From Dactylorhiza incarnata (taxonomy: Eukaryota; Streptophyta; Magnoliopsida; Asparagales; Orchidaceae): a stretch of DNA of 64,000 nucleotides. The DNA lies in assembly GCA_033032865.1 (NCBI GenBank), contig JAWHQI010000005.1, positions 7,588,001 to 7,652,000 of the forward strand, given 5' to 3'. The notes beneath the pieces were generated by a model. It worked only from the letters and a program-made list of their open reading frames with translations. It was not told the origin of the DNA and did not search any database. Positions 1-64,000 of the stretch are shown here, one piece after another. Position numbers and translations under genes: made by a program. How positions within the stretch are numbered: position 1 is the first letter of the stretch; each line of letters opens with the position of its first letter.

Positions 1-247
1 GAAGAGTAGATGTACCCAGTTTGATTGGGGAACTACTATAGATCCTTGTGTTTTCTGTGATTGTGTTTTTCTTTCTATACTGTGCTGTGATTTGTGTTAA
101 TTTTGCTTTTACACTCACTCTGTACATATATATATCACTATTTTAATTCCGCTATAAAATAAGTTAAAACTTTTTAATACTCTATTCACCCCCCCCCCCC
201 CCCCCCCCCCCTCTAGAGTAAATCTAAGTTCTAATACCTCACTTTCA
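1..247 (+). mobile_element. 3' end of a family-B Copia LTR
   Basis: This stretch matches the last part of the family-B LTRs at 26580-26833 and 36792-37032, including the phrase about an AGTAGATGTAC start, the long C run (about 190-211) and the CTCTAGAG that follows it. It ends in CA at 246-247. The sequence then changes to minus-strand family-B coding sequence, so a plus-oriented element whose body lies left of the window inserted into element A. The left TSD is outside the window and cannot be checked. Confidence 0.85.
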
Positions 248-1558
248 AAGCTCTTCACATAGAGCTGGTTCCTGCAAAATATCTTTAGTAGAGGTGGTAT
301 TCCTCTCCTAATTTAACATGTTAGTTTCATCAAAAGACACATGCATGGACTCTTCTATCTTAAGAGTTGATTTGTTATAAACTTTATATGCTTTACTAGA
401 AAGAGAGTATCCAAAGATATGCCTTCAGCAGCCTTTGCTTCAAATTTCCTTAGATATTTCTTATCATTGTTATGCACATAGTATTTACAACCAAAAATCT
501 TAAAATAGTTAACCTTAGGCTTTTTATTCTTAAGTAATTCATAGGGTGTTTTACCCTTAAGTTTATGTATCAAACTCCTGTTCAACACATAATTTATTGT
601 GTTCACTGCCTCTGCCCAAAAAGAGAGTGGCAAGTGAGCAGCAGCAAGTAATGTAGTTGCATTCAATTAATATTCTATTTTTCCTTTCAGCTACCCCATT
701 TTGTTGAGGAGTTCTAGGAGCAGAGAAACATTGCCTGATCCCTTCTTTTCCATATAATTCTCTCATCAGAAGAGATTCAAACTCAGTTCCATGATCACTT
801 CTGATCAATGCAACTAGAGTAAAGTACTCAATCTTGATGGACCTGAGAAAGTCTGTCAAAAAACTGAAGGTGTCAGACTTGTTCCTAAGAAAGAACACCC
901 AAGTGAATCTAGAGAAGTCATCTACAATAACTAAAGTGTAATGCTTTCCTCCTAGACTCTGTATTGCAGTGGGTCCAAAGAGATCCAAATGCAGTAAGTA
1001 CAGAATCCTAGGTGAATCACTCTTGAATAAAGATTTAAAACTACTCTTGGTCTGTTTTCCTAGTTGACAAGCCCTACAGAGTCCTTCTTTTTTGTATGAA
1101 CCAGAAGGCGGTCCTCTTACTAGGTTGTCCTTGGAGAGCTTAGAGATAGTTCTAAGGTTAATATGTCCATGCCTTTTATGCCATAATTCATTTGTTTTAC
1201 TTATTGAATTAAATAAACAAATGTCTGAATTGGCAGAGTCATTAATGTTTTTATTATTGGTAATAAGACATAAGGAATGATTAAAAGTTACCTGATAGCC
1301 TTCATCACATAGCTGGCTTATGTTGATGAGGTTATGCTTGAGACCCTTGACATATGCTACCTCTTTGAAGGTAACTGCTCCAACTTTGATTTTTCCATAT
1401 CTTTTGGTTTGTCCACATTTGGAGTCTCCAAAAATCACTTTGGGTCCAAGCTTTGCCTTGTAATTGCTTAGGTTGGCCTGGTTTCCTGTCATGTGCTTAG
1501 AGCACCCACTATCAAAATACCATTGTTCCTTTATGTTTGGATAGCCTTGTACCTGCAC
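248..1558 (-). pseudogene. pol: Copia pol fragment: protease and integrase (element A)
   Basis: Reading on the minus strand from 1558, the protein opens with a retropepsin site (FDSGCSKHMTG), then a GAG-pre-integrase zinc region (H..H...C..C around HKRHGH and CRACQLGKQ), then the integrase core with [20 protein letters not shown] and the [11 protein letters not shown] block. Around 660-665 a two-base deletion relative to element B shifts the frame; the integrase C-terminal part continues in another frame to about 355 (WAEAVNT, KTPYELL, FKIFGCK). The DDE residues are visible, but the gene is broken and truncated on the left by the LTR insertion. Products would cut the polyprotein and insert cDNA into chromosomes. 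Confidence 0.85.
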
Positions 1559-1571
1559 AACAGAAAATAAA

Positions 1572-3304
1572 CTAGTTGTTCTTGACCCAGACTACCTTGG
1601 GTCCTTTTGTCTTGCCACAAAAATCTGAAATGTAAGAAATCTCAGGTTGATCCTTATAGTCTTGTGGATGATATCTCCTTGGAGGAATAATCCACTCAGT
1701 AAAGGGATTCTTAGTATGTTGAGAATGAGAATTCTTCAGATATGCAGTATATTTTTCGTTCGACGAACTTGGCTGAGTTCGTCGATCGTCATTCGATGAA
1801 TTGAAGTAATTTCGTTGAGCACCGTTCGAATAATAGTTGTACTAAAAATCTGTCTTCAGCGTTCGTCGATCTCCATTCGACGAATTCATGTGATTTTGTC
1901 GAGCGCCATTCGACGAATTCTTTTGAATTCTTTTGTTCTTAACATCCTTGCTTGAAATATTCTTACCTACTTCTATTGCCTCTTTGCTTTTGGCAGAGAT
2001 GAATTTTACTGGTGTAGATAAAATATTTTTCTTAAGAAAATGTGGCTGACTTGATGATGCACCCAAGCCCAGTTTGCCATTGAGTCTGATATTCACGGTG
2101 CTTGTGATGTCCATCAGTTTGATGCTTCTCCTATTGAGGGATTCTTCAAACTTTTTAGCCTCAGATAATTTGTTCTCAATGAGAACAATATATTCTTTGG
2201 AGGCAGCCAGTTCTTTCTTAAGATTGACATTATCTTCAGTCAGTTGATTCATTTCAACCAACTTACTTCTGAGAGAGATTATCTCCTTCTCAGATCTAAT
2301 TAAATCTAAACAAAAAGTTTTAAATTCATTTATAAAATCATTTGAATTAAAATCAAAGGTAGAGATTACCTGATCACTGTCATTGTCAGATTCTGATTCA
2401 TCTGAATTATTTCCTGAGGCATTGATAGCCATCATGCAGAAATTTCTTTCATCTTCATCATCACTAGAGCTGGATGATGATGCATGTTTTGAATCATTAC
2501 ATGAGTCATAAATAGCCATCAAGCATTGATCCTTTTCATTTGTATCATTTTCATCTTCAAAGGAGCTGGATGATGACTCTAACTCAGTATCACTCCATGA
2601 TTCAGCTACAAAGCCTCTTCCCTTGTGTTTGTGTTTGCGGGAGGATGGCTTGTCGGAGTGCCTCTTTTCTTCTTTGTCTTTTCTCTTGTCCTTCTTTTGA
2701 TTTTCTGGACAGTCAGGTAGAATGTGTCCAGGCTTCCTGCAGCCAAAACAAATAATTTCTTTAGAGTTTGTTTTGTCATACCTTGGTTTTTCTCTGGATC
2801 TGGAATCCTTCTTTTTGAAGTCCTTTTTAGCCATTTTGTAGAATCTTTTGGCTAGTAGGCTCATAAACTCCATTTCTCCTAGAGCTTTATCTTCCTCTTC
2901 TGTTGCTTGAAAGGCAATGCCTCTTTCCTTTTTGGAGGTTGGTGAGGAGGTAGATTGTTCGGCTTCTCTAGTCTTGATAAGCTGCTCATCGGATTTTAAT
3001 TTGCTTAACAAGGTCTCGGTAGAGATCTCATTTAGGCTTCTGGCTTCCTTGATTGGCCAGATCCTTGAGTCCCATGTGCTAGGGAAGCACATTAGGATCT
3101 TATCATTCACTTCAGTGATTGTGATCACTTTTTCCAAAGACTTCAGATCATTGATGATGAGACTGAGTCCGTTGTACATATCTGCAACTGTTTCAGTCTC
3201 TCCCTTTTTGAAGTGCTCATATTGGGAGATGAGATGAGATGAGATCTTCTGTCCTTTCTCTCATCTGCAGATCCTTCAACCATGTTGTTGAGGGAATTCC
3301 AGAT
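1572..3304 (-). pseudogene. gag: Copia gag, 5'-truncated (element A)
   Basis: Capsid protein of element A. The reading frame at 3179-1842 has a CCHC zinc knuckle (CFGCRKPGHILPDC), a lysine-rich stretch, acidic serine-rich segments, and a coiled-coil-like region (EKEIISLRSKLVEMNQL). An in-frame TAG at 1842-1844 interrupts the C-terminal part, where element B has CAG-type codons; the frame then runs to a stop at 1572-1574, right before a pyrimidine-rich CAG that begins pol. The N-terminus is missing because element D inserted at 3304. The C-terminal part encodes repeated NSSNG-RR-type residues from the family word (see 1757-1925). Confidence 0.8.
1757..1925 (-). repeat. Family-B word cluster inside gag
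   Basis: Several copies of the family-B word, TTCGTCGA followed about 7 bases later by TCGACGAA or near variants, lie within the 3' part of gag of element A. The same cluster is at 28635-28790 in element B. The word also fills the family-B LTR and the region upstream of the family-B 3' ORF. Confidence 0.75.
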
Positions 3305-4095
3305 TGTTGGATCGTATGACGCCCTTAGAGGGGGGGGGGGTGAATAATGGTGTGTCTAAAAATTAATTTTTACTTAGTAATTTTTTTTTTAAAGAGATTT
3401 TACTTTACTAAAAAATTACTTATAAATACTTTCAAACCAATGCAACTTTAGTATTAAACCAAAACACAAATTTCTAAGATAAAGATTATGCCACCAAATA
3501 TGTAATTAAAGAAAAAGACATAATTATATTAATCATGAAATTTGAGTACAATAAAAATGATCTTAACAATGCTTAAGATCAAGGCACAATTATGTTAATA
3601 AAAAATTCTACAATTTTGGTTTACCAATCCTTCTCCCAAGGATCGGAAGGCTATCGCTTGTCTTTCCAAAGACCAAGCCCAAGCATATCCTCTAGATGTT
3701 CCCAAGATCTAGACGTAGCACACAAGGCCACGATTTCCCGCCAAGCCACGCAAGGACTTGGACGCTCCGCACAAGGAAGCGATTTTCCCCTAAGACGCAC
3801 AAGGACTTAGACGCCACACGCAAGACGATGATTTCTCTACCAATACAAAATGAAAAGTATGTGAATGAAAATACAATATGAAAAGAACAACTCCCTAGAA
3901 GATCAGATCTCTGAACGGATTGTTGAAGCCTCGAGATGATCGATGATGTAGAAGCGCGCCCGATCTCGTCTTCAATCTTCAATCCTTCTTTGCACAAATG
4001 GGAGTTGAAGAGGTTCTGGAGCTCTCTGGTTCGTATGCACTCAGGAAGGGACTTGGAATTCTCAAAGCTTTTTATGCACGAACACAAGGAGGCAA

Positions 4096-4102
4096 CTTAT
4101 AG
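4096..4102 (-). promoter_or_regulatory. TATA box of the D LTR
   Basis: On the minus strand this reads CTATAAG and lies 8 bases downstream of the nearest word-1 palindrome (4111-4126). It is the likely core promoter for the genomic RNA of element D; the predicted start would lie about 30 bases further toward lower coordinates. Confidence 0.65.
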
Positions 4103-4110
4103 AAAATCTC

Positions 4111-4427
4111 TGTCGCCTGGGCGACAGTGACTGTCGGAATTTTCCGACAGCGTTAAACTGCCGCTGGAGTGGCGTCGTGCGGGCAGTTGCTGTAACCGTT
4201 GAGCTGTCGCCTGGGCGACATCGATGTCGGATTTCCGACAGTGCAAAACTGCCGATCGTGGGTGGTGTCGTGGGCAGTTGTTGTAACCTCCGAGCTGTCG
4301 CCTGGGCGACATCGTTGTCGGAATTCCGACAGCTCAAAACTGACTTTCGTCGAGCTGCCGTGGAGGGAAGTAGTTGTAACTTCTCTGCTGTCGCCTGGGC
4401 GACAGCGGCTGTCAGAATTTTCCGACA
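4111..4427 (-). repeat. Four-unit two-palindrome array in the D LTR
   Basis: Four tandem units of about 91-94 bp. Each has word 1, TGTCGCCTGGGCGACA (4111-4126, 4205-4220, 4296-4311, 4389-4404), and word 2, TGTCGG..CCGACA (4132-4149, 4225-4240, 4316-4331, 4410-4427). Word 1 has perfect 7-base arms. Word 2 has arms of about 8 bases and varies slightly at its centre. The spacer between pairs repeats an AAACTGCCG...GGGCAGTTG theme. The array lies upstream of the TATA box on the element's strand. The same pair occurs at 5927, 6503 and 7738. Confidence 0.9.
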
Positions 4428-4576
4428 GTGCAATTTTCCCACATTCAAATTTAGCTCCAGCAGAAATGTGAACATCTCATACCTGTTACCTGCACACCAT
4501 TAATAAAAATAGAATCAAATACAAACGGGACTTTGTTATTATCAAACCGGAGGAGTGCGAAACGCATGCTCCAACA

Positions 4577-4785
4577 ATCTCCCCCTTTTGATAATAACAA
4601 ATCCGTATAAAAAGAAATCATGTCTTATTTAGATTGTTGATTTTAACATTTGGTGTGTGCACAAAAATAACATGATATATTTCTCTTAAAATAAATAATC
4701 TCCCTTTAGGTGAAAGCTCCCCCTAAATGAATGCTCCCCCTAAATATATGCTCCCCCTAAATATATGCTCCCCCTAAATATATGA
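4577..4785 (-). promoter_or_regulatory. Polypurine tract and tandem extra tracts
   Basis: Directly next to the 3' LTR the minus strand reads a purine run, AAAAGGGGGAGAT (about 4579-4592), the expected primer for plus-strand DNA synthesis. Further out, four copies of AGGGGGAGC spaced 17 bases apart lie at about 4716-4775. Multiple polypurine tracts upstream of the 3' LTR are a known Sirevirus trait. Confidence 0.75.
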
Positions 4786-5926
4786 TGTATTGTGTAGGTG
4801 GAATATTTAGGTGTAATAGATTTGTGATTTTTCTTTTTATACTTTAAATTCTCCCCATTTTGGTATTAGCAAAAGTTAATATTAGATAAAAGTGTAGTTC
4901 TTAAGGGAAAGGATATAGAATATAGAAATGAAGAGTAAGCGGAAGCATTTTTTTTTTTTTTGGAAATGATTGAAGTCCATGAAATAATAGGAATATGCCA
5001 TAGTATGAATAAACCCATGAAGTGACGGTATAGCCATATGAAGTAATGAAAGAAAATAACTTAAACATGAGTAAGGTCATTTGAAAGTATCATAGAAAGA
5101 CACAATAGTGTATAGAATTATGGAATATTTTCGGTCCAATTCTCATGAGATGAATGTTTATATAACATAATGATGTGTACATGTGATACTTAGATCAAAC
5201 ATATGAAGTTATTTAATTTACATGATCATTGAAATGTAGAACATAATAAAAGCATTTAAAGTCAACTTTGACTTTGAAGATATAGCACAAGAGGAATAGA
5301 AAACCATTTTTCTTTTGCACAAGACACTTTACAATTCTTTCCAAGGTGCTTAACCTCACAATGCTCATTAAGACTTATCAGGAGGGTAAGTAGTGCTTGG
5401 TGGAGTATCCTTGTCTTTATTATAAATTTATTTTTTTGATCACAGATGTTGTGATATCTTAAATTTGATATATTGATTTTTTTTTGTAATTGACCAAGGA
5501 TCTCCGAATTCACTTGAATCGCAAAAGATGGTGTATATTTTGTTGTGCTAACAAATCAAGGTTGAAAGTTGTATTTAAGAAGTGCTATTTTATTATGTTA
5601 AAGCAAATATGATCCATGTATATATTAAATAAAAAGACATACGTATTGATCAAAAGAAGTGAACGTGATAGTTCATTATGATAGATAAACAATTTCTCAT
5701 ACTTAGAGGCATGCGAAAACAATTTCCAATGGTCTAAACAACTAAGTAGGAGTGTCAATACGATGATAACTTAGAAATGAAATCATATAATCATGTAAGA
5801 GTCATTTTTTTAAAATAAAAAACACATGGTTTGTCATCAAGTCATGAGGTGAAGCATTAATAATGACATATAACTATTGTAAATCATCAAAGGGACCAAA
5901 AATTGAAGAAATATCAATTCGGGAGC
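4786..5926 (-). other. AT-rich 3' region of element D, no gene seen
   Basis: AT-rich sequence between the polypurine tracts and the antisense promoter. One more tract, CTCCCCATTTTGG with TATTAGCAAAAG, lies near 4852-4875 and resembles the sequence at 25023-25047 in element G. I recognise no coding region. Confidence 0.6.
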
Positions 5927-5982
5927 TGTCGGAAATTTCCGACAGTCACTGTCGCCTGGGCGACAGTCAAAAATATAAATAG
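5927..5982 (+). promoter_or_regulatory. Antisense-gene promoter: two palindromes and TATA box
   Basis: Word 2 (5927-5944), spacer TCAC, word 1 (5950-5965), 8 bases, then TATAAATAG (5974-5982). Read on the minus strand, the LTR promoter of the same element has word 2, the same 5-base spacing, word 1, 8 bases, then CTATAAG. The promoter faces right, opposite to the element's own transcription, toward the gene at 6595. Confidence 0.75.
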
Positions 5983-6009
5983 GGCTTTGGACCGAGTCAA
6001 ACCCTATTG

Positions 6010-6593
6010 TGCTTCATTTTTCTGGACTGTAGAGCGAGAGAAGGCTGTCGGAAGTCGGCGACAACTCTAGATCTAAGGTATGGATTTTTTATTTTTATGT
6101 TTTTAACTCAAAATTTTTTAGGGATTTGTGATTTTGATAGTAGAGAAGAAGGAAAATGTAGTTTTCATTTTGACTTTTGATGAATGGTGTAGGTTTTTGA
6201 ATTTTTTTTTTAAAAGTGTAGATCTAGTTTAAAAACAAGTGGATCTTGTTGGATCTTTGTTAAAAATGTTATGATTTTGTGATTCTTGTGGTTTAAGGTT
6301 TGCTTTTGTTCATAGACTAATTTTAAAAATGGAAGTTTTGTCTTTTGAATGAAGGTTGAAGATGATGAATAGTAAGGATATGGAGAAGATTTTGATTTGA
6401 AAAACATATATTTTTTTTTAAACTTGATGTTGAAACAACCTTGATTTTGAGTAGATCTGGAAGTGAATGTAAAAAAATTTCGAGAGAAGTTCACTGGAGA
6501 GCTGTCGGAAATTTCCGACAGTCACTGTTGCCTGGGCGACAGTGTTCTAGTGCACAGCACATGTTTAATCAAAATTTTTTATGTTATTTGCAG
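6010..6593 (+). other. Predicted 5' leader exon and intron of the antisense gene
   Basis: From about 30 bases past the TATA box, a leader runs to a good donor, AAG|GTATGG, with the exon ending at 6077. The acceptor TTATTTGCAG ends at 6593, two bases or so before the ATG at 6595. The intron (6078-6593, 516 bp) is T-rich, as usual in plants, and contains another copy of the two-word module at 6503-6541 (word 1 with one change). The splice is inferred from signals only. Confidence 0.5.
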
Positions 6594-6594
6594 A

Positions 6595-7710
6595 ATGGCT
6601 TCCAGTTCCAAAGCTCGAAGGAGTACTTCGGAAGATGCACATAGTTCATATCAAGTTTTTCCTGGGGTGGAGAAAGCTATTGTTGGAGTTGCGAAGTATG
6701 TGGAATTTGATTCGCCGAAGCACGATCATATCTATGATCGGCTTGCGAATGCAGGTATTCTCTCAATAATCACCCCAGAGTCGTTCTCTTCCTTTTTGAT
6801 TCGCGAGTTCTATAATCATTTGGAAGATCCAAATTGCACTGATTTGGATGGAGGAGTAAGATCAAGAATTCAGGGTCAACATGTGGAAATAACACATGTT
6901 GATCTAAGAGAGGAATTCTGATTAGTGATTAGTGAAAATGTGCCGGATATAGTGGAGAGTTATAGAAAAGATAGAGATTGGACCCTTGTAAACATGAGTT
7001 TACATGGGAATCAAAGGAAGACTCTAACCACTGAAGTTACGTCACTCAATCCGGATGCTTTCTTAGTTCAAGATATCTTAAGGAATTCAGTCATGTTGAA
7101 GAGTGGAGATACAAGAAGTATTACGGCTCAGTTGACCCTCATTACATACTACATTATGGAGGATGAGCTTTTTGATGTGGCGGACTTCATACTCTCCCAG
7201 ATTAGGTATGCGTATAGATTAAAGCATCTAAGATGGGTGAAGGTTCATACGCTGCCAATGGGGGCGATAATTCAGCGTGTACTCTATAAGAAGTACGGAT
7301 GGATAGCGCAAAGTTCTTATTTGGATGATTGTTATCCGGAGATATATTATACGGGTTCGATGAAAGTGAAGAAGACGCAGAAAAAGGCTCATCCGGGAAT
7401 TGAGATTCGAGAGCCGCCATTGCCTAGGGCAGGATCACTACGAGAGTCCATTGATGATTTACGTGATTCATTAGAGGATCACAAGAAGGAAGTGAAGAAG
7501 GACCGTAGTCGAATGCAGAAGTTTATGAAGTTTCTCGTCAAAGGTCTGAAGTTGAAGCCAACGCCGGAGGAAGAGGCCGAATGGCAAGTTCCGGACGAAG
7601 AACCGCCACGCCAATCGGTGAGGCGAACTCGCCGTGGTAAAGCCGTGAGACGAGGACCTCCAGAAGATTGTCCAGAGAGCAGCGGGGCTGGTTATGAAGA
7701 TTCAAAGTAG
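6595..7710 (+). pseudogene. Antisense extra ORF of element D (plant transposon-protein-like)
   Basis: A 371-codon frame opposite to pol, starting at ATG 6595 (MASSSKARR) just after an acceptor-like TTGCAG and ending at 7710. An in-frame TGA at 6919-6921 splits it; the context suggests a former CGA. The N-terminal half has the pattern LIREFYNHL, then a short strand-rich segment (RIQGQHVEITHVDL). The middle has a helical block (LITYYIMEDELFDVADFILSQI), and the C-terminus is charged, with RRTRRGK. The order resembles the putative plant transposon protein / Athila ORF-1 type proteins in the other elements here. It lies tail to tail with pol (end at 8003). I do not know its function; an RNA- or DNA-binding role is only a guess from the basic tail. 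Confidence 0.65.
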
Positions 7711-7737
7711 TTTCATCAGGTTGCTGCTGCTGGGAGA

Positions 7738-7776
7738 TGTCGGAAATTTCCGACATCCACTGTCGCCTGGGCGACA
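7738..7776 (+). repeat. Two-word module after the antisense gene
   Basis: Word 2 (7738-7755) and word 1 (7761-7776) in the same order as in the promoter module, 27 bases after the stop of the antisense gene and between two convergent genes. No TATA-like box follows. It could mark the 3' end of the gene cassette or simply be a duplicate. Confidence 0.7.
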
Positions 7777-8002
7777 ATGAACTTCTTCAGATCTATTGCT
7801 GTTTAATGAACTTGATCCTTATGTTGTTTTCTACTGTTTTTATTTGAACAATATTGATGTAATATTAATGATGTTTGAATTGTTTTTAAGTCTTTTGAAA
7901 TTATATTGTTTGATTTTTAAAATTTAGGCTTTTGCTTTTTAAATTGTTTAGGTATTGTGATAAATTTTTATTTTTATTTTATTGGCTTTAAATAGTGATA
8001 TA
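7777..8002. other. Spacer between convergent genes of element D
   Basis: T-rich, gene-free sequence between the end of the antisense gene and the end of pol. It may hold polyadenylation signals for the plus-strand transcript (for example around TTGATGTAATATTAATG at 7853), but none can be assigned firmly. Confidence 0.4.
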
Positions 8003-10454
8003 TCATTGTGAAATGTCTAGAATTCCCAATTCTAGCCTAAGCATAGAAAAACGGGAATCCGGTAACGGCTTAGTGAATATATCCGCTAGTTGATTTTCCG
8101 TGCCTATAAAGTTGATTTTTATATTACCCTTCTTAATATGATCCCTTATAAAATGATGTCGGACATCTATATGCTTAGATCTAGAATGTAATACGGGATT
8201 GTTAGTTAAGTCTATAGCACTTTTATTGTCACACTTTAATTCTACACTACTTTGTTTCATGCCAAAATCTTCTAATGTTTGTGACATCCAAAGAGCTTGG
8301 GCACAACAAATACCTAGTGCAATATATTCGGCCTCGGTAGTAGAGAGGGCAACAGAATTCTGTTTCCTACTCAACCATGAAATAAGTGAAGGGCCGATAA
8401 AGTGACAAGTGACACTAGTGCTTTTCCTATCTAAAGAACATCCCGCATAATCGGAATCCGAAAAACCATGTAAAATAAAAGAATCATTATGAGGATACCA
8501 TAAACCTAATTTTGATGTTCCTATGAGATATCTAAAGATACGTTTCACCGCTTTTAAATGTGACTCTTTAGGATTAGCTTGAAATCTAGCACATAAACAA
8601 ACGGCAAACATAATATCAGGTCTAGATGCGGTTAAATACAATAAAGACCCTATCATACTTCTATAAAGGGTTTGTTCAATTGAAACACCACTTTCATCTT
8701 TTCCTAATTTTAGTGAAGTACTCATAGGAGTGTTTGCATGCTTAAGGTTTTCAAATCCAAATCTTTTTAACATATCATGAATATATTTGGTTTGACATAT
8801 AAAAATTCCATCATGTTTTTGTGTAATTTGAAAACCTAGAAAATATGAAAGTTCTCCAACCATACTCATTTCAAATTCATTTTTCATAATTTGAACTACT
8901 TCATTACACAACTCTTCATTAGTGGCTCCAAAAATAATATCATCAACATAAATTTGTAAAATAACTAAATCATGATCAATTTGCTTAATGAAGAGTGTAG
9001 AATCAGCACTTCCTATTTTATAATCGTGCTTTAACAAATATTGAGTTAATCGATCATACCAAGCACGAGGCGCTTGTTTTAATCCATAAAGCGCTTTATC
9101 TAATTTATAAACATAATTTGGATATTTCTCATTTATAAAGTCAGGGGGTTGTTCTACATAAACCTCTTCTTTTATATACCCATTTAAAAATGCGGTTTTG
9201 ACATCCATTTGATATAATTTAAATCTTTTAAAACAAGCAAATGCAAGAAATATCCTAACCGCTTCTAATCTTGCTACGGGTGCAAAAGTTTCATCAAAAT
9301 CTACCCCTTCAATTTGTGCATAACCTTTTGCAACTAATCTGGCTTTATTTCTAATAATTCTAGATTCATTATCCATTTTATTTTTAAAAATCCACTTAAC
9401 ACCAACTACAGGACGATTTTTGGGTCGTTCTACAAGATTCCAAACCTTATTACGTCAAATTGATTAAGTTCTTCATTCATAGCTAAAAACCAAAATTCAT
9501 CATTTAAAGCGGTGGAAACATCTTTTGGTTCTATTTCAGAGACAAAACAAAGGTTTGAAAATAAAACATGTAGCGATGAACGAGTACTAACCCCTTTTTG
9601 CGGATCTCCAATGATAAGCTCCTTTGGATGATCCTTTGAAAATCTCAATTCACTTGGAGGCACATATTCTTCTCTTTCTTCTTCTCTTTCTTCTTCTCTT
9701 TCTCCTTCTCTTTCTTCTCCTTTTTCTTCTTCATTTTCTCCAAGTTCTTCATCATCATTCTCCACCGAAGGAAGGGGATCATCTTCTTTTCCTGTTATTT
9801 TCTTTTCTACACATGAAGCAAACTCATCAAACCTAACATGAATGGATTCTTCAACTATTTTTGTTCTTTTATTAAAAATCCGATAAGCTTTACTAGTTGA
9901 AGAATAGCCAATAAAAATACCTTCATCACATTTTTCATCAAATTTTCCTAAGGAATCTTTAGAATTCAAAATAAAACATGTACAACCAAAAACTTTGAAA
10001 TAAGAAACATTTGGTTGTTTATTAAAAATTAATTCATAAGGAGTTAATTTTAAAATAGGGCGAAGCATTACTCTATTTATTACATAACATGCCGTGCTAA
10101 CCGCTTCAGCCCAAAAAGATTTTGGTAATTTGAATTCAGATAACATTGTACGGGCTAACTCTTGAAGAGTTCTATTTTTCCTCTCCACTACACCATCTTG
10201 TTGTGGTGTGCGTGGAGCGGAAAATTCATGTTTAATTCCTAACTCCGTACAAAAAGAAATAAACTTTTCATTTTCAAATTCTCCTCCATGATCCGATTGT
10301 ATGAGTTTAATTTTTAACTCAAATTCATTTTGAATACGCAAACATAATTTTGAAAATTCTGAAAATGCTTCGGATTTGGAGGTTAGAAATAAAGTCCAAC
10401 AAAAACGAGAATAATCATCAATCAAAACAAATGTGTATTTTCTACCTCCTAAGC
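8003..10454 (-). pseudogene. pol: Copia pol: partial integrase, RT, RNase H (element D)
   Basis: Minus-strand pol from the integrase core (VLIDDYSRF, SDHGGEFE, PQQDGVVERKN) through RT ([33 protein letters not shown]) to RNase H ([33 protein letters not shown]), ending at 8003. One frame change occurs near 9460, where EELNQF is followed by a one-base loss; otherwise RT and RNase H are open, with the YVDD catalytic motif intact. Between integrase and RT is an acidic, E/R-rich segment from a TTCTTCTC microsatellite (about 9668-9735). The N-terminal integrase, protease and gag are missing: the sequence switches to Athila-type at 10455. Confidence 0.9.
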
Positions 10455-11220
10455 TCCCTCGCGATTATAACCTCCACGGATTTTGGGCAGAAATCAGTAA
10501 CGACCCCAATCCATATTCGCCAAAAAAATCCAAGGGTAGTCATCTCCTCTCCCCGCCTTACGCTATCTCCACTACCTCCTCACTTTCACACTTTCCGCTC
10601 GCGGCGATAGCCATGGAGTGGTGACTCACGCGGACCTGTTATATTTATATAGCCTGCACGAATGGGTCCCCCACAATCTTGGTTCGGCGCTAGCGATGTT
10701 TTTTCGGCATCAGGCCGAAAATCGGAGGCTTAGTGCGCTACATGGAGGTTCGTTTGTTACTTATTTGGCCAAGCGTTTGGGCCTCTGGGATGCACTTCCT
10801 CCCATTGCTCCACTCCAAACGCCCGCGCCTATCACGTTCCAAAACCTCTGGGCCCTTGGTTTGATGTGTCGACGTGGCCGCGAGTACGAGGCCGTTCCTA
10901 GCGAAGTTGGTGGCGACCCGATCGATCTTGATTTCGAAGCTGATTCCGGTGGCGTTGCTCCAGCTCCGCAGTTTCCACAGCCGCCACAGCAGCATTTTCC
11001 CCCTGCGCCCGACTCCTCCACTTATTTCGATCAGCAGTTTGGGCGGTTCCACACTCGTTTGGATCAGATTCAGACCGAGCAGTTGTCCATGCACGCTCAT
11101 TTTGACACACGTTTTGATACCCTCGAGCAGCGCCATGCTTCCTCTATGAAGCATCTGCAACGGGAATTTGCTGATCTGCGTGCTTATTATCAGCAGGAGG
11201 ATGACGACGATGACGCTTAG
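10455..11220 (+). pseudogene. Athila ORF-1-like extra ORF, 5'-truncated (E1)
   Basis: Second copy of the 3' part of the gene at 17559-18769. It begins at PRDYNLHGFWAEIS and carries a one-base loss in a C run near 10550 compared with the E2 copy, which changes frame between HLLSP and the ALRYLHYLL-equivalent. From 10618 the frame is open to 11220 and includes a proline/glutamine-rich linker, a C-terminal helical region (RLDQIQTEQLS, LEQRHASS) and a run of aspartates at the end. The promoter and the N-terminal half are absent. Confidence 0.8.
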
Positions 11221-12784
11221 AGATGTTTATTTTTGGTCGTCTGCATCTTTTATTTTATGTACCGCACTTTTGTATTTATTTTTATTTCTCTTTTTATTAA
11301 TGCAAAAAAATATATAAAAAATGTTTTGCTTTTACTCTATGTTTTTCTTCAGGATTGCTCGGGTATTGATTTGTTCTACATCAGGGAAGTTTTCTCTCCT
11401 TTACTCGTACTTATTTCTAAAACATTGGGGACACTGTTTTCTTTTAAGTATGGGGTGGGGGATATTTCACACCGGTTTTATTGCAAAGCAACACCCAAAA
11501 TTTTTATTAAAAAAACAAAATAATAATAATATAGTTTTCTTAAATATTTCTATATTTACTTGTTTGCAAAATTCTTAGTAGATTTACTTTTACATAGTGT
11601 TGTAGGAAATTTTTATATACTTCATTAGATTTTGAATTTTGGAGTAAAATTGTTGAATCGTGCAGTGTTCTAGTTACGCGCGTTAGTAGGATCTCATGTC
11701 GAATTAACTATTCAGCATAAAATTAGATTTATGTTTTTCTAACTGCGTAAAAATATTTTTGTTTTACTTTTCCTTTGAATCTGGTAGAATCTAAAAATAC
11801 TTTAAGTGAGCATGTAGAAGTTTACTAGAGAAATATTACACAATTTGAACGGAAGGGTATTCTTTCTCAATGTCTAGAACTTGCCTCTAGCGACTCTCAA
11901 GACCTTTGCATAAGTTAAATTCATGAGCGTGAATATGATATAGGCATTTTATTGGCCCGTTTGAGCTTTTGCACCCGCACCTAACATTCTATCTTTGTTA
12001 AGCCACTTTGAGCCTATTACTTTATTTTTTTTGTTTCAGCTCCACCATGCTCTTCACCAAGGCCCAAAAAGCAACCTAATCACACACCTAAGTCTATGCT
12101 CGAAAATAAATATTTGAAAAGATTTTGTGAGTGTTGGGTGCCTTTTGTTATTTTAGTGGACATTTTTTTGTTTATGAAGGAAAACAATGATGATATAAAA
12201 ATTCAAAAGAAAAAAAGAAAAAAGGGGGAACAAAAAGATTGGGAATTGGCTATTATTTTTACAATGCTGCTTAGATTATTTTGTGCGAGCTCACTTTAGA
12301 TTTGAGTGTGACTAGCCGTCATATTTATCTTGTTTGTCCTCACCAAAAATAACCTAAGCCCGCATTTCAACCTACTTAAGTCCTATTGATTCATACTTAT
12401 GAGTTAAACTAGTGTCATGGCGAGAGTGTGAAAGGGCAAGCCTATGACCATCGTCATTGATGGATTTCTTTGGAGGCTATCCCGAACTTTGATTTTGTGT
12501 AATATTGATCTTAGTGAACACGCTACTCGCTCCCTAATTATCAATTTAGGATTTACCGGATTTTCCATTTAAAAGTAAAAACAATATGTTATAAAGCATT
12601 TTTGAAAATTATAAGCTAATCTTTATGCTGAATAGGTTCTTCTACTAGGATTTCTATACGCTTAGGCGCAAGACTTCGCATTTTTACTCCTTAGGTTCAA
12701 ATTTCTTTTATAGTATTTAAATTTTTCTACTCCTATGAAAAGTTGTTTGCTTGGGACTAGCAAACGGGTAAGTATGAGGGTATT
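11221..12784 (+). other. 3' untranslated region of E1 with conserved box
   Basis: Long AT-rich non-coding region from the extra ORF to the LTR. At 11421-11460 it has a box, AACATTGGGGACACTGTTTT followed by CTTTTAAGTATGGGG, which is also in E2 (about 18967-19005) and, on the minus strand, in element X (38733-38774). Similar boxes are common near the 3' ends of Athila-type elements. The polypurine tract GTATGAGGGTATT (about 12772-12784) directly precedes the LTR. No other gene is visible. Confidence 0.65.
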
Positions 12785-14385
12785 TGATAACTCTAATTTT
12801 ATCTTAGTTTTTATTTAGTTTTTAACTTAATAATCAGTCAATATATGTCTAAATTCTAAAAATAATCTCCCTAATTTATTTATTTCTCTTTCTCAGGTAA
12901 TTTGGGTTGCCAATAGCAATTTCAAGCTCATTAGAGTAAGCAGGAGAATATTTGGAGTATTTCTGCTGAAATCACAAAGTACACGCCCTAGGTCACGGGC
13001 GTGACTAAGGGCGTGACACCATGTCACGGCCGCGAACCAGCCACACTGTATTCCAGTTGAAGAAGTCTGCCGCCAAGTCAGATTAAAATTACACGCCCTC
13101 TGTCATGGGCGTGACCTCAATTTCACGGGCGTGACTCGCCCGGAATGCGTTCAATGCAGCCAGCAATCAATTCCCGCAGTGTCCAGCTTATACGCCCTCG
13201 GTCACGGACGTGACTGAGGCCGTGACTCTTCCGCAACCGCCAGATTAACTCAGTTCGCGACGTTTCCCGCCGTTTCCAGACCCGGTCAAGACACGCCCTA
13301 GGTCACGGGCGTGACAAAGGCCGTGACCCGCCATGCAATTGATTTATGGCTGTTTCTCTTCCCCAACGTTCCCGGGCTTTCAAGACAGCAATTACGCAGA
13401 TTACACGCCCTTGGTCACGGGCGTGACCAAGGGCGTGACTCTCCGATTTTTCAACTATAAAAGACAGCAATCCCCAGAAGTCAAGGAGTTCGATTTTGGA
13501 GTTTATTTACAGCTTTAGTTTACTATTTTTGTTGTTCTAGCTAATTTTTCTCCAAGTTGTAATTTTTTATTATTGCAATTTCAATTCAAGTATTCTAGTT
13601 TTTAATCATGTCTTTTTCCTCTTCTACTTGTATTCCCATTACTATGATGAGTAGCTAAATTTCCTTTAGCACTTGGTCATGATGAACTTTGGAATGAAAT
13701 AAAATATGTTTTGAATTTTTCTAATTAGCCAACTCTCGTATTGTTTATCTTCGATTTATCTTTGAATTACTTTGTTTTGATTTCATATGTCCGGAATATG
13801 ACTTTCAATCTAAGATTCGTTTGCTAGTGATCGAGAGATTCATGCGAACGAGGAGATCACTCAAAGATAAAAAGAGTTGTATGCATTCCTCGAGAGAGGG
13901 TGACACAAATCTTTCGGATTGGAGTCAAATCCAATAGTGGGGTTCACCGCTTAAAGCAAGCTTAGGGGTTTCGACTGGCCGAGGGGTCTTAATCGATCAA
14001 CCTAAGGTTAGGTGGTAGTTCTCTCGAGAGAGGCTCTACCATATTTTGGGAACCTCCACGGTCGAAGATATTTCAATAAGAGTTTGCGGTTTCATCTTTT
14101 ATAAAATTATATTTTATTCCAAAGAGATTCAAGACCAAGTGCTAATCCTTTAAATCATAATTTTTCTTCGTAGTTAATTTTCTCCAAATCATTTTTCCAA
14201 AACAAACCCAACTTTCGATCGATAAAATAATAGCTCTTCTTTTTGAGTAGAAGTACTCAACAAGCCCGGAAAAATTCGACACTTGATTTTCTAAATCCTA
14301 TACTATAAAGCGATAGGTACACTTGCCTTATCGAATTATACGTGGATAATATTCTAATTTTACGCAGCGCGAATTTATTCCATCA
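12785..14385 (+). repeat. Athila-type LTR shared by E1 and E2 (1,601 bp)
   Basis: Starts TGATAACTC after a polypurine tract and ends CCATCA directly before the AGTTTTTGGCGCC primer-binding region. It works as 3' LTR for E1 and 5' LTR for E2. It holds the word cluster 12976-13440 and a TATA box at 13456-13463. Confidence 0.85.
12976..13463 (+). promoter_or_regulatory. E word cluster and TATA box in the LTR
   Basis: About five clusters built from ACGCCC, GGTCACGGGCGTGAC and AGGGCGTGAC. The last (13405-13436) is a perfect inverted repeat with 15-base arms, ACGCCCTTGGTCACG and its complement, around a GG centre. Fifteen bases after the last word comes TATAAAAG (13456-13463), the likely core promoter of the LTR. 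Confidence 0.8.
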
Positions 14386-14391
14386 AGTTTT

Positions 14392-14409
14392 TGGCGCCGT
14401 TGCCGGGGA
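14392..14409 (+). promoter_or_regulatory. Primer-binding site (tRNA-Asp type) of E2
   Basis: TGGCGCCGTTGCCGGGGA, six bases after the LTR end. It is complementary to the 3' end of plant tRNA-Asp and is the usual minus-strand primer site of Athila-type elements. Confidence 0.85.
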
Positions 14410-14492
14410 ACTATTGTTGATATTTTGAAAGCTTAGTTCTATTAATTTTATCATTTTTTTCTCTCTCTCTTTCCTACTTTTTTTTTTGGTGT

Positions 14493-16072
14493 ATGACCCG
14501 AAGGAATCCGTCCGATCTTCTTGAATTGGATCCTAAAATCGAGCAAACCATTCGGCGACACTTAAGATTTCAAGGACCAAATTCTCAAGATCTGATCGAG
14601 GAGTCTGTAGATGACACTTCTCCTTCTTCTTCTACTTCTTCCTCCTCTTCTTCTGATATGGGTGATCCAAACCCGGATGAGGCCGCGCAGCGGACTATGT
14701 CCTATTATGCACGACCTAATCTGGAAGATACCCAATCTAGTATTGTCCGCCCCGCTATAGCGAACAATAACTTTGAGTTGAAGTCAAGCATCATTCAAAT
14801 GGTACAACATTATGTACAATTTGATGGGCTACAAGACGAGGACCCCAACGCGCATATTTTTAGTTTTCTAGAAATATGCGATACTTTCAAAATTAATGGG
14901 GTATCCGATGACGCAATAAGGCTTCAGGTTTTTCCTTTCACCTTGCGCAATAAGGCTAAGCAGTGGCTGAATTCTCTTCCGAGAGGATCTATCACCACAT
15001 GGGCTCAAATGACGGAACAGTTTCTCACGAAATATTTTCCGCCCGCTAAATCAGCCCAATTGCGTAAGGATATCATTTCTTTCTCCCAAGTTGAATTAGA
15101 AACGCTTTATGATACTTGGGAGCGGTTTAATGAACAGTTGCGCCGATGCCCCCATCATACAATCTCCGATTGGTTACAGATTCAGACCTTCTACAATGGT
15201 CTCAATCTCCAAACACGTCAAATAATTGACGCCGCCGCCGGTGGTACTCTAAATAACAAAACACCGGCGGCTGCGCAAGAGCTTATTGAGGGGATGGCCA
15301 TGAACACTTATCAATGGAGTACACCCAGGTCTCGCTCAAATAAACTGGGTTGTATGAAATTGATTCAATTACTAATTTGTCTCTACAGGTTGAGCTACGT
15401 AGCAAGAAACTAGAAAGGATGACTGCTCCCTCTTCTACACCTACCTGGGAGCCTAATCAAAATGCGGCGGAGCATGTGGATTACATGGGTAATCCGAACC
15501 GGCCGCCCTTCAATCCGAGGAACAATCAATACGGCAACACATACCACCCAGATTGGAGGAACCACCCCAATTTATCATGGGGTAATCAAGGTAACACGGG
15601 TAATGCTCCCCTTGCTCCTCCAAATTCATCTCTTCTACCGCAAGCCCCTAAACCGCCTTCTCTCGAGGAAGTGGTTAATAAATATATTTCTAAAAATGAT
15701 GCGGATGTCCGCAATTTACAAGGGTCGTTGCGGAATTTGGAGAATCAAGTGGGGCAACTTTTAAAAATGGTTACCGATCAGCCGAAAAGAACACCGCCGA
15801 CAACTTCAAATGTCTTGGCGGTGACCTTTGCGGATGATTCGGACACCGATCTTGAAGAGGAAATTTCACCTACCCCATCATCTCTTCCTCTTCCAGAATT
15901 TCAACCTCGTCTTCCTTATCCCGCTGGTTTGATCGAGCGGGCTAATAATATTAATTCTAATTTTAAAATTACATGCACTATAGGAACTACCCGTTTTTCA
16001 AACGCTTTCGCCAATCTGGGCGCTAGTGTTAATATTATCCCCTATAGCTTAGCCCAAAAATTACAATTATGA
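14493..16072 (+). pseudogene. gag: Athila-type gag, frameshifted
   Basis: ATG at 14493 opens a capsid protein with a serine-rich N-terminus, the retrotransposon-gag domain (NAHIFSFLEICDTFKINGVS, LRNKAKQWLNSL, WAQMTEQFLTKYFPPAK) and the conserved LIEGMAMN block. Near 15345 the frame changes; it resumes in another frame (MYEIDSITNLSLQVE, then an N/P-rich region, then a coiled-coil-like LRNLENQVGQLLKM) and runs into protease. A TGA at 16070-16072 falls where a glycine codon would be expected. At roughly 525 codons before protease, the size is normal for Athila gag. Confidence 0.85.
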
Positions 16073-16300
16073 GAACCTACCCCCACCGACATCAAATTAC
16101 AATTGGTCGATCGCTCCGTGAAGACACCTTTAGGGGTGATTCATGATGTGCCAGTTGAGGTTGGCGAGTATACTTTACCGGTAGACTTCGTTATCCTTGA
16201 TATGGAAGAAGACACCGGGATACCTCTTATCCTTGGTCGTCCCTTATTGGCCACTACGCGAGCAATATTTGATGTTTGTGAGGGCATTCTTCTCCTCTGA
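15960..16300 (+). pseudogene. Athila-type aspartic protease, inactive
   Basis: Retropepsin-like segment downstream of gag: TRFSNAFANLGASVNIIP, then, after the TGA at 16070-16072, VDFVILDMEEDT and IPLILGRPLLATTRA, all hallmarks of the family. The catalytic DLGAS aspartate is replaced by asparagine (AAT at 16013-16015, one base from GAT), so the enzyme would be dead even without the stop. A second stop follows at 16298-16300. No RT sequence follows. Confidence 0.8.
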
Positions 16301-16417
16301 ATGGGGTATGAGAATATTTTAATTCATGCAACAAATTCACCTACCTTGCATCTCTCAAAGCCGTTATCATCATTTGATGATAAATTTAGAACAAGGTAAA
16401 GACCGGCACGCCACTAT

Positions 16418-16466
16418 GGTCGAGCTCAACGACCGTAACCAAAACACTCTTGGGAGGCAACCCATG
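16418..16466 (+). other. Conserved post-pol box
   Basis: Contains GTCGAGCTCAACGACCGTAA and CTTGGGAGGCAACCCA. From memory, boxes of this kind are found just after pol in many plant Athila/Tat-type elements. Here it follows protease by about 120 bases, so RT, RNase H and integrase appear to have been removed between the two. Confidence 0.55.
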
Positions 16467-16904
16467 TTTTTATTTTTCGCTCTTAAAACATGTCTAAAAA
16501 AAGATTTTATATTAAGAATTTTTTTTATGTTTTTCTTTTTAAAATTTTAAATTTACAAAAACATATGAAAATATAAAAATGAATCACAAAAAATATATAT
16601 TTTTATAAAAAAAAAATAAAAAAAATAAGAGTTTTTTTTCGTTTTTCTTATTGTTTTTATCAAAAAAAATCATGTTATTTTTTTTTGTTACTAACAATTT
16701 TGCAGGTTTGGAGGAGATTTGCGAGATAACGGACACTCGCACTTAAGCATAAAACCCCGCTCTCCAAGTCGGTACTTTATTATTAGTATTTTTCTTTTTA
16801 TTTTATTACCTTGTTTTTGTTTTTATTTTTGTTTTCTTTAAAAAAAAGATAAAAATTTACAAAACCAAAATATATATATATGTTTCTGAAAAAATGTGTG
16901 TTAC
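16467..16904 (+). other. AT-rich spacer of E2
   Basis: Very AT-rich sequence with many A and T runs between the post-pol box and the second word cluster. I see nothing coding. A short purine/pyrimidine segment near 16700-16770 is more mixed but unrecognised. Confidence 0.5.
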
Positions 16905-17465
16905 ACGGTCTTAGTCACGGCCTCAGTCGCGGCCGTGACCAGGGCGTCGCGCATTTCGATTCGTTTTCCTGGCGAGTTTTTCGACGAGTTGCTCTCCATT
17001 CCGTCTTCCGTAAAAGTCACGGGCATGACCAAGCTTGGGCACGAGCGTGACATTAACGGAAGACCATTTTCGCCTAACCCGACGCTCACGGGTCACACTC
17101 ATGACTTTCGAAGGTCACGGCCGTGACTTATCCAGCTGGCGCAATGCCTCCACCGCAGCCGGTCAAAGATTCCATTTGACTGTCACGCCCGTGACAGCCA
17201 AGTCACGCCCATGGTCACGGGCGTGACCCTGAACGGTGACATCTCGTGAACCGATTTTTGACCAGCGCGCATTGGATCTCCTGTCCTCCTGATTACGCCA
17301 GTTACAAGCCCTCGGTCACGGGCGTGACCGAGGGCGTGGCATGCCAAAATTCCGCTTTTTGACCGGTCAAGCCTCGGATTCCTCCCTCACGCCAGCTTTT
17401 ACCTGTCGCCCCTTACACGCGCCCGTGACCGAGGGCGTGACCCCAATTTTTTTTCCTATTTAAAG
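16905..17465 (+). promoter_or_regulatory. Internal promoter of the E2 extra ORF
   Basis: A second cluster of the E words (GTCACGGCCGTGACC, GGTCACGGGCGTGACC, GAGGGCGTGACC and variants) runs from about 16905 to 17442. TATTTAAAG lies at 17457-17465, 14 bases after the last word, and a pyrimidine-rich leader follows to the ATG at 17559. The geometry nearly matches the LTR promoter (15 bases). It implies a separate transcript for the extra ORF. Confidence 0.7.
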
Positions 17466-17558
17466 CCCCCTTCCCTCTCTCTTTTCTCTACACCTTGTCC
17501 CACATCTCTCCCTTCTTTTCTTTCTTCTTTGGCCGAATTCTTCATCTCTTCCTTCCAA

Positions 17559-18769
17559 ATGGCCACCCGCCGTCGCAACCACGTCGTTGGCGAGTCCTCC
17601 TCTTCACTCCCCGATGACTCTTTTGATGCGGAGGCTATGCTCAATTTTCCTCATCCCACTCATCAAGAACGGAGTTACCGCCTCCGTGGGAAAGAATTTG
17701 GAGTTTTTCACGTCATCGATTGGAATGTTCTCACCACCCTCGGGCAGGCCAACACGGTGCGAGATTTCCTCACTACTCCGGGTGGGCTCCTTTCTTCTCC
17801 ATTTCGGAGTCGGCGTACTACGAGCTGACGGTGGAGTTTTTCTCTTCGTTTGATTTCCACTGGGCCGGGGGCGACAACGTGCTTGAATTCCGAATGGGCG
17901 GACTTTTGTGAACCCTTCCTTTGCGTCAGTTCAACGTTCTCATGGGCTTCAGCGACGAGGCTTTCACCCTTACGGAGGCCTACACCGCTCTCCCCCTCGA
18001 TTTCCCTCGCGATTATAACCTCCACAGATTTTGGGCAGAAATCAGTAACGACCCCAATCCATATTCGCCAAAAAAATCCAAGGGTAGTCATCTCCTCTCC
18101 CCCGCCTTACGCTATCTCCACTACCTCCTCACTTTCACACTTTCCGCTCGCGGCGATAGCCACGGAGTGGTGACTCGCGCTGACCTGTTATATTTATATA
18201 GCCTGCACGAACGGGTCCCCCTCAATCTTGGTTCGGCGCTAGCGATGTTTTTTCGGCATCAGGCCGAAAATCGGAGGCTTAGTGCGCTACATGGAGGTTC
18301 ATTTGTTACTTATTTGGCCAAGCGTTTGGGCCTCTGGGATGCACTTCCTCCCATTGCTCCACTCCAAACGCCCGCGTCTATCACATTCCAAAACCTCCGG
18401 GCCCTTGGTTTGATGCGTCGGCGTGGCCGCGAGTACGAGGTCGTTCCTAGCGAAGTTGGTGGCGACCCGATCGATCTTGATTTCGAAGCTGATTCCGGTG
18501 GCGTTGCTCCAGCTCCGCAGTTTCCACAGCCGCCACAGCAGCATTTTCCCCCTGCGCCCGACTCCTCCACTTATTTCGATCAGCAGTTTGGGTGGATCCA
18601 CACTCGTTTGGATCAGATTCAGATCGAGCAGCTGTCCATGCGCGCTCATTTTGACACACATTTTGATACCCTCGAGCAGCGCCATGCTTCCTCTACGGAG
18701 CATCTGCAGCGGGAATTTGCTGATCTGCGTGCTTATTATCAGCAGGAGGATGACGACGATGACGCTTAG
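17559..18769 (+). pseudogene. Athila ORF-1-like extra ORF of E2
   Basis: ATG at 17559 (MATRRRNHVVGESSSS) starts a protein with the layout of the Arabidopsis retrotransposon ORF-1 (Athila) family: RLRGKEFGVFHVIDWN, a block YYELTVEFFSSF, FRMGGLL, LRQFNVLMGFSDEAF, a helical region (LRYLHYLLTFTLSARGDSH), LYSLHERVPLNLGSALAMFF and GGSFVTYLAKRLGL, then a P/Q-rich linker, a coiled-coil-like end and an aspartate run. It is broken by a frame change near 17780 and a TGA at 17909-17911. In Athila this position is called env-like, but I see no clear membrane segment. About 400 codons. Its cellular role is unknown. Confidence 0.75.
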
Positions 18770-20333
18770 AGATTTTTATTTTTGGTCGTCTGTATCTTTT
18801 ATTTTATGTACCGCACTTTTGTATTTATTTTTATCTCTTTTATTAATGCAAAAAATATATAAAAAATGTTTTGCTTTTACTCTATGTTTTTCTTCAGGAT
18901 TACTCGGGTATTGATTTATTCTTCATCGGGGAAGTTTTCTCTCATTTACTCGTACTTATTTCTAAAATATTGGGGACACTGTTTTCTTTTAAGTATGAGG
19001 GGGTGGGTATTTCACACCGGTTTTATTGCAAAGCAACACCCAAAAATTTTATTAAAAAACAAAATAATAATAATATAGTTTTCTTAAATATTTATATATT
19101 TACTGGTTTGCAAAATTCTTAGTAGATTTACTTTTACACAGTGTTGTAGGAAATTTTTATATACTTCATTAGATTTTGAATTTTGGAGTAAAATTGTTGA
19201 CTCGTGCAGTGTTCTAGTTACGCGCGTTAGTAGGATCTCATGTCGAATTAACTATTCAGCATAAAATTAGATTTATGTTTTTCTAACTGCGTAAAAATAT
19301 TTTTGTTTTACTTTTCCTTTGAATCTGGTAGAATCTAAAAATACTTTATGTGAGCATGTAAAAGTTTACTAGAGAAATATTACACAATTTGAACGAAAGG
19401 GTATTCTTTCTCGATGTCTAGAACTTGCATTTAGCGACTCTCAAGACATTTGCATAAGTTAAATTCATGAGCACGAATATGATATAGGCATTTTATTGGC
19501 CTGTTTGAGCTTTTGCACCCGCACCTAACATTCTATCTTTGCTAAGCCACTTTGAGCCTGTTACTTTATTTTTTTGTTTCAGCTCCATCATGCTCTTCAC
19601 CAAGGCCCAAAAAGCAACCTAATCACACACCTAAGTCTATGCTCGAAAATAATTATTTGAAAAGATTTTGTGAGTGTTGGATGCCTTTTGTTATTTTAGT
19701 GGACATTTTTTTTGTTTATGAAGGAAAACAATGATGATATAAAAATTCAAAAGAAAAAAAAAAAGAAAAAAAGGGGGAACAAAAAGATTGGGAATTGGCT
19801 ATTATTTTTACAATGCTACTTAGATTATTTTGTGCGAGCTCACTTTAGGTTTGGGTGTGACTAGCCGTCATGTTTACCTTGTTTGTCCTCACCAAAAATA
19901 ACCTAAGCCCACATTTCAACCTACTTAAGTCCTATTGATTCATACTTATGAGTTAAACTAGTGTCGTGGCGAGAGTGTGAAAGGGCAAGCCTATGGTCAT
20001 CGTCATTGATGGATTTCTTTGGAGGCTATCCCGAACTTTGATTTTGTGTAATATTGATCTTAGTGAACACGCTACCCGCTCCCTAATTATCATTTTAGGA
20101 TTTACCGGATTTTCAATTTAAAAGTAAAAACAATATGTTATAACGCTTTTTTGAAAATTATAAGCTAATCTTTATGCTGAATAGGTTCTTCTACTAGGAT
20201 TTCTATACGCTTAGGCGCAAGACTTCGCATTTTTACTCCTTAGGTTCAAATTTCTTTTCTAGTATTTAAATTTTTCTACTCCTATGAAAAGTTGTTTGCT
20301 CGGGACTAGCAAACGGTTAAGTATGGGGGTATT
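18770..20333 (+). other. 3' untranslated region of E2
   Basis: Near-copy of 11221-12784. Holds the conserved box at about 18967-19005 and the polypurine tract GTATGGGGGTATT (about 20321-20333) directly before the LTR. No gene recognised. Confidence 0.65.
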
Positions 20334-20975
20334 TGATAACTCTAATTTTATCTTAGTTTTTATTTAGTTTTTAATTTAATAATTAGTCAATATATGTCTA
20401 AATTCTAAAAATAATCTCCCTAATTTATTTATTTCTCTTTTTCAGGTAATTTGGGCTGCCAATAGCAATTTCAAGCTCATTAGAGTAAGCAGGAGAATAT
20501 TTGGAGTATTTCTGCTAAAATCACAAAGTACACGCCCTAGGTCACGGGCGTGACTAAGGGCGTGACACCATGTCACGGTCGTGAACCAGCCCCGTCGTAT
20601 TCCAGTTGAAGAAGTCAGCCGCCACGTCAGATTAAAATTACACGCCCTCTGTCACGGGCGTGACGGAGGGCGTGACCTCAATTTCACGGGCGTGACTCGC
20701 CAGGAATGTGTTCGATGCAGCCAGCAATCAATTCCCGCCGTTTCCAGCTTACACGCCCTCGATCACGGGCGTGACTGAGTCCGTGACTCTTCCGCAACCG
20801 CCAGATTAACTCAGTTCGCGATGTTTCCCGCTGTTTCCAGACCCGGTCAAGGCACGCCCTAGGTCACGGGCGTGACAAAGGCCGTGACCCGCCATGCAAT
20901 TGATTTCTGGCGGTTTCTCTTCCCCAATGTTCCCGGGCTTTCAAGACAGCAATTACGCAGCTTACACGCCCTTGG
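20334..20975 (+). repeat. 3' LTR of E2, broken
   Basis: First about 640 bp of the Athila-type LTR (starts TGATAACTC), closely matching 12785-13419, including the word cluster from about 20530. It stops after ACGCCCTTGG at 20975, inside the last palindromic word, where the intact LTR continues TCACGGGCG. TATA box and the LTR 3' part are missing. Confidence 0.85.
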
Positions 20976-21850
20976 CCCCTACTTGGAACTCCACCTTCCG
21001 ATGCCTCGCATCGTAATACTTGGCCTGCCGGCTCTGAGCCACCAGCATCTGGTCACGGATCATTTGTACCAAAGCATTTGTATCGTCTATGTACTCTGAC
21101 CCAAGTGCCCTTAGATCCTCATCCTAGACCCAAGACAACAGCGTCCGGCACTTCCTTTCATAAAGTGCCTCATATGGTGCCATCCCAATGCTTGCCTGGT
21201 GGTTGTTATTATACGAAAACTCTATCAGTGGTAATAACCTCTCTCAGGGTTTCCCCGTATCTAGAATGCATAAACGTAGTAAATCCTCCATCATCCTGTT
21301 GGTGCGCTGTGTCTGGCCATCGTTCTGTGGATGAAAAGCAGTGCTAAAGGTGAGTCGGGACCCTAGATGTGCCTGCACTTCCCTCCACTCTCTTGAGGTA
21401 AAACGACCATCCCTATCTTAGATAATCGTCTTGGGCACGCCGTGGTACTTGACGAACTGCTCCACAAATAACCTCACCAATATAGTCGATCACTGAAGCT
21501 TCCTTCCGGACTGGAATGAACCTGGCAACCTTGGTCAATCTTTCCACAATGACCCAGATGGAATCGTGCCCAGAATGAGATTGTGGTAGCCCGTGCACAA
21601 AATCCATGGCTATGTCCTCGAACTTCTACTCTGGGATTGGTAATGGCTGTAGCAACCCTCCAGGCCTCTTGCACTCGGCCTTCACCCGGTGGCAGGTCTC
21701 GCAGTGCGTCACCCAAGCTATGGCCTCCCTCTTCATCCCAGGCCAGTACATCGTCTTCCGTAGGTCCGCCGTCATCTTTTTGATCCTGGGGTGCACAGAG
21801 TACTGAGTGTAGTATGTCTCCCTGAGTATGTCCTCCCGGATCCCAGTCTC
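20976..21850 (-). pseudogene. pol: Ty3/Gypsy integrase fragment (Tekay-like)
   Basis: Minus-strand integrase pieces in broken frames. From the right: zinc-finger region (YSVHPR, MYWPGMK, CETCHRVKAEC), catalytic core (MDFVHGLPQS, WVIVERLTKVARFIPV), then a segment similar to F integrase with YNNNHQASI, MAPYEALY and a final QAKYYDARHRKVEFQVG. It resembles element F (56739-58145) but is a different copy. It is joined at 20975 to the broken E LTR and on the right to unrelated sequence. Several stops and frame changes. Confidence 0.8.
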
Positions 21851-23370
21851 GTACTGGTCTGGTTATTCCGGCTCTTACTTCACCCCTTTCTTTCAGTACT
21901 GTTGTAAGTCAGTTTTTTGTTTCCACAGCGCACTCTGCTCTACTTTTTACCGCACTCATATACTGTAACTTCTCATATCTACAGTTCTAGCCCAGGCCCT
22001 GTTCTAATGAGCGACCGTTCCTGTTTGTAGAGCCTTAGGTGGGGATAACCATGAGTGAGTATCTCCTCCAAGGGTTAGCCCCAAATAATGTGCCCTCACG
22101 CCCGTGGCAGGACCAAAGTATACGTTTCTTCTTTAATTAGCTAGTTGTACAATGCTTGGGAGGAAAGTGGCGGGTTGGTCATGCCCGCAGACCGTTCGTA
22201 CCGGTGTGGGAGGGTTGACGACTCATGGCGGCATGGAGATGTGTACTGCATAAAATCACCACTCCGTACCCGCGGATTTGCCTCCGCTGGTCGGCCTAAA
22301 TTTCAGGATCACCGGATGTCGCTCACATCCAAGTAGTATATTGAGATGTACGGGAGGGCCTGGGTGATGCGGTACGACCACACCAAGAAGTGGGAGGACT
22401 GGTCATTGTCACCAATGGCCACATCGGTGAGGCCTGCGGGGTTCGCTACCCTGCTGGAAGAAAAGCAGTCCAATCCGTGTCGACACAGGATTTTATGAGC
22501 GGGTTTTGAATACCCGCGGTGTGTGTGAAAATTATGATTGTCAGTATTGTTACGGCCACTAGTTGAGCATTTTCTTTAATTAAATGTTAATGTTATTAGG
22601 GATTCTGGTTATTTATTTGTTGTTAGCCCTTCTTGCTTCGGCTATCTAATTACTGTTTGGGTGTTTAAGCTCGTCCCCAGGATACGGATCCAGGGAGGAG
22701 ATGTGTTTTCCACTTAGTTCTGTGACTAATGGTTGTTTGTATAACCATTCACAGGAGATAGGACAGCATGAAGTCCCTGCACCACATGACGACTTACCAG
22801 CATTTGAGATTGCCCGATCGGACACACCAGCTTCACCTCCTGTCTTCCGTGATGTGAGTCTTAGGGTATAGGACTATGTAAGGAATAAAGGAGTCATAGT
22901 AGTTATCCTTAGCCCACAGGGGCACCCATGTAAGAGTTGGCTTCGACCCTTTTGCTTATAGATATATATACATTTGTTGGTTTCCTTATGATTGCTTCCG
23001 CATTGTGTTTCTGATGTAATGTGTTGATTCTTTTGCCTGACAAGGCGACCACTCAGTGCTTGAGAGGGTGGGTCGTTGCCACTCGGGAAGCGCTGAGCGG
23101 CTGTCTTGGGTAGTAAGACCCCTCTCTCCCGACCTGGGTACCGTTCATGGGGGGATCTTACAAATGGATCAGAGTGATCATGATCCGACCATATGGGGCA
23201 GTCTTTGGATCCTTCCTTCCCATGTTCCATTTCTTGGATCAGGACGAACCACGCAGCGGAAGCTTGGTGGACCCATTGGTTAGAAGTTTAAGGATTTTAG
23301 ACTGCACAGTAGCACACCCACACACATTTCACTTCCGTTTCAGTCAGCCTTTGCAAAATCCCCTTACTTT
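21851..23370 (+). other. Unassigned Gypsy-like non-coding region
   Basis: Mixed-composition sequence without recognisable genes, upstream of a plus-strand gag start. By position it is probably LTR and leader of that Ty3/Gypsy element; it has short phrases typical of such LTRs (GGTGTTTAAGCTCGTC at 22660-22676). I could not define LTR ends or a primer-binding site. Confidence 0.35.
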
Positions 23371-23698
23371 TGCAAGTACTGACTTTTCTTCTGTTACTTC
23401 TCCAGATACCGGAGTCCAATAACGGGAGATCATCCTCTAGGGACCAATACCACCCTACTACTCTACCACCAGACCCAGTTTCTCCAGCTGCAGTTCCATT
23501 CACTGAGACCGACCTAGGTCGGACCTTGACAATATTGCTAGCCACTTTTCATACTGTCATCTTACGACCACCCCAGCAGCCTACCGTGCCCACGGGCCTT
23601 CTGACGACCTTCCGGGGGCTAAGGCCCACTATCTTCCGAGGCATCGAATCTGCCATGTAGGCGGAGGAGTGGGTGGAGAGAGTGGAGGAACTAATAGT
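23371..23698 (+). pseudogene. gag: Ty3/Gypsy gag, N-terminal fragment
   Basis: Plus-strand frame containing a proline-rich N-terminal segment and then FRGIESAM followed, after a TAG at 23658-23660, by AEEWVERVEELIV, the start of the retrotransposon-gag domain. Interrupted at 23698 by the LTR of element G. The beginning is uncertain: no ATG fits well near 23370, so the true start may lie upstream or have been lost. Confidence 0.6.
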
Positions 23699-24772
23699 TG
23701 TTGGATCGGTAGGCGCCCTTAGAGGGGGGTGAATAAGGGTTTTAAAACTTTTTCTTATATTTTGATTATCTTAAAACAATACGTGATTAAGAAGGTGAGA
23801 AATCAAACAAACCAAGTGAAATAAAGTAGAGACATGCTTTATTAATATGAAATATAGTTTTACAGAAATTGATTTCTATGACGCTAGAAATTGGTGGCGA
23901 ATAATAATAAACTCCTTTTGTTTTATATCCCGACTCGCATCCCCACGAACCGGTGGCCCTAGCCTATCCTTCCCTGAATTCGTCCTCAAGCCGCTCTAGC
24001 CAATCCAACCCCGGATATGGCCTTGAGCACCCCCTAGACCTAACCTAGATCTAGACGCCAATACGAGGCAAATTTCAGCCCTAAGTTCTACCCAGACCTA
24101 GTCGCCAACACGAGGTGAATTCTCTAATGGTTTACAAAGAATATGAAAAGATAATAATAAAAACTCCCTCTTGAAGAATTTCTGAAGTTGGAGACGAAGA
24201 TTCGTTGTAGAATAAGCGTTGTTGAAGCACACGTCATTTGGATCCGGCATGAAGAGATTCTCCTTCAGAAATCCGCAGAGCTTTGGTGGGAGATCAACAT
24301 TCGGCCAAATCAAGCTCTATATATAATTCTAGCACTCCACCTCTCTCTCTCTCATGTGTGTTAGGAACGAGAGAAGAGGGGTCCAATTTATAGCCTCAGC
24401 GCTAGCGCTACCGCCGGCGCTATCCCGGATTAGGCATTATTCTGTGCGGGAGAATCTTCAGTCCGAGGAAACATTTCTCTCTTGCCTTCTGTGCTTTGCG
24501 CTACCGCCAGCGCTATCCGCTACCGCCTGGCTATAGCTCCTTCTAAATGTACTCCCAGGATTGTGCTAATCATCGATAGCGCAGGGCTCTAGGTGCTACC
24601 GCCGACGCTAGTGGGCATGTTGGAATTATTGGCCCAATTTTGGGGGCAACCTTCTTATGTCATCCTTGAGTCATATGGACTTTGTTTCCTGCACACTTAA
24701 ACACACAAGATCAAATACACATAGGATTTATTATTCTCAAACCTAGGAGATGCGGAAGACAATGTTCCAACA
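23699..24772 (-). repeat. 3' LTR of element G (1,074 bp)
   Basis: Plus-strand boundaries TGTTGGATCGG at 23699 and GTTCCAACA ending at 24772. Contains the AGAGGGGGGTGAATAA block near the minus-strand 3' end and the GC-rich word cluster at 24398-24612. Directly outside 24772 the minus strand reads a polypurine tract, which shows this is the 3' LTR. Confidence 0.8.
24386..24612 (-). promoter_or_regulatory. G word cluster and TATA box
   Basis: Words built from AGCGCTAGCGCT (24398-24409, a perfect palindrome), GCGCTACCGCCGGCGCTAT (24405-24423) and variants at 24496-24536 and 24580-24612. On the minus strand CTATAAAT (24386-24393) follows the first word after 4 bases. A second TATA-like run is at 24316-24326. 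No second copy of the word is in the window, because G is truncated. Confidence 0.7.
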
Positions 24773-25097
24773 AACTCCCTCTTTTGATAATAACAAATCC
24801 ATTAATGATAAATCAGAGCATTAATATATAAGCATGAGGAAACCTACTTGTGTGAGTGTGAGAGTGATGACTTAGGATACATATTGATTGTAGGATTTTA
24901 GAATTGCTCCCCCTAAATACATGCTCCCCCTAAGTGAATGCTCCCCTAATATGTAAGCAATCATCTTAATTAATCATGTTAGTTTTTTATTTTGATATTA
25001 TATTTTATTTATCATGTGAGATCTCCCCCTTTTGTTATTAGCAAAAGTGGGTAAGGAAGCAAAACACATAAAAGTTTTGATTAGAAGTTAAAGGCAT
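24773..25097 (-). other. G interior: polypurine tracts
   Basis: Minus-strand polypurine tract next to the LTR, then AGGGGGAGC-type tracts at about 24907-24950 and another CTCCCCCTTTTGTTATTAGC at 25023-25042 on the plus strand. No coding sequence before element B begins at 25098. Confidence 0.65.
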
Positions 25098-25238
25098 TGT
25101 TGGAACAACCCTATTACTGATTTGGGCTAGGATCACTATCTGTGACTAGGACTCAAGTTGACCCCATTGTATAGTCTAAGGGTCAAGGTCTAAGTGTGTC
25201 TGAGTAACTAGAACTTAGGAAAAATTCCAAGTTTCTGT

Positions 25239-25632
25239 GTTCGACGAACTTCAATCTGCGTTCGACGAAATCCGTTCTACGTTTGATGAACGTCGTGCTT
25301 CAGTTCGATGAACTTGCTCTTCAGCTCGACGATTCAGTCTTCCAGCCAGCTCTACAGATTTTGTCTTCAGTTCGACGAACTCCAGTTTGAGATCGACGAA
25401 CTCCTCTCTGCGTTCGACGAATGTTAAGCTTCAGTTCGACGATCTTGCCTCTCAGCTCGACAAATTCAATCCTCAAGCCAGTTTAGCAGATTTCATCTCA
25501 GTTCGATGAACTCTAGATTCAGTTCGACGAACTCCAGATTGTGTTCGACGAATTAATTCAGTTCGACGAACCCAACTCTCAGCTCGACGAACTCAGTTTT
25601 CTGCTCGACGAATTTCTTCTCCAGCTTGACAA
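25239..25632 (+). repeat. Family-B word array in the 5' LTR
   Basis: About twenty imperfect copies of TTCGACGAACT and AGCTCGACGAA spaced roughly 20-30 bases, mostly in one orientation. The 3' LTR has the matching array at about 35459-35772. The palindromic form TTCGTCGA-N7-TCGACGAA occurs in gag and before the 3' ORF. I could not find a clear TATA box next to the LTR array. Confidence 0.8.
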
Positions 25633-26404
25633 TCTCTGATGGATCAGTTATCTATTTTCTCTGAACTCAGATCGACCTATTCAGCAACGGATCTATTCTA
25701 TCATTTGGACTTATTCATTATCAAATAAGTCAAGATTTGATCTTTCCTTTTATTATTCCTTTCCATTCTCTTCTTTCGAGAAAGTAGTCGTTGACATATA
25801 TTGGAAAAGGATACTTTCATGGAAAAGGAAAAAGAATTAAAGTTTATTGCTGAATCAGATTGCAGTTCCAAGAATAATCATTTCAGAATATTTTATTCCT
25901 TATTTAGAAGATTTGATTTTCAAATCAGTCAGACATATGTCTAAGGAAAAAGAGATATAGAATAAATCAATCAAGGATATATCAGAGAAATATAGAGAAG
26001 AAGAGACATATCAGTGAATTCAATAGAGAATAGAGAAGATATAGAATATACACAGATATTCAGAAATCTTTATCTTCTACAGCAACATTTTCATTCTCTG
26101 AGAACATCAACAATCATTCTCTCAATTTTTAGCTGCTAGTTCGTGATCTTCAAAGAGCAACAACAATCTGAGAAACATTTCCTCTCAGATTCATCTGCTA
26201 TCAAGGAAGATATTCTACATTCAAGAGAAAGCTCCATCCTTCAACTGTCAAGAATTTCTATCAGACAGGGGGAGCTTTACAACACAACAATCCACTAGTC
26301 TTCTCTCAGCTTGTTGACAGAGAAGAATTTCATAAACCTTTTTGTTTACCCTTCTTACCTCATCTTGTACAGGGTTCTAACTCCCTTTAAATGTTAAACC
26401 TTTG

Positions 26405-26572
26405 GTGGCAGGGCACCTGATCAAAAACATGTGTTTTGGTTTGAGCACCTGATCAAAAGCTCAGTGGTGTTTGGGCGCCTGATCAAAAATCCTAGTGGTG
26501 TTTAGGCACCTGATCAAAAATCCCAGTGGTGATAGGGCACCTGATCAAAAACCTAGTGGATTCCTACCAAGG
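26405..26572 (+). repeat. GGCACCTGATCAAAA minisatellite, 5' LTR of B
   Basis: Five units of about 30-35 bp around CACCTGATCAAAA. The 3' LTR counterpart (36555-36772) has seven, including a duplicated higher-order block of about 98 bp, so the copy number changed between the two LTRs. Confidence 0.8.
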
Positions 26573-26835
26573 GTGGTAGAAGAGTAGATGTACTCAGTTA
26601 GATTGGGGAACTACTATAGATCCTTGTGTCTTTCTGTGATTGTGTTTTTCTTTCTGTACTGTGATGTGCTGTGTTTATTATATTTGTTTAGCTTTTATAC
26701 TCACTTTGTTACACATATATATATCACTATTTTAATTCTACTATAAAATAAGTTAAAACCTTCTAATACTCTATTCACCCCCCCCCCCCCCCCCCCCTCT
26801 AGAGTAAATCTAAGATCTAATACCTCATTTTCAAT

Positions 26836-26846
26836 TGGTATCAGAG
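26836..26846 (+). promoter_or_regulatory. Primer-binding site of B (initiator tRNA-Met)
   Basis: TGGTATCAGAG two bases after the LTR end, complementary to the 3' end of initiator tRNA-Met, the usual Copia primer site. Confidence 0.85.
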
Positions 26847-26935
26847 TTTGGTTGATTGATTACACAGGCTAACACCTGAATCAAAAGATCAATTAGATCT
26901 TAAGTTTTTCTAGAGTTTTATTTTTCTAAAAGCTC

Positions 26936-28978
26936 ATGGCACAGAACAAAGATTACTCAAGCACAAGACCTCCTATATGCAATCTCAAAAAGTTTGCATT
27001 ATGGAAGGCAAGGATCAAGTTATATATGAATTCTATTGATGAGGATATTTTCAATTCCATTTTGATAGGACCCCCTACTCCTTCAGCATCAACAAGTACT
27101 GAGACAGCAACTAATTCTAATGATGTTCCACCTCCTGAGTGGACAGAAGCTCAAAAGAAGCAAAGAAATGCAGATGCCAAAGCAATGAATATATTGACAC
27201 AAACAATGTCTGATGATATTTTCCAGAAGGTTGTGGACTGCACGTCAGCTAGGGATATCTGGAACTCCCTCAACAACATGGTTGAAGGTTCTGTAGATGA
27301 GAGAAAAGACAGAAGATCTCATCCCATCTCTCAATATGAAAACTTCAAAAAGGGAGAAACTGAAATAGTTGCAGACATGTACAATAGACTCAGTCTCATA
27401 ATCAATGAACTGAAATCTTTGGATAAAGTGATTTCAATCACTGAAGTTAATGATAAGATCTTAATGTGCTTCCCCAGCACATGAGACTCTAGGATCTGGC
27501 CAATCAAGGAAGTCAGAAGCCTAAATGAGATCTCTACTGAGACCTTATTAGGAAAATTAAAATCCTATGAGCAGCTTATCAAAACCAGAGAAGCTGAACA
27601 GTCTACCTCCTCTCCATCCATCAAAAAGGGGAGAAGCATTGCTTTCCAAGCTACAGAATAGAAAGACAAAGCTCCAGGAGAAATGGAGTTTATGAGCCTC
27701 CTAGCCAAGAGATTTTACAAAATGGCTAGAAAGGACTTCAGAAAGAAGGATTCCAGATCCAAAGAAAAACCAAGGTATGACAAATCAAATTCTAAAGAAA
27801 TTATTTGTTATGGCTGCAGGAAACCTGGACACATTCTACCTGAGTGTCCTAAAAATCAAAAGAAGGACAAGAGAAAGGATAAAGAAGAAAAGAGGCACTC
27901 CAGCAAGCCATCCTCCCACAAACACAAACATAAGGGATGAGGCTTTGTAGCTGAAATATGAAGTGTTACAGAGTCATCATCCAGCTCATCTGAAGATGAA
28001 AATGATGCAAATGAAAAGGATCAATGCTTAATGGATGTTTATGACGCATGCAATGATTCAGAACTTGCAACATCATCCAGCTCCAGTGATGATGAAGATG
28101 AAAGAAACTTCTGGATGATGGCTATCAATGCCTCAGGAAGTAATTCAGATGAATCAGAATCTGATAATGACAGTGATCAGGTAACCTCTACCTTTGACTT
28201 TTATTCAAATGATTTCAAAAATGAATTTAAAACTCTTTGTTTGGATTTAATTAAATCTGAGAAGGAAATAATTTCCCTCAGAAATAAGTTGGTTGAAATG
28301 AATCAACTGACTAAAGATAATGTCAATCTTAAGAAAGAATTGGCTGCCTCCAAAGAACACATTGTTCTCATTGAGAACAAATTATCTGAGGCTAAAACGT
28401 TTGAAGAATCCCTCAATGGGAGAAGCATCAAACTTATGGACATCACAAGCACTGTGAATGCCAGACTAAATGGCAAACTGGGCTTGGGTGCATCATCAAG
28501 TCAGTCACATCTCCTTAAGAAAAACATTTTATCTACATCAGTAAAGTTCATCTCTGCCAAGAGCAAAGAGGCAATAGTTGTAGGTAAGAATATCTCAAGT
28601 AAGGATGTTAAGAATAAAGGAATTCAAAAGAATTCGTCGAACGGCGCTCGACGAAATCACACAAATTCGTCGAACGGAGATCGACGAACGTTGAACATAG
28701 ACTTTCAGTATAGCTATTCTTCAAACGGCGCTTGACGAAATCACTTCAATTCGTCGAACGGCGATCGACGAACTCAACCAAGTTCGTCGAACAGAAATTG
28801 TACTGAATTTCAAAAGAATTCTAATTCTCAACATACTAAGAATCCCTTTACTGAGTGGATCATTCCTCCAAGGAAATATCATCCACAAGGCTATAAGGAT
28901 CAGCCTGAGATTTCTTACATTTCAGAATTTTGTGGTAAGACAAAAGGACCCAAGGTAGTCTGGGTCAAGAACAACTAG
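26936..28978 (+). pseudogene. gag: Copia gag of element B, with several stops
   Basis: ATG at 26936 starts a capsid protein: FALWKARIKLYMNS, a UBN2/gag-type helical domain (DIWNSLNNMVEGS), SQYENFKKGETE, zinc knuckle CYGCRKPGHILPEC (27808-27849), lysine-rich stretch, acidic serine-rich segment, coiled-coil-like region, then repeated NSSNG-RR residues encoded by the family word. In-frame stops at 27482 (TGA for the tryptophan seen in element A), 27659 (TAG), 27938 (TGA), about 27959 (TGA) and 28733 (TGA). The frame ends at TAG 28976-28978, 18 bases before a CAG acceptor-like site. Its length of about 680 codons fits Sirevirus gag. Confidence 0.85.
28635..28790 (+). repeat. Family-B palindromic words inside gag
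   Basis: TTCGTCGA, about 7 bases, TCGACGAA repeated four times within the coding sequence, with near variants. It matches the cluster at 1757-1925 in element A. No TATA-like box follows here. Confidence 0.75.
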
Positions 28979-28997
28979 TTTATTTTCTGTTGTGCAG

Positions 28998-31900
28998 GTA
29001 CAAGGCTATCCAAGCATAAAAGAACAGTGGTATTTGGATGGTGGGTGCTCCAAGCACATGACAGGAAACAAGGGCCAACCTAAGCAACTACAAGGTAAAG
29101 CTTGGACCCAAAGTGATTTTTGGAGACTCCAACCGTGGACAAACCAAAGGATATGGAAAAATTAAAGTTGGAGCAGTTACCTTCAAAGAGGTAGCATATG
29201 TCAAGGGTCTCAAGCATAACCTCATTAGCATAAGCCAGCTATGTGATGAAGGTTATCAGGTAACTTTTAACCATTCCTTATGTCTTATTACCAATAATAA
29301 AAACATTAATGTGTTATCTAGTATTAGACATGGAAATATTTATTTAGTCAATTTTGACTCTGCCAATTCAGACATTTGTTTATTTAATTCAATAAGTAAA
29401 ACAAATGAATTATGGCATAAAAGGCTAGGACATATTAACCTTAGAACTATCTCTAAGCTCTCCAAGGACGGTCTAGTAAGAGGACTGCCTTCTGTTTCAT
29501 ACAAGAAGGAAGGACTCTGCAGTGCTTGTCAACTAGGAAAGCAAACCAAGAGTAGTTTTAAATCTTTATCCAAGAGTGATTCACCTAAGATTCTGTACTT
29601 ACTACATTTGGATCTCTTTGGACCCACTGCAATACAGATCTTAGGAGGGAAGCATTACACTTTAGTTATTGTAGATGACTTCTCAAGATTCGCTTGGGTG
29701 TTCTTTCTTAGGAACAAGTCTGACACCTTCAGTTGCATTGATCAGAAGTGATCATGGTACTGAGTTTGAATCGCTTCTGATGAGAGAATTTTGTGGAAAA
29801 GAAGGGATCAGACAATGTTTCTCTGCTCCTAGAACTCCTCAACAAAATGGGGTCGCTGAAAGGAAAAATAGAACATTAATTGAATCAGCAACTACATTGC
29901 TTACTGATGCTCACTTGCCACTCTCTTTTTGGGCAGAGGCAGCGAACACAGCAAATTATGTGTTGAACAGAAGTCTGATATATAAACTTAAGGGTAAAAC
30001 ACCCTATGAATTACTTAAGAATAAAAAGCATAAGGTTAACTATTTTAAGATTTTTGGCTGTAAATGCTATGCGCATAACAATGATAAGAAATATCTAAGG
30101 AAATTTGAAGCAAAAGTTGTTGAAGGTATATTCCTTGGATACTCTCTTTCTAGTAAAGCATATAGAGTTTATAACAAATCAACTCTTAAGATAGAAGAGT
30201 CCATGCATGTATCTTTTGATGAAACTAACATATTGAATGAGGAGAGGAACACCACCTCTATCAGAGACATTTTGCAGGTGTCGGCTCTATGTGAAGAGCT
30301 CAATGGATTAAATCTACAGAATGAAGAGTCTTTACTTCCATCATCTCAAACTATTGAAGACAGTGAAGAAGAAGATTATCCAGAAGATCTTGCTGATAAT
30401 TCAAATCAAGTGACAGCTGAACAAATCCCTTAAGAGGAAACTATTGATGAACCCACTTCAACTGTTGATCACATCACAGTTAGAGATCATCCAATATCTC
30501 AAATTATTGGAGACATCTCAGCAGGTGTTCAAACAAGGCATCAACTCAACCAAAATCAGATGCATATTTGTTTCCTATCACAGAATGAACCTCAATCCAT
30601 AAAAGATGCAGAACAAGATCCAAACTGGATTCTTGCAATGCAAGAGGAACTCAATCAATTTGAGAGGAACAAGGTTTGGGATTTGGTTCCAAGACCAAAG
30701 GGTCATCCAGTCATTGGCACTAAATGGGTCTTCAGGAACAAGCTAGATGATCAAGGCTTCATAATCAGAAAAATCAAGATTGGTATCCCAAGGATACTCT
30801 CAGGAAGAAGGAATTGATTATGATCAAACCTTTGCTCTTGTTGCTAGACTTGAAGCTATCAGGATATTTCTTGCCTTTGCTGCTTTCAAGAAATTTAAAG
30901 TTTATCAGATGGATGTGAAGTGTGCATTCTTAAATGGAGATATCAAAGAAGAAGTTTATGTGGAACAACCACCAGGTTTTATCTCTCCAACTCACTCTTC
31001 TTATGTCTTTAAGCTTAATAAAGCTCTCTATGGTCTCAAGCAAGCTCCCAGAGCATGGTATGAGACCCTAGCTAATTTTCTTTTAGATAACAAGTTCTGT
31101 AGAGTCATTGTTGATAAAACTTTATTTTTTCGGATACATAAAAATCAAACCTTATTAGTTCAAATTTATGTAGATGACATTATTTTTGGCTCTACTGATT
31201 CAAATCTATGCAAAAGGTTTTTTGACCTAATGCGATCAAAATTTGAAATGAGTAGTATGGGTGAGTTATCTTACTTCCTTGGCCTTCAAGTGAAGCAAAC
31301 TCCAAATGGCATATTCATATCACAATCCAAGTATGCTAAGGAATTAGTGAAAAGATTTGGTATGTCTAATGCTTCTACCATAAAAACACCCATGCCCTCC
31401 AATGTTGTTGTAGACAATAATGAATCAGGGAAACCTGTTGATCAGAAAGTATATAGAGCAATTGTTGGCTCTTTACTTTACCTAACAGCTATTAGACCAG
31501 ACATAATGATTGCTACATGCATTTGTGCTAGGTTCCAAGTTAACCCCAAAGAATCTCACCTTATTTTACTAAAAAGAATTTTGAGATATATAAAGGGTTG
31601 TCCAAATCTAGGACTCTAGTATCCAACTGCATCAGAATTTGAATTAACTGGATTCTCAGATTCTGATTATGCTGGATGCAAAGTAGACAGGAAAAGCATA
31701 TCAGGAACTTGCCAATTCCTTGGTGATAGGCTAGTGTCTTGGTTTTGTAAGAAACAAACATATGTGTCTACATCAACAGCTGAAGCAGAATATATTGTTG
31801 CTGGTAGTTGCTGCTCACATATATTGTGGATACAAAATCAACTTCTAGACTATGGTATCAATCTAAATAAATCAATTATATTTTGTGACAATACTAGTGC

Positions 31901-32081
31901 AATATCTATAGCGCAAAATCCAGTACTCCATAATAGGACTAAACACATAGAAATTATGCACCACTTTATCAGAGATAATGTGGATAAAAATAAAATTTAC
32001 CTACAATTTATTCCTACTGACTTACAAAGAGCTGATATTTTCACCAAACCTTTGGATGAAAGAAATATATTTTCTTTTTAA
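28998..32081 (+). pseudogene. pol: Copia pol of element B, frameshifted
   Basis: Begins right after TTGTGCAG. Protease region with GGCSKHMTG (the usual DSGC is changed to DGGC), zinc region HKRLGHINLRT and CSACQLGKQ, integrase core ([32 protein letters not shown]), RT ([32 protein letters not shown]), RNase H ([35 protein letters not shown]). Breaks: inserted bases near 29070; a 50-base loss near 29735 between two AGTT copies; TAA at 30431-30433; a deletion near 30778; TAG at 31617-31619 in place of tryptophan. It cannot give a full polyprotein. Confidence 0.9.
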
Positions 32082-32147
32082 ATCAGCTAGGAATGATAGA
32101 TGGAGATTCAATCAATTAAAAATTATAATTTCTACTTATCCCCTCAT

Positions 32148-32384
32148 TTCGTCGAACGGAGATCGACGAAATCTAATCGTTCGTCGAACGGAGATCGACG
32201 AAGCCTATTAGCTTCAGAGATCGACGAAGTCTGGTCATTCGTTGAACTGAGATCGATGAAAATTTATTCTTCGTCGAACGCAGTTTGATAATGTCTAAGA
32301 CTCTTCGACTTCTGATTTATTAGGGTTAGTCGAACCCCGTTCTACGAAAGCTCGCGCCTTCTCCGATCTTTCTCTTTATAATCA
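32148..32384 (+). promoter_or_regulatory. Word cluster and TATA box before the B 3' ORF
   Basis: Perfect word pairs, TTCGTCGA with TCGACGAA 7 bases on, at 32148-32170 and 32180-32202, then degenerate copies to about 32349. TTTATAATC lies at 32375-32383. Ninety bases further a CTCTCTTGCAG ends six bases before the ATG at 32476, an acceptor-like context also seen at the antisense gene of element D. This suggests a separate transcript for the 3' ORF. Confidence 0.6.
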
Positions 32385-32475
32385 AACTTTGATTTCTTTT
32401 TGACTTTGCGCCTACAGAACCTGCTTCTCCCTCCAGTTCCCTTACACTTGATCATTTTTCTCTCTTGCAGGTACA

Positions 32476-35132
32476 ATGGCAATCTCTCAAGCAGTAATCT
32501 CGTCGATGAAATTCGATGCAGGCTTTGATATCGACATGGAGTCATTTGCTCATTCAGATCAAATCTTCCAGGACATTCTTCAACTATTTGAAGATCAGCA
32601 ACTGAAAAAGTTCATGACCATCGGGATCAAGCTTCCAGTAGTAGAGATAAAGGAATGCGTGCACACCCTTAAGAAAGAGAATGCAACAACAATATCAGGA
32701 TCAATTTCTGGAAATCAGGTTTCTTTTACCCCAGAAATTTTAACAGAAGTTTTTGGATTGTTGAATGGTGATAATGAGTTGGATATTAGTTCTGATGAAT
32801 TTAATGCTGAGTTGGTTAAAATGGGTCATTCCTCTGGAAACCCTAATCACCTTCTGAAGAAGAACTTGTCTATGGAATACAAGTTCTTGGCAGATGTTGT
32901 TGGAAAAGTTTTGCTAGGCAAAACTTCTGCTCATGACTACATCACTAGGCACCAATTTCTTTTGATGGTGGTCTTAGTTGAAAAGAAACAAGTCAATAGG
33001 GGATTGATTTTATTTGAATCAATAAGGAAGAAGCTAGGCAAATTGAATGTTTGCTATGGCAGAATTATAGGCATTGTGCTTCAAGAAAAATGCCCAGAAC
33101 TGTTGGTTTCCCCAACAATGTTCATCAATGATAGCAAGAGGCTGACCTCAGCTCTGTTTGGAAAGTGGGAGAGAGTAATTCCCAAGAAGTCTCCCAGGGC
33201 AGCAGCTTCAAGAGTATTTCTGAAAGCACCAGGGCTGATACAGCCACTCCTCCAACCCTCCAAGAAGTTCCTCCCTCCATATCTTCTTCTCCTCTTCCCT
33301 CTCAACCTCTTCAGCACACTACTGAAGAAGTTCTTCCATCAAATTCTCCCATCCCAGATGTAGACATTCTTTCCCCATTGCTTTCTTCTCCTCCTATCCA
33401 GACAACTCTATCTACAGATATTCCATCATCATACCCAGATGTTGATTTTCTTCCCCCTCCATCATTTAACCTATTGTCCCCTCAAAACTCTCCACCTCAT
33501 TCTCCTATCCCAGAAGATATTCATCCACCCTTATCAGATGCTTCCAACATTTTTCTTCCATCATCAGTGTGCACCAATCAGGATCACACTTCCATTCCCT
33601 CACCTTCTCTTCCAGCTCCATCTTCTTCTCAACATACATCAGATTTTGTATATGTTAATTTCTCTTATATAGCTGACCAAATATTCTCTCACATCTCTCC
33701 TAAGCTAACTGCTTTTCTTGATGAAAAATTAGCTCCTATTCTTCAAGCTATTTCTGACCTATCTTCTCATATTGCATCTTTCCCTTCCTCCTCATCATAT
33801 GTCCCTTCTTCTAGGGGCCTAGCTTCAGGTCTCCCTGAAACTAGGCAGGGGGAGATGCTTGATGAAGAAGCTCCTTTTAATGCAGTTTCAGATGCAGTTA
33901 TTGTTCCAGATATTGCAGATTCAGATACAGTTTTTTATATAGAAGAAGCTCCAGTTACAGCTCTAGTTCCAGTGATAGAATCTGTGAATAATATATCTAT
34001 TAACCCCACAGTAGATATTAATTCTTTGTTATCAAAATTCAGTTCAGTTTTTAGCAGTTTGCCAAAGTATCAAAATTATTCAAAAGCAATAGTTCCCTAT
34101 TCTGCTCCCATTGATTCAGTTTTGTTAAAGGAAATCACCAAAAGCTTTCCAGTTTCAGTTCAAGTTCCAGCTCCAGTTCAAATTGCAGTTGCAGCAGCAG
34201 AAGAAGTTGGATTGATAAATTCTCCTCCAACTTTTGTCTATGATGATTCTCCTCTGCCAGATGATTTTGAGCAAGATGATGATAATGATGATGATAGTGA
34301 TGATTCAGATGATAAATCTTCAAAGAAAAGAAAGTCAAGAAGTAAAGAAAAGGTTGTTGTTGTTCCTATTCCTCCCTCTTGTACAAATGATACCCCATAT
34401 TATATTTTTCATAACATCACTCTTACAAAGGACTCACCAGCATGGATGAGATTTTCCAGAAATGAGAATAACAAGAGAAAGAAAATGAAGAAGACAGGCT
34501 TCTTCTCAGATAAGCCAGTAAAGTTTAATCACCCTCCTCCTCCTCCTCCAGTAGCAGGATCAGCAGGGATGTCCTCCTTTTCTTCTCAAAGATCTAATCC
34601 CCAGCATTCAAGGAAATCAGGAGATAGTCATAAAAGCTCCAGTGGCTCCCATAGTTCTAGATCAACCAGAGCTCCCTCTTCAGGATCTACCAGACCTATT
34701 TCCTCAGTCTATAAGTAAAATATATCTGATGGCTCCTCTCACAGAAAAAGGTATCCTCAAGATGACCAATCTTCAAGTCAGGCCAGTGAAATTGATGAAA
34801 GGCCTCCTTCTCCAATCAATCAAGAATCAAATAAGATAGCTCACATGGCTAGATTCAAAGAATCAATTGCTGCATCTCAGATCAACAAAGCCAAAGAAGA
34901 AGGCAAGGATTTCTCTCAGTTCAATACAATGTCTGATTTCATAAGACAAGAATTTGAAAGGTACAACTCAAGACACCTATTTAATGCTGAAGATTATTTA
35001 AGATTGCACCCAGCAGCAGTGGTTCCTCATGCATCATCTCAAACCATGTTGGGAGCTAATGACCTATACATGAGTAAAAGGGAATCTGAGAATCCAAATA
35101 GGCAAATCATTTTCAAGCCTTCTTCAAAGTGA
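32476..35132 (+). pseudogene. 3' extra ORF of element B (plant transposon-protein-like)
   Basis: ATG at 32476 (MAISQAVISS). The N-terminal domain, about 220 residues, resembles the C-element protein: VHTLKK, ISGNQVSFTPEILTEVFGL, KYKFLADVVGKVLLGKTSAHDYIT, HQFLLMVVLVEKKQVNRGLILFESIR, YGRIIGIVL. The long middle is rich in S, P and acidic residues. The C-terminal part has a basic patch (SSKKRKSRSKEK), a proline run and an RS-rich stretch. It is broken by a frame change near 33190-33200 and a TAA at 34716-34718; the frame then runs to 35132. Position after pol equals the env-like gene of SIRE elements, but I see no signal peptide or membrane segment. Confidence 0.7.
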
Positions 35133-35307
35133 AAGAGTAAAGCTCCAGTTTGTTTGATATTTGCTAATTATGATTACAGTGTAAATATTTCTAAACTCAG
35201 GGTGATATATTTTCTATCTGCTAAAATAATTTAGAATTCTGTCAGATATATATGCTCTGTGTTTTGCTATTTGTTTGTTTTAATTTTGTCAAATAGTGTC
35301 CTAACCC

Positions 35308-35321
35308 AAATAGGGGGAGAT
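35308..35321 (+). promoter_or_regulatory. Polypurine tract of element B
   Basis: AAATAGGGGGAGAT directly before the 3' LTR; the same sequence precedes the 3' LTR of element C (50151-50164). It is the plus-strand primer. Confidence 0.85.
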
Positions 35322-37032
35322 TGTTGGAACAACCCTATTACTAATTTGGGTTAGGATCACTGTCTTTGACTAGGACTCAAGTTGACCTCATTGTATAGTC
35401 TAAGGGTCAAGGTTTAAGTGTGTCTGAGTAGCTAGAACAAAAATTCCAAGTTTTTGTGTTCGATGAACTTCATTCTGCTTTCGACGAACTCCTCTCTGCG
35501 TTCGACAAACGTCATGCTTCAGTTCGACGATCTTGCCTCTCAGCTCGACGAATTCAATCCTCAAGCCAGTTTAGCAGATTTCATCTTAGTTCGCCGAACT
35601 CCAGATTGAGATCGGCGAACTCAGCTCTGTGTTCGACGAATAAGGAACTAAATGTTCAGTTCGACGAACTCAGCTTTCAGTTCGATGAACTCAGCTTTCA
35701 GTTCAATGAACTCAACTCTCAGCTCGACGAACTCAGTTTTCTGCTCGACGGATTTCTTCTCCAGCTTGACAACTTCTGATAGATCAGTTATCTATTTTCT
35801 CTGAACTCGGGTCGACTATTCAATAACGGATCTATTCAATTATTTGGACTTATTCATTATCAGATAAGTCAAGATTTGATCCTTCCTTTTATTATTCATT
35901 TCTATTCTCTTCTTTTAAGAAAGTAGTCATTGACATATATTGGAAAAGGATACCTTCATGGAAAAGGAAAAATAATTAAAGTATATTGTTGAATCAGGTT
36001 GCAGTTCCAAGAATAATCATTTCAGAATATTTTATTCCTTATTTAGAAGATTTGATTTTCAAATCTGTCAGACATATGTCTAAGGAAAAAAGAGATATAG
36101 AAGAGATCAATCAAGGATATATTAGAGAAATATAGAGAAGAAGAGATATACCAGTGGATTCAATAGAGAACAAAGAAGATATATAAGATACTTGAAAAAT
36201 ACTCAGAGATACAGAAATCTTCATCTTCTACAACAGCATTTTCATCCTCTGAGAACATCAACAATCTTCTCTCAGTTTTCAGCTGCTGATTCTTAATCTT
36301 CAAAGAGCAACAACAATCTGAGAAACTTTGTCTCTCAGATTCATCTGCTATCAAGGAAGATTTTCTACATCCAAGAGAAAGCTCCATCCATCCAACTGTC
36401 AAGAATTTCTATCAGACAGGGGGAGATTTACAACACAACAATCCACTAGTCTTCTCTCAGCTTGTTGACAGAGAAGAATTTCATAAACCTTTTTGTTTAC
36501 CCTTTTTATCTCATCTTGTACAGGGTTCTAACTCCCTTCAAAAGTTAAACCTTTGGTGGCAGGGCACCTGATCAAAAACCTGTGTTTTGGTTTGAGCACC
36601 TGATCAAAAGCTTAGTGGTGTTTGGGCACCTGATCAAAAATCTCAGTGGTGATAGGGCACCTGATCAAAAACCTGTGTTTTGGTTTGAGCACCTGATCAA
36701 AAGCTCAGTGGTGTTTGGGCACCTGATAAAAAATCTCAGTGGTGATAGGGCACCTGATCAAAAACCTAGTGGATTCCTACTAAGGGTGGTAGAAGAGTAG
36801 ATGTACTCAGTTTGATTGGGGAACTACTATAGATCCTTGTATATTCTGTGATTGTGTTTTTCTTTCTGTACTGTGCTGTGATTTGTGTTTATTTTGCTTT
36901 TACACTCACTCTGTTACATATACATATATCACTATCTTAATTCCGCTATAAAATAAGTTAAAACTTTTTAATACTCTATTCACCCCCCCCCCCCCCTCTA
37001 GAGTAAAGCTAAGATCTAATACCTCACTTTCA
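35322..37032 (+). repeat. 3' LTR of element B (1,711 bp)
   Basis: TGTTGGAACAACC start and CTCACTTTCA end. Word array at about 35459-35772, minisatellite with seven units at 36555-36772, a shorter C run than the 5' LTR. It is followed immediately by the LTR of element X at 37033. Confidence 0.9.
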
Positions 37033-37373
37033 CATCTTTATATCTTTATTTTATAATTACATATATATATCATTGTTTTCAATGACATATATATCTTTAT
37101 TTTATGGTTTTATTTATTCATAGTATTATATGTACATAAAAATAAATAATTTCAAAATTTTATTCTTAGATAAATATATTTACAAAGAATATTTTTACAT
37201 ATTTTCTAATTTGTTTCATACTTAAATAACTCTTTTTTTTTCATATAGATATATATTTATTTACATTAGATAAAACAAGTGACTATTTCAATATTTTACA
37301 TGCAATATGTACAATATTACCCAAAATTATGCTAAAAACTATACTAAAAATATGCGCAATTTACTATTCATCA
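37033..37373 (-). repeat. 3' LTR of X, remnant of 341 bp
   Basis: Matches 53768-54116 of the other LTR, starting at CATCTTTATATC and ending at TATTCATCA. The rest (over 2.3 kb) is missing, replaced by the 3' LTR of element B ending at 37032. Confidence 0.85.
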
Positions 37374-39947
37374 AATACCCCCCCCATACTTAAGCTTTTG
37401 CTATTCCAGAGCAAAAGTAAGAGATATATATATATATAATTAACATAAAATTCTATTTCTAGGCTAACATTTAATTTAACCAAAAAGAAAGACCGAAATA
37501 AAAATCCAGAGTATAAAGAGTTAACTCCTAAGTTATGCAAATAATTTAAGTAGGGGAATATTTTTGCCAAAAGACTTCTTGGTTTTTCAAATAGAAAACA
37601 AAATTGCAATGTTAGTAAATACGATTAAATTAAAATTATAAAAACCTTAGCTTTTAAGAAATTTAAAGGAAATAATACAAGTTACTAAATATGCTCTCAA
37701 ATTTTTTTAAATTAAATCTAAATACGAGAAATTGGCTAAGGGGAAAGGGTTTAGAGTATTGGCCAAAAGAAAGAAGAGCACTTAAATTAGGGGTGATGAA
37801 TTTTATCCTCTCACCCCTATTGGTTTATATTTCTTTGGTGCTCACCGTATTTTACAGGGGTTAAATTTTTCAATTTTAATAACCCAATGCTTATGTTTAT
37901 AGAACGAAGTCTTATTCCCATTGACATAAGATCTTTTTAATTTTAATTGGATGTCTATGTTTACGGAATGAAATCTTATTCCGATTGACATAAGATCTTT
38001 TAGAACAATTGGTTCCTTGCCTCTTCCATTACTATTTTTTCGTGGCTACTCAAAATGGGGTTTCATAAAGGTAAGGGAGTGGGGGGTTTTCAAGAAAAAT
38101 CTACATTTAAAGAAAAGATTTTGAGAGCAAGTTAAGTAATTTGAACGTTCCTAAGTTTCGAAAGGCCTTAAGGTGGAAATAATTGAAGTCTAAAATTATT
38201 TTATCTAACATAATACAAATGTCTCTATTTTAGATTAAACTAGAAGTAGTGTGAAAATAATTCTCTTATTTAAATTGAAAACACAAAATAATCTTTAAAA
38301 CTTAACCCCGAGCGTTTACATTTATCTAACTAGGATAAATAAAAGCTTAGCGAAATAAGAGTTATGAAAATCAAGTAAATATTCTCTAGACTAAATGCTA
38401 GAAAATAAAAGGCGAAGCAGGGTCTTATTATTTCTAAAGTGAACTTAGTTTATTTTATTTTTAATTTTTGGGTTTTTATAAAATTTTTTAAGTTTTTGTA
38501 TTGAAATAAACAATATTTTTTATTTTTTAGATTTTTTTAGATTTTCTAAGTTATTTAAGATATGAAACAAAATATATTATTAATAAATTTTTGGTTTTGG
38601 GGTTTTAATTTTAATTTTTTTGATTTTTCTATATTTTTTGAAAATAATTATGTAGAAAATAACTAGATTTTGGGGTTTGGGGTTTTAAATTTTTTTTGGA
38701 TTTTTGATGTTTTTTAGAATAGAGAAATGGAGAAAATACCCCCATACTTAAAAACCAACATTGTCCTCAATGTTGTATTTTAAGTATGTGGAAGCAAAAA
38801 TCAAAATGCGGATGAGCTTCCTCGGGTCGTTTGTTATTATTTTTTAAAATGGTTTTTAATTTAGAAATATTTGTCATTATATATATATATATTATTATTT
38901 TTGGATGGAAGTATAAATAAGGGGAAGAAAAAGAAAGATAAATATTTTTTGATTTTGGGGTTTTTAGATTTATTTTTTTGGATTTTCTAAGTTTTTTCTA
39001 AAGTTTATAAAATAAATTGTATTATTATGTACAAAATAAACTAGGTATTCAACTCATCAGATTTTTTTTTAAGTTATTTATTTTGGATTTTTGTGTTTTT
39101 AGAAAAAAAAAATTTGATTTTTTTATAAGGAAAAAGATGAAGAAGAGAAAAGAAATACAAGATAAAATAAATTTGTTGGGTTTTTTTTAAGTTATTTATT
39201 TGCAATATAATTTTTTTTATTTTGTTGTTTTTAGAATTTTTGGGTTTTTGGATTTTTTTAAAGGAAATTAAAAAAGGAAAAAAGAGAAAGATAAGATAAA
39301 ATTTATTTATTTATTTTTTGGTTTTTTAGATTTTTACTTAAGGCCAGGTAATGGATTAGATTTAAGCGGGCATTTTCGAGGAGTCCCGCTAGTAATTCTA
39401 CTTCGAGGAACTAACTATTATCGTACCTATCGAGATGATAGAAGTAATAGTTTTTCCGTCTTTTGAATTATCAGGAGAAGCTCCCGGGCGACGCTGCCTA
39501 AATCTTTTTTAGATTAAAAAAAAGGACTTATTGTTTTTTTTTATTTACAAAGTAACTTTTTATTATATTTTGGTGTTTTTTTATTAAATAAACTATATCA
39601 TTATGTACAAAAAATAAGGTCAATTTTGATTTTTCATTTTAAGATTTTTATAACTTTTTTTGGATATTAAAGTTTTTTTAAAATTATGAAAATGTTATTT
39701 ACAAAATAAGGTAATTTTTTTCATTTTGGGGTTATAATTTTTTTTTTTTGGATTTTGTAAAATTGTTTTGTTATGAAAAAGGTATATAGAAAATAGAACA
39801 GAAATATTTTTGTAATTTTAGGAGTTTTCGAAAACTTTTTTGGATTTTATAGAAATTTTTTGAAGAACAAACAAAAAAAATGATAAAATTAATAGCGATT
39901 TCTTTTTGAAATAACGACACTTCTCCCCGACAACAGCGCCAAAAACT
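37374..39947 (-). other. Interior of X, no gene
   Basis: On the minus strand, polypurine tract GTATGGGGGGGTATT (about 37374-37388) next to the 3' LTR; conserved box with ACATTGAGGACAATGTTGG and TTTAAGTATGGGGGT at 38733-38774; long T- and A-rich stretches; a segment at 39360-39505 that resembles the LTR end (40000-40096 and 51563-51605); PBS at 39922-39941. No protein-coding frame of note. Confidence 0.65.
39922..39941 (-). promoter_or_regulatory. Primer-binding site of X
   Basis: Minus strand reads TGGCGCTGTTGTCGGGGAGA, a slightly changed form of the tRNA-Asp site used by element E (14392-14409), six bases inside the LTR end. Confidence 0.75.
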
Positions 39948-40096
39948 TGATGATTAAATTTTATTTGAGAGCGCCGCAAAAGCTTTCTGGGGTGCGGGTA
40001 GAATTCGGCGGGCGCGTTCGAGGCGTCTCGCGAGTACTCCTACTTCGAAGAACTAACCATTATCCTACCTATCGAGATGATAGAAGTAATAGTTTT
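39948..40096 (-). repeat. 5' LTR of X, left part
   Basis: Begins TGATGATTAAATT next to the PBS and runs to the insertion point of element C. The last five bases, GTTTT (40092-40096), are the target-site duplication of C. Confidence 0.8.
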
Positions 40097-41489
40097 TGTT
40101 GGAAATTGTATTCACAATTACCTTGATTTGTGAGAAGTCACCCTTAAACTAAGATTGAATTGCTTTTGTATTTGATATGCTTTTCTAGTATTGTCTTGCA
40201 GATTATCATTGCTAAGTGTAAATCAATGTCAGGTCACAATGGGTCTGCAAACACAGTTTCATACAATGTAATTCCTCATTATATGAAACATGGTGATGAC
40301 TCATGTGTGATCTCTCTATTGGGGTACACTTTATTTTCAAGACTATTGAAGACTTTGGAGTGCGGTTGCAGCAAGTGTTCAAGAGAAGAAAAGAAAATTT
40401 TTGAAAACAATTTCTCTAAGGATATGTCTCGAGAGATCAGACTTGTCTCGAGAGTTCTGGCATGTCTCGAGAAGCAAGTTCTGTTGATCTCGGTTTTTCT
40501 GTTCTTGATGACTCGAGAGATCAAGCTTGTCTCGAGAGTCCTTAAGACCGAAATCTTTGTAATGTCTCGAGAGATCATCGAGTTCCCGAGACATCCCTTT
40601 CCTGCTCTCTTTGTTTCATATCTCGAGAGATCCGTTAGTTCTCGAGAGATCCATTATGTCTCGAGAATTCTGTCCGTTATTTTCTAATTTGTTTCCTCTG
40701 TTCTTGACGGTTCGTAAACGCTCCTTCCCGATCCTAACGGCTATATTGAGTGCGTTTAAGGTCGATTTAACCCTTAATCATTGCCCTCTATATATAGGAT
40801 CGCTCTTGGGTTATTTCCAACAAGTTTTTCGAATCGTTCTAAAACCCTAATTTTCTTTCCTGATCTAAAAGAACGAGAAAAGCGCCGCCTCGCTGTCGCC
40901 TACGATTGAAGATCGATTTACTCATTTGAGTTACTGATTTCTATCAAAGAAGGATTCGATCGATCCGTGTTCTGATTCTACAACCTCTATTGGATCGTTT
41001 CGGATTGCCAAAGACAGATTTGAAGGATCGTTGTTCTTCCTCATCGTTCTCAAAAGCCATTCAAGAAGAAGGAAGAAAACGCCTCTGTTATTCAGATCTG
41101 GTATCTTATTGTTCAAAACCTTTTATCATCTATTGTAGGAGTTGTTATCTCCGAGCTGTAGGAGAGGTTGTTCTCCAAGTTGTAGGAGAAGTTTTTCTCC
41201 GAGTTGTAAGAGAGGTTCTCTCTGAGATTGTAGGAGTTTGACTCCGAGTTTGTAGGATCATTCTGATCCGAGATTTAGTGAGTAGTCAAGTCTAGCTGTG
41301 GTGCTAGATTGGCGAGGCCGGCAGTGGAGTACCCAAGTACGGGGAACCACTATAAATTCCTGGTGTTATCTGTGGCTGTGATCTATTTTGTGTGCTGTGC
41401 TTTACGTTTAATTTTTAATTCCGCAAAAGACGTAGAGATCACCTATTCACCACCCTCTAGGTGATTTAGGTAGGCAACTAGATACTTCA
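40097..41489 (+). repeat. 5' LTR of element C
   Basis: TGTTGGAAATTG start, GATACTTCA end, 1,393 bp. Holds ten TCTCGAGA-type words (40427-40666), a TATA box at 40789-40798 and the CTATTCACC-CCCTCTAG block near the end, which is shared with the other Copia LTRs. Confidence 0.95.
40427..40798 (+). promoter_or_regulatory. C word array and TATA box in the LTR
   Basis: The 8-base palindrome TCTCGAGA, often extended to TCTCGAGAGATC, occurs about ten times between 40427 and 40666, some copies with one change. TATATATAGG at 40789-40798 follows about 120 bases after the last copy. The 3' LTR has the same set (50495-50866). Confidence 0.75.
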
Positions 41490-41491
41490 AT

Positions 41492-41502
41492 TGGTATCAG
41501 AG
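41492..41502 (+). promoter_or_regulatory. Primer-binding site of C (initiator tRNA-Met)
   Basis: TGGTATCAGAG two bases after the LTR end. Confidence 0.9.
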
Positions 41503-41566
41503 GGTCGCTGTTCGTTGCTAGGTTAACACCTTGAACAGGGTCCATCCTTCTAGTTGCTAGCAAGCC

Positions 41567-43882
41567 ATGGATAGAGTCAAGGAATCCTCTCTGAAACTGC
41601 CCATCTGCACTAAGGCCAACTTTCCTATGTGGAAGGAAAGAGTCCGTTTTTATATGGAAGCTGCAGATCCCAGAATCTTCCAAGTCGTGGAAGAAGGTCC
41701 CCATGTGCCCATGACCGTTTCGTCAACAAATCCTACTGTTCAGATACCTAAGAAAATGATGGATTTGAATAAGGATGAGATAGCTCTTGTTGCTCTTGAC
41801 AAGAAGGCTAAGAACATAATTGTTAGTGCAGTGGACGATTCCATGTTGCAAAACTTAATCCACTGCAAATCAGCCAAAGAGATGTGGACATCCTTAATTG
41901 TTCTAATGGAAGGTACTGACGAGGTAAGAGAAGATAGAAGGTCTCTACTTAATCAAGAGTACGAGGCGTTTAAGCAGAATAAGAAGGAGTGCATTGCTGA
42001 TGCATACGAAAGATTCTTCAAAATAGTCAATGGTCTGAGAAACAACGACAGGGAGTTCACAAACGGTGAACTAAATGACAAATTTCTGCGTTCCCTGACA
42101 AAAGAATGGGATAGCAAAATTGTTGTTATTAGAGAGTTTGGAAAATTACCCAGTCTAGAACCTCAGAATCTGTTCGGAAAGCTGTTGTCTCATGAACTGC
42201 AAATGAACATCCGAAAGTTTGAAGAGGATGTAAATCGAGCTTCAAGCAAAGAAAGAACCTTAGCCTTGAAGGCAGAGAGTTCAAAGAAGACCAAAGCCAT
42301 GATACCGATCAGAGAAAAGGAATCTGATAATGAAGAAGAATCGGAAGCCAGCTCCTCCTGTTCCGAACTATCTGATGGGGAGTTCTCTTTGATTTCCCGT
42401 CAGTTTAAGAAACTGCTGAACAAACGAAGGCACATGAACAACAAGCCGTCTTCCTCGGATCATAAACATTCTCGTCGTGATGGCGACTATCACAGGAAGG
42501 ACTCAAGCAATAATGACAGGTACAAATCGAAACAGAAAAAACATTTTTCTTCTGACATTATTTGCTACTGTTGTAATAAGCCAGGGCACATAATTGCTGA
42601 GTGTCCCTACAAGAAGAAAGAAGGTGGAAGAAAAGAAGACAAGAAATCCACTCACGGAAAGAAGAAATCAGATAGAAGTTTCGTCGCTAAGAAAGCCAAA
42701 ACTCTGAGCGACAATGACTCCGATGAGTCGAGTGATGAAGAAGAGGCTTACTTCGGCCTGATGGCCATGTCTGATGATGAAGAAGCACCCCCGTACACCG
42801 GAAAGGTAAATGATCACACTATCCTATCTGATTCTGATTATGCTTCGGCTGAACAAAAGGATAACCCCTCAGACGATGAATCTGAGCTTATGTCTCAATA
42901 TACCAAAATGCTCAAAGGCTTTGACAAGTGCCGAAAGGTCGTCAAAACTCAAGATAAGGAGATCATGGCTCTCAAGGAGGTGGAATCTAACTTGAGAAAA
43001 GAAGTTGAAGAACTTTCTTCTCTCAAAGAGGAAGTCCAAGCCTTGAAAGACAAGATCAAAAGCTCGGAAGAGACTCTTGCCCTGAGAGATCATTCGATAA
43101 AAGTCTTGGAGGAACAGCATGCGGCTGAGAAGAAGTTGGTTGAAGCTTTCTCTCAACCTAAAACTGTTCTGCCAATTATTGGTACTTTTACCACTAAGGC
43201 AAAAGGAAGCGGTATAGGGCACGAAGCTAGTACTAGCGATTCTTCTAAAAACACAATTGCTAAGAAGAATGGTTTGGTTGCTAAGAAAGCTACCACCAAA
43301 GAAAAAGGGAAAGCTCATCAAGAGCCTGTAGCATTCAAGAGAGTTATATTCCCTACGAATGCTTATGATATGGAGAGTTCCTATGGTCATTTCACACAAC
43401 CAATTCCTTTTGCGCCTGTGAATGATCATAAGGAATGGGCTCCTCCCCGAAACTTTGGTGATAGTGCTTTTCAAGCACCCTATCAAGAGATTAATCGGAA
43501 AGGGTACGGTCCATTTGTTCATGGTCCGAGCGCTAAGAAAGCACCAAAAGTGAAGGCTGTTGCACCAAAGCCGAAGAAGACAGTACCACCTTGTGTGTGC
43601 TGCCCCCATGAGGCATCCTCATCTAGAAGGACTGCTCCTGCAAGAGCCAACGTTCAAAAAGTTAAGCAGGAGAGTGTAAAAAGAAGGTACAACAGATTCG
43701 ACTATTTGTGCTGCGGCAAAATTGGTCACTTTGCCGTTGATTGTTGGTTCAACACAACGTATACTAGGAGACCACAAGTGAACGTTGCAAGGCAGACCAC
43801 TCGCAATGTTAACATTCATCGTGGTGCTCAACTGACAAGGGACCAAGGACCCAAATCTGTTTGGGCTCCTAAGGCAAAATAA
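41567..43882 (+). CDS. gag: Copia gag polyprotein of element C (771 aa, intact)
   Basis: Capsid/nucleocapsid protein of a Sirevirus-type element. ATG at 41567, 75 bases past the PBS, is the first good start. Residues 1-230: UBN2/gag-type domain (FPMWKERVRFYMEA, MWTSLIVLMEG, YEAFKQNKKE). Near 335-350: CCHC zinc knuckle CYCCNKPGHIIAEC. Then basic, acidic-serine and coiled-coil-like parts (EVESNLRKEVEELSSLKEEV, residues about 460-530). Near 715-730: a second zinc-like motif CCGKIGHFAVDC. Ends at TAA 43880-43882, 11 bases before a TTTTTGCAG. The whole frame is open, the only undamaged large gene in the window. It would package the element's RNA in cytoplasmic particles. Confidence 0.92.
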   Translation: MDRVKESSLKLPICTKANFPMWKERVRFYMEAADPRIFQVVEEGPHVPMTVSSTNPTVQIPKKMMDLNKDEIALVALDKKAKNIIVSAVDDSMLQNLIHCKSAKEMWTSLIVLMEGTDEVREDRRSLLNQEYEAFKQNKKECIADAYERFFKIVNGLRNNDREFTNGELNDKFLRSLTKEWDSKIVVIREFGKLPSLEPQNLFGKLLSHELQMNIRKFEEDVNRASSKERTLALKAESSKKTKAMIPIREKESDNEEESEASSSCSELSDGEFSLISRQFKKLLNKRRHMNNKPSSSDHKHSRRDGDYHRKDSSNNDRYKSKQKKHFSSDIICYCCNKPGHIIAECPYKKKEGGRKEDKKSTHGKKKSDRSFVAKKAKTLSDNDSDESSDEEEAYFGLMAMSDDEEAPPYTGKVNDHTILSDSDYASAEQKDNPSDDESELMSQYTKMLKGFDKCRKVVKTQDKEIMALKEVESNLRKEVEELSSLKEEVQALKDKIKSSEETLALRDHSIKVLEEQHAAEKKLVEAFSQPKTVLPIIGTFTTKAKGSGIGHEASTSDSSKNTIAKKNGLVAKKATTKEKGKAHQEPVAFKRVIFPTNAYDMESSYGHFTQPIPFAPVNDHKEWAPPRNFGDSAFQAPYQEINRKGYGPFVHGPSAKKAPKVKAVAPKPKKTVPPCVCCPHEASSSRRTAPARANVQKVKQESVKRRYNRFDYLCCGKIGHFAVDCWFNTTYTRRPQVNVARQTTRNVNIHRGAQLTRDQGPKSVWAPKAK

Positions 43883-43895
43883 TCTGTTTTTGCAG

Positions 43896-46800
43896 GTATG
43901 TCCAAAGGCCAATAAAAATCCTATCTGGTACTTGGACAGTGGATGCTCTCGGCATATGACCGGGACAAGAAGCCTTTTGCAAAACTACATTCCAGTTGCG
44001 AACGGTCCAAAAGTTATTTTTGGCGGTTCAGACAGAGGAATAACTAAAGGCTATGGTATGATTTCTAATGGTAATGTATCGTTTTCCGATGTAGCTTATG
44101 TGGAAGGATTACAACATAATCTGATAAGCATAAGTCAACTTTGTGATAAAGGATACATTGTTGATTTTCATAAAGATAAGTGTCTGATAAAGTCAGCTGA
44201 AAATCATGAAACGATTTTATCAGGCATTCGCTGTAGAAACATATTTTGTTTAAATTTTCTTTGTATATCATCTTCTACACCTGTGTGTCTTTTAGCTAAA
44301 GATAGTGCATCTCTTGTTGACCAATGGCATAAGAGATTAGCACATATAAATCTCAAAACTATTAATAAATTGTTTTCTCAAAACTTAGTGCGCGATGCAC
44401 CAGATGTTAAGTGCGTTAAAGATAGACCTTGTCATGTATGTGTAAAAGGCAAGCAAACAAGAGCTACCTTTAAGAGCATTATTGGCAAAGATTCAACCAG
44501 GTGTTTATACCTGCTCCATATGGATTTATTTGGTCCTTTGCAAATTAGGAGTTTAGGAGGAAAGTCTTACACATTGGTTATTGTAGATGATTACTCTCGT
44601 TTTGCCTGGGTATTCTTTCAGAAACACAAGTCAGATACCTTTGACACTTTTACTAGCTTTGTCAGGTAAGTCCAGAATGAATTTAACTGTTCGGTGGTCA
44701 AAATCAGAAGTGACCATGGTACAGAATTTGAATCTGGAGCCATGACAGAATTCTGTGAAAGCCTTGGTATCTTTCATGAGTTTTCCTCTCCTCGAACTCC
44801 ACAACAAAATGGAGTAGCTGAGAGAAAGAATAGAACACTTATTGAGGCTTGCAGAACCATGTTGAGTGACTCTTCACTACCTGAATATTTCTGGGCTGAA
44901 GCTGTCAATACTGCATGCCATGTGCAAAACAGAGCACTCATAAACAAAAACCATGAAAAGACTCCTTATGAACTTCTAAAGGGCAAGAAACCGACCATTT
45001 CTTATTTTCGAATCTTTGGTAGTAAATGTTTTGTGCTAAACAATGGAAAGCATTACAAAACTAAGTTTAGTGAAAAGAGCTTTGAAGGTAATTTTGTAGG
45101 TTATAGTAGCCATAGTAGGGCATATAGAGTTTTTAACAAGACAACCCTAGTAGTAGAAGAATCTATTAATGTTGTATTTGATGAGACGAGCATGCTACAA
45201 GGCAGCTCCTCTAGCATTTCTTCTGTAGACACAGGTTCAAAGCTGCAGGACTTAAGCTTGGATCAGCCAGTTGAAGAAAATTCTCAACACTTCATCAAGA
45301 TTCCCCCAATAACTACCTATGAAGAAGATCATCCGGATGAAGAGCCAATCCAAGTGGAGAAAGATACTCCAACAGTAGAAGAAAGTCTTATCGGTCCAAA
45401 TCATGCAAGGAACCTCGAGCTACGACACATGAGGGATCATCCAGCTGATCAGATCATAGGAGATCCTCATGAAGGAATAAGAACAAGACGAGGTACCTTT
45501 AATGAGAATATGCATTTGAGTTTTCTTTCGCAGGTCGAACCAAAGAAATTCCAAGAGGCAAATGAAGATCCATCTTGGATAATTGCTATGGAAGAAGAAT
45601 TAAATCAATTCAAACGCTGTAAGGTATGGACACTTGTTCCAAAACCCAAAGACAAAAATGTCATTGGAACAAAGTGGGTGTATAGAAACAAGCTGGATGA
45701 AGAAGGAACAATCATAAAGAACAAAGCCAAACTTGTAGCTAAAGGATACAGACAAGAGGAAGGTATCGACTTCGATCAGACGTACGCTCCAGTAGCAAGG
45801 CTCGAAGCGATCAGACTCTTCCTTGCTTATGCTGCTTTCAAGGGTTTCACCGTATATCAAATGGATGTCAAATCCGCTTTCCTAAACGGAGACATTAAAG
45901 AGGAAGTATACGTTGAACAACCCCCAGGTTTTGTTAATCCTGATCATCCCAATCATGTTTATTTATTACAAAAAGCTTTATATGGTTTGAAACAAGCTCC
46001 TCGAGCTTGGTATGAGACGCTATCTAACTTTCTTCTTGAGAACAAGTTCACAAGAGGAAAGATAGATAAAATATTATTTCTTAGGGAAGTAAAAGGCAAG
46101 ATTTTGCTAGTGCAAATCTATGTCGATGACATCATATTTGGCTCTACGGACAATAACCTCTGCAAAAAGTTTTCTAAACTTATGCAAGGGAAATTTGAAA
46201 TGAGCAGTATGGGTGAGCTGAAATATTTCTTAGGACTTCAGGTGAAATAGTCTGAAGATGGAATCTTCATTTCTCAGACAAAGTTCACTAAGGAGTTGAT
46301 TAAGAAATTTGGAATGGAGAGTGCAACCTCTATGAGGACTCCAATGAGCTCAGCTACGTCTCTGGACAAGGATGAAAAAGGGAAACCTTTTGATGAAACC
46401 AAGTACAGAAGCATAATTGGCTCTTTGCTCTACCTTACTGCCAGTAGACCTAATATAATGTTCTCTACATGTGTATGTCCTAAATATCAGGTGAACTCTA
46501 AGGAATCTCACTATACTGCCGCAAAGCGGATTTTGAGATACCTTAAAGGCACACCAAATCTTGGCTTATGGTACCCAAGAAGTAATGATAGCGAACTAAT
46601 TGGTTTTTCAGATGCAGACTTTGCAGGTAGCAAAGACGACAGAAAAAGTCATTCCGGGACGTGCCAATTCCTCGGAAGGAGACTTATTTCCTGGAGTAGC
46701 AAGAAGCAAAATTGTGTTGCAATATCAACCGCCGAGTCAGAATACGTTTCTGCTGGCAGTTGTTGCGCACAACTTCTATGGATAAAGAATCAACTTCAAG

Positions 46801-47063
46801 ACTACAACATGAAGATCAAAGACATTCCTATGTTTTGCGACTCTTCCAGTGCAATTGCTATCGCAAATAATCCAGTCTCTCACAGTCGGACAAAGCACAT
46901 CGAGCTACGATATCACTTTATCCGGGAGCATGTGGAGATGGGTGACATAAATCTGAGTTATGTTCCCACGGATAAGCAAGTTGCAGACATTTTCACGAAG
47001 CCACTGGATTAGACTAAGTTCTCTTTCTTCAAGACGGAACTTGGAATGCTCAACATGGAGTAA
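43896..47063 (+). pseudogene. pol: Copia pol of element C, three in-frame stops
   Basis: One frame from just after TTTTTGCAG (43895) to 47063. Protease site YLDSGCSRHMTG; zinc region HKRLAHINLKT and CHVCVKGKQ; integrase core [38 protein letters not shown] with [24 protein letters not shown] and YVDDIIFG; RNase H with FSDADFAGS, STAESEYVSAG, CDSSSAI and ADIFTKPLD. Stops: TAA 44667-44669 in integrase, TAG 46248-46250 in RT, TAG 47010-47012 inside the conserved end after KPLD. No frameshift. Catalytic residues are present. gag lies in another frame, so expression needs splicing or frameshifting. Confidence 0.9.
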
Positions 47064-47112
47064 TGATCAAGTCAACCAAAACCATGACGAACAGGAAGTT
47101 ATTGACAAGTCA

Positions 47113-47368
47113 TGTCTCGGGACCTGGCTGGATTTCTCGAGACAAGCTGAAGATTTCGAGATAAGCAGATGTCTCGAGACACGGGTTATCACTCGAGACA
47201 TCAGGGAAGGAAATACCGCGCTGAATTTCCTGAGTTCTCGAGACATAATCGATGTCTCGAGACATAGGTATTTTAAAGAACTCCAAACGTCAGGTACGCG
47301 CTGTTCATTCGTCTAATTTTCTTCAAAATGTTACTTTAATGTCAAATCAAAATTATATATATATAAGA
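47113..47368 (+). promoter_or_regulatory. C words and TATA box before the 3' ORF
   Basis: Seven TCTCGAGACA-type copies between 47113 and 47265, starting about 50 bases after the end of pol. TATATATATATAAG (47355-47368) follows about 90 bases after the last. The same word stands in front of the LTR TATA box at similar distance, so LTR and 3' ORF may share a trans-acting factor. Confidence 0.6.
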
Positions 47369-47448
47369 AATCGAGACCTTGATGTTCACGAAATCCTTTT
47401 CCGAGACTTCCCCGACCTTTCGACTTCTTCTCGAGCGGCGACAGGTCG

Positions 47449-49938
47449 GTGCTTCCGTGGTTCTCGGTGCTTCATCATTCTCGTTCGACATTTCTCTCTC
47501 TCTCTCTCGCATTAACGGCTCCCTCTCCTCATCCAAAGATTGGCGTCGGGAATGAGGTCGTTCGCTCAGGTATCGCCAGTTTATCCGATGACTTCAAGAA
47601 CCTATTTTGTTTGCTTGATGCCGTCGGTCTTACTTTCGTTCTTGAGCATCCTTGTCGGGTGCTGTTTGATGAGGTTGAAGAGTTCTTTATAAATGTGAAG
47701 CCTATTAAGGAAGGAAGAATGTTGATTTCATTTGTTAAGGGTATCAAAATCAAAGTCTCTCCAAAGACTCTTACTAAGTATTTGCAGCTGTCTGAAATAG
47801 AAGCTGAAGCAGAGCTGAATGAAATTGACTGGTTGAGAACAGCAAGGTACTGTGGTCTTGATTCAGATTTTGCTGTAGTGAAGAGGCACAAGATGAACGA
47901 TGCTGGCAAGCTTTTAGTGGACATTGTTTCCAAGGTTCTTTTCTGCAGGACAGGCACACGAGGACATGTGTCTGAAGAAATATTTCAGTTGGTGATTGGA
48001 ATTGTGTCAGGAAAACAGAGAGATTGGGCCTCAATCTTATTCTCAAATATCAAGGCTTGCATTAATTCTCCAAACTTTGCCCGGATCATCTCATTATTCC
48101 TGAATCAGTTTAATCCTGCTATATTTGACATGTCCAAAGGTGCAGTTATCCATCACCTTAAGAAGATCGATGTCATCTCCATGCAGAGATGGGACATTCG
48201 AATCAAGAAGCCGGGAGTGGCTAGTGCTACTTCTGAGGGGGAGACTCATAAATCTGCAGTTGCAAGTGAAGCAGAAATTCCAGTTCCATCTTCTGAAGGT
48301 CAGGTACCTAAAGTAACATCATTTCCACTTCCTTCACGGATTCGTTCTAAAGCTTCAAGTCGTGCCAAGCTGCCAATTCGTTCCAAAGCCAAAGGTCAGC
48401 CTTCATCAGTTCCAACAGAGTTCATTTCATCAGTGACACAGCCAGATCCATCTTCACCTCTACCAGATTCAGTTCCTTCACCTCCTCCTTCTCCATCAGT
48501 ACAAGCAGATGTCATGGTGTCAGATTTTCCTGCTAAGGAGAACATACCTTCTTCTGACAAGGATGTGTTCATCCACTCTTCTCCCTCAGTTCTTGAAGCA
48601 GACACTTCTTTGGCAGATGACAGAGTTTCAGATGTTCAGAAGGATTTGCAACAAGAAGTATCTGAAGTGCACAGTCCCAGTGGCCAACAGGCAGGGTCTG
48701 GTGCAGATTTTGTTTTTGAAGACGATGGTGATGATTCCATTCATGAATTATCACCTCCCATAGTACATGTTGAGGGGGAGTCAGAGTTTGACACAACCAG
48801 GAATGCTCCAGATGAGCTAGGTTGTGAAGAGGACAATGTGGTTCACTCTCTTGAGATTGAAGAGCTCCCTGATGATGTTCCTGATGTTGCTGCCCCTGCT
48901 ATTACTCTTCCTTCTTCTCATCCTTCCCCTCCAATCCTTGATGCAGATTCTCTTCTGGGAAAGATTGAAGCTATGCTCAAGAAGCAGAGTGAACAGTTTG
49001 AGAACTCTTTGACAACTGTTCACAGGAAGATTGCCTCAGTTGAAAGTGAACTTGGTAGGCAGTTAGCTAAAATCAAATCAAATTATGAAAATCTCTCTGA
49101 ATTGATGTGCCTAGGGAGCAAAGCAATTGAACAAGCAACTGAAGGTGTAGGCACAGTGTTGGCTCAGACTATTACAATGACAAAGCTTCAAGACTTATTG
49201 TCTGACAAGGCTGAAGCAAATACATTCATGATTGTTGATGAAGTCGGAAATTTCAAAGATGATACTCTCCAAACCCTATCTGTAGAAGTCAGAAAGGGGG
49301 AGGACATTATAATGAAAAGAATGACAGATTTAGTGGAAAGCTCTGTGTCAGCTATTCAAAGCTCATAGAAATCACAGTTTGATCAGTTCTCTTCTAGGGT
49401 GCAGAAGCAAATTGCTGATGTTAATGCTTATTCCTTCAAAACAGCAACGTGGCTTCATAATCAGATTTTTCCTGAGTTAGAAATTGATCAAGATGTTCCT
49501 GTTCCTCAGTTTTCTCCAAGGCCAGAAGAACTACTTGGGAAGGCTCCTATAGTTGAAGATCAATCAGATAGGGCTGGGACCAAAAGAAAAAGAAAACTTG
49601 GTGAAGGTCCCTCTGCGAGTAGATCTGTTCCGAGTTCTAGCTCTGCAGGCCATAGCAAAGCTCAGGTTGAGAAGGTTCTACTAGAAATCTGGAGCCCAGT
49701 CTCAAAAGACATAATTCTTGAATCCTATAAGTTAGTCCATGAAGGCAAAATGAATAGATCTGAATGCTACAGCTCACTTGAATGGGAAAAACATGAGACA
49801 GCTCAAAGGAAGAGAAGAATCCATTTCAGGGCATTTGGTTATAATAATTCTGATGCTCCGGATCCACCTCCGTTTTACCATCCCAAGCCTTATGCTTATT
49901 TCTCCAGACAAGAAGAAAAGAGGAAAAGGAGATCTTGA
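47449..49938 (+). pseudogene. 3' extra ORF of element C (plant transposon-protein-like)
   Basis: Open from about 47449 in one frame to 49938, with a single TAG at 49366-49368. The start is uncertain; no ATG lies near 47449, so a spliced leader or an internal ATG is likely. The N-terminal domain (about 200 residues: LFDEVEEFFINVKPI, VKGIKIKVSPKTLTKYLQLSE, AGKLLVDIVSKVLFC, EEIFQLVIGIVSGKQRDW) matches the 3' ORF of element B in order and pattern. Then come a long S/P/acidic-rich segment, a helical part (LGRQLAKIKSNYENL) and a basic C-terminus (KRKRKLG; EEKRKRRS). This is the env-like position of SIRE elements, but I see no clear membrane segment. Function unknown. Confidence 0.7.
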
Positions 49939-50150
49939 AGGATAATGCTGATGCTGACAAGACATATTTTGCTTTGGTTCTGATTTTGTGAACATCAAGT
50001 CTTCTTAACAATTCAATTTAGACATATATATATATATATAATTGTTGATTTGATGTTCTCTACTTGTTCATTTCTATATCTTTGTGTAGTGTAGCATATT
50101 TATTCTATATTGCTGTAATTCAACTTAGTGTATAGGGTTCTGACTTCTAC

Positions 50151-50164
50151 AAATAGGGGGAGAT
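50151..50164 (+). promoter_or_regulatory. Polypurine tract of element C
   Basis: AAATAGGGGGAGAT directly before the 3' LTR, identical to that of element B. Confidence 0.9.
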
Positions 50165-51557
50165 TGTTGGAAATTGTATTCACAATTACCTCGATTTGTG
50201 AGAAGTCACCCTTAAACTAAGATTGAATTGCTTTTGTATTTGATATGCTTTTCTAGTATTGTCTTGCAGATTATCATTGCTAAGTGTAAATCAATGTCAG
50301 GTCACAATGGGTCTGCAAACACAGTTTCATACAATGTAATTCCTCATTATATGAAACATGGTGATGACTCATGTGTGATCTCTCTATTGGGGTACACTTC
50401 ATTTTCAAGACTATTGAAGACTTTGGAGTGCGGTTGCAGCAAGTGTTCAAGAGAAGAAAAGAAAATTTTTGAAAACAATTTCTCTAAGGATATGTCTCGA
50501 GAGATCAGACTTGTCTCGGGAGTTCTGGCATGTCTCGAGAAGCAAGTTCTGTTGATCTCGGTTTTTCTGTTCTTGATGACTCGAGAGATCAAGCTTGTCT
50601 CGAGAGTCCTTAAGACCGAAATCTTTGTAATGTCTCGAGAGATCATCGAGTTCCCGAGACATCCCTTTCCTGCTCTCTTTGTTTCATATCTCGAGAGATC
50701 CGTTAGTTCTCGAGAGATCCATTATGTCTCGAGAATTCTGTCCGTTATTTTCTAATTTGTTTCCTCTGTTCTTGACGGTTCGTAAACGCTCCTTCCCGAT
50801 CCTAACGGCTATATTGAGTGCGTTTAAGGTCGATTTAACCCTTAATCATTGCCCTCTATATATAGGATCGCTCTTGGGTTATTTCCAACAAGTTTTTCGA
50901 ATCGTTCTAAAACCCTAATTTTCTTTCCTGATCTAAAAGAACGAGAAAAGCGCCGCCTCGCTGTCGCCTACGATTGAAGATCGATCTACTCATTTGAGTT
51001 GCTGATTTCTATCAAAGAAGGATTCGATCGATCCGTGTTCTGATTCTACAACCTCTATTGGATCGTTTCGGATTGCCAAAGACAGATTTGAAGGATCGTT
51101 GTTCTTCCTCATCGTTCTCAAAAGCCATTCAAGAAGAAGGAAGAAAACGCCTCTGTTATTCAGATCTGGTATCTTATTGTTCAAAACCTTTTATCATCTA
51201 TTGTAGGAGTTGTTATCTCCAAGCTGTAGGAGAGGTTGTTCTCCGAGTTATAGGAGAAGTTTTTCTCTGAGTTGTAAGAGAGCTTCTCTCTGAGATTGTA
51301 GGAGTTTGACTCCGAGTTTGTAGGATCATTCTGATCCGAGATTTAGTGAGTAGTCAAGTCTAGCTGTGGTGCTAGATTGGCGAGGCCGGCAGTGGAGTAC
51401 CCAAGTACGGGGAACCACTATTAATTCCTTGTGTTATCTGTGGTTGTGATCTATTTTGTGTGCTGTGCTTTACGTTTAATTTTTAATTCCGCAAAAGACG
51501 TAGAGATCACCTATTCACCCCCCTCTAGGTGATTTAGGTAGGCAACTAGATACTTCA
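50165..51557 (+). repeat. 3' LTR of element C
   Basis: 1,393 bp, same length as the 5' LTR with about 14 base differences, most of them transitions. Followed by the TSD copy GTTTT (51558-51562). Confidence 0.95.
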
Positions 51558-54116
51558 GTTTTTCCTTCTTTCGGAATATCGACGACCACACCGCGGCGAC
51601 GCCAAATTCAATTAAATGTGTAAATAGAAAGGGAGAGTTTTTGCGAAGTTTTCGTATCGTTATTATCCAAACTAATCATTCGAAAAGGCATGTATACTTT
51701 ATCGCGTATAGTATAGGATATTTTTAGAAAATATTAAGGTCGTATTTTTCCAAGGTCGTGTCGATTATTGTTACTTTAGAAATACGCTATTATTTTATCG
51801 AAAAAATCGATTGATTTTTAAGTTTGCAATAATTTAGTAAGCAAAAATGACGATAATCGCGGGGTTTGTGTGCGTGTAGCAAAAACCAAGAAAAACGATA
51901 GAAAAGAAAAGAACACACTAAATGAAAAACTCACGCACTCTACGGGAATTTAAATGACTGAAATTAAATAAAGCAATAAAGCTAAGCTATGAAAACTGTA
52001 AAATCTAAGTTATGAAAGCGATAAATTTAATTATGAAAGCATGAAAATATAATTATGAAAGCATTAAAATTAAAACATTAAATCTAAATTATGAAAGCAA
52101 TAAAATTAATCTCATACACACACACTCTACTTGAATAAAAGAAATAAAATACATGACATTAAAATAAACTAAGTTACAAAAAAGAAAATGACAATAATTT
52201 AAAGACATAATGAAATTGCAAGAGGCATAAATGAAGAGAACTTTTATTGAAATGAAAAGAGATTACAAGCCTTGGATCGAACTCCAAGTTCTTTACATAA
52301 ATTGCAAAAAGAAAAGTGGCTAAAAGCCTACAAAAATTTAACCCCTTCTCTTAAGGAGAATGTGTTGAAAAACCTTAAGAAAAACTATAAGAAAACAAAA
52401 ACAAAATAAACACATATCATAACATAAAGATAAAACAAAAACAAAATAAAATTTTTACACATAAGCAGAATAAAAAAACAAAATAAAACAAAAACAAAAT
52501 AAAATAAAATTAACACATAACATAAAGATAAAACATATAATAAACTAAACTAAAATAAGAACAAAAAGAAGAACAAAAAAAAACAAAAAAAAATCTAAAC
52601 AAAACAAAAGAAGAACAAAAATTTAACTAAAACTAAAACAAAAAAGGGGAAGAGCTTGATATGAACAGAACTAAGAACTATAATAAGAACTAAAAAGGAG
52701 GGGAGGAAGGGAAAAACAGGGAAGAACAACATAAAAATAAAAACATAAAATAAAATATAAACATAAATATAAACATAAAAACCGAAAAGGAAAAAAACTA
52801 AAAGAAAAACCCTAAAATAAACAAGAAGAAGGGTGGAAGAGGAGAGATTAGAGAAGGGGGAGGCCTCTATTTATAGAGAAACATGGGGTGCGGATAGAAG
52901 GCTGGAAGGTTTGACTAGAGGGAGCCAATTTGACTTGAGAGCTGGTGGGTTGCGGATAGAAGGCTGGCAGGTTGAGCTGGCGGGATGGAGTGAGCTTGCA
53001 GGTTTGGGTTTCAGCGGCAGGTCTGGAGTCAGCGGGCTGACTCGTCTCAGCGTCTCAGCGGTTCGGGCTGAGTCTCAGCGGGCTGGCTCGTTTCAGTGGT
53101 TCGGGCTGAGTCTCAGCAGTTGTGTATTAAATCCAGGCAAAAATGCGCTGGCCTGGTTTCGATCCCAGGGTGGCAGCGAGGCCAACTAGAGTCAGGTCCA
53201 ATAAGCCAAGCGGCTCCATCTTCAATACAAAGGGGTATATAAAATATATTATGTTAATTTCAGAATTTATTAAATGCAAAAAGAGGTGACGCGCGGCTAG
53301 CAAAGTTTAACCCGGGGCGGGAGAGTAGTTAGCCAAGACCCAAAACAAGTGAGCCAAGTGGCTCCTTCAACATATATGGAGCAGCAAATATATTTATTAT
53401 GTTTAGCACAAATATTTTTATTTTTTATATTTTAAATTTTCTTTTAATTTACATAATTATTCATATGATTATATTTATTATATATATACTGTTATTATTT
53501 ATTATATATATTATTATCTTACATTTTATGTATTATACATATTATTTATTTTTACTATATCATTGATATACTATACTACAATATTATATATATGTATATA
53601 TATGTATATATATTCATACTATTTATTTATTATGCAAATTATTTTATATTATTATTACTATTTTTTTTATTTATATTTACATATAAATATATGATTATTT
53701 ATTATACTTATTATTTACGTATATATCACTACTTATAATATTACATTTGATCACTATATTATTTATACATCTTTATATCTTTATTTTATAATTACATATA
53801 CATATATCATTGTTTTCAATGACATATATATATATATATCTTTATTTTATGGTTTTATTTATTCATAGTATTATATGTACATAAAAATAAATAATTTCAA
53901 AATTTTATTCTTAGATAAATATATTTACAAAGAATATTTTTACATATTTTTCTAATTTGTTTCATACTTAAATAACTCTTTTTTCATATAGATATATATT
54001 TATATACATTAGATAAAACAAGTGACTATTTCAATATTTTACATGCAATATCTACAATATTACCCAAAATTATGCTAAAAACTATACTAAAAATATGTAT
54101 AATTTACTATTCATCA
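51558..54116 (-). repeat. 5' LTR of X, right part
   Basis: Continuation of the X LTR after element C. Holds A-rich low-complexity DNA (about 52375-52640), a word cluster with TATA box (52867-53119), a very AT-rich part (53230-53766) and the end TATTCATCA at 54116. Together with 39948-40096 the LTR is about 2.7 kb. No gene: frames here come from the words and the A-rich repeats. Confidence 0.8.
52867..53119 (-). promoter_or_regulatory. X word cluster and TATA box
   Basis: GCGGATAGAAGGCTGG at 52890-52905 and 52952-52967, and the palindrome GCTGAGTCTCAGC at 53067-53079 and 53105-53117 with AGCGGGCTGRCTCGT between. On the minus strand TATAAATAG (52867-52875) follows the nearest word after 14 bases, and a pyrimidine-rich leader follows. 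Confidence 0.75.
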
Positions 54117-54370
54117 ATCGTCGTCTACCAGAGGCGCGTAGCCCGGCTCTACGATCGAAGGGTGAACCCCAGGCCAATCAATGTCGTAGATTTTGTCCTA
54201 CGCAGCATCGAAGCAGCTGGTAAAGGCCCACAAAAGGACAAGCTCTCGCCAACATGGGAGGGACCATACGTCGTCACTGCAGTCGTGAAGCCCGGGACGT
54301 ACAAGCTTAGAACGATGGAAGGAAAGACTCTACCACGCACCTGGAACGCGCAGAACCTGAACCATTTTTT
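54117..54370 (+). pseudogene. pol: Integrase C-terminal end of a Tat-type Gypsy element (T)
   Basis: From the X insertion point on, a plus-strand frame gives VYQRRVARLYDRRVNPRP, then FVLRSIEAAGKG, KLSPTWEGPYVVTAVVKPG, YKLRTMEGKTLPRTWNAQNL, the standard end of Tat/Ogre-type integrase. The upstream part is missing, since X lies to its left and the region beyond X is rearranged. It ends near 54370, after which the element's non-coding 3' region begins. Confidence 0.85.
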
Positions 54371-54680
54371 ATTAGTAAATTTATTTTTTTTTCTATGTAA
54401 AAAGTCGCGAGCTTCCACTTGCGCAAACTAACTTTCTGCAATGGAAATCATATTTTAACTCCTACACCTGTGTTTAAGCAAACAAAACTAAGGTCGTCCG
54501 CTTTTCACCGCCACTCTGGGGCCAGCCCCCCTTGATCGCGCACTGCCGGCTCGAACACATTCGCTCTTCTCTGCCGCAGTAGGTCACGACACCATCAGGG
54601 CCTGCCCCTCTCACGGTCGCCAACGGTTTAAATTCATACGCTATGCACCTCCATTCTGGGGGCAGTCCCCCCTTACCGCA
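54371..54680 (+). repeat. 3' region of T with start of a 139-bp tandem array
   Basis: Non-coding sequence after integrase, then tandem units with CGCACTGCCGGCTCGAAC, CATTCGCTCTTCTC and GGTCACGACACC (unit from 54536, next unit start at 54676). Element F is inserted right at the start of a unit. The array continues at 63573. Confidence 0.8.
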
Positions 54681-55390
54681 TGTAACACCTCCCTCGTAAT
54701 GACTATATAATATAGGTCCGGCCGGGACCCCACAGCATATAACCGCCACAGTTTCAGTATTAAAAGATGAAATAACTACCCAACTCAAAACTCAGATAAC
54801 ACAGCGGAAACAAAACTAAGAAACACAGAGATTGTCCACAACTACATAAGAGTAAAACCGGCCTTAAGACCTTACAAAACCAGTGTCCAAATCATCAAAC
54901 ATTCACCACAATCATGAAATCCCCAAAAGGAAAAAAAACTAGCTCTCCTAAGCTACCTCGGCATGCAAGCCGGAAACAAGAAAAGACAAGTACAGGAATG
55001 TAGGAAAGCAAAATAAACACTTCATGAGGCTTTATGCCTTTTTGGCCTGCGAGCTGGTTCCGGCCTGCAATCCTTGGCCTGCATCCAAATCACAAAGAGC
55101 GGTAAACGAGGGTCAGCTATGGCTGACCACAAACGGTGTAACAACATCTCTCCTCCCGGCCGTCCTAGCGGACCCCGGGGAACTACATCACCCTGTAAGT
55201 CAGCACTTCGGATGCACATGTATATAAAGAAAAGCAACATAAACAACATCCATGAGTGTCACAACCATCATTCACGTTTCTATGTTGAGCAAATAATAAA
55301 AGGGGCCTACAAATGCAATATGAATGCAACCCGGGTTTCACCCAAGGCACCCTCAGCGTATGAATCGAACACATCATCATACATCAATAA

Positions 55391-55682
55391 CACAACCACG
55401 GGGTACTCGACATTTCCCCCAAAGGGCATCGTAGCCCAAGGCCAAGAACTCACGCTGTGACCCACCGCGCCTGGCCCACCATGCCATCGGGCTTGTCAAA
55501 CAGCTCACATATTCTTGCCGCCAACATTGCGCACAGCACAACTACGGGGTACTCAACACTTCCCCCAAAGGGCATCGTAGCCCAAGGCCAAGAGCTCACG
55601 CTGTGACCCACCGCGCCTGGCCCACCATGCCACCGGGCTTGTCAGACAGCTCACTTGCTCTTGCCGCCAACACCGAAGGGAC
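55391..55682 (-). repeat. 146-bp tandem duplication in the F LTR
   Basis: Two units, each beginning CACAAC.ACGGGGTACTC and containing CCCCCAAAGGGCATCGTAG; period 146. The same pair is in the other LTR (62261-62552), so it predates this insertion. Confidence 0.85.
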
Positions 55683-56454
55683 TTGTCTTGTCGGGACACT
55701 CTCCACACATGAATTCCGGCATTCACGGGATAGCCAGCCGACCACAAAGACCAAATCACACCTTCGCACATCACTGGGCATCACACACCTCATTACACGC
55801 ACATTATTCTCCCCGCCCAAAACCCAACATTCGTTAATATACGAACCTACAAGGGCATCACGATGACGAATTCACCGTATTTGGATTTCTAGCAAAACCC
55901 CTAAAATGCGCGTCAATCAACATCACCGAATCGGACCAACTGTCGTGAATCCGGCTTCAACCACAATGCCAAATCCACTAACGGAGCGGATTTCTAGTGC
56001 AAATCATGTCGGGGACGGACTCAATCAACCCGAAGGTTCCTCTTGAACCAAGGCGACCCGGATCCCTCTCACTCGACGGATCCGGTGCCAAAATGCAGCA
56101 AAATAGAGAGAAAAAGGGATGTCATGCACACATCCTAAAAACCGGGAGGAGAAATGTTGTTACCTTTTGAGATTTCCTCCTAGCCATGGGAAACTTGAAA
56201 AAGAATGGAGGAGAAGAAGCGCCTCGACGTCCCCTACGCGCTGCCGGTCTCGGATCGGCGAACGGAGCTCTGAAGCTCCAACAATGGCGGGATCTAAGCT
56301 CTCTTCCTCCTCCAAGCCCCTTCTCTCTCTCAACCCTCAAAACCCACGATGGAAAGAAAATGAAGAGGGAAAACCCTCTCAGCCCTACTTAGGGTTCTCC
56401 CATGAGCCCCTCACAGCCGTCCGATCAAGATCTAAACCAAACAGACGCCCAGAT

Positions 56455-56612
56455 TTCGCTATTTACGAATCTGTTTCCGTCAGTTTGCGAACGCACGGTC
56501 GAACGCACGACCATGCGTAAAACGCACGAAAAACTCGGAACACCATTTTCCCAGCCGCAGAGCACGCACGGGCGGATCAATCGTGCGTCAAGAAAAACGC
56601 ACGATCGTGCGT
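56455..56612 (-). promoter_or_regulatory. F words and TATA-like box
   Basis: ACGCACG/CGTGCGT words, including the perfect 16-base palindrome ACGCACGATCGTGCGT (56597-56612; one base changed in the other LTR at 63468-63483), plus copies from about 56490. On the minus strand a weak TATA-like TAAATAG lies about 25 bases beyond the last word. The core promoter call is tentative; the word cluster is clear. Confidence 0.55.
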
Positions 56613-56701
56613 TAAGAAAAATCTGCCATTATGGCGGTTTTTGGCGAAGAAGACCTAACGCGCGACGTTAACTCTAAGATCAGTAAAACTGGGGTGTTAC
56701 A

Positions 56702-56722
56702 ACTTCACCCCCCTTAAAATAA
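56702..56722 (-). promoter_or_regulatory. Polypurine tract of element F
   Basis: Minus strand reads TTTTAAGGGGGGTGAAGT directly before the 3' LTR. Confidence 0.8.
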
Positions 56723-56738
56723 TTTCGTCCTCGAAATT

Positions 56739-58178
56739 TCAAAACTTAAATAGAAAACTGCGATGCATACCTGATGCAAAAAGTTCCGGGAAGTCCTCCC
56801 GCATCCCTTGCTCACGCTCCCAAGAGAATTCATCTCGCCCGCAATTGTCCCATCGCACCTTTACAAGCCTGGCTTCCTTGTTACGCAACTGCCGGACTTC
56901 CGAGTCCTCCACGTAGATCGGATGAACCTTCGTCCTCAGATCCTCCATCACCGGCACTGCCACCGCTTCAACCACGATGCTTGGCTCTACCAAAGCTTTC
57001 CTCAGTACAGATACATGGAAAACATCATGTAATCCACTCAGCTCAGTGGATAGAGCCAAACGATAGGCTACTTCGCCTATACGCTCCGTAACCTCGAACG
57101 GACCCAAATATCTCGGACTCAACTTCTTGAGTCGTCGCACACGCGAAACGCCCTTGAACGGCTTGATCTTCAAGTAGACCATGCCGCCCACTGCAAACTC
57201 CACATTTCTATGGCGCGCGTTAAAATACTTCGCTTGCCTATCCTGAGAAACCTTCATGCGCTCCTGAATCGTCCGCACGATCTCGCAAGCATCCGCCACC
57301 ACTTGCTTTCCCAAAAGCTTAGTGTCTCCCTCCTCTGCCCAAGACATCGACGTTTGACACCTCCTTCCATACAATGCTTCGTATGGCGCCATCTTGATAC
57401 TTGCCTGGAAGCTATTATTATAAGCGAACTCCACCATGAAAAGGTGGTCTTCCCAACTCCTACCAAAGTCAAGAGCATACATCCTCAACATATCCTCCAA
57501 TGTACGGTTCGTTCGCTCCGTCTGACCATCGGTCTGCGGATGGAACGCGATACTAAACTTGAGTTTGGTGCCTAAACTTTTCTGCACTAACCTCCAGTCC
57601 TTCGACGTGAACTGCCCATCGCGATCACTGACAATGCTCTTAAGAATCCCGTGCAACCGCACAATATTTCGAACATAAAGCTCCACGAGCTTCTCCGCGC
57701 CATCGCCCTTCTGATTCGGAATGAAGTGAGCCACCTTGGTCAGACGATCCACTATCACCCAAATCGCATTGTTACCCTGCTACGATCGAGGCAAACCATG
57801 CACAAAATCCATGGAGATATCGTCGAATTTCTATTCGGGGATAGGAAGAGGCTTCAAGAACCCGTCGGGCCTTTGGCACTCAGCCTTCACTAAAGCACAA
57901 GTCTGACACCAGCTTACATACTCAGCTACGTCCCGCTTCATCCCAGGCCACCAAAAGGATTTCTTCATATCCGAGTACATCTTTGTACTACCTGGATGAA
58001 TGGAGTACTTCGTAAAGTGAGCCTCAAACATCAACTCCTCGCGGAGCTTGCCAAAATGCGGAACACAAACCCTTCCGTTTCTTTTCAAAATCCCACCGAC
58101 CATCTCCAAAGCACTGTCTTCGCTTTGCTGAGCTTCCAACACCAACTGTTGGCACTCTTCGTCTGCACTAGTCGCCTC
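56739..58178 (-). pseudogene. pol: Gypsy integrase with chromodomain (element F)
   Basis: Minus strand. Zinc-finger part (HFGKLREELMFEAH, FWWPGMKRDVA, CQTCALVKAEC), catalytic core (MIVDRLTKVAHFIP, SDRDGQFTSKDW, HPQTDGQTERTNRTLED), C-terminal GPFEVTERIGEVAYRLAL with LHDVFHVSVLRK, and a chromodomain-like end (VRQLRNKEARLVKVRWD to FSWERE, MREDFPELF). The D, D and E residues are visible. In-frame stops after LPIPE (57828-57830) and near 57780 interrupt the core. The chromodomain, which is thought to steer insertion to modified histones, places it in the chromoviruses; overall pattern fits Tekay. Confidence 0.88.
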
Positions 58179-60175
58179 TCAGATTCGATCTGTTATATCA
58201 CACTGCATTTCAATCCAGTTCAACCGAGCCACGCTAGACTCACCTCTAGCCACACAAGCAATGTCAAGAGACTCCAAGTCTCGCACCAAACGCTCGTCAT
58301 GCGCCTCAATCCAATTATCTTGCCCGGAGTACTTACTACTCAAGGCATCCGCCACCACGTTGGCTTTACCTGGCGTATACTGAATCTCCACATCGTAGTC
58401 CCCAAGGAACTCGACCCACCTACGTTGCCGCATATTCAGATCCTTTTGGTCTAGGAGATACCTCAGGCTTTTGTGATCCGTGAAGATCTCCACCTTTGCA
58501 CCATATACGTAGTGCCGCCACAATTTTAACGCAAAGATTACCGCCGCCAACTCCAGATCATGGACGGGGTAATTCCTCTCATGAGTCTTTAACTGCCTTG
58601 ACCCATAAGCTATCACATTGCCGTGCTGCACCCGCACGCAACCCAAACCGCAACCTGATGCGTCACTGAAAATCTGAAATCCTTCCGTTCCACTAGGAAG
58701 ACTAAGGATTGGAGCAGACACCAACCTTTCCTTCAAATTCTCAAATGCACGGGCACACTCCGGCGTCCATACGAACTTTTGGTCCTTGCGAGTAAGAGTG
58801 GTGAGGGGCAATGCCACCCGCGAGAAGTTCTCCACGAACCTTCTGTAATAACCGGCTAGTCCAAGGAAACTCCGGACTTCCGCCACGGTTCTCAAAACAG
58901 GCCAATCTCTAATGGCTTCAATCTTCGCTGGATCTAACGCCACCCCATCTCCACTGATCATGTGACCCAAAAATGCCACCTTCTCGATCCAAAACTCGCA
59001 CTTCGAGAACTTAGCATAAAGCTGGTTCTCCCTTAGAGTCTGCAATACTAGCCTCAAGTGCGACTCATGCTCCGCTTCCGATTTCGAATATACCAAGATA
59101 TCATCTATGAACACCACCACAAACGAATCCAAAAACGGTCGAAAAACCCTGTTCATCAAATCCATGAACACAGATGGCGCATTTGTTAGTCCGAACGGCA
59201 TCACCGAAAACTCATAGTGGCCATACCGAGTCCCAAACGTTGTCTTAGCAATGTCCTCTTCTCGAATCTTCAACTGGTAGTACCCCAACTTCAAGTCCAA
59301 CTTGGAGTACACCACCGACCCCACTAACTGGTCAAACAAATCATCGATTCGGGGAATCGGATATTTATTCTTGACGGTCAACTTATTTAGCTCATGGTAG
59401 TCAATACACAACTGCATACCTCCGTCCTTTTTCTTTACGAACAATACTAGCGCGCTCCACGGCGAAGAGCTGGGCCTAATGTACCCTTGCTCTAACAATT
59501 CTTGCAACTGAACCTTAAGCTCGGCCAGCTCCTTCGGTGCCATCCTAAACGGAGGACGCGACACCAGCCTCGCACCCGGTACCAATTCTATCGAAAAATC
59601 GATTTCACGTTGAGGAGGTGCTCTCGGAAGCTCCTCGGGGAATACATCCTCAAAATCTTCCACCACTGGAACATCTCCAATAGCCAACCTTGTGGAGTGA
59701 GTCTCCAACAAAGATATAAACGCCTCGCCTCCTTGGTTTACCGCACGCCTCACTTGCATGGCGGAAATCAGGGAGCCAGCCCCTCCGCTTAGGCCTTCAA
59801 ACTTGACCTCTGCTTTACCCTCGCCTCTCAGGGTTACCACCTTCAACTGGCAGTCGATACTAGCTCGCTGCTCCGCAAGCCAGTCCATCCCTAAGATAAC
59901 GTCAAATTCTACCAGTGGCAGAATCGCTGCTACCAACTCGAAATCGCGATCGCAAATTTGTAACACAATGCGTCATTTCCTCACGGTGGTCATGAAAGAC
60001 CCATTCGGCATGCGCACGCTCAACTCCACCTTTGCCTCGATGGACTCAGCGCCAATCCTGCGGATAAAGCTTTCCGCGAGAAAAGAGTGTGATGCTCCCG
60101 TGTCGAACAACACTCGAGAGGGGTAGCCCGAAACCTAACCACATGCATAACAAACATAAAAGTCCGCAAACTACA
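58179..60175 (-). pseudogene. pol: Gypsy protease, RT and RNase H (element F)
   Basis: Minus strand. Protease with FDTGASHSF (around 60095-60125) and [16 protein letters not shown], separated from gag by a frame change near 60176, with a TGA around 59976. RT is open from 59966: [49 protein letters not shown]. RNase [52 protein letters not shown]. Ends at a TGA at 58179-58181, in a context that suggests CGA to TGA; the same frame goes on as integrase. Catalytic FIDD-type motif is present. Confidence 0.9.
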
Positions 60176-61376
60176 TTACCGTAACAAACGAAAACTTAAA
60201 CTTTTCGTACCTGTCACCACATCGGGTTGACGAATCGCTTCCTGCTGCCCAAGATTATACGCTCTAGGCTGCACCGGAGGGAACCGCGAAGCACTAGACT
60301 CTGCCGCCTTCCCTTTCTCCACAACGCTAGGGCCGGAACACACCGATTGTTCCTGCCTCGGCTCTGGCTCAGCTCCTCCCTCGGTACAAAACCGACTTAT
60401 GTGACCCACCTTGCCACACTTGAAACAAGTAAACGGACCTTTGGAGCGAAAGTCTCCCGAAGGTGCGCCACTTCTCTCCCCAGGCCCACTAGGACGAGGC
60501 TTCTTCTTCCATCGGTTGCCCTTCCACTGAGGCTGAGATTGAGAAGGCTTTCCTTCTCCCTGCTTTGCCGCAAAACCCTTTCGCCGCTGGGTTCGCTCCA
60601 GGTCGCTTTCTAATGCGCGAGCGGCTTCGACCAACTTATTAAATCCTGCGCTCTTTAAGGCTATCAACAGCTGCCTTAAATTCTCTCTTAGGCCTTGATA
60701 GAAGAGATTGTCCCTCTCTTCATCGTCTGCCATAGTCGTTCCCGCATAACGACCCAACCGAGTGAACTCCTGCAGTTACTCATCCACTGTCTTCTCCCGC
60801 TGCACCAAATGCAAGAATTGCCGCTGCAGTGCTAACCTCATCGACGACGGAATATAACGCTTGAGGAACGCATTCCCAAACTCCTCCATGGACGGTACGC
60901 GCCCAAAGAAATGGCGACCACTGTGATTCACCCACCACAACTTCGCATCGCCCTCTAACATGAAGCTCGAGAAGTGGGACTGCCTCTCCGCCGGGGTCTC
61001 TGTTGCCTTCAAAAGTTCCTGGATCCTCGAAAGCCAATCTTCGGCATCCATTGGAGTGCCAACTCCCTTGAATGTCGGAGGATGGAAACTCAAGAAGTAC
61101 TTCATAAATCGATCGCACATCCCATAAGCTCTCTCCGCTAAAGACTCTGCTTGCCTCACTCCAACCTCCGGTGTATCTGGTGTAGCAGCCGGAGTAACAG
61201 GAGTCGTAACCTGCACCACCGGCGTCGGAACCTGTGGCATCGCCGCAGCTTGAGCCGCTATCATTGCTTCCGCTAGCATGCGACAGAAAATCAGTCGGGG
61301 ACATGCCCATATTCATGAGGCCCGGAGCAGTAGCACTGCTTCCCGAAGGCTCCTCTTGCCTTCTCGATGTCCCCAC
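60176..61376 (-). pseudogene. gag: Gypsy gag of element F
   Basis: Minus strand, start at about 61376 (MGTSRRQEEPSGSS). A frame change near 61275 leads into the frame with RAYGMCDRFMKYFLSFHPPTFKG, AEDWLSRIQELLKATE, AKLWWVNH, FLKRYIPSSMR: the retrotransposon-gag domain. TAA at 60776-60778 interrupts the C-terminal part of the domain; then come LGRYAGTTMADDEERD, a basic stretch, and the zinc knuckle CFKCGKVGHISRFC (near 60370-60420). The size fits chromovirus gag. Confidence 0.88.
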
Positions 61377-61531
61377 ATCGTCGCCAACATCCTAGCATAA
61401 GCAAGGAAATAAACTCATCAAGTTCTATTCGCAAGACTCGAATGCAGGGATACTCATGATCCCGCACAACACTCATATGTGGACAACCTCTTTACGCGAT
61501 CTGAATACACTAGACCTCGCAAGAATACTAA

Positions 61532-61547
61532 CCTTGCTTTGATACCA
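61532..61547 (-). promoter_or_regulatory. Primer-binding site of F (tRNA-Met type)
   Basis: Minus strand reads TGGTATCAAAGCAAGG three bases after the LTR end, close to the initiator tRNA-Met complement with one base changed. Confidence 0.8.
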
Positions 61548-61550
61548 AAT

Positions 61551-63572
61551 TGTAACACCTCCCATGTAATGACTATATAATATAGGTCCGGCCGGGACCC
61601 CACAGCATATAACCGCCACAGTTTCAGTATTAAAAGATGATATAACTACCCAACTCAAAACTCAGATAACACAGCGGAAACAAAACTAAGAAACACAGAG
61701 ATTGTCCACAACTACATAGGAGTAAAACCGACATTAATGCCTTACAAAACCAGTGTCCAAATCATCAAACATTCACCACAATCATGAAATCCCCAAAAGG
61801 AAAAAAATTAGCTCTCTTAAGCTACCTCGGCATGCAAGCCGGAAACAAGAAAAAACAAGTACAGGAATATAGGAAAGCAAAATAAACACTTCATGAGGCT
61901 TTATGCCTTTTTGGCCTGCGAGCTGGTTCCGGCCAGCGATCCTTGGCCTGCATCCAAATCACAAAGAGCGGTAAACGAGGGTCAGCTATGGCTGACCATA
62001 AACAGTGTAACAACACCCCTCCTCCCGGCCATCCTAGCAGACCCCGGGGAACTACATCACCCTGCAAGTCAGCACTTCGTATGCACATGTATATAAAGAA
62101 AAGCAACATAAACAACATGCATGAGTGTCACAACCATCATTCACGTTTCTATGTTGAGCAAGTAATAAAAGGGGCCTACAAATGCAATATGAATGCAACC
62201 CGGGTTTCACCCAAGGCACCCTACAGCGTATGAATCTAACACATCATCATACATCAATAACACAACCACGGGGTACTCGACATTTCCCCCAAAGGGCATC
62301 GTAGCCCAAGGCCAAGAACTCACGCTGTGACCCACCGCACCTGGCCCACCATGCCATCGGGCTTGTCAAACAGCTCACATGTTCTTGCCGCCAACATTGC
62401 GCACAACACAGCCACGGGGTACTCAACACTTCCCCCAAAGGGCATCGTAGCCCAAGGCCAAGATCTCACGTTGTGACCCACCGCGCCTGGCCCACCATGC
62501 CATCGGGCTTGTCAGACAGCTCACTTGCTCTTGCCGCCAACACCGAAGGGACTTGTCTTGCTGGGACACTCTCCACACATGAATTCCGGCATTCACGGGA
62601 TAGCCAGCCGACCACAAAGACCAAATCACACCTTCGCACATCACTAGGCATCACACACCTCATTACACACACATTATTCTCCCCGCCCAAAACCCAGCAT
62701 TCGTTAATATACGAACCTACAAGGGCATCATGACGACGAATTCGCCGCATTCGGATTTCTAGCAAAACCTCTAAAATGCGCGTCAATCAACATCACCGAA
62801 TCGGACCAACGGTCGCGAATCCGGCTTCAACCACAATGCCTAATCCACTAACGGAGCGGATTTCTAGTGCAAATTATGTCGGGGACGGACTCAATCAACT
62901 CGAAGGTTCCTCTTGAACCAAGGCGACCCGGATCCCTCTCACTCGACGGATCCGGTGCCAAAATGCAGCAAAATAGAGAGAAAAAGGGATGTCATGCACA
63001 CATCCAAAAGACCGGGAGGATAAATGTCGTTACCTTTTGATATTTCCTCCTAGCCATGGGAAACTTGAAAAAGAATGGAGGAGAAGAAGCGCCTCGATGT
63101 CCCCTACGCGTTGCCGGTCTCGGATCGGCGAACGGAGCTCCGAAGCTCCAACAATGGCGGGATCTAAGCTCTCTTCCTCCTCCAAGGCCCTTCTCTCTCT
63201 CAACCCTCAAAACCCACGATGGAAAGAAAATGAAGAGGGAAAACCCTCTCAGCCCTACTTAGGGTTCTCCCACGAGCCCCTCACAGCCGTCCGATCAAGA
63301 TCTAAACCAAACGGACGCCCAGATTTCGCTGTTTACGAATCTGTTTCCGTCAATTTGCGAACGCACGGTCGAACGCACGACCGTGCGTAAAACGCATGAA
63401 CAAACTCGGAACACCATTTTCCCAGTCGTAGAGCACGCACGGGCGGATCGATCGTGCGTCAAGAAAAACGCACGAACGTGCGTTAAGAAAAATCTGCCAT
63501 TATGGCGGTTTTTGGCGAAGAAGACCTAACGCGCGACGTTAACTCTCAGATCAGCAAAACTGGGGTGTTACA
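61551..63572 (-). repeat. 5' LTR of element F
   Basis: Same boundaries and layout as 54681-56701: tandem pair at 62261-62552, words at about 63360-63483. Differences from the other LTR are scattered, mostly transitions. Confidence 0.92.
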
Positions 63573-64000
63573 CCGCGCACTGCCGGCTCGAACGCATTCG
63601 CTCTTCTCCGCCGCGGTAGGTCACGACACCGTCAGGGCCTGTCCCTCTCACGGTCGTCAATGGTTCGAACGCATACGCTCTTCATCGCCATTCAGGGGCC
63701 AGTCCCCCTGACCGCGCACTGCCGGCTCGAACACATTCGCTCTTCTCCGCCGCAGTTGGTCACGACACCATCAGGGCCTGCCCCTCTCACGGTCGCCAAT
63801 GGTTTGAATGCATCGCTCTTCACCGCCATTCTGGGGCCAGCCCCCCGGACTGTGCACTGCCAGCTCGAACGCATTCGCTCTTCTCCACCGCAGTAGGTCA
63901 CGGCGCCGTCAGGGCCTGCCCCCTCGCGGTCGCCAACGGTTTGAACGCATACACTCTTTACCGCCACTCTGAAGTCAGTCCCCCTGACCGTGCACTGCCG
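63573..64000 (+). repeat. 139-bp tandem array of element T, continued
   Basis: Unit starts at 63573, 63712, 63850 and 63988, each with CGCACTGCC.GCTCGAAC, TTCGCTCTTCTCC, GGTCACG.C.CC and a GCCATTC.GGGGCCAG end; period 138-139. It continues the array of 54536-54680 and runs off the window. Tandem repeats in the 3' non-coding region are usual in Tat-type elements. Short frames here are products of the repeat. Confidence 0.85.

Follow-up and report, generated by a model that had tools for sequence, protein, structure and literature searches.

Two palindromic words form an oriented module at the LTR promoter and at the predicted promoter of an antisense gene in a Sirevirus of Dactylorhiza incarnata

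Results

Element D and its surroundings

The 64-kb stretch of DNA analysed here (the window) is filled by a nest of plant LTR retrotransposons. One of them, element D, is the single copy on which all statements about its family rest. Its 3' LTR was located by sequence at about 3308-4577 on the minus strand, with the ends TGTTGG...CCAACA; a self-comparison of the window gave no second copy of this LTR, and the 5' LTR lies outside the window. The pol of D occupies 8006-10464 on the minus strand, with RVT_2 in 8006-9454 and the integrase core in 9433-10464, and it matched Pfam RVT_2 at E 4.8e-75 along with SH3_retrovirus and rve. Athila-like sequence truncates this pol at about 10455, and the self-comparison showed that 10455-13414 duplicates 18003-20975 with 95.7% identity. 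The element is inserted into the gag of A', a minus-strand fragment (1-3304) of family A, of which 249-3304 is 88.8% identical to 27257-30300 of element A.

The linker before the 3' LTR of D contains five AGGGGGAG polypurine tract (PPT) octamers on the minus strand (4579-4775; at 4579, 4717, 4734, 4751 and 4768), and the pol contains none. Multiple PPT octamers are described as a hallmark of Sireviruses (PMC2829016). The PPT/LTR junction of D reads AGGGGGAG-AT-TGTTGG, and elements A and C of the window likewise have the octamers, together with the common junction AGGGGGAG-AT-TGTTGGA. Since D carries these octamers and shares this junction with A and C, its sequence places it, by the features given in PMC2829016, among the Sireviruses of Ty1/copia. 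The primer binding sites of A and C, TATCAGAGT and TATCAGAGG, each match the Sirevirus sequence TATCAGAGC at 8/9 positions; the 5' end of D is outside the window. Searches of viral-contig and genome-contig collections with pol pieces returned no outside relatives, and a protein search with the extra open reading frame (ORF) of C found no relatives at E 0.01. As the collections are largely viral, bacterial, archaeal and metagenomic, these misses probably say little.

An antisense gene with a predicted promoter of its own

On the plus strand, between the minus-strand pol and the 3' LTR, D carries an extra ORF at 6595-7710 with an ATG at 6595. The frame holds two stops, an internal TGA at 6919-6921 and the terminal TAG, compared with 15-29 stops in the other five frames. 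The piece 6922-7707 (262 residues) had a single Pfam match up to E 10, to PF20167 (putative plant transposon protein; E 8e-4), and the first piece of the ORF had none. Basic, NLS-like stretches were found in the second half of the 6922-7707 piece, and no transmembrane-like stretch in the pieces of the D ORF. A putative 5'UTR intron at 6078-6593 (plus), bounded by a donor-like AAG/GTATGG and an acceptor-like TTGCAG/A, would end 1 nt upstream of the ATG. Because an antisense ORF is unreadable from the LTR transcript, this gene needs an internal promoter of its own, and with a module, a TATA box and splice-like signals in place, such a promoter is likely.

Seven copies of a two-word module

The module consists of two palindromic words, word 2 (TGTCGG-6 nt-CCGACA) and word 1 (TGTCGCC-2 nt-GGCGACA, 16 nt). 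An earlier note on this DNA had proposed that the same module, with equal spacing, stands at the LTR promoter and at the antisense promoter as a functional unit used twice in opposite directions. When each promoter was read on its own strand, we found the same order at both, namely word 2, five bases, word 1 and TATAA. The TATA-proximal LTR module (4110-4150, minus), which is the copy closest to the body of the LTR, has word 2 at 4132-4149 and, after 5 nt, word 1 at 4111-4126, followed 9 nt past word 1 by the LTR TATA box (TATAAG, 4096-4101, minus). In the module before the antisense gene (5926-5967, plus), word 2 lies at 5927-5944 and word 1 at 5950-5965, and the TATA box (TATAAAT, 5974-5980, plus) follows 8 nt past word 1. 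The spacing is thus equal to within 1 bp, although not exactly, as the end of word 1 is 9 nt from TATAA in the LTR and 8 nt in the antisense gene. The near-identity of the two blocks was borne out, as they form a 42-bp inverted repeat (4110-4151 / 5925-5966) that is 93% complementary in otherwise unrelated surroundings. A functional unit at two opposite promoters is well supported by the selective conservation of the words and by the same plan in three further families, both described below, but "used twice" was too narrow for a module with seven copies, one of which lies in the presumed intron and another in the presumed 3'UTR.

Four of the seven modules form an array in the LTR (minus) and three are distributed along the antisense gene (plus), where all are non-coding, in the candidate promoter, the putative intron (6502-6542, plus) and the 3'UTR (7737-7776, plus). 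The latter two fall within the presumed transcribed part of the gene and have no TATA box behind them; as these are 2/3 of the gene copies, a module restricted to TATA promoters was rejected. A degenerate word copy, 80% identical to word 2, is present in the presumed 5'UTR (6044-6063, plus). In the whole window, 0.14 matches to word 1 were expected (at most 3 mismatches, both strands) and 14 were found, both strands of seven sites having matched; the corresponding figures for word 2 were 0.03 expected and 5 found.

The plus-strand reading of word 1 is TGTCGCCTGGGCGACA in 7/7 D copies (4110-7776), one of them with a substitution. The order of the module is reversed between the LTR and the gene, yet word 1 keeps its plus-strand direction, and the two sets of modules are therefore not simple inverted copies of each other. 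A single inversion of the modules as one block was rejected on the same grounds, the direction being constant in all copies. As read from the sequence, two different motifs form one oriented module in D. The fixed direction of word 1 could have come about either by two substitutions or by a flip of the palindrome centre.

Conservation of the words in the LTR array

The four LTR modules lie in the U3 part of the LTR (4110-4433, minus) with a period of about 91 bp, and the tandem array was scored as 3.5 units of that period. Conservation was compared among the three full units, the fourth being only half inside the array. Both word 1 and word 2 showed 96% identity, compared with a mean of 62% in the other 53 columns; the 3 spacer columns showed 56%. 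Invariant columns numbered 17/18 in word 1, 16/20 in word 2 and 24/53 in the rest. Word 2 is 2 nt shorter in two LTR copies with both arms intact (half-site spacing 4 nt), and the fourth LTR copy has one arm change in word 2. In this alignment the half-sites are held and the centre is loosely held.

One possible explanation for such words is passive spread, in which palindromes duplicate by template switching in reverse transcription or by recombination and their placement at promoters has no function. The LTR array is indeed a tandem repeat, and word 1 has kept its plus-strand direction despite the reversal of the module, as hairpin flips could give. Nevertheless, the words are conserved against diverged spacers, the same plan is seen in four families, and the distances to TATA match in D and in the Athila-like element (see below), so that we regard passive spread as highly improbable.

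Alternatively, the words may act as RNA, as pairs of hairpins that serve both the genomic and the antisense RNA as a structural signal, be it for packaging, for dimerisation or as a template of small RNAs with which the host silences the element. Modules are present in the presumed intron and 3'UTR, and each of the four modules (of seven) that were folded gave two stable hairpins, with z of -4.3 to -6.7 versus shuffles, although hairpin folding is common to any palindrome. In the 3'UTR copy, word 2 has A-T as its outermost pair where other copies have C-G, a both-sides change that keeps pairing but fits a palindromic DNA site equally well; single-sided arm changes also occur, in word 1 of the intron copy and in word 2 of the fourth LTR copy. 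Moreover, the promoter copies are upstream of TATA and therefore outside the RNA started there, although the 3' end of the RNA does contain a copy of U3, and an RNA function predicts no fixed distance to TATA. We consider an RNA role as the main explanation to be unlikely. Since hairpins form readily and an excess of small RNAs has been reported in maize on the palindrome clusters of Sirevirus LTRs (Bousios 2016, cited in PMC10760457), the words may also be targets of the host, and such a role is compatible with that of a protein-binding site.

Other families in the window

The extra ORFs of A and C are in sense orientation, in elements with Sirevirus junctions, whereas that of D is antisense; they matched PF20167 at E 1.5e-6 (A) and 6.6e-7 (C). 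Palindromes of A, GTTCGACGAAC, lie upstream of its extra ORF at 32147-32335 (plus) and in its LTRs at 25239-25592 and 35458-35732. Those of C, TGTCTCGAGACA, lie upstream of its extra ORF at 47113-47264 (plus) and in its LTRs at 40425-40668 and 50493-50736. The palindromes of A also cluster at the end of gag (28632-28792), partly in the reading frame, with a counterpart in A' at 1758-1871; there is no extra ORF beside this cluster. In C the words stand some 120 and 90 nt from TATA, unlike the tight spacing of D, and in the LTRs of A no TATA box of the forms looked for was found close behind the words.

The same plan was found in an Athila-like gypsy element, whose order along 10455-20975 is extra-ORF end, LTR, gag, words, extra ORF and LTR (cut). 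Its palindromes, GTCACGGGCGTGAC, occupy 12992-13427 (plus) in one LTR, before a TATA at 13456, and 20541-20876 in the second LTR copy. They recur at 16926-17441 (plus) upstream of the extra ORF, which has its ATG at 17559 behind a TATA-like box at 17457, and the last word stands 16 nt and 15 nt from the TATA-like box at the two places. Gag is present; the extra ORF is broken into pieces, one of which matched ATHILA at E 2.8e-5 and PF20167 at E 3.5e-3. The plus strand of 16069-17328 has no ORF of at least 90 residues. Because no long ORF lies between gag and the extra ORF, the element looks non-autonomous, with the ORF and the words kept.

Words of yet another kind, TAGCGCCGGCGCTA, stand directly before the TATA in LTR fragment E (about 23705-25095; LTR to 24772). 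Significant likeness between the LTRs of E and D is limited to the two ends (E 4e-9 and 3e-5), a comparison by which the words turn over fast between related LTRs. A further gypsy element (54681-63572) has none of the six words and no recurrent palindrome; no extra ORF was found in it, and there was no PF20167 match in the four ORFs tested. Its LTRs of ~2 kb are 96.4% alike and contain one AACGCACGATCGTGCGTT or variant each (56596, 63467), with no array.

Specificity and placement of the words

Six words were scanned in seven element spans, giving 42 cells. The off-family cells held two single sites in total, with A', as a fragment of A, not counted. The A words were found 31 times in A and 3 times in A', the C words 22 times in C and once in the Athila-like span, and the sites at home were 19/19 for the Athila-like words, 7/7 for D word 1, 6/7 for D word 2 and 5/5 for the E words. 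One further single Athila-like word lies outside the scanned spans, at 22095.

In 4/4 families with an extra ORF, words occur both in the LTR and in the 700 bp on the 5' side of the ORF. This span was fixed after the data had been seen, only word 1 was counted for D, and the start of the C ORF was taken as the start of the frame because there is no early ATG. Within the span lie 4/10 internal sites of A, 6/7 of C, 7/7 of the Athila-like element and 2/3 of D word 1, with circular-shift p of 0.136, 0.065, 0.068 and 0.021, respectively, which are individually weak and combine to 0.0039 by Fisher's method. Counter to this placement, the gag cluster of A holds 6/10 of its internal sites. The words occur as family-specific arrays in non-coding parts, as do the motifs of the VANC system discussed below, the exception being this cluster, which is partly inside the A gag.

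Observed/expected CpG in element A (25096-37032) is 0.12 in pol and 0.10 in the 3' LTR behind the words, and 1.5-2.6 in the word clusters, where it is high partly by construction because the words contain CpG. Transitions, pooled by hand from four copy comparisons with non-transition changes left out, were counted at 24/108 CpG versus 15/60 GpC in the word arrays and at 22/82 versus 31/185 outside. The direction fits a protection of CpG in the arrays, but by hand calculation the difference falls short of significance (z about 1.5), and the alignment of tandem arrays is ambiguous. These counts carry no weight in the interpretation below.

Proteins of the extra ORFs

PF20167 was the only Pfam family below E 0.17 for the extra ORFs of D, A and C. 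The scores were 19.8 (D), 28.6 (A), 29.8 (C) and 17.7 bits (Athila-like), and all PF20167 matches (17.7-30.1 bits) are below the Pfam gathering score of 45 bits. Pairwise BLASTP linked the A ORF with the C ORF (E 1e-9) and, across the copia/gypsy divide, with the Athila-like ORF (E 7e-5). The same comparison gave no link for the D ORF with those of A, C and the Athila-like element (E 0.51, 0.097 and 2.2, respectively) or for the C ORF with the Athila-like ORF (E 0.27). Basic, NLS-like stretches were found in the D and C pieces and none in the A and Athila-like pieces scored, the second A piece being in the wrong frame. AlphaFold2 models from four-row alignments had a mean pLDDT of 44.7 (D piece) and 41.6 (A piece), and no fold, DNA-binding or other, could be read from them.

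Discussion

The sequence of D displays seven copies of a module, a common order and TATA distance at two opposite promoters and selective conservation of its words, and three other families follow the same plan. It is probable that a shared cis-element serves both promoters of D. Somewhat less firmly, although still as the best overall account, we propose that the module is bound by a protein close to the promoter, as a family-specific site that represents a compound version of the Sirevirus "repeated motif" (RM). This candidate site would serve the LTR promoter and, in the opposite direction, the antisense gene's own promoter between pol and the 3' LTR, with transcription presumably starting from both TATA boxes and the antisense transcript spliced at the putative intron. 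Since the arms are conserved, the place before TATA is fixed and the module is reused in reverse elsewhere, a binding protein best explains the data; it would probably be a dimer with TGTCG/CGACA as its half-sites and with an effect on both promoters.

Such a protein could be a host transcription factor, for instance an auxin response factor (ARF), whose sites were captured by both promoters; the antisense gene would then encode no reader. In word 2, TGTCGG, described as the ARF site of highest affinity, is repeated in inverted orientation, and word 1 contains TGTCGC and the C word TGTCTC, both of which are named as TGTCNN elements (PMC10690724). However, 6 nt separate the half-sites of word 2 (4 nt in two of the LTR copies), in contrast to the spacing of 7 or 8 in the major pattern (IR7/IR8) described there. 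In addition, other families have other half-sites, and the unrelated words of A, E and the Athila-like element, all in the same genome, argue against an ARF or other host reader. We regard such a capture as rather doubtful.

The closest known counterpart is the Sirevirus RM, a set of family-specific palindromes with numerous copies ahead of the LTR TATA (Bousios et al. 2010, PMC2829016). In Sireviruses with an ENV-like gene, 77/79 linker copies of the RM were counted upstream of that gene, and an internal promoter for these sense genes has been put forward as a hypothesis (PMC2829016). The palindromes of D are likewise repeated in the LTR upstream of TATA. Unlike the RM, D combines two different motifs in one oriented module, and its extra gene is antisense, with motifs that run along it (promoter, intron and 3'UTR) and so also past the gene start, whereas the genes of A and C are sense. 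The CGG-CCG core of the RM is present in D word 2 and absent from D word 1, the A words and the C words; one RM without this core, that of Tnd-1, was counted in PMC2829016. The RM was called Sirevirus-specific among the Ty1/copia elements compared in that source, whereas here the plan recurs in a gypsy element of Athila-like type. That Sireviruses carry palindromes both in the LTR and ahead of a sense ENV-like gene is thus already known (PMC2829016). What is apparently new, judged from these sequences, is the antisense gene that needs its own promoter, the oriented two-motif module and the same plan in an Athila-like gypsy element.

Grande and RIRE2 are gypsy elements. They are, together with Retand, the cases of an antisense additional ORF (aORF-3R) given in PMC7264820 and PMC11963269, and D resembles them in that its antisense ORF is flanked by pol and the 3' LTR. 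In these sources, the gene23 product of Grande is nuclear and the gene has its own promoter, and in Retand TRP28 ORFs in antisense are accompanied by tandem repeats specific to the family. In contrast, D is a copia element while Retand is gypsy, the D ORF has a weak match to PF20167 and not to TRP28, and a promoter motif shared with the LTR is not described for the aORF-3R elements in the parts of PMC7264820 and PMC11963269 available to us. In a sunflower Athila, a sense 3' extra ORF partially matches PF20167, is related to ATHILA ORF1 and has a predicted nuclear localisation (PMC11728184). It shares this PF20167-type 3' extra ORF with the elements described here, but the paper makes no mention of palindromes.

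A more speculative extension of our proposal is that the element's own PF20167-like protein would read the words in a self-recognising, autoregulating circuit like VANC, the anti-silencing system of VANDAL transposons. VANC has short family-specific motifs, tandemly repeated in non-coding parts including the introns of VANC; a second VANC has different motifs, and binding by VANC has been demonstrated (PMC5735166). D likewise has short family-specific motif arrays in non-coding parts, the putative intron of its own gene included, but the VANC motifs (YAGTATTAY, AGTTGTCC and AGTTGTAC) come from DNA transposons and lack palindromic symmetry (PMC5735166). An element-encoded reader fits the finding that words differ between families in one genome while standing next to genes of one broad kind, and by this analogy we hold it to be conceivable, if short of an even chance. 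The broadest form of the idea, that two superfamilies (Sireviruses and Athila-like gypsy elements) carry a sequence-specific self-recognition circuit, is by the same analogy more tentative still: a nuclear PF20167-like protein would bind the CpG-bearing palindromes of its own family at the LTR and at its own promoter and would activate or de-silence only that family, the words and the protein co-evolving as in VANC.

Among the matches listed from the openly licensed literature, in the portions available, we recognised no report of a Sirevirus whose antisense extra gene has motifs in common with its LTR, or of the plan in Athila-like elements; as evidence of novelty this is weak. The role and expression of ENV-like and antisense genes in plant retrotransposons are described as unknown or controversial (PMC7264820, PMC2829016, PMC3414828). 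The antisense arrangement in D sets the idea of an internal promoter apart from explanations by which the LTR transcript is spliced or its stop codon read through, and the family-specific words predict which protein should bind which DNA. If an element-encoded reader is real, plant retrotransposons would hold a self-specific regulator, which is testable by simple binding assays, and if the self-recognition circuit is true, the "ENV-like" gene would be a regulator and not an envelope.
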